Assembly (NCBI RefSeq): GCF_003201475.1
Contig: NZ_QJJK01000023.1
Coordinates: 1-48,440 of the forward strand
Source of the DNA: Chelatococcus asaccharovorans
Lineage (GTDB): Bacteria > Pseudomonadota > Alphaproteobacteria > Rhizobiales > Beijerinckiaceae
Direction: 5' to 3'
Length of the DNA stretch: 48,440 nucleotides
A model generated the notes under the pieces. The model did no database searches. It saw nothing but the letters and a program-made list of their open reading frames with translations, and was not told the origin of the DNA. The position numbers and the translations under genes are program-made. Positions 1-48,440 of this stretch are shown here, one piece after another; within the stretch, counting starts at the first letter, position 1, and each line of letters opens with the position of its first letter.

Positions 1-62
1 ATCGCCGCATTCAGCGCCGTCGGCGCCTTCTTACCTCCCCCCGTCGGTCCCGCTTGTGACAT
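1..62 (-). CDS. 5' end of a gene, possibly a type I secretion ABC transporter (partial)
   Basis: An ATG at 62 on the minus strand opens a frame that stays open to the window edge, about 20 codons. A GGAG lies about nine bases upstream of it (near 72-75), so this is a plausible real start. The visible peptide is short and polar, rich in Gly, Lys and Ala. Such a leader is compatible with the N-terminus of PrtD-type secretion ATPases, and the next genes encode type I secretion-style surface proteins. That context, not the 20 residues, is the reason for the suggestion. The remainder lies outside the window. Confidence 0.45.
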   Translation of the reverse strand, partial: MSQAGPTGGGKKAPTALNAA

Positions 63-174
63 CAATCAACGCTCCAATCCAACAAGGCGTATCATACGGG
101 GTTTCGTAAGCACTGTATATCACGCCAGCCCAACTTATGGGCGAGTTAGCATATTAAGGGCGGCTGATGTGAGG

Positions 175-220
175 CATGGCGTGAGGACAGCGGAGCATTC
201 TCCGCTACCTTCACGCCATG
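175..220. repeat. Intergenic stem-loop
   Basis: The arms CATGGCGTGA (175-184) and TCACGCCATG (211-220) are perfectly complementary. They enclose a second stem, AGCGGA (189-194) with TCCGCT (201-206). The hairpin lies between the stop of the triple-repeat protein gene and the start of the next minus-strand gene. No T-run follows on either strand, so a processing or mRNA-stability role is as likely as termination. Confidence 0.6.
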
Positions 221-274
221 GGACATGCGGCCTGTTGACCCGGGTAAGCGGGTGCGCCCCGCGCATCCTACATC

Positions 275-1924
275 TCAGACAAAGTCTGAATGATCGACAA
301 CGCCGGTATAACCGGTGACCTTGATGATCACGTCATCGGAACCGAAGCTCGTGCCGGCCTGTTGCGCGGCGACGAGATAGACATCCTGACCATAGCCGAA
401 CAGGCCGGCGGTGTGGTGGCTGCCGTCCAGCTCGCCGCCCGCCTTGAACAAAGTATTGACCGCCTGCTCGAGGGACGCGCCGGCAATCGGCTTGACGCGC
501 GAGGTATTGGCGACGAGGTCGATGGTGAAGCTGAGGTCGACGGTATCCTCCCGGCCGGCGATATTCTGGGTGCCGAGGTGAAGCCCCTTCAGAACGACCT
601 TGGCATCGCCGTCCTTGAAGCCTCCACTGTCCACGGTGAAGTTCAGACCGGTATCAGTCTTCGTGCCGGCGGACGGATCGACAGGATGGACAGGCTCGAC
701 CGGCTTGACGGGGACGACGGGTGTGACCGGCTTCACCGGTTCGACTGGCTTCACCGGCACGATCGGTTCCACATAGGCCGTCGCGCTGATATCGATCGCC
801 GTTCCGTTCCATTCGTCCATATGCGCGGAGACGCTGCCGCCCGTAAGGCCTTTGTCGCTGTGAATGACGAGCGTGTCGCCCTCGGCCGAGATCTTGCCGC
901 CCGTCAGGGCCTCGATCGGCGCCTTATTCATGTCGACGAATTTGGCCAGAGACTTTGCCGTATCGATCCCGAACACGCCGTACGACGTATAGCTATGCGT
1001 GCCGATCGTCAGCTGGAACTGCTGGTGCTCCATCCAGGGCCCGACTTCAATGCGATATTCGCTCGCTGTTTTTTTCGGCGCCGGAGCCTCGTAGGCGTTG
1101 CTGGCCGTCGAGCCCCCGCTGTCCTGTGTCACCTTGAGGGCGACATCGGGCGTGAAAGCCGATGGGAGATCGCCGCGTTCCATGGATGCGGAAATCAGGC
1201 CGCCCTTGAGGCTGCTGGAACCCTTGATCACCAGATCCCCATGTTCGATGGCGAGCTGGCCGCCGGTGACGGCGTTGATCGCCGCGCCGTTCGTTGCCAC
1301 GAACTGCTCGAGGGATTCGGCCGGGTTGGCGCCGGCGCCGCCGGTGAAGGCGTGCTCGCCGATATTCACATGCAGCGTGTCACGGGCGTTCCAGCTGTCG
1401 AGGTCGATGGTCGCGTGAACGGTGCCATTGACCGCGGGCGTGGGGACGACGACCGCCTCGCCATTCCGCGTGACGGTGACGAGATTGTCCTGCGGCTGAT
1501 CATCGAAATGCGCCGGCAGGTGCAGGCTCTTGCCGCGGTCGATCGCTGCGGAGACCTGGCCGCCATGGAGGTCCGTCCCGGTCTTGGCCTGGATGACGAG
1601 CTCGAAATTGCCGGAGCCGCTCTGCGCCGGGCGCACGAAAACCGTGCCGCCGGTGAGGCTCTCGATCGCCGCCTTGTTGAAGGCGACGAAATGATCGAGC
1701 GAGGCTTTGCCGTTGCATTGCGGCCCGCCTGGTGCGTCGAGGCGGAACCCCTCGATGACGCTCGATGCCGAGAAGACATGGCCGCCGATAGTGACCTTGA
1801 GCTGCTCATAGAGCTGCCATTGTTTTACTTCGATGGCGTATTCATTGGTAACGGCGGATTTTGCGCCAGAAATTACAGTTGCCCCGCCGCTAACGGGCGC
1901 CGAACTCGCTGATAAATCACTCAT
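275..1924 (-). CDS. Triple-repeat secreted/surface protein, unknown function
   Basis: A 549-residue protein with no classical N-terminal signal peptide. It contains three related units of roughly 100 residues (about 27-150, 168-265 and 287-385). Each has a short beta-rich segment with an (I/N)IG.H.(F/Y) core, then a helix containing (F)V..N.A.I.(A/S)(L/V)TGG, then a strand ending in GG.(V/I)SA. A Pro-Val-Lys/Glu linker (about 386-422) follows, and then a separate C-terminal domain of about 125 residues rich in Asp, Gly and Val. The lack of a signal peptide, the acidic beta-rich composition and the neighbouring genes fit a type I secretion substrate, which is inference. The start is supported by GAGG just upstream of the ATG. 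I do not recognise a named family. The lysine-rich linker is a possible target for the neighbouring methyltransferase. Confidence 0.8.
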   Translation of the reverse strand: MSDLSASSAPVSGGATVISGAKSAVTNEYAIEVKQWQLYEQLKVTIGGHVFSASSVIEGFRLDAPGGPQCNGKASLDHFVAFNKAAIESLTGGTVFVRPAQSGSGNFELVIQAKTGTDLHGGQVSAAIDRGKSLHLPAHFDDQPQDNLVTVTRNGEAVVVPTPAVNGTVHATIDLDSWNARDTLHVNIGEHAFTGGAGANPAESLEQFVATNGAAINAVTGGQLAIEHGDLVIKGSSSLKGGLISASMERGDLPSAFTPDVALKVTQDSGGSTASNAYEAPAPKKTASEYRIEVGPWMEHQQFQLTIGTHSYTSYGVFGIDTAKSLAKFVDMNKAPIEALTGGKISAEGDTLVIHSDKGLTGGSVSAHMDEWNGTAIDISATAYVEPIVPVKPVEPVKPVTPVVPVKPVEPVHPVDPSAGTKTDTGLNFTVDSGGFKDGDAKVVLKGLHLGTQNIAGREDTVDLSFTIDLVANTSRVKPIAGASLEQAVNTLFKAGGELDGSHHTAGLFGYGQDVYLVAAQQAGTSFGSDDVIIKVTGYTGVVDHSDFV

Positions 1925-2147
1925 GAAAACCTCAAGGATAAAATATAGAAATTGCAGACAGCAATAAATTTCTTTTAGTCGAATGTGTTAGCGGCGTCAT
2001 AGCATTTTCGCGCAAAAATACTGGCAATACGAGAATGTTAGATGTCTATGATATACTAATGCACGGCAGTAATATGCGGATGCGTAGCGGCTGCCGTTGC
2101 CGTCCGGCCGTCATTGTCCCCGATGGCACCGCATGCAGCCGGAGCGG

Positions 2148-3671
2148 TCAGATGATGCGCAGACGTGCCAGCGTCGGCATCAGCGTGTTGTGGAAGGCCG
2201 ACAGGCGCGCCTCGATCTCGGCGCGATTGGAGGCCTCGTCCTGAAGGGGCTCCCCGTCCTTCAGGAGCCGCTGGCCTTGCGCCGCAAAGGCCGACCAGAT
2301 GAAGTCGACGACAGCCTCGGCCTTCTCGCGGCGGGCCAGAAGCGCGAGCTGGCTGATGCGGTCGACGGCGATCGCGCCGCCTGTGACGGGCGAAGCGAGA
2401 AACGACAGTTGGCCGTTGTGTCGGGCGGCATTGAGGACCGCATCGTTGAAATGGGCCGTGCCGACAGCACGCGCCTCTTCGCCCTCCTGGGGAAGCGCCG
2501 GGTTCACCGCTCCCTGGCCAATGAGGACGAGCAAGGCCTGATTGAGACGTGGCCAGCCGATGGTGGCGAGCGCGCGCGCGCTCATGAGCTCCCTAACCGT
2601 CTTAGGCCGCTCGGCGAGGGCCTCAATCAGCGGATCATAGATGGCCTCCTGCAAGCCAACCGTGCCGAGCGGTGTGGTGATGGAGCGCGACACCGACTGC
2701 GGGGCGGTGGCCAGCACGAAGCGCTGGGCGGCCCAGGCCTCGAAGAGCTGCGCCGGATCGAGGGCGAGGCGCCCGCGCACGAACAGATCGCGCCGGAACG
2801 GGCGATTCAGAATCATGTCGGCGACGAGGTCACGGAAGGCCGCATCCTTGATCTCCGCGAGCAGCGTTCGCTGCTCCGCGGTGAAGTTGATGGCGTCGAC
2901 CTGGTCGGAAAGCTGGACCTGGCCCACATAGCTCAGCTTGGCGCCCTCGAAGTCGCGGCGCACATCCGTACAGTAGAAGGGCGCCCATTCGGCATTGAGA
3001 TATTCGTGCGCGATATAGGCCTTCTGCTGCTTGGCCAGCCCCTCGAGCCGGCCGCCGACCGTGGGGGCCTGCGAAAAATAACGCGCCTCGACCGCCTGCA
3101 ACCGCTTCGCCAGATCAAGGCTCGCGTCGATGCGTTCGAACAATGGGCCGCCCTTGAGGGCTGCCGTTTCGGTGAACAGGCGGCGCAGCGGCGCAGCCGC
3201 GGCCCAGCCGGGCAGGGCGTTGTATGAGACATAGAGCAGGCCGCCGGTCTTCAGGCGCCTGCGGGCAATGTCACGAATGAGCGCGCGGTTCTCGGACGAG
3301 ACCCAGCTATAGATACCGTGCAGCGCGATGATGTCGAAATCGCCGAGGCCGGGATCAGCCGCGAGATCGGCGAAACTCGCCTCGCGCAGGTCGATACGCT
3401 CGTTACGCGCAAGGCGGGCGAGATCCCGTGCGCCCACGATATGCGCGGGATTGAAGTCGATCGCGGTGACCGCGACATCGGGATTGGCCGCGGCTATGAT
3501 ATTGGCCGACAACCCCTGGCCGCAGCCGAGCTCGAGGTAGCGCAGTCGCCCGGTCGGCGGTTTCACGCCGGCGTTGAGCGCCGCAAGCTGGAGACTGAGC
3601 GGCACGAGCTCCCGATAGAAGCCGTGCGTGTAGCCAACTTCCGTGACGTACCCGTCGCTCCATTCCGTCAT
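2148..3671 (-). CDS. SAM-dependent methyltransferase with methyltransferase regulatory domain (protein-lysine methyltransferase-like)
   Basis: 507 residues from the ATG at 3671, which has GGGGAG nine to ten bases upstream; the longer frame back to 3728 has no such site. The N-terminal class I methyltransferase domain (about 1-190) carries the SAM motif ELGCGQG at 47-53 and an acidic residue at the end of strand 2 (AIDFN). Around 215-260 is the HEYLN...W.P.Y..DV pattern of the methyltransferase regulatory domain (Pfam MethyTransf_Reg). A further alpha/beta region continues to the C-terminus. In Rickettsia, enzymes with this arrangement (PKMT1 and PKMT2) methylate lysines of the surface protein OmpB. 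Lying between two surface-protein genes and sapC, this enzyme may modify a secreted protein; that is inference, and the substrate is unknown. Confidence 0.85.
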   Translation of the reverse strand: MTEWSDGYVTEVGYTHGFYRELVPLSLQLAALNAGVKPPTGRLRYLELGCGQGLSANIIAAANPDVAVTAIDFNPAHIVGARDLARLARNERIDLREASFADLAADPGLGDFDIIALHGIYSWVSSENRALIRDIARRRLKTGGLLYVSYNALPGWAAAAPLRRLFTETAALKGGPLFERIDASLDLAKRLQAVEARYFSQAPTVGGRLEGLAKQQKAYIAHEYLNAEWAPFYCTDVRRDFEGAKLSYVGQVQLSDQVDAINFTAEQRTLLAEIKDAAFRDLVADMILNRPFRRDLFVRGRLALDPAQLFEAWAAQRFVLATAPQSVSRSITTPLGTVGLQEAIYDPLIEALAERPKTVRELMSARALATIGWPRLNQALLVLIGQGAVNPALPQEGEEARAVGTAHFNDAVLNAARHNGQLSFLASPVTGGAIAVDRISQLALLARREKAEAVVDFIWSAFAAQGQRLLKDGEPLQDEASNRAEIEARLSAFHNTLMPTLARLRII

Positions 3672-4001
3672 GCGCCGCTCCCCTAGGGACCTTGATTTGG
3701 AGGGGATTGTGATCAGCGACGCTGGCAATGCAAGCGATCCGACCAGGAGAAAGCCTGTTCATCCAGGCCAAGTCCGCCTGTCGCGAACGTCCTTCGCTCA
3801 CAAATAAACGCAAAAACTCATAGGCTTGGGTGGCCTCGCGCGCCCCTCTGCAGGACGGGCTTGTTCGCGCGCAAAAATGCTGGACTGCGAGGAGGGGGGG
3901 GTAAAGTCACCCCGGTACCGTGAACGAATCGTCACTTATGGAGAGAGGCGCCGGGACAGAGCCGGCCGCCTCGTCCTGTCCTCCAGGAGAAGGGCCGTGC
4001 C
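3672..4001. other. Intergenic region between sapC-like gene and methyltransferase gene
   Basis: About 330 bases between two minus-strand genes. It should carry the promoter or leader of the methyltransferase gene and the end of the sapC-like transcript. An imperfect GGACAG/CTGTCC inverted repeat lies near 3954-3981, just past the sapC-like stop, but without a T-run. A run of G (3892-3900) is the only other visible peculiarity. No credible gene was found on either strand. Confidence 0.5.
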
Positions 4002-4790
4002 TCAACTCAGGTGCGAAAGGTCGAGGACATCACTCTCGAACTGGAAGGGTGCGTTGTTGCCGCCGGCCTTGGCGGCCAGATCCGGATATTTGCCGCCGAT
4101 GGGACCCTGGCGGAAATTCGCCCATGACAGGAGATGTGCATAAAGCAGGGTAAGGGCGCCCGATCGGCGCAAAGCGTTGAAATCGGCGTCGGTCAGCTCA
4201 TTGAACTTCTTCTCGTCAACGACGCGCAGTCCCTTGATCTGATGGCGCTGACCATCGGACTTGCGGATGACGATACTGCGCTCGGCGAGGACGCCGCTCG
4301 CGGCGAGGGCGACGACCGCGGCGCGGGTCTTGGGAATTTTCTTCTGGAGGTTCTCCAGGAATTGCATGCGCCGCTGCATATGGGGCGTCAGTTCACCCTC
4401 CGGCGTGAAGACTGGATGGCCGCTCGGATTCTTGAGATGCGGCGCATCCGGGTCGAAAAAGACGAGCATGCGCTTTTGTTCGCCTTCCGGCTGCTCGACG
4501 CTTCCAAACAGGAAGGGATAGCGGCGGATGGAAGACGGAATATAGGTCGCCAGCCAGCGGCCGTCGTCGGCCACATAGGCGTTCTTGCCGGGCTCGAGCC
4601 CGAGCAGGGCGGACGGCAGGTCACTCTGGTTGTCGGGAAAGATGATGGGATATTCGCGCGCAATGTCGCCCAACTCGTCGAGGACGAGCGGTGCCAGCGT
4701 TTCAGCTTTGGCGTAGCTGTAGTCATTGCTTTCAAAGACCCGCAGATCGCGGTGCTGCGCGAATGTCAGGGGAATCTGCGTCTTGAACAT
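4002..4790 (-). CDS. sapC: SapC family protein
   Basis: 262 residues from the ATG at 4790, which has GGGAGAG upstream; the frame extends further 5' but without a ribosome binding site. The whole length matches the SapC family, whose usual size is about 250 residues: the N-terminal region resembles FAQHRDLR followed by an aromatic segment, with the central IFPD, LLGLEPG.NAYV and W.A.YIP..IRRYPF motifs. SapC was named from the Campylobacter fetus S-layer locus; the biochemical role of the family is not established. Here the gene directly follows a DUF4214 surface-protein gene (74 bases apart) and precedes the methyltransferase gene, which fits a role in making or modifying that surface protein. 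Confidence 0.88.
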   Translation of the reverse strand: MFKTQIPLTFAQHRDLRVFESNDYSYAKAETLAPLVLDELGDIAREYPIIFPDNQSDLPSALLGLEPGKNAYVADDGRWLATYIPSSIRRYPFLFGSVEQPEGEQKRMLVFFDPDAPHLKNPSGHPVFTPEGELTPHMQRRMQFLENLQKKIPKTRAAVVALAASGVLAERSIVIRKSDGQRHQIKGLRVVDEKKFNELTDADFNALRRSGALTLLYAHLLSWANFRQGPIGGKYPDLAAKAGGNNAPFQFESDVLDLSHLS

Positions 4791-4864
4791 GGCTCTCTCC
4801 CAAAGCAGAACGGGGGGCGTGATCGCCCCCCGTCCCCGTCTCACGCTGTATAAGCCGGTAAGGC

Positions 4865-7800
4865 TCAGGCGTAAATGATGTTGAACTGCGACACGTCGTT
4901 CGCATCGGCACCGAGACCGACGAGGGTGATCTCGCCAGCGAAAGCACCGGTGATCGAGGTGATCTCCAGATTGCCGCCGTTGTCGACGAACGACAGTTCG
5001 CCCGCGCTGGTGACACCGAAGGCAGACAGGTCGATACGGTCGGAGTCGACCGTGTTGCCGCCTTCGAAGTCGTTGATGGTGATGAGGTCGATGCCAGCGC
5101 CGTCGAACGTGAAGATTTCGCGGGTTGCACCAGCGGCCTCTGCGTCGAAGGTGATGGTGTCGGTCGCACCGAGGACGTAAGTGACCGCGGTCGCGCCGTA
5201 GAGAGCGTCCGAGGCATCGACGGTAAGGGTCGTCAGACCCGTGAGGTTCGTGCCCACCTGCGACACATCGAGCGTCGTGAAGCTGGCGAGATTGTCGGAC
5301 AGGTCCACGGTGGCGCTATTGCCAGCGGAAACCGTCAGAGTCTCCAGGCTCCAGTTGCCGATGGTGTCACCGGAGACATCGACCACGGCGCTATTACCCG
5401 CCGAGATCGTCGCGGAAACGGCTTCGGTGTTGAACAGGTCAACATTGGCATTGTTGCCAGCCGACACGTCGAGAACGAAGTCGCCGTAGACGTCCTCAAG
5501 ATTGGCATCTGCATCAGCGCCTGCGACGAGCGTCACCGTCTCGAGCGCATCGAAGCCAGAGCCCGGCTCCATGGACACCGGCGTAACGCCAGGCGTCACG
5601 ATGGACACGACCGGGTCCACGAGGCTGCCCGAGGTCGCACCCGTACCGGGTGCGAACACCGTGAGGCCTGTCTGCGGCCCGAAGTCAGCCCATTCGACCG
5701 TCACGACGTTGCCGGAAGACGAAGCATTCAGTTCCGCAAGAGCATCAAGGTCGGCGGCGATATCCGAAGCTGCTTCGACGTCATGCAGAACGTTACCGTT
5801 CTGGTTGAATGGCCAGCCGAGCGTCGACGAGTAGTCCGTCAGTACCACGCCCGCATCCAAGCTGCCGCTCGCGAAGGTGACTTCGCCCGCAGCCGTCGAC
5901 GGATTGAACAGCGGGAAGTTTCCGCCAGCACCGGTCACGCTCATCGTGAACTGCTCGACCTGGTGCACGCCGAGGACCTCGACCACGCCCGCGCGCCCGG
6001 TCAGGTTGAGCTCGGCATTGCCGCTTGCGCGGACATCGATGGTCTTCAGCGAGTCGATGTCGTCGGTAGCGCCGGAAGCGTCGATTTCGACCGAGGCATC
6101 CGAGTTAACGCCAGCCGTCGCATCGACATTGATGGTCTCGAGCGCAGCGACATTACGAGTGCTGTCCAACGGATCGACTGCGGCGTCGATGTCGAGCCAG
6201 ATGTCGCTGTTGTCTTCCGTCGTCGCCAGGTTCAGGCTCTTGAGCTCAGAACCCGTGACCTGATCGAGATCGATCCGATCGCCCGCAACCACCGTGAGAT
6301 CGGCCACCGAGCCGGCGTGGAGCTCAAGGTCGTTGATTTCGAACTCGACGTCCACGGTCAGGGCGTCCGCCGTGCCGGCGAGCATCAGCTCGTTGCCGTT
6401 ACCGTCGATGTCGACGAAGTCGAGCGTCGTGACCTGCTCGCCGATGCCGCTGAGATCGAGGGTCGCGTCGCCGCCCAGGCTGACGTTGTCGACGAACTCG
6501 AGAACGCCGTCGAAGCCTTCCAGCGTCGTGCCGGTGAAGTCGAGGGCATCGATGTCGCCGTCGTCATAGACCTTGGCAAGGGCGAACTGGTTGTCGCCGG
6601 CACCGAGGTCAATGAGGATGTCAGCGCCGTCGAAGTTGGCGCCGTTCACGACAACGCGGTCGTTACCAGAGCCGGTCTCGATGCTCTCGATGGTGGTCGA
6701 GCCACGCACGTCGATGTCGAGGTCGCCCGTCATCTCGCTCGCGTCGAGCGTCTTCAGGCTGTCCCACTGCTGCTGGAACCAGTTGCCGCGCACGTTGAGA
6801 TCGCCGTCACCGTCGATGGTGAGGTGCTCGACAGTGCCGTGCAGGCCGTAGTTGACCTGCAGGTAGTTGTCGCCGGTGACCGTCAGCGCGAGGTCGGTGA
6901 TGACATCAGCGCCATTGGCGTGAACGTTCAGCTCGGTGCGGTTGTCCGCATCCTTGCCGACGCTGTTGATCTCAACAACCTGCGAGGCGTGGTCGCTGCC
7001 GAGGGCATCAGCGGCATAGGACGCATAGAACGTCGTGTTCTCGGAGACGTTGTCCATGGCGAGAACGACGGAGTTCTGGATCTCGTAGACGTCCAGGTCG
7101 CGCGTCGAATTGACGTTGCGGATTTCCTCAACGCCCTCGACACGGGTCATGTCGAGTTCGGCATCATTGTCGCGCGAGGTGAGCTGGAACTCTTCGATAT
7201 TCTTGATCGACGGATCGTCAGAACCACCGATGCCAGTGAAGCCGTTGAGCTCGGCCTTGAGGATGTCGTGGCCGTCGCCGCCATCCAGCACGTCAACGCC
7301 CTGGAGCGTCTGCGTGGCGAACAGGCCGTCGAGACCCGTCGCGAGCGGCGCGGAGAAGATCTCGCTGCTGCCGGTGCCGACGATGTGGTCGGCATTGACG
7401 GTCAGGTCGTAGGTCGTCGTCAGAACGTCGAACAGCGAACCGGTGTAGATGCCTTCGCCGTCAGCCGCGGCGAGCAGGAAGCCCTCTACATAAGCTTCCG
7501 TCGACGTGACGAATTCCGGCGACTGGGAGAAGCCGACGATGACTTCGGCGATCGAGCCGCCGTTGTTCAGGACTTCCGTCCAGAAGGCGATGCCGGCCTG
7601 GTCGCCCGGACGGCCGAGCACGTTCGAGTAGATGCGGCCGACGATCTGGGAGTTGGTCAGGCCGCCGTACTGCGATTCGAACTCGCCGGAATCGCCGAAG
7701 GCGCTGGACAGCTCGAGCAGGGACATGCCTTGGCCGCCGTCAAACGCGGCAACCCAGAAGTCGAGGCCGTCGGAATCCGGCACGCGGCCGAACACAGCCT

Positions 7801-7969
7801 GATACAGGCGAACCACCGGATCGACGGTCACGACTGCCGCAGAGAGGAGAGCGTTGTCCAGCTCCACAACCGTGTCGAAGTCGGTGTAGTTCGCAAGCTG
7901 CGCTTCCGAAGGGGTGGACCGGAGGATCCCCTCGTAGCGCGGAATGACGATATCAGCAGGAAGTGTCAT
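4865..7969 (-). CDS. Large DUF4214 surface protein (S-layer-like, probable type I secretion substrate)
   Basis: 1034 residues from the ATG at 7969, preceded by AGAGG. Residues about 50-185 form a DUF4214 domain, with repeated LY..VFGR.PD..GL.FW and SPEF-type motifs, as found near the ends of many RTX and S-layer-like proteins. The rest is a long beta-rich region dominated by Asp, Gly, Thr, Val and Leu. It has only about seven lysines and no cysteine, with a single GGDGHD nonapeptide-like motif rather than RTX arrays. The C-terminus (last about 90 residues, ending in a short hydrophobic tail) resembles type I secretion signals. There is no N-terminal signal peptide. The composition and neighbours suggest an abundant cell-surface layer protein or adhesin; the S-layer assignment is inference. 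Confidence 0.82.
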   Translation of the reverse strand: MTLPADIVIPRYEGILRSTPSEAQLANYTDFDTVVELDNALLSAAVVTVDPVVRLYQAVFGRVPDSDGLDFWVAAFDGGQGMSLLELSSAFGDSGEFESQYGGLTNSQIVGRIYSNVLGRPGDQAGIAFWTEVLNNGGSIAEVIVGFSQSPEFVTSTEAYVEGFLLAAADGEGIYTGSLFDVLTTTYDLTVNADHIVGTGSSEIFSAPLATGLDGLFATQTLQGVDVLDGGDGHDILKAELNGFTGIGGSDDPSIKNIEEFQLTSRDNDAELDMTRVEGVEEIRNVNSTRDLDVYEIQNSVVLAMDNVSENTTFYASYAADALGSDHASQVVEINSVGKDADNRTELNVHANGADVITDLALTVTGDNYLQVNYGLHGTVEHLTIDGDGDLNVRGNWFQQQWDSLKTLDASEMTGDLDIDVRGSTTIESIETGSGNDRVVVNGANFDGADILIDLGAGDNQFALAKVYDDGDIDALDFTGTTLEGFDGVLEFVDNVSLGGDATLDLSGIGEQVTTLDFVDIDGNGNELMLAGTADALTVDVEFEINDLELHAGSVADLTVVAGDRIDLDQVTGSELKSLNLATTEDNSDIWLDIDAAVDPLDSTRNVAALETINVDATAGVNSDASVEIDASGATDDIDSLKTIDVRASGNAELNLTGRAGVVEVLGVHQVEQFTMSVTGAGGNFPLFNPSTAAGEVTFASGSLDAGVVLTDYSSTLGWPFNQNGNVLHDVEAASDIAADLDALAELNASSSGNVVTVEWADFGPQTGLTVFAPGTGATSGSLVDPVVSIVTPGVTPVSMEPGSGFDALETVTLVAGADADANLEDVYGDFVLDVSAGNNANVDLFNTEAVSATISAGNSAVVDVSGDTIGNWSLETLTVSAGNSATVDLSDNLASFTTLDVSQVGTNLTGLTTLTVDASDALYGATAVTYVLGATDTITFDAEAAGATREIFTFDGAGIDLITINDFEGGNTVDSDRIDLSAFGVTSAGELSFVDNGGNLEITSITGAFAGEITLVGLGADANDVSQFNIIYA

Positions 7970-8461
7970 GGTAACCTCTTGAGAACAGGGCGCTAACCCA
8001 ACCGCGACCGGAATCGCCAGCGCAGCCTGCAACAGGCTATACAGTGATTACCATACTGCTGTAAATGTCTTTTATATGCAGAGCTTAAGCGCGTTCCTGG
8101 CCTCGAAGTCGGGCGGGGAAGCCGGAAAATCGCGATAAATCAGCGTGATACCCCGAGGTATCGATCTCCCTTCGGCGGAGCGAGGCGGTCTGGGATTGAT
8201 GAACAAGAGGTTATGCGCCTGGTCTGTGTCTTATGGGCAACGCCTGCCGGCGTGTTGCTCTTGGTCTGCCTTGGGTCCATTGGGTCAGTTATGTTGTCTT
8301 TTCTGGCGAGTGTGCGCGTTCTCAACGTCTGCTCGGTTGATTCAGGCCGATGTTGCGTCGATGAAGCGCGCGCGGCTGGGTCAATCTTCTTGATCTTGAT
8401 GTGGCAAACACTTATTCTCGACAACCGTGATCACTTGCTGGGCTGATGTTTGAGAATCCTG
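7970..8461. other. Divergent intergenic region between the surface-protein gene and the XRE gene
   Basis: About 490 bases. The part next to the surface-protein gene (8035-8085) is AT-rich and probably holds its promoter. Before the XRE gene, TTGATC (near 8391) and TATTCT (near 8412) are loosely promoter-like. A small hydrophobic frame (8213-8446, plus strand) starts close to AAGAGG, but it has no recognisable similarity and I do not annotate it as a gene. Confidence 0.4.
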
Positions 8462-8761
8462 ATGTATGGAAATCCACAAAGGCGTAGCGCCAATGATGTG
8501 CAGGAGCTCCGACGTGCAGCCGGCCGTTGGCTGAAGCAGCGGCGCGAGGCGTGCAACCTCTCCCAGCGTGATCTCTCTACGCTCGTCGGCACCGATTACT
8601 ATACCTTCATTTCCCAGCTTGAGACCGGCCGCGGGCGTATCCCGCCGGATCGGTACCGCGCCTGGGCCGAGGCTCTGCAGATGGACCCGAAGGAGTTCGT
8701 CCGGCAGATCCTGAGGTTCTACGATCCCGCGACCTACGAGATCCTCTTCGAAGACGCCTGA
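8462..8761 (+). CDS. Small XRE-type helix-turn-helix regulator
   Basis: 99 residues from the ATG at 8462; a TTG at 8450 is an in-frame alternative, and neither has a strong ribosome binding site. Residues about 15-70 form a Cro/C1-type helix-turn-helix: WLKQRREACNLSQRDLS, then the turn and recognition helix, with SQLETGRG.IP closing the domain. The rest is a short helical tail. This is a DNA-binding protein with no partner or sensing domain. It is followed 94 bases later, on the same strand, by the 515-residue unknown gene, so the two probably share a transcript. Its position divergent from the surface-protein gene makes that gene a candidate target. Confidence 0.8.
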   Translation: MYGNPQRRSANDVQELRRAAGRWLKQRREACNLSQRDLSTLVGTDYYTFISQLETGRGRIPPDRYRAWAEALQMDPKEFVRQILRFYDPATYEILFEDA

Positions 8762-8855
8762 TCGGCTTCAGGGCGTCGGCGCCCTGGTGCAGTCCAATCC
8801 GTTGGCCGGGGCCCGTTGGGGCCCACACGCGGCGCGCACTTACCTCGGGACCCGT

Positions 8856-10403
8856 ATGGCATCCAACGTCGCTCAACTTTTCTCATTCCGTCCGCGATCG
8901 AACGACTGGAGCAACCAGGAGCTCGCGGAGTTCTATCGGGTGGAGGCATCGCTTGTGCAGGCGGGGCTCCTGATCGATACGGACCGCGGGATCACGGACG
9001 AGAACGAGCCTTGGTTCGTCTTCTGCAATTCCGACAGCGGTGAGGTGATTATTCACTTCGCCCGTATCGACGGTGCTTATGTGGCCGCCAGCGGCGCCTT
9101 TGACGGCGTGCTGCGGGGAAGGGACTTTCGCTCGGTCGTCGAGGCGCTTTTATCGCGGCATCCGCTGGTCATGCCGAAGGCGCGCGACAACATTCGGCTC
9201 CATCCGAGCTCGTTGCTGGTCGCGCTTGTCGCGACGGCATTCTTCAAGCTGTCGGAAGTGGATGCGCAGGCGGGCGAGGCGGATGGCAAGGGTGGCGAAA
9301 GCGCCGCTTCGCGGGAAGTCTGGATCAAGTCCGACGGTGATGTGAAGCAGTCGGTCATCCAGCTCGACCGTCGCCATGTGGCCGTGGTCCTGGCCGCCAT
9401 GACCTTTGCCGTGACCCATGACTTCAATGGCGATTGGACGCAGTGGCTGAGCCGCGCGTCGGACTGGTTGGACCAGGACAGCGACGGCACACAGGTCGCG
9501 GTGGCGCCCAAGCTGGCAAGCGACCTGATCGAGTTTGCGAATCTGGTGGACGTGACGTCTGATGCATCCGCGGCCGACAAGGGGCATGTCAGCCTGCTGC
9601 CGCTGGACGACGGGCATCTGGACCAGTTGGCGGCACTGTTCGGAGACAAGCTCTCCTTGATCAGCCTTCTGACGAGCCTCATGAACGGGGGGCAATCCGC
9701 AGACAAGGCCGGCGCGTCGGACGTGGATTTGCCGGGCGCCGTGGCGGTGGTTGAGGATCTCAGCACCTATCGCCAGGAGTCGGCCCATAGCGGCTCCTCC
9801 AACTCAGCAGAGGCTTCCCCGGAGCTCATAGCCGAGCGTGAGCGCACGGCGACACCGGAGCACAAGTCGGACAGCGCCGAAGTGGTGACGGTGGTTCTCG
9901 CGCAGGCTCCATCCGAGCACGCTTCCTTGCCCGTCGTCGAAGCGGTTCGATACGTTGAGAGCAGCGTGCTGGCGTCCGTTGACACAAAAGAAATTATGAA
10001 GGTCGATGACGGGTTGCTCGCCTCCTTGATGAGCAATGACACCACCGTGACTCTGGTTTCCGATACGCTTCATCCGGAAGCCATCGCGACGGTTCAGCCC
10101 GATCAGCCCGGCAAGGAGCAGACGAGCGCCTTGGCTGCGAAGATCGAGGCGCTATTCGGCGACAATCGCCCGCTGCATGCGTTTCATGATAGCGATGACG
10201 GCTACAAGGGCGTCATGGCGACCTTCAAGGAGAAGAACGCCGATTTTGAGCTGGCCCTGTCGGGAAAAGATATCGTCCTGTACGATCTGACGCCGGACGT
10301 CCACATGGGCGATGCTCTGAGCTTCGTGACCTGGACGTTTGATGACGGTTCGACGCTGAGCCTGATTGGTGTTTTACCGCAGGAACTCGCCATCGCCGCC
10401 TGA
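8856..10403 (+). CDS. Conserved-looking protein of unknown function, 515 aa
   Basis: The start is taken at the ATG at 8856, which begins MASNVAQLFSF; an upstream in-frame ATG at 8787 lacks support. The N-terminal domain (about 1-120) is a mixed alpha/beta unit with the compact motif PWFVFC.SDSGEVIIHFARIDG. Two hydrophobic segments follow (about residues 118-134 and 182-200) and may be membrane-spanning. A long acidic, low-complexity region rich in Ala, Ser, Glu and Asp leads to a small C-terminal domain (last about 85 residues). I do not recognise the family. It follows the XRE gene, near the surface-protein genes, and may act in regulating or exporting them; this is conjecture. Confidence 0.75.
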   Translation: MASNVAQLFSFRPRSNDWSNQELAEFYRVEASLVQAGLLIDTDRGITDENEPWFVFCNSDSGEVIIHFARIDGAYVAASGAFDGVLRGRDFRSVVEALLSRHPLVMPKARDNIRLHPSSLLVALVATAFFKLSEVDAQAGEADGKGGESAASREVWIKSDGDVKQSVIQLDRRHVAVVLAAMTFAVTHDFNGDWTQWLSRASDWLDQDSDGTQVAVAPKLASDLIEFANLVDVTSDASAADKGHVSLLPLDDGHLDQLAALFGDKLSLISLLTSLMNGGQSADKAGASDVDLPGAVAVVEDLSTYRQESAHSGSSNSAEASPELIAERERTATPEHKSDSAEVVTVVLAQAPSEHASLPVVEAVRYVESSVLASVDTKEIMKVDDGLLASLMSNDTTVTLVSDTLHPEAIATVQPDQPGKEQTSALAAKIEALFGDNRPLHAFHDSDDGYKGVMATFKEKNADFELALSGKDIVLYDLTPDVHMGDALSFVTWTFDDGSTLSLIGVLPQELAIAA

Positions 10404-10439
10404 GCCGGCGCGCCGGATGCATCCAATCACCAAGAACGC

Positions 10440-10472
10440 GAGGCCCGGGCCATGGCTGGCGCGGGCTTTTTT
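10440..10472 (+). terminator. Rho-independent terminator after the 515-aa gene
   Basis: A GC-rich stem, GCCCG (10443-10447) with CGGGC (10462-10466), has a GC-rich loop that can pair further. It is followed immediately by six T residues (10467-10472). It lies 37 bases past the stop of the 515-residue gene on the same strand. Confidence 0.75.
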
Positions 10473-10533
10473 GCGGAGGCCTGTTCATCGCTCCGGCGCT
10501 TGTCCGACCCGCTGAAGCGGCGCGGAAAAGACC

Positions 10534-11055
10534 TCAGATATCGATGCTGTCATCAAGCCGGCGATCCGGCATCCTCTGTGTCGGCGGGGCTGTTTTCTCC
10601 ACCACGATCGAGACGGCATAGCGCTCGACCGTGTTGCCTAAAACCACTTCGTATTCGATCTGATCCTGGCCGCTGAAGCCGTCGCGGGACTGATAAAAAA
10701 TGGCCTGCGCCGGAGCCGGAATTGCGGCGCAGGGCCCACTGGAGCGTTTCGAAGATCCGCGACGGACCACAAGGGTACCATGCCCGGGCAACTTCTTGAC
10801 ACGGATTTCGGCGAGCGGGCCGCGGCTGCAATCGGGCTTGAGGCTTAGATAGACGGCGACGCGGTTAGGCTTGCCGGTTTGTACGCGCAGGGTCCGATAG
10901 AGCACCGTCTCCGCAAACGCGGCTGATAGGGGCGCCGAACAGGCAAGCGTGCCGGCCAAGGCCAAAAGGCTGAACGCCCGCCATCTTCCTGGAAGCGGAC
11001 AGGATGAAGCCGATCGGCTGTTCAACTGATTCAAGCGGCGAGCACCCTTAGGCAT
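10534..11055 (-). CDS. Small secreted protein of unknown function
   Basis: 173 residues. A basic N-terminus is followed by a hydrophobic stretch (about 27-45) and an Ala-rich cleavage region ending near A48-E49, so a Sec signal peptide with an unusually long n-region is likely. The mature part is about 125 residues and beta-rich. It contains the G.GT(L/V)V.R and FYQS.DGFSGQD.IEYEV segments seen in bacterial Ig- or cadherin-like folds, where a Gly-Phe-x-Gly-x-Asp turn precedes a Tyr-containing strand. Two cysteines (near 77 and 109) could pair in the periplasm. It is convergent with the 515-residue gene. The function is unknown. Confidence 0.72.
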   Translation of the reverse strand: MPKGARRLNQLNSRSASSCPLPGRWRAFSLLALAGTLACSAPLSAAFAETVLYRTLRVQTGKPNRVAVYLSLKPDCSRGPLAEIRVKKLPGHGTLVVRRGSSKRSSGPCAAIPAPAQAIFYQSRDGFSGQDQIEYEVVLGNTVERYAVSIVVEKTAPPTQRMPDRRLDDSIDI

Positions 11056-11623
11056 GTCGTCTCACTCTTCGTCGCTTCTCGTGTGGTGGATTTGAAATTC
11101 GTCACAGCACGGATCGAGGGCGATGAACGAATTTCAAATCCGAAAACCACACGAGAATCATGAGCTTTCTAGTGTCCAGATCGAATCCGAAATTCGAAAG
11201 ACGCGTCCCGGACATGATACGAATTTCGCATTCGGGACACTCGCTGACCGATCGATGTGAAGCTGCAGGCATGCCGAGTTTAAAAGATCTTTTGCTCGCG
11301 TGAAACAGAGGAACCGCTTTCTGTCGTAAGCGCGGAGAAGGAATAGGCCCCGCCTCGGGAAAATAAAGTTGAAAAACAGTGAGATGGTCCGTGGACTTGA
11401 TTCATTTTGCGAAGCGGTTTCTGGTCTCCTGGGCCGCGTATCAAGGCTGAGTGCGCCAGTGAGCGTCGCAAAGACCTGATGACAGAGGGTCGCAACGAAT
11501 CGCTGCAAAGCCTTTGATGGTCCCGGACTATGCGGTTGTCTGCGAACAGACCTGGGATGGTCGCGGCGCGTTCATCGGGCGGGAAGGCGTTGACCTCGCC
11601 GGAATACGCCGAGCCCATAGATA
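11056..11623. other. Long intergenic region
   Basis: A gap of 568 bases between two minus-strand genes. It holds the dual-palindrome element at 11077-11241. The remaining part (11242-11623) shows no convincing coding frame: the frames that are open lack codon bias, a ribosome binding site and similarity to anything I recognise. No T-run terminator for the small secreted protein gene's upstream neighbour is visible. Confidence 0.5.
11077..11241. repeat. Dual-palindrome intergenic element (single, diverged copy)
   Basis: Two long palindromes are separated by 14 bases. The first (11077-11156) has arms beginning TCTCGTGTGG and ending CCACACGAGA, with GATTTGAAATTCGT matched by ACGAATTTCAAATC inside. 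The second (11171-11241) pairs AGTGTCC with GGACACT and CCGAAATTCG with CGAATTTCGC. The plan of about 80 + 14 + 71 bases, and the AACCAC...CTAGTG spacer context, match the 165-bp tandem unit at 46463-48440, so this looks like a diverged member of the same family. Confidence 0.7.
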
Positions 11624-13033
11624 TCAGCGTGGGTCGATGGGGTGCGTCGGCAAGCCAAGCGCCTGCTCGATCCAGGCGCCGAAGGCGATGAGTGCCGCCT
11701 CCCGGCGTGGGTGCGCCAGGATCTGAATGCCGATGGGGAGCCCATCGGGAGAAAAGCCGATGGGCAAGGCGATCGCGGGGCAGGCCGTCATCGACAGGAT
11801 CGCGGTGATGGCGATCCAGTCGAGGTAGGTCTCCATCTTCACGCCGTCGACCGATGCCGGCGAGAGCGTCTCGATGGGGAAGGGCATGGCCTGGGTCGCC
11901 GGACAGATCAGGAATTCATGGCGGTCCAGCAGGTCGATCGTGCGGCGGTAGAAATCGGCGCGATAGTGTTCGGCTGCGGCGAGCGCTGGGCCGGCCTGAG
12001 TTGCCCCGCGTTCGATATCCTGCAGAACGCCCGCCGGGAAGAGCGCGCGATGCGCCGGAAGGAAGGGCTCCCAGGCTGCCAGGAAGCTCGCCCCGCGCAG
12101 CGCCAGGAACGCATCGAGCGCGCCCGTGATGTCCGGCGCCGCCACTTCGGTCGCAACGCCGCCGCGCGCGAGGGTCGCGACGAAGGCATCGAAAGCGGTG
12201 CGTATGGGCCCCTCGATGGGAAGTTGGCCGAGGTCGACGCTGACCGCCACCCGGCGTGGCCTGGTTGGCGCGCGCGCGGCGTCGAGGAAGGGCGGCTCCG
12301 ATGAGGGGGCGGTGAGCATGTCGCCCGGATCATAGCCAGCCATGGCATCGAAGAGGAGCGCGAGGTCCGCGATGTCGCGCGCCATCGGGCCTTCCACCGC
12401 GAGGGTATCGAACGGCGCAGCCAGGCGCTTGCGGGGCACGCGTCCGGGCGTCGGCCTGAGGCCGGTGACGTTGCAGAATGCGGCAGGAATACGCAGGCTG
12501 CCGCCGAGATCGTTGCCATGCGCCAGCCAGGCTTCGCCCGTCGCGAGGGCCACGGCCGCGCCACCCGAGGAACCGCCGCAGGTCAGCCGGAGGTCGTAGG
12601 GATTGCGTGTTGCGCCGAAGACGGCGTTGGTGGTCTGGGCGCCGCCGAGCTCCGACAGGTTGGACTTGGCGATCGGGATCGCGCCGCGGCTTTCCAAAAG
12701 GGCGATGGTGCGGTCCGACGTCTCGGCGATCCGGTCGCGAAAGAGCGGGGTGCCGCTTGTGGTGCGCACCCCGCCGACGTCGTTGTTGTCCTTCACGACG
12801 ATCGGCAGCCCGGCAAGCAGCGGAAGCGGCTCGCCCCGCTTGCGGCGCAGGTCGACGGCTGCCGCCTGCTCGCGGCCGCGCTCGAGGCACAAGGTGGGCA
12901 GCGCATTCACGCTGGGCTCGATAGCGGCGATGCGTCTGGCCGCCGCCTCGACGAGTTCGAGCGCGGTTGTCTCGCCCGACCGCAGCAGGGCAACGACGTG
13001 GTTCGCGCTGGCGCCGATCAGTTCATCCGACAT
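11624..13033 (-). CDS. Amidase (amidase-signature family)
   Basis: 469 residues from the ATG at 13033, which lies just downstream of GGATGAGA. The Ser-cis-Ser-Lys catalytic triad of the amidase signature family is complete: K81 in LPIVVKDN, the cis-Ser S156 in the GGSSGG motif and the nucleophile S179 in DLGGS. The family hydrolyses carboxylic amides; the length is usual for it and the precise substrate cannot be read. The start overlaps the lacI-type gene stop by 11 bases, so the two are co-transcribed and probably translationally coupled. With the divergent dipeptide-type importer, this suggests uptake and hydrolysis of an amide or short peptide. Confidence 0.9.
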   Translation of the reverse strand: MSDELIGASANHVVALLRSGETTALELVEAAARRIAAIEPSVNALPTLCLERGREQAAAVDLRRKRGEPLPLLAGLPIVVKDNNDVGGVRTTSGTPLFRDRIAETSDRTIALLESRGAIPIAKSNLSELGGAQTTNAVFGATRNPYDLRLTCGGSSGGAAVALATGEAWLAHGNDLGGSLRIPAAFCNVTGLRPTPGRVPRKRLAAPFDTLAVEGPMARDIADLALLFDAMAGYDPGDMLTAPSSEPPFLDAARAPTRPRRVAVSVDLGQLPIEGPIRTAFDAFVATLARGGVATEVAAPDITGALDAFLALRGASFLAAWEPFLPAHRALFPAGVLQDIERGATQAGPALAAAEHYRADFYRRTIDLLDRHEFLICPATQAMPFPIETLSPASVDGVKMETYLDWIAITAILSMTACPAIALPIGFSPDGLPIGIQILAHPRREAALIAFGAWIEQALGLPTHPIDPR

Positions 13034-14153
13034 GGTTCTCATCCGGTATGGCGTTGGTCGATTGGACTGGCTCGGCAGGATCCGGATTGCCAGCGCGCTT
13101 ATCGCCAGCACCCGGGACGCCGCGAAGGGGGCGGGCCTCCTGGCGGCGATGGGGTCTGGCGGTTGATTCGCGCACGACGAGGCTGGGGGCGAGAACGCGG
13201 GTCTCGCCGGGGCCGGTCCGCACGCCCTGGATCCGCTCGATCAGGAGGTTGAGGACCTGCTTGCCCATGGCGGCGACCGGCTGAGCCACGGTCGTCAGGC
13301 GCGGCGTGAAGGCGCCCGCCCAAGGGAAGTCGTCGATGCCGACGACGGATACGTCGGTCGGGCAGGCAAGGCCGAGATCGGCGAGGGCGCGCATCACGCC
13401 GATGGTCATGACATTATTGGTCGCAAAGATCGCGGTGGGAGCATCATCCCGCCGCAGCATCGCCAGCGCAGCCGTGTAGGCCTCGTTCTCGCGATAGCCT
13501 GCATCGCAGACCAGGGATGGGTCCAAAGCGATGCCGGCGGCAAGCAGCGTCTCCCGGTAGCCCTGCAGACGATCGGCCGCGGTGCGCAGCACCTCCGGCC
13601 CGTTGATGAGGCCGATGCGACGATGGCCGGCCTCGATGAGATGCGAGGTCGCGAGGGCGCCGGCGCGGTGATTGTCGAGAACCACGGCATCATAGCCGAG
13701 TTCGACCATGCCGCGATCGACAAGGGCCACCGGCACAGCGAGATCCGCAAGAATGGCAGCCCGGTTGATGGTGATCGCCCCCGTCGGGGCCAGGATGAGG
13801 CCGTCGATCCGCTGGGCGCGCAGCATCTGCATATGCCGCTCTTCCCGTGTGAAGGCCTCGCCGGAGTTGCACAGGACCATCGAGAACCCGGCCTTGGCGG
13901 CGGCATTCTCGACCGCTTCGAACAACTCGCTGAAGAAGGGATTCGTGATGTCAGCGACGACCATGCCGATGAGGCCGCTGGTGCGCATGCGCAGGCTGCG
14001 GGCCGCGGCATGGGGCGAATAGCCGAGCTTCTCGACCGCCGCATGAACCCGCGCACTGAGTTCTGCGCTTACGCGGCCTGGACGGTTCAAGGCGTTGGAC
14101 ACGGTGGTGACGGACACCCCGGCCAGGCGCGCGACATCGCGAATGGTCGCCAT
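13023..14153 (-). CDS. LacI-family transcriptional regulator
   Basis: 376 residues. The first 25 residues are a textbook LacI helix-turn-helix (TIRDVARLAGVSVTTVSNALN), followed by a hinge helix (about 46-58) and a periplasmic-binding-protein-like ligand domain (about 60-335). The sensor contains IDGLIL, DN..AG and GIDDFPWA segments typical of the family. The last 40 residues are a Pro/Arg-rich tail longer than usual and end inside the amidase start. It is transcribed away from the ABC importer, whose upstream region carries several AACGTT cores, so it probably represses that operon and its own until an imported ligand binds. Confidence 0.9.
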   Translation of the reverse strand: MATIRDVARLAGVSVTTVSNALNRPGRVSAELSARVHAAVEKLGYSPHAAARSLRMRTSGLIGMVVADITNPFFSELFEAVENAAAKAGFSMVLCNSGEAFTREERHMQMLRAQRIDGLILAPTGAITINRAAILADLAVPVALVDRGMVELGYDAVVLDNHRAGALATSHLIEAGHRRIGLINGPEVLRTAADRLQGYRETLLAAGIALDPSLVCDAGYRENEAYTAALAMLRRDDAPTAIFATNNVMTIGVMRALADLGLACPTDVSVVGIDDFPWAGAFTPRLTTVAQPVAAMGKQVLNLLIERIQGVRTGPGETRVLAPSLVVRESTARPHRRQEARPLRGVPGAGDKRAGNPDPAEPVQSTNAIPDENHVG

Positions 14154-14163
14154 TTCGATCCAA

Positions 14164-14282
14164 AAAACGTTTTACAACGACCGTCTTCATCTCACGACTG
14201 ATGCGAGAATAAAACAGAAAAATTGGCCTAAAATTTCGCTTGCCCGGAGGTGCGACGCTGTGAGAACGTTATGCGAAACGTT
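14164..14282. promoter_or_regulatory. Candidate LacI-family operators
   Basis: Three palindromic cores lie in the divergent region between the lacI-type gene and the importer: AAAACGTTTT (14164-14173), AACGTT (14265-14270) and AACGTT within GAAACGTTAC (14277-14282). The last two are 12 bases apart, about one helical turn. LacI-family sites typically have a central CG in an A/T-rich palindrome, as here. The assignment to the neighbouring regulator is inference. Confidence 0.55.
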
Positions 14283-14339
14283 ACAAAAGGGGAGGGCGCT
14301 GTGCCCAGTCGCGTGCTGATGCTGCAGGGAGCGGGGTAG

Positions 14340-15281
14340 ATGGGGCGCTATGTCGTGCGGCGGCTGGTCGGCACGTTGCCTGTATTCCTCTTCGTCGCGC
14401 TCTTTACCTTCTGTCTGCTGCGGCTGACGCCCGGCGATCCGGCGGCGCTGCTTGCCGGCGATCAGGCCACCACGGCCGAGGTCGAGGCGATGCGCCTGAA
14501 GCTTGGCCTCGACCGGCCCGTGGTGGAGCAGCTTGTCGGCTGGGCCGGGCAGCTTGCGTCGGGCGATCTCGGCCGGTCCGTCTTCTCAAACATGCCGGTG
14601 ACGCGGCTGATCGGGCAGCGCGCGGAGGCGACGGCCATGCTGGCGCTCGTCGCCATCGTCATGTCGCTCGTCTTTGCCCTGCCCATGGGCGTCATCGCCG
14701 CCGTGCGCGCCGGCGGCGCGATCGATCGGCTGGCGATGGCCGTGGCGGTGCTCGGCTTTTCCGCGCCGGTGTTCGTGGTCGGCTTCTTCCTGGTCTATGT
14801 CTTCTCGCTCTCGCTCGGCTGGTTCCCGACGCAGGGCTATACGCCGCTGTCGGCAGGGCTCTGGCCGTGCCTGCGCAGCCTGTTCCTGCCCGGCCTGACG
14901 CTTGCGCTGCTCTATACCTCGCTGATCGCACGGGTGACGCGCGCCAGCCTGCTCGAGGTTCTGTCCGAGGACTATATCCGCACCGCCAACGCCAAAGGGG
15001 TGCGGCCGCGGGTCATCGTGATCGCGCATGCGCTGCGCAATGCCGCCGTTCCCATCGTGACCGTGGTTGGTGTCGGCATGGCGGCCCTGCTCGGTGGCGT
15101 CGTCGTCACGGAAACGGTCTTCAATATTCCCGGTCTCGGGCGGCTGACCACAGACGCGATCCTGCGTCGCGACTACCCCGTGGTGCAGGGACTGATCCTG
15201 TTGTTCTCGACAATCTACGTGTTCATCAATCTCCTGGTCGATCTCAGCTACGGGCTGATCGACCCGCGCGTGCGGTATTGA
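14340..15281 (+). CDS. Dipeptide/oligopeptide-type ABC permease, DppB-like
   Basis: 313 residues, six predicted membrane segments. The N-terminus has the DppB hallmark: a first helix followed by FCLLRLTPGDPAALL. The cytoplasmic EAA-type loop lies near 210-235 (EDYIRTANAKGVRPRVIV). It forms the membrane channel with the next gene product for an imported peptide, amide or nickel-type ligand. The ATG at 14340 is preceded by GGGAGCGGGG. It is the first gene of a three-gene operon (permease, permease, binding protein). Substrate identity cannot be read from the permease. Confidence 0.9.
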   Translation: MGRYVVRRLVGTLPVFLFVALFTFCLLRLTPGDPAALLAGDQATTAEVEAMRLKLGLDRPVVEQLVGWAGQLASGDLGRSVFSNMPVTRLIGQRAEATAMLALVAIVMSLVFALPMGVIAAVRAGGAIDRLAMAVAVLGFSAPVFVVGFFLVYVFSLSLGWFPTQGYTPLSAGLWPCLRSLFLPGLTLALLYTSLIARVTRASLLEVLSEDYIRTANAKGVRPRVIVIAHALRNAAVPIVTVVGVGMAALLGGVVVTETVFNIPGLGRLTTDAILRRDYPVVQGLILLFSTIYVFINLLVDLSYGLIDPRVRY

Positions 15282-15288
15282 GGCGGCC

Positions 15289-16203
15289 ATGGCGATGATC
15301 GAAGCCAAGGCCATCGAATCCACGACCATCGAAGACAAGGCGGCCGGGGCGGCCCGGTCCCGGGGAAGGGCTGGTGCGTTCCGCCGCTTCCTCGGGCGCA
15401 ATCCCGTCATTCTGACAGGGGTTTGCTTGCTCGTGGTCTTCATGCTGATCGCCGCCGTCTCCCCCTATCTTCTGCCGGATCCGACGCGCCTCGATCCGTC
15501 GCAGCGTCTGCGGCCGCCGAGCCTCCAGAACTGGTTCGGCACCGATCACCTCGGCCGCTCGGTCCTGTCGCGCACGCTGAACGGCACCAGCATTTCGCTC
15601 GCCGCGGGGACGCTGGTGATGGTGCTGACGACGCTCTTCGGCGTGTTCCTCGGGCTCGTGTCCGGCTTTTTCCGCAAGCTCGACGGCATCCTGATGCGGT
15701 TCATGGACGGCATCATGGCGATCCCCGGCATCCTCCTGGCCATCGCGCTGATGTCGCTGTTCGGATCGAGCCTGCAGAACGTGGTCGTCGCCATTGCCAT
15801 CGTCGAAGTGCCGCGCATGGTGCGCGTGGTCCGGGCTTGCGTGCTTGTGCTGCGCGATCAGCCCTATGTGGAAGCATCGATCACGCTCGGCACGCGGATG
15901 CCGCGCCTTCTGGTCCGCGAGATCCTGCCGAACATTGCCGCGCCGGTGCTTGTCCAGGCGACCTACGTCTTCGCGGCTGCGATGGTCGTTGAATCGGTGC
16001 TGTCCTTCCTCGGTGCGGGCACCCCGCCGACCATTCCGAGCTGGGGCAACATGCTGGCCGAGGGGCGCCAGTATCTGCAGCGTGCGCCATGGATTGCAGC
16101 CTTTCCCGGCGTGTTCCTGGCCGTCCTCATTCTGACCGTCAATGTTCTGGGCGATGCCCTGCGCGATGCGCTCGACCCGAAGCTTAGCCGACGCAGACGA
16201 TAG
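15289..16203 (+). CDS. Dipeptide/oligopeptide-type ABC permease, DppC-like
   Basis: 304 residues with an N-terminal cytoplasmic stretch, a first helix (about 40-62), the family motif NWFGTDHLGRSVLSR (about 80-95) that follows it in DppC and OppC, and four to five further helices. The EAA loop is VEASITLGTRMPRLLVREILPN (about 190-210). The gene begins seven bases after the previous stop. An ATG six bases downstream at 15295 is an alternative start. It pairs with the DppB-like permease. Confidence 0.9.
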   Translation: MAMIEAKAIESTTIEDKAAGAARSRGRAGAFRRFLGRNPVILTGVCLLVVFMLIAAVSPYLLPDPTRLDPSQRLRPPSLQNWFGTDHLGRSVLSRTLNGTSISLAAGTLVMVLTTLFGVFLGLVSGFFRKLDGILMRFMDGIMAIPGILLAIALMSLFGSSLQNVVVAIAIVEVPRMVRVVRACVLVLRDQPYVEASITLGTRMPRLLVREILPNIAAPVLVQATYVFAAAMVVESVLSFLGAGTPPTIPSWGNMLAEGRQYLQRAPWIAAFPGVFLAVLILTVNVLGDALRDALDPKLSRRRR

Positions 16204-16228
16204 AAACACACCGTAAGGAAGGGGAGGA

Positions 16229-17791
16229 ATGATGAAGCCTAGACAGGGATGGAGGCTTGCGACCGCGGCTGCGATCGTTGGCCTGTGGGCACTGCCGGCC
16301 GCGGCGGAAACGACGCTCAAGGTGCGGCCCTTCGGCGATCTCAAGACGATCGATCCGATCACCACCTCGGACTACATGGTCCGCAACCATGGTTACATGG
16401 TCTACGACGTGCTCTTCGCGCAGAACGCGAAGGGCGAGATCGTCCCGGAGATGCTCGCGAGCTACGACCGCTCGCAAGACGGACTGACCTGGACCTTCGT
16501 GCTGCGGGATGGCCTCAAATTCAGCGACGGCGCCCCCGTCACGGCGACCGACGTGGTCGCCTCTCTCAAGCGCTGGGGCGAACGCGACGGCCTTGGCCAG
16601 CAGCTCATGGCGAACACCGGGAGCCTGGAAGCCGTCGACCCTAAGACGGTCAAGCTGACGCTCAAGAACCCCTGGGGCCTGGTGTTGGAAGCTCTCGGCA
16701 AGCCGAGCTCCAACGTTCCCTTCATCATGCCGGAGCGTATCGCCAAGACGCCCGCCAACGAGAATATCAAGGACCCGGTCGGCTCTGGCCCCTTCGTCAT
16801 GAAGCTGGACGAGTGGGCGCCCGGCTCGAAAGTGGTTTATGTGAAGTCGCCGACCTATACGCCGCGTGGCGAAGCGCCCGACGGCCTCGCCGGCGGCAAG
16901 ACCGTGAAGGTCGACCGCGTGGAATGGCAGATCATTCCCGACGCGCAGACGGCCTTGAATGCGCTCCAGGCGGGCGAGATCGATATCTTCGAGGAAGTCC
17001 CGCCGGACATGATTCCCTTGGTGAAGGGCAATGCGGATGTGGGGATTGCCAAGCTCGCCGCGCTGCAGGGGGTGATGCGCTTCAACCAGGCGCAGCCGCC
17101 GTTCAACAATGCCAAACTGCGGCAGGCGATCCTGGCGCTCGTCGATCAGGACCCGGCGCTGCGCGCCTATGTCGACGACCCCAGCCTCTACACCAACTGC
17201 CCGTCGTTCTACATGTGCGATTCGCCGTATTTCACGAAGGCCGGCTGGCCGAAGCCCGACGTCGAGAAGGCCAAGCAGCTCGTCAAGGAAAGCGGCTATG
17301 ATGGCACGCCGATCGTCCTTCTCGACGCGACCGAGACCGCCCTCCATCCTGCAAGCCTCGTCGTGGCGCAGGCCATGCGCGACATCGGCCTCAAGGTCGA
17401 CTACCAGGCCATGGACTGGGGTACCCTGTCGAGCCGTCGCACCAGCAAGAACCCGGTGGGGCAGGGCGGCTGGTCGATCTTCCTGTCCGGACCCGCGGCG
17501 CCTGACATGAGCGAGCCGGTCGGCCATATGGCCTTGCGTTCGAACTGCGAGAAGGCCTGGTTCGGCTGGCCGTGCGATGAGGAGATCGAAAAGCTGCGCG
17601 CGGCTTTCACGACAGCGCCGGATCTTGCGGCGCGCAAGGCGATTGCCGAGAAGATCCAGCTTCGCGCCGTCGAGACGGTGCCCTATGTCCCGGTGGGACA
17701 GTTTTTTCTCGTGCGTGGCGTTCGCAAGAATGTCGATGGCCTTCTGGCCGCTGGCGTTCCCGTCTACTGGAACGTGAGCAAGGGGCAGTGA
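16229..17791 (+). CDS. Dipeptide-type ABC periplasmic substrate-binding protein (SBP family 5)
   Basis: 520 residues. A signal peptide with a basic start and hydrophobic core is likely cut after the Ala run at about residue 26. The mature protein is a typical family 5 binding protein, with LKTIDPI, GLTWTFVLRDGLKFSDG and PVGSGPF motifs. It delivers its ligand to the two permeases encoded just upstream. The ATG at 16232 is three bases further from the GGGGAGG and may be the true start. No ATPase genes of the DppD or DppF type follow; a terminator-like stem and unrelated genes come next, so the energising subunits must be encoded elsewhere or shared. Confidence 0.9.
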   Translation: MMKPRQGWRLATAAAIVGLWALPAAAETTLKVRPFGDLKTIDPITTSDYMVRNHGYMVYDVLFAQNAKGEIVPEMLASYDRSQDGLTWTFVLRDGLKFSDGAPVTATDVVASLKRWGERDGLGQQLMANTGSLEAVDPKTVKLTLKNPWGLVLEALGKPSSNVPFIMPERIAKTPANENIKDPVGSGPFVMKLDEWAPGSKVVYVKSPTYTPRGEAPDGLAGGKTVKVDRVEWQIIPDAQTALNALQAGEIDIFEEVPPDMIPLVKGNADVGIAKLAALQGVMRFNQAQPPFNNAKLRQAILALVDQDPALRAYVDDPSLYTNCPSFYMCDSPYFTKAGWPKPDVEKAKQLVKESGYDGTPIVLLDATETALHPASLVVAQAMRDIGLKVDYQAMDWGTLSSRRTSKNPVGQGGWSIFLSGPAAPDMSEPVGHMALRSNCEKAWFGWPCDEEIEKLRAAFTTAPDLAARKAIAEKIQLRAVETVPYVPVGQFFLVRGVRKNVDGLLAAGVPVYWNVSKGQ

Positions 17792-17847
17792 TCTTCTAAA
17801 AAGCTATGTGTTCGCATGAGGTTGTATCGAAAGCCTCATGAAGGTCA

Positions 17848-17893
17848 GGCGTGCCGGCGCTGCTTCGGGGAGCTGCCGGCACGCCGCATTTTG
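17848..17893 (+). terminator. Terminator-like stem after the importer operon
   Basis: Perfect 11-base arms GGCGTGCCGGC (17848-17858) and GCCGGCACGCC (17875-17885) with a 16-base loop are followed by GCATTTTGGG. The T-run is short, so termination strength is uncertain. The position, 57 bases past the stop of the last importer gene, fits. Confidence 0.65.
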
Positions 17894-17987
17894 GGTTAGG
17901 CGATGGGCAGATCTGATCGTTGGTAGGGAAAAATTTGCCATCTCCGGTGCATCACTGTGACGACAACGCGATCACAGGGATTCGCTC

Positions 17988-18200
17988 ATGACGGTACTCC
18001 GCTTCCCCAATCGGCCCTCTCGTCGGACCTATGAGGAAGAATTTCTGCGCCTCTGCGCCTTGCGGCGCGAGATTGATGCGCAACTCGACCAACTCGTCGA
18101 GATGGTGAGCGCGTTGGGCGACGAGGATAACGATGGCGGAGGTCCACGTGTGACCATGAGCTTGCCGGGCCGAGGCCGCCACGGATTGCGCGTGGTCTGA
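17988..18200 (+). CDS. Small protein of unknown function, 70 aa
   Basis: The peptide begins with a hydrophobic strand and an Arg/Pro segment, then a strongly amphipathic helix (about 14-45) rich in Glu, Leu and Arg, and ends with a Gly/Asp-rich and basic tail. The pattern looks coding and the helix could dimerise, but no family is recognised and the ribosome binding site is weak. It lies between the importer terminator and the MFS gene. A longer frame on the opposite strand overlaps the MFS gene and is less credible. Confidence 0.5.
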   Translation: MTVLRFPNRPSRRTYEEEFLRLCALRREIDAQLDQLVEMVSALGDEDNDGGGPRVTMSLPGRGRHGLRVV

Positions 18201-18370
18201 TTCGAGGCGGGAACGATCGATCGTTGCGGTCATCTCGCAGGGTGGCTCATCCAAGCCTGCCACGCGGGCGGATGCATTGAACGGATCGTGCAGGCTCGCT
18301 TCAGGCTTGCGTTGTTCTCTTTGCGGTCCAGGGTCGTGCGCGGCGTCCGGGTCACGGCTGTCGCCTGAAT

Positions 18371-19585
18371 TCAGAGCGCCGGCTGCATGGTGACCCGGCC
18401 GGCGAGGGCAAGGCGATGGGAGATCAGCGCCAGCACGAGCGCGACAAGCGCCAGTGCCGATCCCATCCACGGGAGCATCTGATAGGGGAGGCCGAGGGTG
18501 AGCCCAACGCCGCCGAGCCAGGCGCCGATGGCATTGCCGAGATTGAAGGCGCCCTGGTTCAAGGTCGAGGCGAGGTTGGGGGCGCCCGCAGCCTCGGTGA
18601 CGACGCGCGTCTGCAGCGGCGGAACGAGTGCGAAGGCGACGAGCCCCCAGAGAACCAGCGTCACACCGGTGAGCATCGGCGACAGGCTCGTGACCGTAAA
18701 TAGCGCAAGCAGGGGAATGAGCACGGCCAACGCACCGAGGATCGAGGGCATCAGCCGCCAATCCGCAAGGCGCCCGCCGATCACATTGCCGACGGTCAGG
18801 CCGATGCCGAACAAGAGCAGCATCACGGTGACGCCCCGCGCCGAAACCTGAGTGACGGTCGTGAGGATCGGCGCAATATAGGTGAAGACGCTGAACATGC
18901 TCGCCGACACGGCGACGCTGATGGCCATCGCCAGAATGACTTGCGCGCTCCGCAGCGAACCCCCTTCACGCCTGAGGTTCATCGGTGGCACGGGGATGGT
19001 GCGCGGCAGCCAGAGCTGGAGCGCAAGGGCGGCAACGACGCCGATGAGAGCGACGGCATAGAACGCGTTGCGCCACCCGAACTGGCCGCCGAGCGCGGTT
19101 CCCAATGGAACGCCGAGGACATTGGCCAGGGTGAGCCCGGCGAACATCATGGCAATCGCCTGTGCCCGCTTGCGCGGCGCAACGAGCGCGGCCGCCACCA
19201 CGGCGCCAAGGCCGAAGAAGGCACCATGGCAGAGCGCTGTGACGACGCGGGCGACCATCAACAGCGCATAGTTCGGCGATACGGCGCAGAGGAGGTTGCC
19301 GAGGATGAAAACCGCCATGAGCAGCATCAAGGCGTGGCGTCTGTCCATCCTGGCCGTGGCGATGGCGAGAAAGGGGGAGCCGAAGGTGACGCTCAGCGCA
19401 TAGCCGGTGATAAGGAGGCCAGCCCGCGGGATCGTGACGCCGAGGTCCGACGCGACATCCGGCAGCAGCCCCATGATGACGAATTCGGTGGTGCCGATGC
19501 CGAAGGATGCTGTTGCAAGTGCGAACAGCGGAAGGCGCGACGAAGGCGCGGCCGCCGAAACCGCGGTCTCGGATTGTACGGTCAT
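18371..19585 (-). CDS. MFS transporter, DHA1 drug/arabinose-efflux type (AraJ-like)
   Basis: 404 residues from the ATG at 19585. Twelve predicted membrane helices. The first carries the signature G.GTTEFVIMGLLP of the AraJ/YdhP-like efflux branch, and helix 2 is followed by the MFS loop (ITGYALSVTFGSP, then RMDRR). It is a proton-driven exporter of unknown substrate in the inner membrane. It is a single gene, divergent from the HWE kinase. The longer frame back to 19657 lacks a ribosome binding site. Confidence 0.9.
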   Translation of the reverse strand: MTVQSETAVSAAAPSSRLPLFALATASFGIGTTEFVIMGLLPDVASDLGVTIPRAGLLITGYALSVTFGSPFLAIATARMDRRHALMLLMAVFILGNLLCAVSPNYALLMVARVVTALCHGAFFGLGAVVAAALVAPRKRAQAIAMMFAGLTLANVLGVPLGTALGGQFGWRNAFYAVALIGVVAALALQLWLPRTIPVPPMNLRREGGSLRSAQVILAMAISVAVSASMFSVFTYIAPILTTVTQVSARGVTVMLLLFGIGLTVGNVIGGRLADWRLMPSILGALAVLIPLLALFTVTSLSPMLTGVTLVLWGLVAFALVPPLQTRVVTEAAGAPNLASTLNQGAFNLGNAIGAWLGGVGLTLGLPYQMLPWMGSALALVALVLALISHRLALAGRVTMQPAL

Positions 19586-19918
19586 CGGATACCGGCGTGA
19601 TGAAAGCGTTGCACCGCAATGCGAGTTCAGGCCGATCAGCATGACTAGCCATGCCACCAGGACCGAAGCTCAACGCCTCCTTCTTATACTGCACTGCAAT
19701 ATTGCCGCATTGAATTCTGTGCATGCGCAGCTGGCGAAAAATGCATCCCGATTCGGATTATGGTGGCTTTCGATTACACAGGATATGCCCGTCGCCGGCC
19801 GTCTGGCATCAACGATTGTCCTGGAATGTATTTCCCCTGGCCGACAGACATGCGTAGATTGCGTAAGACATTGGAGCGAGTTTTGCCAAAATCACAATTT
19901 CTACGCGGAGGCGGCTCC

Positions 19919-20953
19919 ATGGGAGAAGCGATCCGTGTATTTGACTGGAGCAAGACCGCTCTCGGTCCTCTTGCCGACTGGCCCGCCACGCTCAAGACCG
20001 CGGTCGGCATGATGGTGAACTCGCGATTTCCGAAGTGCGTCGTGTGGGGCCCCGACTACATCTCTATTTTTAACGACGCCTTTGTTCCGATCCTCGGCGG
20101 GAAAGATAACTGTCTTGGACGCTCGTTTCGCGACATCTGGGCGGAGGTGTGGCCGGAGATCGGCCCCCTCGTGGAGAAAGCCTATGCCGGCGAGGCGACC
20201 TTCATCGAAGATCTTCCGCTGATCCTGGAGCGCTCCGGCTATCCCGAGCAGGCCTGGTTCACCTTCTGCTACAGCCCGATTCGGGACGAGGAGGGGCGCA
20301 TCGGCGGCATGATGGATACCGTCATGGAAACGACGCCCAAGATGTTGGCGGAACGGAATGCCCGGATCGTGAACAGCGAGCTGGCGCATCGCATGAAGAA
20401 TACGCTCGCTGTGGTGGGAGCAATCGCGAACCAGACCTTCAATGCATCGGCATCCATAGGCGAAGCCCAGCACGTCTTCGGCCAGCGGCTGCGCGCTCTC
20501 GCCGACGCGCATTCGCTGCTCACCCAGGCCAGCTGGGCCGGCGCGCCCATACGATCGATCGTCGAAGGCGCCATTGCGCCTCACCGTGGCTCAGCCGAGG
20601 CGGTCGAGATCGAGGGCGCGCCACTCGAACTCGCGGCTCAACAGGCTCTGTCCCTCGCCCTCGCGGTCAATGAGCTGGCGACCAACGCGCTGAAATACGG
20701 CGCCTGGTCGGTTCCAGGCGGCACGATCAGGATTTCGTGGAAGATCGGCCGGCCGAACAGCGATGATATTTTCCAGTTCTTGTGGCTGGAGGAGAACGGC
20801 CCGCTCGTCCAGGCGCCGAAGACAACGGGGTTCGGCTCGCGGCTGCTGGAGCGTGTCGTCGCGCAGGATTTCCGGGGGGAAGTCGCTTTGCGTTACGAAC
20901 CGGGCGGCTTCCGCTATGCGCTGACAACGAAGATGTCTTGCTTGAGTTTTTGA
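19919..20953 (+). CDS. HWE-family sensor histidine kinase with PAS domain
   Basis: 344 residues from the ATG at 19919, which has GGAGG seven bases upstream; earlier in-frame ATGs (19760, 19826, 19850) have none. An N-terminal PAS-like domain (about 5-140) has the DWS.T.LGPL..WP opening and the WGPD...FNDAF segment common in this family. The HWE dimerisation domain carries the phospho-acceptor H157 in ELAHRMKN. The ATP-binding domain has N251 in NELATNALKYGA and the WLEENGP motif that names the family. There is no membrane segment, so it is a soluble sensor. No response regulator is encoded nearby, so it is an orphan kinase, as is common in Hyphomicrobiales, and its partner is unknown. Confidence 0.92.
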   Translation: MGEAIRVFDWSKTALGPLADWPATLKTAVGMMVNSRFPKCVVWGPDYISIFNDAFVPILGGKDNCLGRSFRDIWAEVWPEIGPLVEKAYAGEATFIEDLPLILERSGYPEQAWFTFCYSPIRDEEGRIGGMMDTVMETTPKMLAERNARIVNSELAHRMKNTLAVVGAIANQTFNASASIGEAQHVFGQRLRALADAHSLLTQASWAGAPIRSIVEGAIAPHRGSAEAVEIEGAPLELAAQQALSLALAVNELATNALKYGAWSVPGGTIRISWKIGRPNSDDIFQFLWLEENGPLVQAPKTTGFGSRLLERVVAQDFRGEVALRYEPGGFRYALTTKMSCLSF

Positions 20954-20963
20954 GGCGTCCCGT

Positions 20964-22025
20964 TCAGGGCACGAGCACGAGACCCGTTTCGGCGAAGGCG
21001 AGGGCGATGCTGTCGCCAGCCGCGCGGGGGCGTTGGGTGTCCGGGCTGACCACGAAGAGTTCCCCGACCGGGCTTTCCACGATGAGATCCACGTGATTGC
21101 CGAGATAGGAACTCTTGCGGACTATTCCCGGAAGGCCGTTCGGTAAGCCAGGCTCGCTGACCAGCAGACTGTGGGGGCGGATCGCGATCTTCGCCGGCCC
21201 GGCGGCGAGCCCGCGCGCGGGAAGATTGAGCCGGGCCGGTCCGAGCGCGATGTCCGCACGGCCGTCCGTGACGGAGGTGATCGCGACATCGAGAAGGTTC
21301 GCGTCGCCGATGAAGTCGGCCACAAAAGCGTCTGCCGGAGCCTCATAGAGCTCGCGCGGCGATCCCTGCTGGGCGACGCGTGCATTCGACATCACGATGA
21401 TCTTGTCCGAAACCGCGAGCGCTTCCTCCTGGTCGTGGGTCACGTAGGCGACCGTGAGGTTGAGGGACTGCTGCAGGTCGCGGATCTCCTGCCGCACCCT
21501 GCGTCGGAGCTTGGCGTCGAGGTTCGATAGAGGTTCGTCGAACAGGAGGACCTGCGGCTCCAGGACGAGCGCGCGTGCGACGGCGACGCGCTGCTGCTGG
21601 CCGCCGGAGAGCTCCGACGGGTAACGCTTCTCGAAGCCCTTCAGGCCGACCAGCGCCAGTTTTTCAAGCGCCATCTCCTGCGCCTTGGCCTTCGCGAACC
21701 CCTTCACCGTCGGACCGTAGGCGGCGTTCTCCATGACGCTCATATGCGGGAACAGCGCATAGGACTGGAACACCATGCTGACGTCGCGGTCGGCCGCCGA
21801 CAGATGGGTGACGTCCTTTCCGCCAATCAGGATCTCGCCCTCGCTGGCGATCTCCAGCCCCGCGATCATGCGCAGCGTCGTCGTCTTGCCGCAGCCGGAC
21901 GGGCCGAGCAGCGTGACGAGCTGCCCCGCCTCGATCGCGAAGCTGACAGTGTCGACGGCCGTCACCGCGCCATAGCGCATGCTGACGTTGCGGAACTCGA
22001 CGGAGGCAGGGCCGGCCTTGGACAT
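20964..22025 (-). CDS. ABC transporter ATPase, AfuC/FbpC type
   Basis: 353 residues: Walker A GPSGCGKTT (41-49), the Q-loop, the signature LSGGQQQR (about 140), Walker B LLFDEP (about 160), the D-loop LSNLDAK and the H-loop VTHDQ. A C-terminal TOBE domain (about 280-353) is typical of ATPases that serve Fe(III), spermidine or sugar-phosphate importers. It begins 15 bases after the fused permease gene and energises that permease. It is the last gene of the leftward inositol operon. Confidence 0.92.
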   Translation of the reverse strand: MSKAGPASVEFRNVSMRYGAVTAVDTVSFAIEAGQLVTLLGPSGCGKTTTLRMIAGLEIASEGEILIGGKDVTHLSAADRDVSMVFQSYALFPHMSVMENAAYGPTVKGFAKAKAQEMALEKLALVGLKGFEKRYPSELSGGQQQRVAVARALVLEPQVLLFDEPLSNLDAKLRRRVRQEIRDLQQSLNLTVAYVTHDQEEALAVSDKIIVMSNARVAQQGSPRELYEAPADAFVADFIGDANLLDVAITSVTDGRADIALGPARLNLPARGLAAGPAKIAIRPHSLLVSEPGLPNGLPGIVRKSSYLGNHVDLIVESPVGELFVVSPDTQRPRAAGDSIALAFAETGLVLVP

Positions 22026-22040
22026 GGCGGTCTGTGGTCC

Positions 22041-24257
22041 CTATTTGGCGGCTTCGACGGCAGGTTTCGTCAGGCGCGCGGTTTGTTTCGGGGCTTTCGG
22101 CTTGGGAACGGGAACCGCCCGGCGTCCGAGCTTGCGTTCGCCGACGCCGACCTGGATCAGCGCGATGCCGACCGCCATCACGACGATCAGAACCGAGGAA
22201 TAGGCGATGGCCAGACCGAACTCGCCGGCTTCGACCCGGCCGACGATATAGGCCGTCGCCAGATTATATTCGGCCGAGACAAGGAAGATGACCGCGCTGA
22301 CCGAGGTGATGCAGCGCACGAAGCTGTAGACCAGCGCGGTGATCAGCGCCGGCTTGAGCAGCGGCAGCACGACGCGGCGCAGGGTCGTGAAGCTGCGCGC
22401 CCTGAGCGTCATCGACGCCTCGTCGAGGCTCTTGTCGATCTGCGCGAGCCCGGCGATGCCGGAGCGCACGCCCACCGGCATGTTGCGGAACACGAAGGCC
22501 AGGACGAGGATGAGGCCGGTGCCGGTGATTTCGACTGGCGGCACGTTGAACGCCAGGATATAGGCGACGCCGAGCACGGTGCCGGGGATGGCGAAGCTCA
22601 GCATCGTCGTGAATTCGAGCGTCCGGCGTCCCGCGAAGTGCTGACGCGTCAGCAGGAAGGCGGTGATCAAGCCGATCAGGGCGGTCAGCGGCGAGGAAAT
22701 CGCGGCGACCTTCAGCGTCGTGAACAGGGATGGCCAGGCCGCGCCCTCGAAGAAGATGCCGTTGCTGAAGTCGATCGCGAAGCCGGTGCGGTAGTGCTCG
22801 AGCGTCAATGTGTGATCGCGGCCCATGGCCTTCACGAAGCCGCCGATGAGGATCACCGCATAGATCACCGCGGTGAGCAGCACCCACGGCACGATCACCA
22901 CGGCCGATATGACCTTCGCGGAGGTGGGCAGCATCGCCGGAATGCCGGAGTCGCCCTTGCCGGCAACGGTCGTATAGGATTTGGTGCCGAGCCAGCGCTG
23001 CTGGACCCAGAAGGCGCCGAGCGTGAATGCCAGCAGCACGATGGCCAGCACCGCCGCCTGCCCCTGGTTATGCGCCGCGCCGACGACGGCGAAGAAAATC
23101 TTGGTGGACAGGACCTCGAAATTGCCGCCGAGCACCAGCGGATTGCCGAAATCGGCCATGCTCTCGACGAATCCGAGCAGGAAGGCATTGGCGAGCCCCG
23201 GCCGCAACAACGGCCAGGTCACCGTGCGGAAGGTCGACCAGTGCTTGGCGCCCAGTGTCTGTGCGGCCTCTTCCATGCTCGGCGCAATGCCCTGCACCGT
23301 TCCCATGAGCACGAGGAAGGCGATCGGCGCGAAGGCGAGGACCTGCGCAAGAAGGACGCCGGGCAGGCCATAGATCCAGCGCGAGCGCGGAATGCCGACC
23401 CATTCGGCCAGGATGCCGGTGATGGCGCCCGAGCGACCGAACAACAGGATGAGCGCAAGCCCGATGACGAAGGGCGGCGTGATGATCGGCAGAACCGTCA
23501 TGGCCCGCATCAGCCGCTTGCCGGGCATGCGCGTGCGCAGGACGAGCAGGGCGCAGGCCAGCCCGAGCAGGGTCGTGATGACGCCTGTCAGCACGGCGAG
23601 GATCAGCGTATTCCAGGCGACGCCGCAGTTGGTCCCGCCGCCGAGGCAGCCGAGCCCCCAGATCGTCGGGCTCAGGAGCCGCTCGAAGAAGCTGGCGAGG
23701 GCGAGCGTGCCGTCCGATTCGACGAGCGCGCTCTGCAGGATCGTCGCGACGGGATAGAAGACGAACAATCCGATCAGCAGCACGACGATGCCGATCGCCG
23801 AGGTGGTGAAGAGATCGCCCCTGCAATAGCCGCGATAGGCAAGGCCATGGCACATCATGAGGAGCAGGGAGAACAGCGTCATGAGCGCGCCGAAGCCCAT
23901 GCCGGGCTGCGCCTGGCCGGCGCCGCCGAAGAGGGCTGCCAGCCAGGGAATGCCCTGATCGGGCAGTGTGATCGCGAAGCCCTGGGCGAAGAAGGCGATC
24001 AGGCCGAGAAGGCCGATCCAGACAAGGCTGCGCCCGATCCACGGCCGCTCCTCGCGCCCCACCAGGAGGCTCGCAGCGACCAGGGCAAGGCCGATAGGAA
24101 GGAGCCAGGGCGAGGCTCCGGAGAGAACGAGCGCCAATGCCGTTCCGGCCTGGCCGAATGGATAGCCGGCGAGGCTCCCATCCTGCGGCAGGTACCAGGG
24201 AATGAGCACGTAACCGAGCCAGCCGATCAACAGGGCCAGCCGTGTCGAGGCGCGCAT
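22041..24257 (-). CDS. ABC permease with two fused membrane domains, AfuB/FbpB type
   Basis: 738 residues with about twelve predicted helices. Two copies of the permease domain are fused in one chain, each with its EAA loop: EAAQTLGAKHWSTFRTVTWP in the first half and EASMTLRARSFTTLRRVVLP in the second. Two extra helices precede the first domain. Such fused permeases serve the Fe(III) family of importers, which includes AfuABC, shown to carry hexose phosphates. The protein would form the whole channel, working with the binding protein and ATPase next to it. The C-terminus is a short basic, Pro- and Ala-rich tail. Confidence 0.92.
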   Translation of the reverse strand: MRASTRLALLIGWLGYVLIPWYLPQDGSLAGYPFGQAGTALALVLSGASPWLLPIGLALVAASLLVGREERPWIGRSLVWIGLLGLIAFFAQGFAITLPDQGIPWLAALFGGAGQAQPGMGFGALMTLFSLLLMMCHGLAYRGYCRGDLFTTSAIGIVVLLIGLFVFYPVATILQSALVESDGTLALASFFERLLSPTIWGLGCLGGGTNCGVAWNTLILAVLTGVITTLLGLACALLVLRTRMPGKRLMRAMTVLPIITPPFVIGLALILLFGRSGAITGILAEWVGIPRSRWIYGLPGVLLAQVLAFAPIAFLVLMGTVQGIAPSMEEAAQTLGAKHWSTFRTVTWPLLRPGLANAFLLGFVESMADFGNPLVLGGNFEVLSTKIFFAVVGAAHNQGQAAVLAIVLLAFTLGAFWVQQRWLGTKSYTTVAGKGDSGIPAMLPTSAKVISAVVIVPWVLLTAVIYAVILIGGFVKAMGRDHTLTLEHYRTGFAIDFSNGIFFEGAAWPSLFTTLKVAAISSPLTALIGLITAFLLTRQHFAGRRTLEFTTMLSFAIPGTVLGVAYILAFNVPPVEITGTGLILVLAFVFRNMPVGVRSGIAGLAQIDKSLDEASMTLRARSFTTLRRVVLPLLKPALITALVYSFVRCITSVSAVIFLVSAEYNLATAYIVGRVEAGEFGLAIAYSSVLIVVMAVGIALIQVGVGERKLGRRAVPVPKPKAPKQTARLTKPAVEAAK

Positions 24258-24280
24258 GAGGTTCTCTCCGGAGATAAGCG

Positions 24281-24359
24281 GCTGACTTCAGCGGCTTACT
24301 TCAACGGTTTACTTGGGCGAGTTACTTGGGCGGCTTACTTGGGCAACTTACTTGGGCTG
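24281..24359. repeat. 13-bp tandem repeat over the 3' end of the binding-protein gene
   Basis: The core ACTT recurs at 24285, 24298, 24311, 24324, 24337 and 24350, exactly every 13 bases; the last four units share TTACTTGGG. On the minus strand each late unit reads CCCAAGTAA, which is the final Pro, Lys and stop of the binding-protein gene. The terminal codons, including the stop, have therefore been amplified in tandem into the gap before the permease gene. Confidence 0.85.
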
Positions 24360-25379
24360 CGCCTTGATCTCCTTGTCCCATTTGGTCAAAAGCCGTGTGC
24401 GCTCGGCCGAGGACCCGTATTTGACGAAGTCGTAGTTGATGAGCTTCATGTCGGACATCTTCGGGGCCTGCGGCGGGATCGGGGCGTTCTTGTTGGACGG
24501 CACCTGGTAGGACTTGGCCGGCGCGCCCAGCGCCTGCGCCGCCGGCGTCAGCGCCCAGTCGTAGAACTTCTTGGCGTTCTCAAGATTGCGGGCGCCCTTG
24601 ATGATCGACATCGAGCCGATCTCGTAGCCCGTGCCTTCGCAAGGCGCGACCGGCTTGATCGGATCGCCCTGCACCGCGAAGACAACGGCGTCGTGGATGA
24701 AGACGATGCCGACGGCGGTCTCGCCGAGGCTTGCGGCCTTGGCCGGCGCCGCACCGGACTTCGTGTACTGGCTGACGTTCTTGTGGAGCGCGCGGAGATA
24801 ATCGAAGCCCTTGTCCTCGCCCATCAGCTGGACGACGGTGGCGAGCAGCGTATAGGCGGTGCCGGACGAGTTCGGATCGGCGACCTGCACATCATCCTTC
24901 AGCTTGGGGTTGAGCAGGTCGGCCCAGCATTTCGGGTCGGCAAGGCCCTTTTCCTTGATCAGCTGGGTGTTGAAGCCGAAGCCGAGGGCGCCGGCGTAGA
25001 TGCCGATCGCGCGCTTCTTGGCGGCTTTCCACTGTGACAGGGACCAATCCTGCAGGTCCTTGTTCATGGCGGACTCGTATTCCTCGGTGAGCCCTTCTTC
25101 GGCCGCCTGCAGGTGCGGGTCGCCGGTGCCGCCCCACCAGATGTCGCCGCGCGGATTGGAGGCCTCGGCCTTGACCTGCGCATAGACCTCACCGGCCGAT
25201 TTGCGGGTCATCGCAACCTTGATGCCGGTCTCCTTCTCGAAGGCCGTCGACATCGCGCGGCACCATTCCTCCTGGACGCCGCAATACATGACGAGCGAGC
25301 CCTGCGCCGAGGCCGGGGCCGATCCAAACATCGCGGCGGTCGCGAGCACGCTCGCGCCGAGCCAGAATTTCAACTGCAT
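24348..25379 (-). CDS. ABC periplasmic binding protein, AfuA type (predicted phosphorylated inositol/sugar binding)
   Basis: 343 residues from the ATG at 25379, which has GGGAGGTGA upstream; an ATG 15 bases earlier would include that site. The signal peptide is cut after A25 (ASA-Q). The mature protein follows AfuA closely: ADP.SSGTAYT (about 168-177), SQYTKSG (203-209), HD (229-230), PCEGTGYEIG (246-255), SIIKGARNL and INYDF..YGSS near the C-terminus. AfuA of Actinobacillus binds hexose phosphates rather than iron. Lying between an inositol monophosphatase gene and the iol genes, this protein probably binds an inositol phosphate; the exact ligand is inference. The 3' end is tandemly duplicated just downstream. 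Confidence 0.9.
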   Translation of the reverse strand: MQLKFWLGASVLATAAMFGSAPASAQGSLVMYCGVQEEWCRAMSTAFEKETGIKVAMTRKSAGEVYAQVKAEASNPRGDIWWGGTGDPHLQAAEEGLTEEYESAMNKDLQDWSLSQWKAAKKRAIGIYAGALGFGFNTQLIKEKGLADPKCWADLLNPKLKDDVQVADPNSSGTAYTLLATVVQLMGEDKGFDYLRALHKNVSQYTKSGAAPAKAASLGETAVGIVFIHDAVVFAVQGDPIKPVAPCEGTGYEIGSMSIIKGARNLENAKKFYDWALTPAAQALGAPAKSYQVPSNKNAPIPPQAPKMSDMKLINYDFVKYGSSAERTRLLTKWDKEIKAQPK

Positions 25380-25460
25380 AGTCACCTCCCTCAAACGAGA
25401 ACTTTGCGTTCTTCGGTTCAGTCTTTCGACGACGGTGGTCCATCCGCCCGCCGCCGCAAC

Positions 25461-26258
25461 CTATCGTGCCGTCACGGCAATCCCGGTGATTTCACCGAGT
25501 TGTCGCGCCAATGCCGGCGTGCAGCACAGAATGGCATTGCCTTTGGCGATCCCTTCGCCGGCAAAGAAATCACTGATCGATGCCCCAGCTTCGCCGGCGA
25601 TGACGATGCCCGCCGCCACGTCCCAGGCATTGATATGCAGTTCGGCATAGGCGTCGGTGCGACCGTTCGCGACATGGCAGAGGCCGAGCGCTCCGGAGGC
25701 TGCGCGCTTCATCGAACTGCCCGCGGCAAAGCCGCGCGCGACGAGATCGACGTAGCGCTCCGCGGGAATGCGCGTCGACCAGCCGAGCTCGACATAGGCG
25801 CGCCTGATGTCATCGCCGCCGGAGACGGTGATGGGCTTCCCGTTCATCGTCGCGCCTTGTCCGCGCTGCGCTACGTAGAGTTCCTCGAAGGCCGGTGCGA
25901 ACACGATCCCGATGGTGGGAACGCGGTTCAGGAGGAAGCCGATCGAGATGCACCAGTTGCGGTCGCCGCGCGCGAAATTGGAGGTGCCGTCGATCGGATC
26001 GATGATCCAGACCGCGTCGCTGGCCTCGCCGCCGCCTTCCTCGCCGATGATCGTGTCGGTGGGGAAGATGAGGGCGAGCTTCCGGCGCAGGAAATCCTCG
26101 ACGGCGCCGTCCGCGACGGTCAGCCAGTCCTGATCGCCTTTCATGGTGACGCCGAGGCTCTCCTGCCGGCCGAAATAGTCGAGCGCCATGCGCCCGGCTT
26201 CCAGCGCCAGGCCCTGCACGGCATAGAGCCGCAATGCGAGTTCGGTAGGCGTCATCAT
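25461..26258 (-). CDS. Inositol monophosphatase family protein
   Basis: 265 residues of the Mg-dependent, Li-sensitive phosphatase family. The metal-binding motifs are intact: GEE (72-74), DPIDGTSNF (87-95) and WD (212-213, NAWDVAAG). There is no signal peptide, so it acts in the cytosol. Reaction in the family: inositol monophosphate to inositol plus phosphate, although some members prefer histidinol phosphate or other sugar phosphates. Its start overlaps the iolG stop by one base (TGATG), a sign of translational coupling. Placed between iolG and an AfuABC-type importer, it would release free inositol from an imported phosphate ester. M2 at 26255 is an alternative start. Confidence 0.9.
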   Translation of the reverse strand: MMTPTELALRLYAVQGLALEAGRMALDYFGRQESLGVTMKGDQDWLTVADGAVEDFLRRKLALIFPTDTIIGEEGGGEASDAVWIIDPIDGTSNFARGDRNWCISIGFLLNRVPTIGIVFAPAFEELYVAQRGQGATMNGKPITVSGGDDIRRAYVELGWSTRIPAERYVDLVARGFAAGSSMKRAASGALGLCHVANGRTDAYAELHINAWDVAAGIVIAGEAGASISDFFAGEGIAKGNAILCCTPALARQLGEITGIAVTAR

Positions 26259-27250
26259 CAGGCGACCTCTATGGCAACGGGCTTGCCGCTGCGGGCGGAC
26301 TGGGTGGCGGCATCGGCGAGAAGCTGGGCGCGCAGGCCGTCGAGGCCGCTCGGCGAGGGCGCGGCCTTGCCGGCGCAGACCGCGACGAAGGCGTCGAGTT
26401 CCGCCCGATAGGCCGCGGCATAGCGTTCGAGAAAGAAGTTCTGCACGGGATCGGAGCGGAAGCCGTCGCCCGTCGCGATCTCGACGGTGGTCTCGTGGAT
26501 ATTGCCGGCGCGCAGCATGCCCTTCGCGCCATGCACCTCGATGCGCTGGTCGTAGCCGTAGGTCGCGCGGCGCGAGTTGGAAATCTGGGCGATGCGCCCG
26601 CTCGCCGTCTTCATGACGACGGCGGCGGTGTCCACGTCGCCCGCTTCGCCGATCGCCTTGTCGACCAGCGCGGAGCCGAGCGCGAAGACCTCCACCGGCT
26701 CTTCGGCGAGGAGGAAGCGGGCCATGTCGAAATCATGGATCATCATGTCGCGGAAGAGGCCGCCCGAGCGCCGGACATAATCGACCGGCGGCGGGCCGGG
26801 GTCGCGCGAAATCACCGTGACGATCTCGATATCGCCGGCCTCGCCCTGCCGCAGCCGCTTCTCGAGCGCGGCGAAATTGGGGTCGAAGCGTCTGTTGAAG
26901 CCGATCATCAGCGGCTTGCCGGACTTCGCCACCACATCGAGGCAGCGGCGGATGCGGGCGGCGTCGAGATCGACCGGCTTCTCGCAGAAGACGGCCTTGC
27001 CCGCCTCGACCGCTTTCTCGATGAGATCGGCATGGGTGTCGGTCGGCGTGCAGATCAGCACGGCATCGATCGCGGCATCGCTGAGAATGGCCTCGGCGCT
27101 GGCCACCTTGGCGCCCGCGAGCTCTGCCAGAGAGGCCGCGGCGTCGGCGGAGGCGTCCGCCACCGCCACCAGCCGGGCATCGCCGCGCGCGGCGACGTTG
27201 AGCCCGTGGATCCGCCCGATCCTGCCTGCGCCGAGAAGTCCAAACCGCAT
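26258..27250 (-). CDS. iolG: Inositol 2-dehydrogenase (Gfo/Idh/MocA family)
   Basis: 330 residues. Of three consecutive ATGs (27256, 27253, 27250) the last has the best spacing from AAGGA. The Rossmann motif GLLGAGRIG (4-12) binds NAD. EKP (90-92) and IHDFD (171-175) supply the catalytic Lys, Asp and His of inositol dehydrogenases. GFNRRFDPNF (118-127) is also characteristic. Reaction: myo-inositol + NAD to scyllo-inosose (2-keto-myo-inositol) + NADH, the entry step of the iol pathway. It sits in the leftward operon with the SDR, the monophosphatase and the importer. Some family members prefer scyllo- or chiro-inositol, so the isomer is not certain. Confidence 0.9.
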   Translation of the reverse strand: MRFGLLGAGRIGRIHGLNVAARGDARLVAVADASADAAASLAELAGAKVASAEAILSDAAIDAVLICTPTDTHADLIEKAVEAGKAVFCEKPVDLDAARIRRCLDVVAKSGKPLMIGFNRRFDPNFAALEKRLRQGEAGDIEIVTVISRDPGPPPVDYVRRSGGLFRDMMIHDFDMARFLLAEEPVEVFALGSALVDKAIGEAGDVDTAAVVMKTASGRIAQISNSRRATYGYDQRIEVHGAKGMLRAGNIHETTVEIATGDGFRSDPVQNFFLERYAAAYRAELDAFVAVCAGKAAPSPSGLDGLRAQLLADAATQSARSGKPVAIEVA

Positions 27251-27278
27251 CATCATGTCCTTGTCCGTCGTTCGGTCA

Positions 27279-27323
27279 GTCGTGGGCGCCGTCAATTCAT
27301 GGGCGCCGTCAATCATGGGCGCC
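27279..27323. repeat. Tandem duplication of the SDR gene 3' end
   Basis: GGGCGCC recurs at 27284, 27301 and 27317, spaced 17 and 16 bases apart. On the minus strand each unit reads GGCGCCCA(T/C)GA with a following stop TGA, which is the Gly-Ala-His-Asp-stop end of the SDR gene. Two extra degenerate copies follow the true stop, as seen independently at the binding-protein gene. Confidence 0.75.
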
Positions 27324-28127
27324 GAGAATGGTCTGGTCGAAGTCGATATTGGCGCCGGTCATCAACCCTGATTCGCCGGAGGCGAGATAGGCGACCGCCT
27401 TTGCCACCTCGCGCGGATCGACGAGCCGGCCGAAAGGCTGCCTTCTGGCCGCCTCCTCCTGCCAGCCGTCCTCGGCGCCATGGCGCAGCCGCAGGATCGC
27501 ATCCTCGCCCGGTGTCGCCATCCAGCCGATATTGAGCCCGTTGACCCGGATCCGGTCAGCGCGCAGCCCATAGGCGGCGTTGCGCGTCAGCGTGGCGAGC
27601 GCACCCTTCGACACGCTGTAGGCTGCGAGGAAGGGCTGGCCGCCGTGCGCCGACATCGACTGGATGTTGACGACCGTGCCGGCTATCCCGAGACGCCGCA
27701 TCAGAGTGGCGGCGTCCTGGATCAGGAAGAACGGCGCCGTGAGGTTGACCGCCATAATCCTGTTATAGAGTTCTGGCGTCGTGTCGAGGATCGTGCCGCG
27801 ATCGGTATCCCCGGCCGCATTGACGAGGATGTCGAGCCGGCCAAAGTGCCGCTCGGCGACCGGCACGATGCTCTGCACGGCAGCAAGGTCGCTGAGGTCG
27901 GCGGCGTGAAAGATGGCCCGGCACCCTTGCGCGCACAGGGCAGCCGCGACCGATGCGCCGCGTTCGCGGTTGCGGCCGGTCACGACGATGCCGGTGAGCC
28001 CGCGCGCCGCGAATTCACGCGCAATCGCCTCCCCGAGGCCCTGCGTGCCACCGGTGACGATCGCGACCTTGCCGCCGAGGTCCCGGCTATAGGCATCCGC
28101 TTGAGGCAAACTGGTCGCTCCCACCAT
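27309..28127 (-). CDS. Short-chain dehydrogenase/reductase in the inositol operon
   Basis: 272 residues. The NAD(P) motif TGGTQGLG (25-32), NAAG (103-106), and the catalytic Ser (157 or 159), Y170 and K174 (YSVSK) form a complete classical SDR active site. It is the first gene of the leftward operon (SDR, iolG, monophosphatase, importer), so it probably oxidises an inositol isomer or a related polyol, or interconverts inososes. The exact reaction is not deducible. The ATG at 28127 has a poor ribosome binding site and lies close to the divergent promoter, so a very short leader, or the GTG at 28124, is possible. Confidence 0.85.
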   Translation of the reverse strand: MVGATSLPQADAYSRDLGGKVAIVTGGTQGLGEAIAREFAARGLTGIVVTGRNRERGASVAAALCAQGCRAIFHAADLSDLAAVQSIVPVAERHFGRLDILVNAAGDTDRGTILDTTPELYNRIMAVNLTAPFFLIQDAATLMRRLGIAGTVVNIQSMSAHGGQPFLAAYSVSKGALATLTRNAAYGLRADRIRVNGLNIGWMATPGEDAILRLRHGAEDGWQEEAARRQPFGRLVDPREVAKAVAYLASGESGLMTGANIDFDQTILGAHD

Positions 28128-28154
28128 TAAAATAGTACATTAATTTTGTTTTTC

Positions 28155-28183
28155 TTGACTAATGGAACAAATATTCCATTCTC
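28155..28183 (+). promoter_or_regulatory. iol divergent promoter with IolR-type operator GGAA-N6-TTCC
   Basis: ATGGAA (28162-28167) and TTCCAT (28174-28179) flank six bases. The core matches GGAA-N6-TTCC, the motif reported for the RpiR-type repressor IolR of Sinorhizobium. TTGACT (28155-28160) is a good -35 for the rightward iolR-iolCDEB operon, and the operator fills the gap to a weak -10 near 28178. The site also lies 35 bases upstream of the SDR start, so one bound repressor could block both operons. Confidence 0.75.
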
Positions 28184-28221
28184 GGGGGCGCCAAGTCAAG
28201 GTCGAAGAAGCTTTCATTCTC

Positions 28222-29070
28222 ATGTCCCCAGCGTTATCCCGCGAGCATGCCCGATCCGCGTATGAGGGGTTCGTCACGCGTTTGCGTGACCGGGCCGAGG
28301 CGTTGCCCAAACGCCTGCGGCAAGTTGCCGATTTCGCGCTGTCACACCCCGATGACATGGCGCTGCTGACAGCCGCGCAGGTGGCGCAGCGAGCGGGTGT
28401 CCAGGCCTCGACCCTCGTGCGCTTCGCGCAGGCTCTGGACTTTTCAGGTTTCAGCGAGCTTCAGCAGGTCTTTCGCGCGCGGCTGCGCCAGCAGTTTCCC
28501 GACTATCGCGAGCGCATCGAGAGTTTGCGTGGTGAAGGCGCGGCCGGTCCGGATATGGCGCGCGTGCTGCTTGAGGGCTTCGTGGCGGCAAGCCGCAATT
28601 CGCTCGCACAGCTCGAAGCCAGCGTGATCCATACCGATATCGACCGCGCGACCGATCTCCTTGCCGGTGCCCAGAGCATCGTCCTCGTCGGCGCGCGGCG
28701 CATGTTCCCGGTCGTGTCCTACCTCGCCTACGCCTTCGGCAAGCTCGGCATCCGCGCCGTCCTGGTCGACCAGATCGCCGGGCTCGGTGCGGAACAGGCC
28801 TTTGTGGCACGGGCCGACGATGTCCTGCTCGCCGTGAGCTGCGCCCCCTATACGCCCGAGATCATCGACATCGCGGCGGACGCCCATCGGCGTGGCGTTC
28901 CCGTGATCGCCCTCACCGACGGCCCGCTCAGCCCGCTGGCGCGGAATTGCCTCCTGTGGCTGGAAGTGCAGGAGGCCGACTACGGCGCCTTCCGCTCCAT
29001 GGCCGCCACCTTCGCCCTGGCCATGACGCTGGCCGTCGCGACTGCCGAGAAAGCACAGGCAGATGACTGA
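28222..29070 (+). CDS. iolR: RpiR/MurR-family regulator, IolR-like
   Basis: 282 residues from the ATG at 28222. An earlier ATG (28162) lies inside the operator and upstream of the probable transcription start, so it is unlikely. The N-terminal RpiR helix-turn-helix (about 14-90) includes LPKRLRQVADFAL and the recognition region AGVQASTLVRFAQALDFSGFSELQQ. A SIS sugar-phosphate-binding domain follows (about 130-260). Rhizobial IolR proteins of this family repress iol genes until an inositol catabolite binds the SIS domain. It is the first gene of the rightward operon, overlaps iolC by eight bases, and is predicted to repress itself and both divergent operons. Confidence 0.85.
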   Translation: MSPALSREHARSAYEGFVTRLRDRAEALPKRLRQVADFALSHPDDMALLTAAQVAQRAGVQASTLVRFAQALDFSGFSELQQVFRARLRQQFPDYRERIESLRGEGAAGPDMARVLLEGFVAASRNSLAQLEASVIHTDIDRATDLLAGAQSIVLVGARRMFPVVSYLAYAFGKLGIRAVLVDQIAGLGAEQAFVARADDVLLAVSCAPYTPEIIDIAADAHRRGVPVIALTDGPLSPLARNCLLWLEVQEADYGAFRSMAATFALAMTLAVATAEKAQADD

Positions 29071-30994
29071 ACCAGAACTTGATCTGATTGCGATCGGCCG
29101 CTCTTCGGTGGATCTCTACGGCCAGCAGATCGGTGGCCGGCTGGAGGACATGGCGAGCTTTTCCAAGGCGGTCGGAGGGTGTCCCACCAACATCGCCATC
29201 GGCGCCGCGCGGCTTGGCCTCAAGACGGCGGTGATCACCCGCGTCGGCGACGAGCAGATGGGCCGCTTCATCCTGGAGCAGCTTGGCCGGGAAGGGGTCG
29301 ACACGTCGGGCGTCATCGTCGATCCCAAGCGCCTGACGTCCCTCGTCGTCCTCGGCGTGCGTGACGAACATACGTTCCCGCTGATCTTCTACCGGACGGA
29401 CTGCGCCGACGCCGCGCTCGACGAGAGCGAGATCAGCGAGGATTTCATCGCCTCCGCCCGCGCCGTCGTGGTCACGGGCACGCATTTTGCCATTGCCGGC
29501 GCCGCCAAGGCGCAGCGCAAGGCGATAGCGCTTGCGAAAAAGCACGGGCGCAGGGTCGTCTTCGATGTCGACTATCGCCCCAATCTCTGGGGCCTGGCCG
29601 GCCATGGGGCAGGCGAGGTGCGCTATATCCGCTCCGAGACCGTGACGAGCCATCTCAAGACAATCCTGCCGGATTGCGATCTCATCGTCGGCACGGAGGA
29701 GGAACTGCATGCCGCCGGCGGCAGCGAGGACACCCTGACGGCCATCCGTGCCATCCGGGCGCTGTCCGGGGCGACCATCGTCTGCAAGCGCGGCCCGATG
29801 GGCTGCGTGGTCTTTCCCGGCGCCATCCCGGAATCGCTGGAGATGGGCATCAAGGGGCCGGGCTTCCCGGTCGAGGTCTACAACGTGCTCGGCGCCGGGG
29901 ATGCCTTCATGGCGGGCTTTCTCCGCGGGTACCTGCGCGACGAGCCGATCGCGACCTGCTGCGCCTGGGCCAATGCCTGCGGGGCCTTCGCGGTGTCGCG
30001 GCTCTTGTGTTCGCCGGAGAGTCCGACCTTCGCGGAGCTGGATTATTTCCTGAAGCACGGCTCGCCAAACCGCGCGCTCCGCGAGGATGCCGCGCTCAAC
30101 CACATCCACTGGGCCACGACACGACGCCCGCAGCCGCAAACCCTGATGGCGCTGGCCATCGACCACCGCGCGCAGATCGAAGCCATCGCCGACGAGGCGG
30201 GCGTTCCGCATGGCCGGATCGCCGCGTTCAAGCAGCTCGCCGTCGCGGCGGCGGCCCGCGTTGCCAGGGATATGGCGGATTCCGGGGATCTGGCGGGTTT
30301 CGGTATGCTGATCGACGGCCGCCATGGCCGTGAGGCCCTGTTCCGCGCGGCCGATCACGGCTTCTGGGTGGCGCGGCCGCTGGAGGTGCCGGGTTCCCGC
30401 CCCCTGGCGCTGGAGACCGATGCGGAGGGCTCGCTCGGCGCGGCGCTCAATGAATGGCCGGTGGACCATGTCGCCAAGTGCCTGTGCTTCTATCATCCCG
30501 ACGACGACGAAGCACTGAAGGCCACGCAGGAAGCGACGCTCAGGCGTGTAGCGCTGGCGTGCAGGCAGGTCGGGCGTGAACTTCTGGTGGAGATCATCGC
30601 CTCGAAGCATGGACCGCTCGGCGATGACGCCATGGCCCAGGTGATGCGCCGGCTCTATGACTGCGGGATCAAGCCGGACTGGTGGAAACTTGAGAGCCAG
30701 CCGAGCGCCGCAGCCTGGGCTGCGATCGACGCGGCGATCGCCGAGAACGATCCCCTGTGTCGCGGCGTCGTGCTGCTTGGGCTTGATGCGCCGCTGGCGG
30801 AGCTCGAAGACGCGTTCCGTCTGGCGCGCGGGGCGGCCAGCGTGAAGGGTTTCGCCGTCGGGCGCTCGATCTTCGGCGCTGCGGCGCGCGATTGGTTTGC
30901 CGGGCGGATCGATGACGAGGCGGCCATCGCCGCGATGGCCGCGCGATTTGGCCGGCTGGTCCAGTCATGGCAACAATCCGGGCAACAGGCCTGA
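29063..30994 (+). CDS. iolC: 5-dehydro-2-deoxygluconokinase fused to DUF2090 (IolC, bifunctional)
   Basis: 643 residues, about twice the length of single-domain IolC. The N-terminal PfkB/ribokinase domain (about 5-330) has GGCPTNIAIGAARLG and the C-terminal anion hole NVLGAGDAFMAGF with catalytic D280. It phosphorylates 2-deoxy-5-keto-gluconate. The C-terminal DUF2090 domain (about 345-643) has an aldolase-like TIM-barrel pattern and is often annotated as the 2-deoxy-5-keto-6-phosphogluconate aldolase (IolJ) activity; that activity is plausible here because no separate iolJ is present. It begins in the iolR stop and is followed 27 bases later by iolD. Confidence 0.92.
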   Translation: MTEPELDLIAIGRSSVDLYGQQIGGRLEDMASFSKAVGGCPTNIAIGAARLGLKTAVITRVGDEQMGRFILEQLGREGVDTSGVIVDPKRLTSLVVLGVRDEHTFPLIFYRTDCADAALDESEISEDFIASARAVVVTGTHFAIAGAAKAQRKAIALAKKHGRRVVFDVDYRPNLWGLAGHGAGEVRYIRSETVTSHLKTILPDCDLIVGTEEELHAAGGSEDTLTAIRAIRALSGATIVCKRGPMGCVVFPGAIPESLEMGIKGPGFPVEVYNVLGAGDAFMAGFLRGYLRDEPIATCCAWANACGAFAVSRLLCSPESPTFAELDYFLKHGSPNRALREDAALNHIHWATTRRPQPQTLMALAIDHRAQIEAIADEAGVPHGRIAAFKQLAVAAAARVARDMADSGDLAGFGMLIDGRHGREALFRAADHGFWVARPLEVPGSRPLALETDAEGSLGAALNEWPVDHVAKCLCFYHPDDDEALKATQEATLRRVALACRQVGRELLVEIIASKHGPLGDDAMAQVMRRLYDCGIKPDWWKLESQPSAAAWAAIDAAIAENDPLCRGVVLLGLDAPLAELEDAFRLARGAASVKGFAVGRSIFGAAARDWFAGRIDDEAAIAAMAARFGRLVQSWQQSGQQA

Positions 30995-31021
30995 GCCGCA
31001 GCGGCCGTGAGGAGAGGGGTG

Positions 31022-32863
31022 ATGGCAACAGTAAGGCTCACCATGGCGCAGGCGCTTGTCGCAGCCATGGCGGCGCAGAAGACGACGGTTGATGGACAGG
31101 TGGCGCCCATCTTCGCGGCCGTCTGGGCGATCTTCGGGCATGGCAATGTCGCGGGCCTCGGCGAGGCGCTCTATGCCATGCGCGAGCGGCTGCCGACGCT
31201 GCGCGCCCACAACGAGCAGGCCATGGCGCATGCGGCCATCGCCTTCGCCAAGACCGCGCGGCGCCGGCGGATGATGGCCGTGACGAGCTCGATCGGCCCG
31301 GGCGCGACCAACATGGTCACGGCGGCGGCCGTCGCCCATGTCAATCGCCTGCCGCTGCTGCTGCTCCCCGGCGATGTCTTCGCCGGGCGCCGGCCGGATC
31401 CGGTTTTGCAGCAGATCGAGGATTTCGGGGATGGCACCGTCTCGGCGAACGACTGCTTTCGCCCGGTTTCGCGCTATTTCGATCGCATCACGCGGCCCGA
31501 GCAGATCATCCCGGCCTTCGAGCGCGCCATGCAGGTGCTGACCGATCCGTCCGATTGCGGACCGGTAACGCTCGCGCTCTGCCAGGACGTGCAGACCGAG
31601 GCCTACGACTATCCCGAGAGCTTTTTTGCCGAGCGGCTCTGGCAGCCGCGCCGCCTGCGGCCGGACGCGGCCGAGCTGGATGGGGCGATCGCACGCCTCA
31701 GGGGCGCGCAACGCCCGCTCGTGGTGGCTGGCGGCGGCGTGCTCTACAGCGAGGCGGAACAGGCGCTCGCGCAGTTCTGCACCGCTCACGGCATCCCCGT
31801 GGCGGAAACCCAAAGCGGCAAGAGCAGCCTGCCGCACGCGCATCCCTTGAACCTCGGCGCGATCGGCGTCACGGGGACGGCCGCCGCCAATGAGGCGGCG
31901 CGCCGCGCCGATGTCGTACTGGCTGTCGGGACGCGGCTGCAGGATTTCACCACCGGCTCCTGGACGCTGTTCGCCGATCCCGCGGTGGCGATCATCGGCT
32001 TGAATACGCAGGCCTTCGATGCCGGCAAGCACCGCGCGCGCCCTTTGGTCGCCGATGCGAAGGCCGGACTTGTCGAACTCTCCGCGGGACTGTCCGGCTG
32101 GACGGCTCCAGCGGCGTGGCGCACCGGCGCCGAGACCGCCCGTGCGGACTGGCTCGCGACCGCGGCGCGTTATACAGCCGCGGGGAACGCGGCCTTGCCG
32201 AGCGATGCCCAGGTGATCGGCGCGGTGCAGCGCCAGAGCGCGCCCGGCGATATCGTGCTGTGCGCGGCGGGCGGGCTGCCCGGCGAATTGCACAAGCTCT
32301 GGCAGGCGGGCGCACCCGGCGGCTACCATATGGAATACGGCTATTCCTGCATGGGCTATGAGATCGCCGGCGGGCTCGGCGCCAAGCTCGCCGATCCGGC
32401 GCGCGACGTCATCGTCATGGTGGGCGACGGCTCCTATCTCATGATGAATTCGGAGATCGCGACATCGGTGATGCTGGGCGCGAAGCTGACGATCGTCGTG
32501 CTCGACAACAGGGGCTTCGGCTGCATCAACCGCCTGCAGAACGCCACCGGCGGGGCGCCCTTCAACAATCTCCTGCGCGACACGCGCCACGAGACGCTGC
32601 CGGCGATCGATTTCGCGGCGCATGCGGCGTCGCTCGGGGCCATCTCGCGCAAGGTCGCCAGCCTCTCCGAGCTGGAGACGGCGCTCATGGAGGCACGTGC
32701 CCATGAACTGACCAGCGTCATCGTCATCGATACCGACCCGCTGGCTTCCACCGATGCCGGCGGCCATTGGTGGGACGTCGCGGTGCCCGAGACGTCCGCC
32801 CGCGACGAGGTCAGGACGGCCCGGCGCCTCTATGACGAGGCGCTGGCGCGGCGCGACAATTGA
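31022..32863 (+). CDS. iolD: 3D-(3,5/4)-trihydroxycyclohexane-1,2-dione hydrolase
   Basis: 613 residues from the ATG at 31022, behind GGAGAGGGG; the GTG at 31007 is an upstream in-frame alternative. It is a thiamine diphosphate enzyme: the N-terminal Pyr domain has the catalytic Glu in HNEQAMAHAA, and the C-terminal PP domain has the GDGSYLMMN cofactor motif (GDG 468-470) followed by NRGFGCIN. Reaction: ring opening of trihydroxycyclohexanedione to 5-deoxy-glucuronate, the step after IolE. It lies in the order iolC-iolD-iolE-iolB, the usual rhizobial arrangement. Confidence 0.95.
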   Translation: MATVRLTMAQALVAAMAAQKTTVDGQVAPIFAAVWAIFGHGNVAGLGEALYAMRERLPTLRAHNEQAMAHAAIAFAKTARRRRMMAVTSSIGPGATNMVTAAAVAHVNRLPLLLLPGDVFAGRRPDPVLQQIEDFGDGTVSANDCFRPVSRYFDRITRPEQIIPAFERAMQVLTDPSDCGPVTLALCQDVQTEAYDYPESFFAERLWQPRRLRPDAAELDGAIARLRGAQRPLVVAGGGVLYSEAEQALAQFCTAHGIPVAETQSGKSSLPHAHPLNLGAIGVTGTAAANEAARRADVVLAVGTRLQDFTTGSWTLFADPAVAIIGLNTQAFDAGKHRARPLVADAKAGLVELSAGLSGWTAPAAWRTGAETARADWLATAARYTAAGNAALPSDAQVIGAVQRQSAPGDIVLCAAGGLPGELHKLWQAGAPGGYHMEYGYSCMGYEIAGGLGAKLADPARDVIVMVGDGSYLMMNSEIATSVMLGAKLTIVVLDNRGFGCINRLQNATGGAPFNNLLRDTRHETLPAIDFAAHAASLGAISRKVASLSELETALMEARAHELTSVIVIDTDPLASTDAGGHWWDVAVPETSARDEVRTARRLYDEALARRDN

Positions 32864-32875
32864 GGTGAGGACGAC

Positions 32876-33775
32876 ATGACGATAAGGATCGGCGCCAACC
32901 CCATCGGTTGGTCGAACGACGACCTGCAGGAGATCGGTGGCACGACGACGCTGGGCACCTGCCTCGCCGAGGCGTGCGAGGCCGGTTTCGAGGGCATGGA
33001 ACTCGGCCACAAGTTTCCGCGCGAGCCGCAGACTTTGAAGGCCGTGCTGGCGCCCTTCGGCATGGCCTGCATCTCCGGCTGGTATTCCGCGGAGCTGCTG
33101 CGCCGCGATGCCGAGGCGGAGATGCGCCATCTCAGGCCGCATCTCGACCTCCTGAAGGCGATGGGTTCAACCGTACTCGTCTTCGCCGAGACCTCGAACG
33201 CCATCCATGGCGACCGGTCGCGGCCGCTGTCAGAGCGCCCGGTGATGAAGGCCGGCGACTGGGCGGAGTTCGGCCGGCGCGTCACCGAGGTCGCCGAGCG
33301 CACCTACGCCGAGGGGGTGCGGCTGGTCTACCACCACCACATGGGCACGATCGTCGAGAGTGAGGCCGATATCGACGCCTTCATGGCGGCGACCGGCGAG
33401 GCCGCCCATCTCCTGCTCGACACGGGTCACGCCACCTGGGGCGGGGCCGATCCGGCCGCGCTGGCGCGGCGCTATCGCCCGCGCATCAGCCATGTGCATG
33501 CCAAGGATGTGCGCCGCGCGGTGATGGAACAGGCGCGTGCCGAGGACTGGAGCTTCCTCGATGCGGTGCTCGGCAAGGGGGATGAACTCGGCGTCTATAC
33601 GGTCCCGGGTGACGGCATGGTCGACTATGCCGCGGTGTTCAGGGCGCTGCCGGGCTATTCCGGCTGGGTCGTCGTCGAGGCCGAGCAGGACCCGGAGAAG
33701 GCCAATCCGCTGACCTATGCGAAAAAGGGCGTTGCCCATCTCAAGCAAAGTCTCAGGGAGGCGGGGCTCGCCTGA
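32876..33775 (+). CDS. iolE: myo-Inosose-2 dehydratase
   Basis: 299 residues, of the xylose isomerase-like TIM-barrel family. It opens with the IolE signature IGANPIGWSNDD, and has the metal-binding segments GMELGHKF, HHHMGT and HVHAKDVR. Reaction: 2-keto-myo-inositol to trihydroxycyclohexane-1,2-dione plus water, upstream of IolD. It begins 12 bases after the iolD stop with AGGTGAGGA upstream. Confidence 0.95.
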   Translation: MTIRIGANPIGWSNDDLQEIGGTTTLGTCLAEACEAGFEGMELGHKFPREPQTLKAVLAPFGMACISGWYSAELLRRDAEAEMRHLRPHLDLLKAMGSTVLVFAETSNAIHGDRSRPLSERPVMKAGDWAEFGRRVTEVAERTYAEGVRLVYHHHMGTIVESEADIDAFMAATGEAAHLLLDTGHATWGGADPAALARRYRPRISHVHAKDVRRAVMEQARAEDWSFLDAVLGKGDELGVYTVPGDGMVDYAAVFRALPGYSGWVVVEAEQDPEKANPLTYAKKGVAHLKQSLREAGLA

Positions 33776-33788
33776 GCTTCGAACTGCG

Positions 33789-34592
33789 ATGTCCAGACTG
33801 CTCGTGAAACCGCATGCCCCCGACGCCGAGGGATGCGTCCACGCCATAACACCCGAGAGCGCCGGCTGGAGCCATGTCGGCTTCGCCGTTCATCGGCTGG
33901 CGGACGGCCAGACGGTTTCCCGTGCCACCGGCGACCGCGAGCATTGCCTCGTGCTGTTGTCCGGCAAGGTCGCGGCGACGGCCGGCGAGACCGATTTCGG
34001 CGTCATCGGCGGACGCGCCTCGCCCTTCGAGGCCGATCCCTGGTCGCTTTACGTGCCGGCGGGATCGCAGTGGTCGATCACGGCTCAAGGCCCCTGCGAG
34101 GTCGCGCTCTGCTCGGCACCCGGTGTCGTCGGCGCACGCCCCGCGCGGGTCATCGCCCCGCGGGACGTCGGTTGCCAGACGCGGGGGGAGGGCAGCAACA
34201 CCCGCCATGTCCGCAACATCCTGCCGGAGACCGAACCCGCCGACGGATTGCTGGTGGTCGAGGTCATCACGCCCGCCGGCTGCTGGTCGAGCTATCCGCC
34301 CCACAAGCACGACGAGGACCGGCTGCCCGCCGAGTCGCAGCTGGAAGAAACCTATTATCATCGGCTGAACCCGCCGCAGGGCTTCGGCTTCCAGCGCGTC
34401 TATACCGACGACCGCTCGCTCGACGAGACCTTCGCCTTCGCGGATGGCGACGTCGTCCTCGTGCCGCGCGGCTACCATCCCGTCGGCGCCCCCCATGGCT
34501 ACGATCTGTATTATCTCAATGTCATGGCGGGACCGAAGCGCATCTGGCGGTTCCACAACGACCCGGCGCATGCGTGGATGCTGGGGTCGTGA
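33789..34592 (+). CDS. iolB: 5-deoxy-glucuronate isomerase
   Basis: 267 residues from the ATG at 33789, 13 bases after iolE. It is a bicupin of the IolB/KduI family. Metal-binding histidines lie in YPPHKHDED, the signature EETYYHRLNPPQGFGFQRVYTDDRSLDE follows, and a second cupin segment is VPRGYHPVGAPHGYDLYYLN. Reaction: 5-deoxy-glucuronate to 5-keto-2-deoxygluconate, the substrate of IolC. It is the last gene of the operon; iolA (methylmalonate-semialdehyde dehydrogenase) is absent from the window. Confidence 0.94.
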   Translation: MSRLLVKPHAPDAEGCVHAITPESAGWSHVGFAVHRLADGQTVSRATGDREHCLVLLSGKVAATAGETDFGVIGGRASPFEADPWSLYVPAGSQWSITAQGPCEVALCSAPGVVGARPARVIAPRDVGCQTRGEGSNTRHVRNILPETEPADGLLVVEVITPAGCWSSYPPHKHDEDRLPAESQLEETYYHRLNPPQGFGFQRVYTDDRSLDETFAFADGDVVLVPRGYHPVGAPHGYDLYYLNVMAGPKRIWRFHNDPAHAWMLGS

Positions 34593-35014
34593 TTGACATC
34601 GCTCGGGCGAATCCTGAGCTTTTCAACAGCCTGCGAGACCCTGCTGCGTTTTAGGGAAGCCCGCCGTCATTCCGGGGCCTCGCAACAGCGAGGAGCCCGG
34701 AATCCATGAACACTGCAGCGAACCAGAAGAGGGCCGGTCCGGCAGTACCGTCTTGTCAGAGCGCGTGTTCATGGGTTGCCGGGCTCGGGCCTCTCGGCCC
34801 GCCCCGGAATGACGCCGCGGCTCTCTCGTAAAAACAGCCAGATAGTGATAGACCTCAGGTGGTTTATCCCGCGTGAGACCTCATTGATTCATATTTCTAT
34901 CCGTCAAATACTTTTGCCAGAAATGACGTTCGCTTTCAAAAAAGGCCTCGACGGCGAATACTGAGCTTTATGAATTGACCAAAGCGAAACGGATTGGGCA
35001 GCGAAGCGGCCAGG
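34593..35014. other. Intergenic region with palindromic repeat
   Basis: This gap follows iolB. It contains a 150-base palindromic repeat (34665-34814). The rest (34815-35014) becomes AT-rich toward the orphan gene and shows no credible gene. Confidence 0.5.
34665..34814. repeat. Bradyrhizobium-type intergenic palindromic repeat
   Basis: The outer arms CGTCATTCCGGGGC (34665-34678) and GCCCCGGAATGACG (34801-34814) are perfect complements. Inside, AGCCCGGAATCCATGAACAC near 34691-34710 pairs imperfectly with GTGTTCATGGG and CCGGGCTCGGG near 34765-34790. This dispersed intergenic repeat is familiar from Bradyrhizobium and related genomes. It forms a long hairpin in RNA and may terminate or protect iolB transcripts. 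Confidence 0.75.
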
Positions 35015-35392
35015 ATGATCAAACGAAGTCACTTGGATAAAAAAATGACCGCGATCGCAGATCTTGAACTGGCTGTCCTATCGAAATGTCTTTCTGACAT
35101 CGGCGTCGAAAGTGGACTTGAATTTTCAGAATATGCCACTCTGGTCGCAGAGAGAAGATTTACACGGGCGGGGTTTTTCACTGACTACAAAAGAGATGTT
35201 CGGCTTCAGAATAAAGATAATATCAAAATTAAGCATTGGGCGCGGATTGGTGCGAAGATAAACTTCGGGGCGTTTGATGCCGGTTTTATCGTATTTTTAA
35301 GAGATGGATATATTGAATTTTTAGAGGGATATGTTTACGAAGGGACGTGGCCGTCGAATATTTCAGAATATTCCCTGTATATCATACCGTAG
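35015..35392 (+). CDS. AT-rich orphan protein of unknown function
   Basis: About 125 residues from the ATG at 35015; a TTG at 34994 and an ATG at 35045 are other possible starts. The codon use is markedly AT-rich compared with every neighbour, which points to recent acquisition. A predicted helix (about 15-45) is followed by a strand-rich C-terminal half containing F.VFLRDGYIEFLEGYVYEGTWP, a pattern loosely like small immunity-type or orphan proteins. No family can be named with confidence, and no adjacent toxin is visible. It sits alone between a repeat and the autotransporter gene. Confidence 0.65.
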   Translation: MIKRSHLDKKMTAIADLELAVLSKCLSDIGVESGLEFSEYATLVAERRFTRAGFFTDYKRDVRLQNKDNIKIKHWARIGAKINFGAFDAGFIVFLRDGYIEFLEGYVYEGTWPSNISEYSLYIIP

Positions 35393-35737
35393 AGACTATT
35401 CAATAAAACTGAAAAATGAATACTTATATAGTTTTCTGGTGTTCGCCAGATGACGCTCGCGCTGATCGCGAGGCCGGCGCCGCGGATGGAATAGGCGCTC
35501 GCCCCCGATGATTCGGGCGGCGGCAACCGCGCTGCTGGCCTGTCCAGTCTTCTCCCTGCCCGATAGCCAGTGATTCGGAGCGCCGCATCGCCTCTTCAAT
35601 GTTATTATTTGATCCTATATTATGAAAATTTCCCGGTAAGACGCCCCCAAGACGCCCCTATCTTGCAATCAGACTAGATTCCATCCCGAATTCTGTTACG
35701 GGAAATAGTTATGGTGGCTTGCTCGGGGGGTGATTTT
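35393..35737. other. Intergenic region upstream of the autotransporter gene
   Basis: About 345 bases. The left half (35440-35600) is GC-rich with no supported gene; a minus-strand frame there lacks similarity. The right half is AT-rich and contains a direct repeat, AGACGCCCCC/AGACGCCCC (35639-35657), and probably the autotransporter promoter. The leader ends in GGGGGG before the ATG. Confidence 0.4.
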
Positions 35738-38704
35738 ATGAATAAGGCTGCAATTCGCAGATATCTGCTGTCCTCCTGCGCGAGTTTCGTGACGATCGGC
35801 CTGGCCTTGTGCAGCGTCAATCGCGAGGCCTATGCAGAGGCGGCCACAGCCTATACGACGCTGAACTACGGCACGACCGGCACCTTCCTCACGGGTATTC
35901 GCGGCAACAGCATCGTCGGCAACTATGTGGTGCCCGGCACCACGGCCACGGGCGGCTTGCTCTACAATATGAGTTCCGGCCAATGGTCAGCCATGCCGGT
36001 GGCGACCGCCAACGGTGTGAATTATCCCGATGCCATCGGCTCCTCGCCCTATGGGCCGAGCTTCGGCAACCAGGGCGGCGTGCTGCGCACCGTCGGCAGC
36101 TATATGACGGCGGCGTCATCGCCCTACGACCTGAGCTATCTCTATGATGCCGCCGCGGCGCCGGGCCAGCAACTGACCGGGCTCGCCTATCCGAGTGCCC
36201 CCGGCAATCCGACCCTCTACACCATCGCCCACAGCACGTTTGGCGATCAGGTGGTCGGCAACTACGACACGCGCCTCGCGACCGGCAATGCGATGATCTA
36301 TACGATCTCCACCGGCACTTACGCCACCAACAACAAGCCCGGCGCGGTCAGCACCACGGTCTACGGCGTCTATGGCGACATGCTCGCCGGCGGCTATGCC
36401 AATGTCGCGCCGGGCGGCGGCATCGGCTTCGAGCACGGCTATCTCTACAATCAGGCGACCGGAACCTGGGCGACCTACGACCATCCCGAAGCCATCATCA
36501 CCCATCTCGAAGGCATCACCGGCGCGGGCCGCTCCGGCGAGTACAACATGGTCGCCGACTGGGTGACGCCCGACGGCGTGGCGCATGCCGGCGTGCTGCA
36601 TGTCGATGCGCTCGGCATTCCCACCTGGTACGAGATCAATATCCCCGGCGCCACGCTGGTGTCCTCCAACTCCGCCTATGGCGACACGGTGGTCGGCATC
36701 TATCTCATGCCGGGATCCTCGACGCCCAATGGCTACGTCGCGACGATTCCGGGCATCTACAACCCGATCCGCAACACCGGCACGCTGACATTCGGCACCG
36801 ACAATGCGGCGGCCCTCTCCGGCCGCAAGGGCGACGACATCGTCAACAGCGGCACCATCCAGGCGAGCGGCACCGTCGGCGTCGGCATCCGCGGCGAGAC
36901 CTATGGCGTTCTGACCAATACCGGCACCGTGTCGGCCACCGGGATCGGCGGTGCGGCGGTGGAGATGCACGGCCTCTACGGCACCCTGCTGAACTACGGT
37001 ACCCTGCAGGCCCCGGCGGTCGCCGATGCCCTGCGCACCGGCGCGGACAGCTATGGCAGCGTCATCGTCAACACCGGCATCATCGATGGCCGGATCGCTG
37101 CGACGTTGGGGCCGCAGACGCGGTTCGAGAACAGCGGCTGGATCGGCTCGACCGGGACCGGCGTGCCGATGACCCATCATATCAACGGCCTCTATTCGCA
37201 GACCTCGCAGGGCACGCTTTCCCTGCGCGTGGGCGCCAATGGCACCGATGGGCTGGAGGTGACGGGCGTGGCGCGGCTCGCCGGTACGCTGGCCGTTCCC
37301 TTCCAGACATCGACCCTGCAGAACAGCTATTCGCTCGTGACCGCCACGGAGGGCATGACAGGGGCCTTCGACACGCTCGCCACGGCGGGCCTGCCGAGCT
37401 ATGTCAGCGCAGCCCTGGCTTATACCAGCAACCGCGTGGGGCTGAACCTGACCTCGCAGATGGCAGAGCTGCCCGGCCTGTCGACGAATCAGTCTTCCGT
37501 CGGCGGCGCGGTCGACCGCGCCTTCAACAGCGGCGCGACCGCCAATCCCGTCAATCCGACCGCGGTCGCCCTGAGCAGCCTTTATGCCTTCGACGGCGCG
37601 CAACTGGGCGCGGCCTTGGGCACGCTCTCGGGCGAGGCCTATGCCAGCGAGACGTCGGTGCTGATCAATGACGGCCTGTTCACGCGGCAGGCGGTGCTGG
37701 GCCGGCTGCGGCAACTGACCTATGGTGGCGCGGGCGGTCCCGTCGCGGCGCTCGGCGCGAGCGGCGAGGCCCTGGCCTATGCCGCCGATCCGAAGGGAGC
37801 CGCGAACAGCCCGGCCGCCGCCTCGATCGCCAAGGCGGGGACGGCACCGCTCGCCGCGCCCGACAGGACGCCGGGCCTTGCCATGTGGGCGCAAGCCTAT
37901 GGCAGCTGGGGCAACTACGACGGCAATGCCAATGCCGCCAGCGTCAGCACCAGCTTAGGGGGCATCATCGCCGGCTTCGACAAGCGCATCGGCGCCAACA
38001 GCTATCTCGGCGTGGCTCTCGGTTACTCCCAGTCCAATACCACGATCGGGGCGCTCGGCTCGTCGGCGCGGGCGGATAGCGGGCTTGTCTCGGCCTATGC
38101 CGGCACCAGCTTCGGCGCCTGGAACGTCCGCGGCGGCATGAGCTACACGCTCTCCCAGGTGGATGCATCGCGAACGGTGGTCACCTCCACCTTCAACGAT
38201 ACCGCCAAGGGCGACTACAATGCCGGCCTGTTCCAGATGTTCGGCGAGATCGGCTACGCCATGGCGATGGGCAATGTGGCGATCGAGCCCTTCGGCGGGC
38301 TGGCCTGGGCCAATCTCAACACCCAGAACGTCACCGAGAACGCGATTGCCCTCGGCCTCACCGGCGGCGGCACGTCCTCGAACGTCGGCTTCACGACGCT
38401 CGGCCTGCGCGTCGCAACGGACCTCGCCCTGTCCAACGGCATGGTGCTGGTGCCGCATGCCTCCGTCGCCTGGAAATACGCCTTCGGAGACGTCACACCC
38501 TCGACCACGCTGGCCTTTGCCGGCATCGGGGGCACGGCTTTCTCGGTGCAGGGCGTGCCCTTGGCCACCAATGCCATGCTGATCGACGTGGGCGCTTCGC
38601 TCAAGGTCAGCGATGACGTCAAGGTGGGCCTGTCCTATGTCGGGGAACTCGCCACCGATGTCCGGCAGAACGCCGTGAAGGGCAACCTGACCTGGACCTT
38701 CTGA
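35738..38704 (+). CDS. Autotransporter with beta-propeller-like passenger
   Basis: 988 residues from the ATG at 35738, six bases after GGGGGG. A signal peptide (about 1-37) is followed by repeated units of 45-65 residues in the first 340 residues, each with (G)D..VGNY...G.G..YN..TG.W. This spacing suggests a propeller-like or HAF-type fold. A strand-rich linker with GTL-type repeats (about 345-490) leads to the C-terminal autotransporter beta-domain (about 712-988), which begins MWAQAYGSWGNYDG, contains GY.QSNT, and ends in TWTF with the terminal Phe needed for outer-membrane assembly. It is a type Va secreted surface protein. There is no visible protease or lipase triad, so an adhesive role is the default guess. 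Confidence 0.9.
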   Translation: MNKAAIRRYLLSSCASFVTIGLALCSVNREAYAEAATAYTTLNYGTTGTFLTGIRGNSIVGNYVVPGTTATGGLLYNMSSGQWSAMPVATANGVNYPDAIGSSPYGPSFGNQGGVLRTVGSYMTAASSPYDLSYLYDAAAAPGQQLTGLAYPSAPGNPTLYTIAHSTFGDQVVGNYDTRLATGNAMIYTISTGTYATNNKPGAVSTTVYGVYGDMLAGGYANVAPGGGIGFEHGYLYNQATGTWATYDHPEAIITHLEGITGAGRSGEYNMVADWVTPDGVAHAGVLHVDALGIPTWYEINIPGATLVSSNSAYGDTVVGIYLMPGSSTPNGYVATIPGIYNPIRNTGTLTFGTDNAAALSGRKGDDIVNSGTIQASGTVGVGIRGETYGVLTNTGTVSATGIGGAAVEMHGLYGTLLNYGTLQAPAVADALRTGADSYGSVIVNTGIIDGRIAATLGPQTRFENSGWIGSTGTGVPMTHHINGLYSQTSQGTLSLRVGANGTDGLEVTGVARLAGTLAVPFQTSTLQNSYSLVTATEGMTGAFDTLATAGLPSYVSAALAYTSNRVGLNLTSQMAELPGLSTNQSSVGGAVDRAFNSGATANPVNPTAVALSSLYAFDGAQLGAALGTLSGEAYASETSVLINDGLFTRQAVLGRLRQLTYGGAGGPVAALGASGEALAYAADPKGAANSPAAASIAKAGTAPLAAPDRTPGLAMWAQAYGSWGNYDGNANAASVSTSLGGIIAGFDKRIGANSYLGVALGYSQSNTTIGALGSSARADSGLVSAYAGTSFGAWNVRGGMSYTLSQVDASRTVVTSTFNDTAKGDYNAGLFQMFGEIGYAMAMGNVAIEPFGGLAWANLNTQNVTENAIALGLTGGGTSSNVGFTTLGLRVATDLALSNGMVLVPHASVAWKYAFGDVTPSTTLAFAGIGGTAFSVQGVPLATNAMLIDVGASLKVSDDVKVGLSYVGELATDVRQNAVKGNLTWTF

Positions 38705-38714
38705 CCGAGATCGG

Positions 38715-38738
38715 GAGGCCGCGCGGCGGTGCGGCCTC
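38715..38738. terminator. Stem between convergent autotransporter and AraC genes
   Basis: The perfect eight-base arms GAGGCCGC (38715-38722) and GCGGCCTC (38731-38738) lie between two convergent stop codons (54 bases apart). No T-run follows, but the position suits a bidirectional transcription end. Confidence 0.55.
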
Positions 38739-38758
38739 ACAAACTGGTCGGTGCGGTT

Positions 38759-39721
38759 TCACGTCCTGAGGCCGATGGCGTCCCGGGGCGAATAGCCGAA
38801 CTGGCGCTTGAAGGCGCGGCTGAAGGTGGAAGGGTCGGAAAAGCATAGATCATAGGCCAGTGCATTGATGGCGGAAGGGCCGCCGGCACTGGTCAGGCGA
38901 CGATGCGCCTCGTTGAGACGTTCCCGTGTGATCAGCGAGGAAACACCGCCGTGACTTGCGAAGACGCGGTAAAGTGTCGATCGCGACAAGCCAGCGGCCT
39001 GGGCGAGGAACTCTGGCCCAAGGGCAGGTGAATAGAGATGCTGGCGTATGATCCTCTGTGCCCTGCTGAAGCTGGCTCTTGTCAGGACGTCTCGCGCCTG
39101 CACCAGCTTCTCGGGTGTCGGGGAAATGCAAGCTGTCACGAGGGATTTCGTTGCCGACGCTATGCCGTCAATATGGCCCTGGGAAAGGGACGGAAGATTT
39201 TGGTCGAGTGATATCAGGAAATCGGCGAGGATCGCAGCCATTCCATTCCAGGGAATTTGCTCAGGTGCTCCGTCAAACGTGGCCGCATCCTTGTCAAAGT
39301 GATCCCGAGGAAGAAAGAGTGTGAGAATCTCTCCGTCTCCACCCAGCCCCTCGAATTCGCGGTATAACGATCGGAAGCCAACATGCGGGCCGCCCGGATG
39401 CGCTTTGTCCCGGCGCGCCGCGACAAGTATCCAATCGTCGATCCGAGGGCGAGACCAGTGCTTCCAGCGCCGTTCGACGCCAACCGGCATGGATGCCCGG
39501 GTGAATGTCAGCCCACCGAGGTCCCATGAGACATGCTCGGCCGGATAGGCTTTGCGAGACGGCTCGGCCAGATTGAGATCGAACACGTCGCGGTAATGAT
39601 CTCGCCACGCATCGAACTGGTCCGAGGGCGGCAGCGCATCTGTCGAGAATTGCCTGGGAGATACGGGCGGGGGCGCTGGCTTGTCCGCCGGTCGAGACGT
39701 TGGGTCGGAAACCATGTCCAA
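38759..39721 (-). CDS. AraC-family transcriptional regulator
   Basis: 320 residues. The last about 100 residues form an AraC/XylS DNA-binding domain with two helix-turn-helix units: LGPEFLAQAAGLSRSTLYRVF and INALAYDLCFSDPSTFSRAFKRQFGYSPRDA. The N-terminal half resembles the cupin-like AraC-binding-like domain (WDLGGLTFTRASMP and LPRDHF patterns). It is convergent with the autotransporter gene and could regulate it, though no site was identified. M3 (39715) is an alternative start. Confidence 0.9.
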   Translation of the reverse strand: MDMVSDPTSRPADKPAPPPVSPRQFSTDALPPSDQFDAWRDHYRDVFDLNLAEPSRKAYPAEHVSWDLGGLTFTRASMPVGVERRWKHWSRPRIDDWILVAARRDKAHPGGPHVGFRSLYREFEGLGGDGEILTLFLPRDHFDKDAATFDGAPEQIPWNGMAAILADFLISLDQNLPSLSQGHIDGIASATKSLVTACISPTPEKLVQARDVLTRASFSRAQRIIRQHLYSPALGPEFLAQAAGLSRSTLYRVFASHGGVSSLITRERLNEAHRRLTSAGGPSAINALAYDLCFSDPSTFSRAFKRQFGYSPRDAIGLRT

Positions 39722-39860
39722 TCACCAATCCTCATGCGTTGTCGTCCTAGTCTCCAAGGCATCGAGACTGTCGCTATTGCGCACATCTGTGTGTCATTTG
39801 GGTTCCTGGCCGTCAATGCGAGTACGGGGCGAAATCACGGGCTCATTGGCCAGAGCCCGA

Positions 39861-40661
39861 TCAACCAACCGTCGCCAGCGCGAGCCGCTTGACTGGTCCT
39901 GAGCCAGGTTCGTCGGGGCGCAGCGTCAGCACCGACACGCCGGACGCTGTCACGGCGACGGTATGCTCGAATTGCGCGGACAGCGACCCGTCTCTCGTCA
40001 CGACAGTCCAGCCGTCAGCCTCCGTTCTCACACTCCGTCGACCTCGATTGAGCATCGGCTCGATCGTGAACACCATGCCCTCACGGAGGATAAGGCCGGT
40101 TCCCGGCTTTCCGAAATGCAGAATCTGCGGTTCCTCATGCATCTCCCGGCCGATGCCGTGGCCGCAATATTCATGCACCACAGAACAGCCATTGCGCTTG
40201 GCATGTCGTTCTATCGCCCAGCCGATGTCTCCGAGCCGCGCGCCCGGGCGAACCGAACGGATGCCCATCCACATGGCTTCGTAGGTGGTCTGGACCAGCC
40301 TCCTGGCGGCTGGACTGACCTCCCCAACGAGATAGGTTTTGCTGGAATCCGCGATATAGCCGTTCTTCTCAAGGGTGATGTCGAAATTGACGATGTCGCC
40401 GTTCCGCAGCACGGTCGATTGTGACGGAACGCCGTGGCAGACCACATCGTTCAAGGAAGCATTCAATACAAAACCATAGCCGTATTGGCCCTTGCTCGCG
40501 GGGCGGGCATGGAGATCGTGAACGATAAAGCGCTCGACCTGTTCATTGATTTGAAGTGTCGACAGACCGACGAGCGAGGTTCGATCCAGCATTTCGAATA
40601 CGGACGCCAGTAGCCGGCCGGATTCGGCCAGCAACGCCAGTTCCTGAGGCTGCTTCGTCAT
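39861..40661 (-). CDS. map: Type I methionine aminopeptidase (second-locus copy paired with a ParD-like gene)
   Basis: 266 residues from the ATG at 40661. All five metal ligands are present: D94, D105, H168, E201 and E232, with H76 in VCHGVP corresponding to the substrate-binding His. It removes N-terminal methionine from nascent proteins. The start overlaps the stop of the ParD-like gene by four bases (ATGA), so the two are translationally coupled. A coupled ParD-like/map pair differs from the housekeeping map locus, so this may be a second, accessory copy; that cannot be checked here. The last about 20 residues extend beyond the catalytic fold. Confidence 0.92.
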   Translation of the reverse strand: MTKQPQELALLAESGRLLASVFEMLDRTSLVGLSTLQINEQVERFIVHDLHARPASKGQYGYGFVLNASLNDVVCHGVPSQSTVLRNGDIVNFDITLEKNGYIADSSKTYLVGEVSPAARRLVQTTYEAMWMGIRSVRPGARLGDIGWAIERHAKRNGCSVVHEYCGHGIGREMHEEPQILHFGKPGTGLILREGMVFTIEPMLNRGRRSVRTEADGWTVVTRDGSLSAQFEHTVAVTASGVSVLTLRPDEPGSGPVKRLALATVG

Positions 40662-40870
40662 GCTTTGCTCGGAGCCAGTACTGGAGCCGAAACGCCTACG
40701 GAATCGAGCTCCCGTCCCATGATCTCGGAGAAACTGAGCGTTGGATTGGTCTCGCAGAGCATGCCGACCTTGATCCAATAGGCGGCCTGCGCATTGATCG
40801 AACGATACGATACCCTGCTCGCCCGGCGCACCTGCTCGTGCAAATCATCATCTATGTTCACAATGCCCAT
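40658..40870 (-). CDS. ParD-like antitoxin family protein
   Basis: 70 residues from the ATG at 40870. It matches the ParD-like family: IVNIDDDLHEQVRRASRVSYRSINAQAAYWIKVG, a ribbon-helix-helix pattern with a short beta strand and two helices, then a second region LSFSEI. No ParE toxin is encoded next to it; the place of a toxin gene is taken by a methionine aminopeptidase gene, which overlaps it by four bases. The start lies nine bases from a perfect palindrome (40879-40897), so the protein probably represses its own operon, as ParD-type proteins do. A longer frame back to 40903 would include the operator and is unlikely. Confidence 0.85.
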   Translation of the reverse strand: MGIVNIDDDLHEQVRRASRVSYRSINAQAAYWIKVGMLCETNPTLSFSEIMGRELDSVGVSAPVLAPSKA

Positions 40871-40878
40871 GGGATATC

Positions 40879-40897
40879 CATATACGGTTCGTATATG
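40879..40897. promoter_or_regulatory. Operator-like palindrome of the ParD-like/map operon
   Basis: CATATACG (40879-40886) and CGTATATG (40890-40897) are perfect complements around GTT, giving a 19-bp palindrome. It lies eight bases upstream of the ParD-like ATG. This is the size and placement expected of an autoregulatory ribbon-helix-helix operator. Confidence 0.75.
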
Positions 40898-40936
40898 AGG
40901 CATATATAGACTGCGCGCGAGAATGCCAAGGGAAGC

Positions 40937-41009
40937 CTAGAGCAAGTCCGCCTTTTGCGCACTTGTTCCGATCAAAAGGCGGATGCAAATGTCGGCGTCG
41001 AACCACTAG
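40937..41009. repeat. Palindromic element related to the 165-bp unit, ending at a stop codon
   Basis: From CTAG (40937-40940) to CTAG (41006-41009), 73 bases. TCCGCCTTTT (about 40947-40956) pairs with AAAAGGCGGA (about 40974-40983). The right portion, GCGGATGCAAATGTCGG followed by GAACCACTAG, is nearly the reverse complement of the start of the 165-bp unit at 46463. The terminal CTAG supplies the TAG stop of the 2H phosphoesterase gene. Confidence 0.7.
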
Positions 41010-41521
41010 CTCCGCTTCAGCGGCGCGGTCGCCAGGACCGACCATTCGGCTATGGGGATATCCTGCCCGGAACGGACCACACAGATCCGGTCGAAGGTGA
41101 TCCTGCGGCCGGCGAGGCGCCGGCCCATTGCGGCGGCGGCGGGCACTTTCCGCTCCGCCGGGAGCGTTCCGTAGAGCAGCGATATATGCGGCAGAAAGGA
41201 TCCGGCTTCCGCCGGGTCCAGGCTGCGTTTCAGCGTTGCCAGGGTGGGCGAGACAGCGAAGCGCGCATAGAAGGCTCTGAAATAAGCCTCCGTGATGTCA
41301 ACGCTGCTGATCGGTTCCGCGAAAACCGGCACCTGGCGCGCGGCCGCGGCAATCGCCTCGGTGAGCGCGGCGGTCTCTGTCGTCGTATCGCCGCGCAGCG
41401 TCAGATGCGGTTGGAAAACCGGCGTCCCGAAGCGATCCGCGAGATCCCGGACCAGTGACGCGAGCAAGGTTTCGTCGTCGTTGCTCGGCATGAGCCAGAT
41501 CGATCGGACGGCGGCAGGCAT
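41006..41521 (-). CDS. 2H phosphoesterase (cyclic phosphodiesterase-like)
   Basis: 171 residues from the ATG at 41521; the ATG at 41542 would add seven residues, and neither has a strong ribosome binding site. Two copies of the H-x-T/S catalytic motif define the 2H fold: PHLTL (His39, Thr41) and PHISLLYG (His112, Ser114). Family members open 2',3'-cyclic phosphates or ADP-ribose 1'',2''-cyclic phosphate, or act on RNA ends. It diverges from an ABC importer operon across a region carrying the same operator found at the iol promoter, so an inositol cyclic phosphate is a candidate substrate (inference). Its stop codon lies in a palindromic repeat. Confidence 0.82.
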   Translation of the reverse strand: MPAAVRSIWLMPSNDDETLLASLVRDLADRFGTPVFQPHLTLRGDTTTETAALTEAIAAAARQVPVFAEPISSVDITEAYFRAFYARFAVSPTLATLKRSLDPAEAGSFLPHISLLYGTLPAERKVPAAAAMGRRLAGRRITFDRICVVRSGQDIPIAEWSVLATAPLKRS

Positions 41522-41568
41522 GGCTTCATAAATCCGTTGCATGAGCAGGCTATAGATCGTTATGTTTA

Positions 41569-41604
41569 TTCCAAGGTTGTCTTGGAATGGAAGATTAATT
41601 CCAT
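41569..41604. promoter_or_regulatory. Two adjacent inverted repeats, one matching the IolR-type operator
   Basis: TTCCAAG (41569-41575) pairs with CTTGGAA (41581-41587) around GTTGT. It is joined to ATGGAA (41587-41592), six bases, and TTCCAT (41599-41604), which is the same GGAA-N6-TTCC core with the same flanking bases as the site at 28162-28179. Both lie in the divergent region between the 2H phosphoesterase and the ABC importer genes. Binding by the RpiR regulator is predicted, not shown. Confidence 0.65.
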
Positions 41605-41642
41605 TTTTGTGACGAGAGCCGCAAAAAAGGGGGGAGTGGATC

Positions 41643-42755
41643 GTGCAGGCGGAAACGCAAACCATGTCCTGCGCAGGCGCGGCCATCCAGGTCCGTGATC
41701 TGCGTGTTGCCTATGGTGGTACGCCGGTCCTGCACGGCGTCAGCCTCGATTTCGCACCCGGCACCTTCACGGCGCTCCTGGGCTCGTCGGGCTGCGGCAA
41801 GACGACCCTGCTGCGATCCCTGTGCGGATTCGTGCCGGTCACGTCGGGGGCTATTCTCGTCGGGAACCGCGATGTCGCGCCGCTGCCGCCGGAAAAGCGC
41901 GGCATGGCGATGGTGTTTCAGTCCTACGCCCTGTGGCCGCACATGACCGTGCTGCAGAACATGGGTTACGGGCTGAGGCTGCGCGGCAAGCCGAAGGCGG
42001 AGATCGTGGCCAAGGTGGCCGCCCTGCTCGCCATGCTCGGCCTCACCGGCTATGAGGAGCGCAAGGTCACGGCGCTGTCGGGCGGACAGCGCCAGCGTGT
42101 CGCGCTGGGGCGGGCGCTGGCCATCGATCCTGGAATCCTGCTGCTCGACGAGCCCCTGTCCAATCTCGACGCCAAGATCCGCATGACGATGCGCCACGAG
42201 ATCCGCGCGATCCAGCAGCGGCTCGGCGTCACCGCCATCCATGTCACCCATGATCGTGAGGAAGCCATGACGATGGCCGATCGGCTCGTCATCATGCAGG
42301 CCGGCCGGGTCGCCCAGGTCGGAAGCCCCGAGGAGGTCTATGACCGGCCGGCGAGCGCCTTCGTCGCCAATTTCATGGGTGCGGAGAACGTCCTGCCTCT
42401 GCATGTCGAGCGCACCGGAGCCGGAACCGCCATCACCGCTGGCGGCGCCGTCGTCCACCTTACAAACAGGGATGCGCCGGCGCACCCGACAGGGGAGGCC
42501 GTCGCCTATTTCCGTGACGATGTCGCCAGTCTGGACGCGCCGGATGCCGATCCGCGCGGCGATCTCCTCGTGCCGGGGCTGATCGTCGCGCGCAGCTATC
42601 CCGGCGGGCTCTATCGCTATCGCGTCGAGGCGGCCGGCCGGCAGATCACCGTCGATGACGCCACGCGCCACGAACCCGGCGTCGCCGTCAGCCTGCGCAT
42701 CCCCACTGAACGCCTTCACATCTTCCCGGCGGCCGAAGCCGCCCTAGCTGCCTAA
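41643..42755 (+). CDS. ABC transporter ATPase with TOBE domain (spermidine/Fe(III)/sugar type)
   Basis: 370 residues from the GTG at 41643, which has GGGGGGAG about six bases upstream; an in-frame ATG at 41664 has a weaker site. Walker A GSSGCGKTT (47-55), the signature LSGGQRQR (about 143), Walker B LLLDEP, the D-loop LSNLDAK and VTHDR are all present. A C-terminal TOBE region follows (about 285-370). It is the first gene of a four-gene importer operon with a periplasmic binding protein and two separate permeases. Confidence 0.93.
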   Translation: MQAETQTMSCAGAAIQVRDLRVAYGGTPVLHGVSLDFAPGTFTALLGSSGCGKTTLLRSLCGFVPVTSGAILVGNRDVAPLPPEKRGMAMVFQSYALWPHMTVLQNMGYGLRLRGKPKAEIVAKVAALLAMLGLTGYEERKVTALSGGQRQRVALGRALAIDPGILLLDEPLSNLDAKIRMTMRHEIRAIQQRLGVTAIHVTHDREEAMTMADRLVIMQAGRVAQVGSPEEVYDRPASAFVANFMGAENVLPLHVERTGAGTAITAGGAVVHLTNRDAPAHPTGEAVAYFRDDVASLDAPDADPRGDLLVPGLIVARSYPGGLYRYRVEAAGRQITVDDATRHEPGVAVSLRIPTERLHIFPAAEAALAA

Positions 42756-42770
42756 CCAGGAGCCAAGCCC

Positions 42771-43901
42771 ATGCGCATCCTCACCATTGCCTGTTCTCTG
42801 GCGGCGCTCACCGCAGCGTCTCCGGTCTATGCCCAGACCTTGAATGTCGCCTCCGCAGGCGACCAGAACATGGTCGACTACGTGAAGGACTATCTCGGGC
42901 CCTTGTTCGAGAAGAGCCACCCCGGCGTGAAAGTCGTCTCCGTCGGCACCGGTCCCGGCGATGCCGGCTCGCAGAAGATCTACGAGAAGCTGGATGCCCA
43001 GAAGGGGGCCGGCGCCAGTGACTTCGACGTGGTCGTGATCCACCAGAAGGCCGCCGGGACCATGGTGAAGGAGGGGCTCCTCGCGAAATACACCGACAAG
43101 GTGGATACCGCGAAGCTCGTATCCAGCGAGACCGCCAAGAACGCCCTCGGCTCGGACGTGTCGGGCTATGTCATGCCGATGTTCCAGTCCCAGACGGCAC
43201 TCGCTTACAATGCCGACATGCTCAAGTCCCCGCCGAACAACTTCGTTGAGCTCAAGGAATGGGTGAATAAGAACCCGAAGCAGTTCGGCTACAACGGCAT
43301 CAAGGGCGGCATGTCGGGCGTCGCCTTCGTCGCCGGCTGGGTCTATGCCTTCGGCGGCGACGCCGGCAAGTTGATCGCGGGTCCCTATGATGCGGCCGAA
43401 AAAGCCAGGTGGGACAAGGCTTTCGCCGAACTCAAGGACTTCAACAAGAACGTCGTCATCACCCCCGGCAACGCCGGCACGCTCGACATGCTCAATCGCG
43501 GCGAGATCGCCATGGGGCCGGTGTGGGTCGACATGTTCTATTCCTGGCAGGCCGACGGCAAGCTGCCGCCGAACATGAAGCTCAAGCTGGCGGCGCCCGG
43601 CATGCCGGGCCAGCCGATGTATTACGCCGTGCCCGAGAAGTCGGCGCAGCAGAAGCTCGCCAGCGAGTTCATCGCCCTTGCCACGAGCCCGCAGGTCCAG
43701 GCCGACGGCATCGTCAAGAAGTTCAACTGGTATCCGGGCATCGACGCCAAGAACCTCGAGGGCAAACTCGACAAGGCCGCCTGGGACAAGCTCTTCACCG
43801 ATATCACCCCGACGGACCTGGCCGCGAACGCCAAGCCCTTCCCGATCGCGCCTTACTTCAACGACATTCTCGAAGGCTACGAGAAGAAGGTCGCGAACTG
43901 A
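42771..43901 (+). CDS. ABC periplasmic binding protein, family 1-like
   Basis: 376 residues with a signal peptide cut near A21 (VYA-Q). The mature protein has the two-lobe pattern of family 1 binding proteins: an FDVVVIHQ strand, the ALAYNADML segment, GPVWVDMFYSW near the middle of lobe 2, and APGMPGQPMYYAVPEKS. The ligand cannot be read. It begins 15 bases after the ATPase gene, with AGGAG upstream of the ATG. It differs from the AfuA-type protein at 24348, so the two importers are not duplicates. Confidence 0.9.
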   Translation: MRILTIACSLAALTAASPVYAQTLNVASAGDQNMVDYVKDYLGPLFEKSHPGVKVVSVGTGPGDAGSQKIYEKLDAQKGAGASDFDVVVIHQKAAGTMVKEGLLAKYTDKVDTAKLVSSETAKNALGSDVSGYVMPMFQSQTALAYNADMLKSPPNNFVELKEWVNKNPKQFGYNGIKGGMSGVAFVAGWVYAFGGDAGKLIAGPYDAAEKARWDKAFAELKDFNKNVVITPGNAGTLDMLNRGEIAMGPVWVDMFYSWQADGKLPPNMKLKLAAPGMPGQPMYYAVPEKSAQQKLASEFIALATSPQVQADGIVKKFNWYPGIDAKNLEGKLDKAAWDKLFTDITPTDLAANAKPFPIAPYFNDILEGYEKKVAN

Positions 43902-43914
43902 GCTTCGCCTTGCG

Positions 43915-43941
43915 GGATGCCAGGCGCTTGCGCCGGCATCC
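43915..43941 (+). other. Stem-loop between binding-protein and permease genes
   Basis: GGATGCC (43915-43921) pairs with GGCATCC (43935-43941). Inside, GGCG (43923-43926) pairs with CGCC (43931-43934) around a four-base loop, with a single bulged A. No T-run follows. Such stems between a binding-protein gene and its permease genes commonly stabilise the upstream mRNA, so that the binding protein is made in excess. Confidence 0.65.
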
Positions 43942-44059
43942 TGCCCAGCACCCTGGAGAGCGCGGTTCCACGCCTGAATGACTGAGGGCGTGGACCGCGG
44001 ATTGCCATTGTTGGGACGCCCATCCCGGACGTCGCCTTCCCCTGCCGAGAATTGCCGTC

Positions 44060-44896
44060 ATGAGCCTGTCCCAACGTCAGCTCGCCTTGCTGCTGATCGC
44101 GCCCGGTCTTGCACTCGTGGCCGCACTTTTCCTCTATCCGCTGTGCTTCTCGCTCATTTCGGCCTTCACCGATCCGGATGGTGGCTTTTCGCTCCAAGCT
44201 TTTGCAAAAGCTTACGAACTCTATTCCGGCGACATCTTCTTCACGGTCGTCATCGTGGTGACGTCCTGCGCCCTGACGGCGCTTGTGGCCGTCGCCATCG
44301 CGGGCACGCTCACGCTCGGCGAAAATCCCTGGATCGTCGGCACGCTGCGCGCCCTCTACCGCTGGCCCCTGTTCATCCCGTTCATCGTCGCCGCGCAGTG
44401 CATGCGCACCTTCCTCGCGAAGAACGGGCTGATGAACAACACCTTCGTGTCGCTCGGCCTGATGGAACCCCTGCAGGCGGTGAGCTATCTCGACTGGCGC
44501 GGGATCATCGCCACCTTCGTGTGGAAGCAGACGCCGTTCGTCGCGCTGCTCCTCGCCGGGGCTTTGGCCGCGCTCGACCGGGCAACCCTGGAGGCCGGGC
44601 GCAATCTTGGCGCCTCGCGGCTCAGGGTGCTCATCGAACTCGCCCTGCCGCAGGTCCTGCCGACGCTGCTCGTCGCGCTCGTCCTGTCCTTCGTCACCAT
44701 GCTCTCGGTGCTTTCCGTTCCGATGATGGTGGCAGGCTCGCAACCCACCATGCTGACGGTCGACATGGCTTTCCGCATCAACGCCTATGGCGACTATGCC
44801 ACTGCCAATGCGCTCGGCGTCATCACCTATCTCATCAGCGCCGGCGCTGCGATCCTCTACCTCCGGCACGGCATGACGAAGGAGACGGCGTCGTGA
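44060..44896 (+). CDS. ABC transporter permease (PotB-like)
   Basis: 278 residues, six predicted helices. The EAA loop is EAGRNLGASRLRVLIELALPQ (about 175-195). The first helix (about 10-32) ends in a short periplasmic segment. It pairs with the second permease encoded immediately downstream. The gene lies 158 bases after the binding-protein gene, with a stem-loop between. Confidence 0.9.
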   Translation: MSLSQRQLALLLIAPGLALVAALFLYPLCFSLISAFTDPDGGFSLQAFAKAYELYSGDIFFTVVIVVTSCALTALVAVAIAGTLTLGENPWIVGTLRALYRWPLFIPFIVAAQCMRTFLAKNGLMNNTFVSLGLMEPLQAVSYLDWRGIIATFVWKQTPFVALLLAGALAALDRATLEAGRNLGASRLRVLIELALPQVLPTLLVALVLSFVTMLSVLSVPMMVAGSQPTMLTVDMAFRINAYGDYATANALGVITYLISAGAAILYLRHGMTKETAS

Positions 44897-45708
44897 TCCG
44901 CGCCGCATCCTTGCTGCGCGCGTCCCTCGCCAGCGCGCTCCTCGTCGTCTTCGCCTTCCTGCTGTTCGGTCCTTTGGCCAATCTGGCGCTGTGGTCGGTG
45001 GCGGAGCGCTGGTACACGCCCTACAAGCTTCCGGTCGTCTACGGCACCCGCTATTGGGAGCAGGTGTTCCGCCCGACGGGTGATGCCATGGCGTCGCTCG
45101 GAACGTCGATCTGGATCGCGATCCTGACGGTCCTGATCGCGCTGGCCTTGTCGGTGCCGGCCGGCTACGCCCTGGGGCGCCTGAAGCTGCCGATGCGCGC
45201 CTTGTTCATGATCGTCTTCCTGCTGCCCCAGGCTTTTCCGTCGGTGGCGATCTACATCAATGTCGCGCGCATTTTCTATCATCTCGGGATCAACGGCACG
45301 GTGCTCGGCGTCGTGCTGGTGCATGCCGCCCACGGTCTTGTCTATTCCGTGTGGATCGCCGCAGCCGCCTTTGCGGCGGTCGACAAGGACCTGGAACTCG
45401 CGGCCCGGAACATCGGCGCCTCCGCCCTGCGGACCTTCTTCACGGTCACGCTTCCGCTCGCGGCGCCCGGCATTATCGCCAGCGGCATCTTCGTCTTCCT
45501 GGAATCGCTCGACGAATTCACCGGCACGTTCTTCGTCGGCGTGCCGCAGGTGATCACGCTGCCGCTGCTGCTCTACAACGCGGCCATGGGCGGCAATTAT
45601 CAGGTCGCCTCGATCACGGCCCTCATCCTCCTCGTGCCATCCGTCCTGTTCATGCTGTTCATCGAGCGGTTTCTGCGCGCCGATGTGCTCGCCAAGGTGG
45701 GCTCTTGA
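44893..45708 (+). CDS. ABC transporter permease (PotC-like)
   Basis: 271 residues. The start is a GTG at 44893 that overlaps the previous stop by four bases (GTGA), a tight coupling. A longer open frame reaching back to 43978 merely overlaps the first permease and is not used. Six helices; the EAA loop is LELAARNIGASALRTFFTVTLP (about 168-190). It completes the importer with the preceding permease, the ATPase and the binding protein. Confidence 0.9.
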   Translation: MIRAASLLRASLASALLVVFAFLLFGPLANLALWSVAERWYTPYKLPVVYGTRYWEQVFRPTGDAMASLGTSIWIAILTVLIALALSVPAGYALGRLKLPMRALFMIVFLLPQAFPSVAIYINVARIFYHLGINGTVLGVVLVHAAHGLVYSVWIAAAAFAAVDKDLELAARNIGASALRTFFTVTLPLAAPGIIASGIFVFLESLDEFTGTFFVGVPQVITLPLLLYNAAMGGNYQVASITALILLVPSVLFMLFIERFLRADVLAKVGS

Positions 45709-46466
45709 GGTGCTTTCGGCCGCAGGTCGCTGAACCTGTCCGTCATCCTTACGACAGCGGAAGAGCGGGATACCCCGACAAGCTGGAGGCGCTGAAGAAA
45801 GCATGGGACGAGGAAGCCCGCGCCAATCTCGCTCTGCCGATCGATGATCGCACCGCGTCTGAACTCTTAACCCTGGAGCGCCCCTCGGCCGAGCCTGCGC
45901 GTGAACGTTACGTCTATGACCCCGACACGGCACCGGTGCCGGAAGGCGTTGCAGTCAACATCCGCAATCGCTCGTACAAGATCCTCGCCAATGTCGACAT
46001 TAGAGATGCGGATGCCGGCGGCGTCATCTTCGCACACGGGTCGCGCTTCGGCGGACATGCGTTGTTCATCAAGGACCACAAGCTTCACTATGTCTATAAC
46101 TTCCTCGGCATCAAGCCGGAGCAGAAGTTTGTCTCCACCGAGACACTGAAGCCCGGGAAGTACACGCTCGGAATGGAGTTCACGCGCACGGGTGCCGGTT
46201 CGCACAAGGAATCGCTGGGCACGCTGAAGTTGTACGTCAACGACAAGGTCGTTGCCCAAGGCCCGATGAAGACGCAGGCGGCCAAGTTTACCCTATCGGG
46301 CGACGGCCTCTGCGTTGGTTACGACAGCGGCGACGCCGTCAGTGCCGAATACAAGACGCCCGGCACGTTCCATGGGGGGACCATCCAGGCGGTCGGCATC
46401 ACCGTCGAAAAGGCGTCCTATGAAGACCTCGAAATGGAAGCGCGGAGAGCGCTGATAGCCGACTAG
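45709..46466 (+). pseudogene. Truncated arylsulfatase, C-terminal part only
   Basis: From about 45760 the frame reads as the C-terminal domain of arylsulfatases: YPDKLEALKKAW.EEA, LPIDDR, VNIRNRSYKI, GGVIFAHGSRFGGHALFIKD.KLHYVYNF, and a final GGTI..VGITVEKASY. The sulfatase catalytic core with the formylglycine motif (C/S-x-P-S-R) is missing, and no start codon is present. The fragment follows the permease stop directly, with the deletion point somewhere in 45709-45765. The stop TAG (46464-46466) is supplied by the CTAG that opens the palindromic repeat. Confidence 0.82.
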
Positions 46467-46648
46467 TGGTTCGGCTCCGACATTTGCATCCGCCTGATAC
46501 GGGCCTCGGAGCCAATGCCGGAGTCAAGAGAACCACTAGCAAGTTAATGATTCTAGTGGAGCTTTTGTGATCTGAGCCCAGGAAACTGGATCGTTTTGAG
46601 GTGGAGTTTTCCGCGCTAGCCTGTTGTGGCTGGAAGGAGCGGAGAACG

Positions 46649-46915
46649 ATGAAGGCATCGAAGTTTTCGGACGCGCAGAAGGCGTTCATTTTGAAGCAGG
46701 GCGCCGATGGGGTGCCGGTTGCCGAGATCTGCCGGCGGGCGGGGGTCAGCCAGGCGACCTACTTCAACTGGAAGAAGAAGTTCGACGGGCTGTTGCCGAC
46801 AGAGATGCGACGGCTGAAGCAGCTCGAGGACGAGAACAGCAGGCTGCGCAAGCTGGTGGCGGACCTGTCGCTCGACAAGGAGATGCTGCAGGACGTGATC
46901 CGCCGAAAACTGTGA
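46649..46915 (+). CDS. IS3-family transposase OrfA
   Basis: 88 residues from the ATG at 46649, behind GGAGCGGAG. The helix-turn-helix (about 8-45: AEICRRAGVSQATYFNWKKKF) binds the element's ends. A leucine-zipper-like helix follows (about 50-80), as in other OrfA proteins. Its last codon and stop overlap the orfB GTG. A -1 frameshift in the GAAAAC region before the stop could fuse OrfA to OrfB. Confidence 0.9.
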   Translation: MKASKFSDAQKAFILKQGADGVPVAEICRRAGVSQATYFNWKKKFDGLLPTEMRRLKQLEDENSRLRKLVADLSLDKEMLQDVIRRKL

Positions 46916-47751
46916 GGCCTGGTCGCAAACGCGAGCTGGTGGCGCAGTTGTGCCGAGAGTGGGACGTGTCGATCCGTCGGGCCTGCGGGGTCCTGGAGTT
47001 TGACACCTCGACATACCACTACAAGGCGCGCCGCCGCGATCAGGCCGGCATCGAAGCTCGGATCAGGGACATCTGCGAGACGCGAGTCCGGTATGGCTAC
47101 CGACGTGTGCATGTGCTGCTGCGCCGGGAAGGCCATGACATCAACGAGAAGCGAACCCGCAGGATTTACAGCGAGTTGGGCATGCAGCTGAGAAACAAGA
47201 CGCCCAAGCGGCGGGTGAAGGCGAAGCTTCGGGAGGATCGCCAGGATGCGGTCGGGCCGAACGATGTGTGGGCCATGGACTTCGTCCACGACCAGTTGGC
47301 GACCGGGACCAAGCTGCGCGTGTTGACGGTCGTGGATACCTTCTCGCGCTATGTGCCGGTGCTCGATCCGCGGTTCAGCTATCGCGGCGAGCACGTGGTT
47401 CTGGCTTTGGAAAGGGCCTGCTCGCGGATCGGCTATCCCCGAACCATCAGGGTAGACAATGGCTCCGAGTTCGTGTCCCGGGACCTCGACCTGTGGGCCT
47501 ATGCCAAGGGCGTCACGCTTGACTTCTCCCGGCCCGGCAAGCCCACCGACAACGCCTACATCGAGGCCTTCAACGGTCGCTTCCGAGCCGAGTGCCTGAA
47601 CGCCCACTGGTTCCTGACCCTTGCGGACGCGGCCGAAAAGTTGGAGGCTTGGCGCAGATACTACAACGAGGATCGTCCTCACGGGGCGATCGGGCACAAG
47701 GTCCCGATCTCGTTGACCAATCACGGCGGCATCACCAGCCCGCCGACGTGA
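46912..47751 (+). CDS. IS3-family transposase OrfB (DDE)
   Basis: 279 residues from the GTG at 46912, which overlaps the orfA stop (GTGA). Earlier codons in this frame overlap orfA and would be used only by frameshift. The catalytic DDE residues are visible: D in WAMDFVHD, D in RVDNGSEF and E in NAYIEAFNGRF, followed by the K/R-containing region near YYNEDRPH. The upstream HTH_21-like segment (YGYRRVHVLLRREG) is also typical. It catalyses cut-and-paste or circle-forming transposition of this element and appears intact. Confidence 0.92.
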   Translation: MRPGRKRELVAQLCREWDVSIRRACGVLEFDTSTYHYKARRRDQAGIEARIRDICETRVRYGYRRVHVLLRREGHDINEKRTRRIYSELGMQLRNKTPKRRVKAKLREDRQDAVGPNDVWAMDFVHDQLATGTKLRVLTVVDTFSRYVPVLDPRFSYRGEHVVLALERACSRIGYPRTIRVDNGSEFVSRDLDLWAYAKGVTLDFSRPGKPTDNAYIEAFNGRFRAECLNAHWFLTLADAAEKLEAWRRYYNEDRPHGAIGHKVPISLTNHGGITSPPT

Positions 47752-48440
47752 TCATGGCCGGAAAACTCTACCTTCCGGCGGTCCAGCGTTCGGTCTCGGA
47801 TCATTTGAATTTGACATTTGATCTGGAGCCTGATGTGAGGCGGGACTCACATGTCAAATTCGCTCCACTAGTGGTTCTGCTCCGACATTTGCATCCGCCT
47901 GATACGGGCCTCGGAGCAAATGTCGGAGTCAAGAGAACCACTAGCAAGTTAATGGTTCTAGTGGAGCTTTTGAATTTGACATTTGATCCGGAGCCTGATG
48001 TGAGGCGGGACTCACATGTCAAATTCGCTCCACTAGTGGTTCTGCTCCGACATTTGCATCCGCCTGATACGGGCCTCGGAGCAAATGTCGGAGTCAAGAG
48101 AACCACTAGCAAGTTAATGGTTCTAGTGGAGCTTTTGAATTTGACATTTGATCCGGAGCCTGATGTGAGGCGGGACTCACATGTCAAATTCGCTCCACTA
48201 GTGGTTCTGCTCCGACATTTGCATCCGCCTGATACGGGCCTCGGAGCAAATGTCGGAGTCAAGAGAACCACTAGCAAGTTAATGGTTCTAGTGGAGCTTT
48301 TGAATTTGACATTTGATCCGGAGCCTGATGTGAGGCGAGTCTCAAATGTCAAATTCGCTCCACTAGTGGTTCTGCTCCGACATTTGCATCCGCCTGATAC
48401 GGGCCTCGGAGCAAATGTCGGAGTCAAGAGAACCACTAGC

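Follow-up and report, generated by a model that had tools for sequence, protein, structure and literature searches.

Which compound would an ABC importer of the AfuABC class carry when its genes lie in one block with iolG and diverge from the other genes of inositol catabolism? The original prediction on this DNA had proposed that an inositol phosphate is imported, dephosphorylated in the cytosol, oxidised by IolG and degraded by the other iol enzymes. We analysed this locus within its window, i.e. the whole stretch of DNA, which is an entire contig of 48,440 bases from the genome (7.25 Mb in 40 contigs) of a soil bacterium related to Bosea.

Organization of the locus

Two divergent gene blocks occupy positions 20964-34592, and every gene in them is intact. 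The leftward block contains the genes for a short-chain dehydrogenase-type (SDR) oxidoreductase, IolG, an inositol monophosphatase (IMPase) family protein, an AfuA-type binding protein, a fused permease and an ATPase, in this order; the rightward block is iolR, iolC (fused to DUF2090), iolD, iolE and iolB. All the genes named in the original prediction are thus present in the order that it gave, and the one-base overlap that it had described between the IMPase gene and iolG was confirmed. The features are listed below.

20964-22025, minus strand: AfuC-type ABC ATPase (ABC_tran and TOBE_2)
22041-24257, minus strand: AfuB-type fused permease (two BPD_transp_1 stretches)
24348-25394, minus strand: AfuA-type periplasmic binding protein (nearest solved chains and pocket residues)
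25461-26258, minus strand: IMPase family phosphatase (PF00459, 186 bits; catalytic residues)
26258-27316, minus strand: iolG, inositol 2-dehydrogenase (TIGR04380, 446.6 over a cut-off of 355)
27309-28127, minus strand: SDR oxidoreductase of the PRK06198 subfamily (389 over a cut-off of 240)
28164-28177, no strand: IolR-type operator GGAACAAATATTCC in the divergent promoter (motif match; motif and IolR regulation from passages of PMC2597717)
28162-29070, plus strand: iolR, RpiR-type regulator (HTH_6 and SIS)
29063-30994, plus strand: iolC kinase fused to a DUF2090 aldolase (NF047869, 731 over 600; PF09863)
31007-32863, plus strand: iolD (TIGR04377, 934 over 715)
32876-33775, plus strand: iolE (TIGR04379, 377.5 over 290)
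33717-34592, plus strand: iolB (TIGR04378, 339.4 over 205)

The identities of five iol enzymes (IolG, IolC-DUF2090, IolD, IolE and IolB) rest on curated NCBIfam cut-offs, each of which was passed. Two gene starts probably need correction. The first ATG of the iolR open reading frame (ORF), at 28162, touches the palindrome at 28164-28177, and translation hence probably begins at an ATG further on, at about 28222. Similarly, the profile match of IolB starts only at residue 43 of its ORF, so that iolB probably starts downstream of 33717. AfuB of Actinobacillus pleuropneumoniae is presumably also a fused permease. A gene for an HWE histidine kinase with a PAS domain (19760-20953) adjoins the AfuC gene.

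Recurrence of the gene association

The contigs of named genomes were scanned for AfuA relatives. At least 587 stretches matched, 578 were confirmed and the best 80 were analysed, which is no census. At least 9.5 kb of upstream sequence was available for 65 of these 80 loci, some stretches being short, and a locus was labelled as iol-linked if its fetched stretch encoded IolC, IolD, IolE or IolG at 45% identity or more. The closest kin of the AfuA-type protein of the window belong to Boseaceae and Bosea, with 93% identity to that of locus L137.

Among the best 80 of the 578 confirmed relatives, an IMPase gene is found near the AfuA gene in 70 and iol genes in 39, all 39 of which also have the IMPase. 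In 31 loci, the fetched stretch contains the IMPase gene but no iol genes, and 10 have neither. The co-occurrence in other genomes for which the original prediction had proposed a search was found. The iol-linked loci belong to taxa that include Bosea, Bradyrhizobium, Beijerinckiaceae, Microvirga massiliensis, metagenome-assembled genomes (MAGs) of Rhodospirillaceae and one betaproteobacterial MAG (L211). Their gene orders vary, as seen in L175, L186, L189, L211 and L212: the order is iolD-E-B-C-IMPase-AfuA in L186 and L189 and iolD-E-B-IMPase-AfuA in L211, and the IMPase gene adjoins iolR in L175. In a tree of 160 AfuA rows, the iol label requires 11 changes, at least seven of them forced by starred branches.

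An order-level search of 297 genomes yielded close AfuA relatives in 64. In 60 neighbourhoods taken from this search, an IMPase gene lies within 6 kb in 31 and iol genes are present in five. Two of the five iol-linked loci (L044 and L045) have the IMPase; no IMPase gene was detected in the fetched stretches of the other three (L074, L075 and L080, all of genus g91), of which those of L074 and L075 are truncated where the contig ends. IolD is encoded in 51 of the 64 genomes with AfuA as opposed to 58 of the 233 others (stratified odds ratio 5.1, uncorrected for kinship). However, xylose isomerase behaves likewise (48/64 versus 72/233, odds ratio 6.7, also uncorrected for kinship), and the co-occurrence of AfuA and IolD therefore partly reflects lifestyle. 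In all 19 tested genomes that have IMPase-AfuABC without a local iolCDEB set, 15 of which are Microvirga, IolD is encoded elsewhere.

At least two AfuA-like binding proteins are encoded in L083, L084, L087-L091, L176, L184, L189, L191 and L198, some of them between the permease and ATPase genes. In Rhizobium etli, passages of a published study list an 'afuA' product (RHE_RS10880) and an IMPase (RHE_RS10865), near to each other in locus-tag number and both detected in minimal medium (PMC9611204). The two may represent this IMPase-AfuABC module under an iron-transport annotation.

A conserved IolR-type operator

A Caulobacter mutant with a deletion of iolR shows derepression of ibpA, idhA and iolC, upstream of which lies the palindrome GGAA-N6-TTCC; according to the same passages, further alphaproteobacteria also have the motif, whereas B. 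japonicum does not (PMC2597717). The divergent promoter of the window carries an exact copy at 28164, flanked as TGGAA-N6-TTCCA. Among 23 relatives of the SDR-iolG-IMPase-AfuABC type with at least 150 bp of upstream sequence, 21 have the operator within 180 bp upstream. Shuffled sequences gave 0.0024 per region, a rate that serves as a guide and not as a probability since the relatives are not independent. No iolC, iolD or iolE gene was found in the fetched stretch of 10 of these 21 operator-bearing loci. Three of these genomes were checked (L143, L151 and L157): their iolC, iolD, iolE and iolB genes are at another place, where iolR and iolC likewise have a site of this kind between them.

Other loci gave the opposite result: within the same 180 bp, no operator was found upstream of 31 IMPase-only loci or of six iol loci that start with the IMPase gene, and only one of nine iolG-IMPase loci has it. 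In L175, the site directly precedes the IMPase gene. A chance neighbourhood was rejected on the grounds of the 39 iol-linked loci among the best 80 of 578 and of the operator. Taken together, this association, the diversity of gene orders and the conserved operator provide good support for the view that AfuABC and the IMPase belong to the inositol regulon.

Kinship and pocket of the binding protein

The solved chains that best match the binding protein are AfuA (4r72, 310 bits), 8x1a (307 bits) and P5PA (6wce, 261 bits), followed by a putrescine-binding protein with 49 bits only. With AfuA as its top solved relative, the assignment of the importer to the AfuABC class in the original prediction holds, and the four motifs that it had quoted (SSGTAYT, SQYTKSG, HD and PCEGTGYEIG) are all present. 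Two of these AfuA-type chains, 4r72 and 8x1a, were given iron-type names by their depositors, in the case of 8x1a that of an iron(III) transporter protein. Apart from the AfuA type, chains named for iron binding score 40.5 bits at best, compared with 310 for AfuA. Judged from kinship alone, iron uptake was rejected, and the binding of Fe(III), which the original prediction had named as evidence against itself, thus appears improbable. The protein also misses the cut-off of the PhnS2 2-aminoethylphosphonate-binding family (TIGR03261), with 211.8 versus 392.75.

According to passages of the structural studies, AfuA binds glucose 6-phosphate (G6P), fructose 6-phosphate (F6P) and sedoheptulose 7-phosphate (S7P) (PMC4546632), and P5PA binds pyridoxal phosphate (PMC8427247). 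The sugar-side contacts of AfuA with G6P are H205, D206, E229, Y103 and Q269, and S37, G38, T60, S148, G149, T150 and G185 surround the phosphate (PMC4546632). The protein of the window retains all of them, including the H205-D206-E229 triad and T150, except that S37 is replaced with Ala. In the comparison of pocket residues that the original prediction had suggested, the triad and most phosphate contacts were thus kept and Ser37 was not. In AfuA, the S37A substitution causes an approximately 40-fold loss of affinity, with the Kd rising from 0.023 to 0.9 uM, yet G6P is still bound (PMC4546632). Other changes near the pocket are Ser9 to Gly, Thr11 to Gln, Gly36 to Ser and Ile186 to Ala. The Gln at position 11 is shared with P5PA (PMC8427247). 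P5PA lacks D206 and E229, both of which the protein of the window keeps, making the latter AfuA-like rather than P5PA-like.

Most of these pocket residues are conserved in 46 iol-linked binding-protein rows. G38, S148, G149, T150, G185, E229 and Q269 are each found in all 46, and T60, H205 and D206 in 44; losses of T60, F203, H205 or D206 are confined to two second paralogues (L189 and L191). Position 37 is Ala in 30 rows, Ser in 15 and Thr in one. By these comparisons, the phosphate site is mostly retained, with one contact weakened. The combination of Gln11 and Ala186 was considered as a signature of an inositol-phosphate pocket; it occurs in 43 of the 46 iol-linked rows, but also in 52 other rows, and is therefore not diagnostic. 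A structure model built on eight sequences was poor (mean pLDDT 61.2) and was left unused.

Could AfuABC instead have switched to free inositol, or to another unphosphorylated cyclitol, and serve as the inositol importer of this lineage, with the IMPase as a hitchhiker or acting on endogenous inositol phosphate? We regard this as unlikely. The loss of Ser37 would fit it, as would the iol-linked AfuABC loci without a detected IMPase in genus g91 and the absence of any other importer from the iol divergon, but G38, T60, S148, G149, T150 and G185 on the phosphate side remain conserved, and the 39 iol-linked loci among the best 80 of 578 all have an IMPase, with intact catalytic residues in 38 of the 38 rows examined. 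The distribution of other importers bears on the same point and agrees both with free inositol and with inositol phosphate as the ligand. In Microvirga L228, a sugar-type ABC importer adjoins iolR, and its PF13407 binding protein is closest to a CUT2-named chain. The genome of the window has no close relative of this iol-linked protein, the best match reaching 60 bits and 29% identity, which leaves AfuABC as the sole importer seen tied to iol genes in a search that covered neither MFS-type carriers nor InoEFGK. This genome has 23 PF13407 hits; when four of them were compared with solved structures in search of an inositol-type match, nothing decisive emerged. The AfuA-type pocket and the paired phosphatase support a phosphorylated ligand as the preferred reading.

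The phosphatase

The IMPase has E73, E74, D87, I89, D90, G91, T92, W212 and D213, which we take to be the metal-binding and catalytic residues of its family. Although it shares the PF00459 fold and the catalytic motifs with HisN and SuhB/IMPase, it scores below the cut-offs of both HisN (TIGR02067, 141.8 versus 275.15) and PRK10757. Six other PF00459 genes are present in the genome, one of which passes the HisN cut-off (317.6 over 275.15). A role as histidinol phosphatase, an activity that the original prediction had mentioned as contradicting it, was rejected on these scores. The IMPases linked to AfuABC form a group in a quick tree of 102 rows and are separated from five of the genome's six other family members (support 86); because of the long branches and this level of support, the grouping represents a tendency only. 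Thirty control loci of the same genome, i.e. seven other AfuA-like hits and the 23 PF13407 hits, some of which are LacI-type regulators, have no IMPase gene within about 1.5 kb. The genome does not encode a beta-propeller phytase, the one phytase family that was searched, which counts against the uptake of inositol phosphate.

Pairing of phosphatase and importer outside the iol context

IMPase-AfuABC genes also lie beside zwf and edd, for glucose-6-phosphate dehydrogenase and 6-phosphogluconate dehydratase, in L059, L065 and L068. In other members of the Hyphomicrobiales-type order, two-component systems are found beside AfuABC and the IMPase; five clusters of this kind were distinguished, and one or another of them is present in 18 of the 60 loci (Pfam analyses of these neighbourhoods were run on representatives). 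In L096, L099 and L100, HAD hydrolase genes adjoin the AfuC gene where many relatives have the IMPase, L099 being assigned by clustering with L100. These contexts suggest that a cytosolic phosphatase is a frequent partner of this importer class and that the context decides on the sugar. The presence of the IMPase was accordingly rejected as proof of the substrate. The argument from the IMPase to inositol phosphate in the original prediction stood as far as the pairing with the importer is concerned and was otherwise weakened, the pair occurring without iol genes in 31 of the best 80 of 578 loci and beside zwf and edd.

It appears quite improbable that the locus of the window encodes an importer for sugar phosphates in general, combined with a phosphatase of broad specificity, for which inositol phosphate would be at most one substrate among several. 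The ligands of AfuA (G6P, F6P and S7P; PMC4546632) and the zwf/edd loci agree with such a system, and the promoter region common with iolRCDEB, the operon with iolG and the IolR-type operator argue against it. Two AfuABC loci are present in genome G082. One of them, L045, contains iol genes and the IMPase gene; the other, L102, has zwf and edd (identified by clustering), no detected IMPase and a binding protein with Phe at position 205 and Ser at position 103. This suggests a division of labour, which also argues against a general importer.

Proposed pathway and relation to known systems

We consider it reasonably likely that the two gene blocks form a divergon that is controlled by IolR and serves the use of phosphorylated inositol. 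Inositol monophosphate would be captured by the periplasmic binding protein and pass intact into the cell by way of the AfuBC-type permease and ATPase. The cytosolic IMPase-family enzyme would then strip off the phosphate, IolG would oxidise free inositol to inosose, and IolE, IolD, IolB and the IolC kinase-aldolase would take inosose through the known pathway; the SDR oxidoreductase perhaps acts on another inositol isomer. The analysis establishes the genes and their intact state, the operator sequence and the recurring association, from which we infer one-operon transcription, control by the IolR of the window, the phosphatase substrate and the flux. Of the import and catabolism originally proposed, regulon membership was supported, as was a phosphorylated ligand by the pocket; inositol phosphate as the ligand, which is not readable from sequence, we only infer.

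The AfuABC system of A. pleuropneumoniae has a binding protein of the same family, a permease and an ATPase, and the contacts H205, D206, E229, Y103 and Q269 and most phosphate contacts are common to both (PMC4546632). The system of the window differs at Ser37, Gly36, Ser9, Thr11 and Ile186 and adds a phosphatase and the iol pathway. The IbpA-IatA-IatP/IolR regulon of Caulobacter and rhizobia has the same GGAA-N6-TTCC motif before importer and iol genes; unlike the window, its importer is of the sugar type for free inositol, and passages of the study name no phosphatase (PMC2597717). Its IolR, like that of the window, is of the RpiR type, as passages of another study state for S. meliloti (PMC8877191).

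Another ABC importer, InoEFGK, is already annotated for inositol phosphate. Unlike the AfuABC of the window, we take it to be a CUT1-type system with separate permeases. It appears as an inositol-phosphate transport system, KEGG module M00599, in passages of PMC8129789 and PMC11767280, with inoEFG in PMC12008989, and as an inositol importer within the inositol regulon of Thermotoga in PMC3750489. The IolR of Thermotoga is a ROK-family protein that, according to the passages available, responds to neither inositol nor inositol phosphate. The inositol-phosphate label of InoEFGK is an annotation, with no binding test in the passages of these sources. Other passages list an ABC transporter for myo-inositol 1-phosphate in Rhizobium etli bacteroids (PMC9611204) and inositol 1-phosphate transport among functions enriched in the pecan rhizosphere (PMC10433825).

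Each component is already known, be it the class of importer, the family of phosphatase or the pathway, and the import of inositol phosphate by the ABC system InoEFGK is on record as an annotation. AfuABC as an inositol-phosphate importer was not found in the literature searched, which included few subscription journals. If correct, our proposal would extend the range of AfuABC from hexose phosphates to cyclitol phosphates, add a second, unrelated-looking importer class for inositol phosphate beside InoEFGK, and link the breakdown of phytate and phosphoinositides directly to the carbon and phosphorus supply of bacteria.

A second IolR-type site and a second importer

A further palindrome lies at 41589, between a gene for a CPDase-like protein and a divergent operon for another ABC importer:

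41006-41542, minus strand: CPDase-like 2H phosphoesterase, a possible additional regulon member (PF07823, 33.1 bits over 21)
41589-41602, no strand: second IolR-type site GGAAGATTAATTCC (motif match; recurs in relatives)
41643-45708, plus strand: second ABC importer operon (Pfam), with an ATPase (41643-42755), a binding protein (42771-43901), a permease (44060-44896) and, in an ORF that stops at 45708, a further permease domain

The second importer is encoded in 14 of 24 genomes searched, with the exact site upstream in 11 of the 14. Of 12 neighbourhoods, nine have the exact site in the promoter and 10 a divergently oriented CPDase-like gene, compared with 0.0045 sites per 250 bp in shuffled sequences. 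The arrangement recurs in Bosea and Bradyrhizobium. Such half-sites may be common to other RpiR-type regulators, and control of the second importer by IolR is therefore a guess.

This region touches on a last alternative, namely that the ligand of AfuABC is another phosphorylated cyclitol or a diester, such as glycerophosphoinositol, inositol cyclic phosphate or a phosphorylated inosamine or methyl-inositol, which would yield inositol after extra steps. IMPase-family enzymes are monoesterases and the divergon itself is devoid of a diesterase, which makes this alternative very unlikely in our view, even with an SDR gene beside iolG and with the CPDase-like gene and the second importer, preceded by its IolR-type site, 6-11 kb away. 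A broader scheme retains inositol monophosphate as the ligand of AfuABC: the IolR regulon of Bosea and its kin would serve phosphoinositide scavenging through two importers, with the importer at 41643-45708 taking up an inositol cyclic phosphate or a phosphodiester; the CPDase-like enzyme would open this compound to inositol monophosphate, which would then follow the route through the IMPase and the iol enzymes. We hold this scheme to be a rather distant prospect. In Bosea sp. OK403 (L255), the genes of the second importer directly follow the AfuC gene.

Two other regions of the window were inspected by eye. A 997-residue ORF (35711-38704) resembles an autotransporter beta-barrel protein at its C-terminal end, and a transposase-like ORF and a tandemly repetitive ORF lie at the end of the contig (46624-48436).
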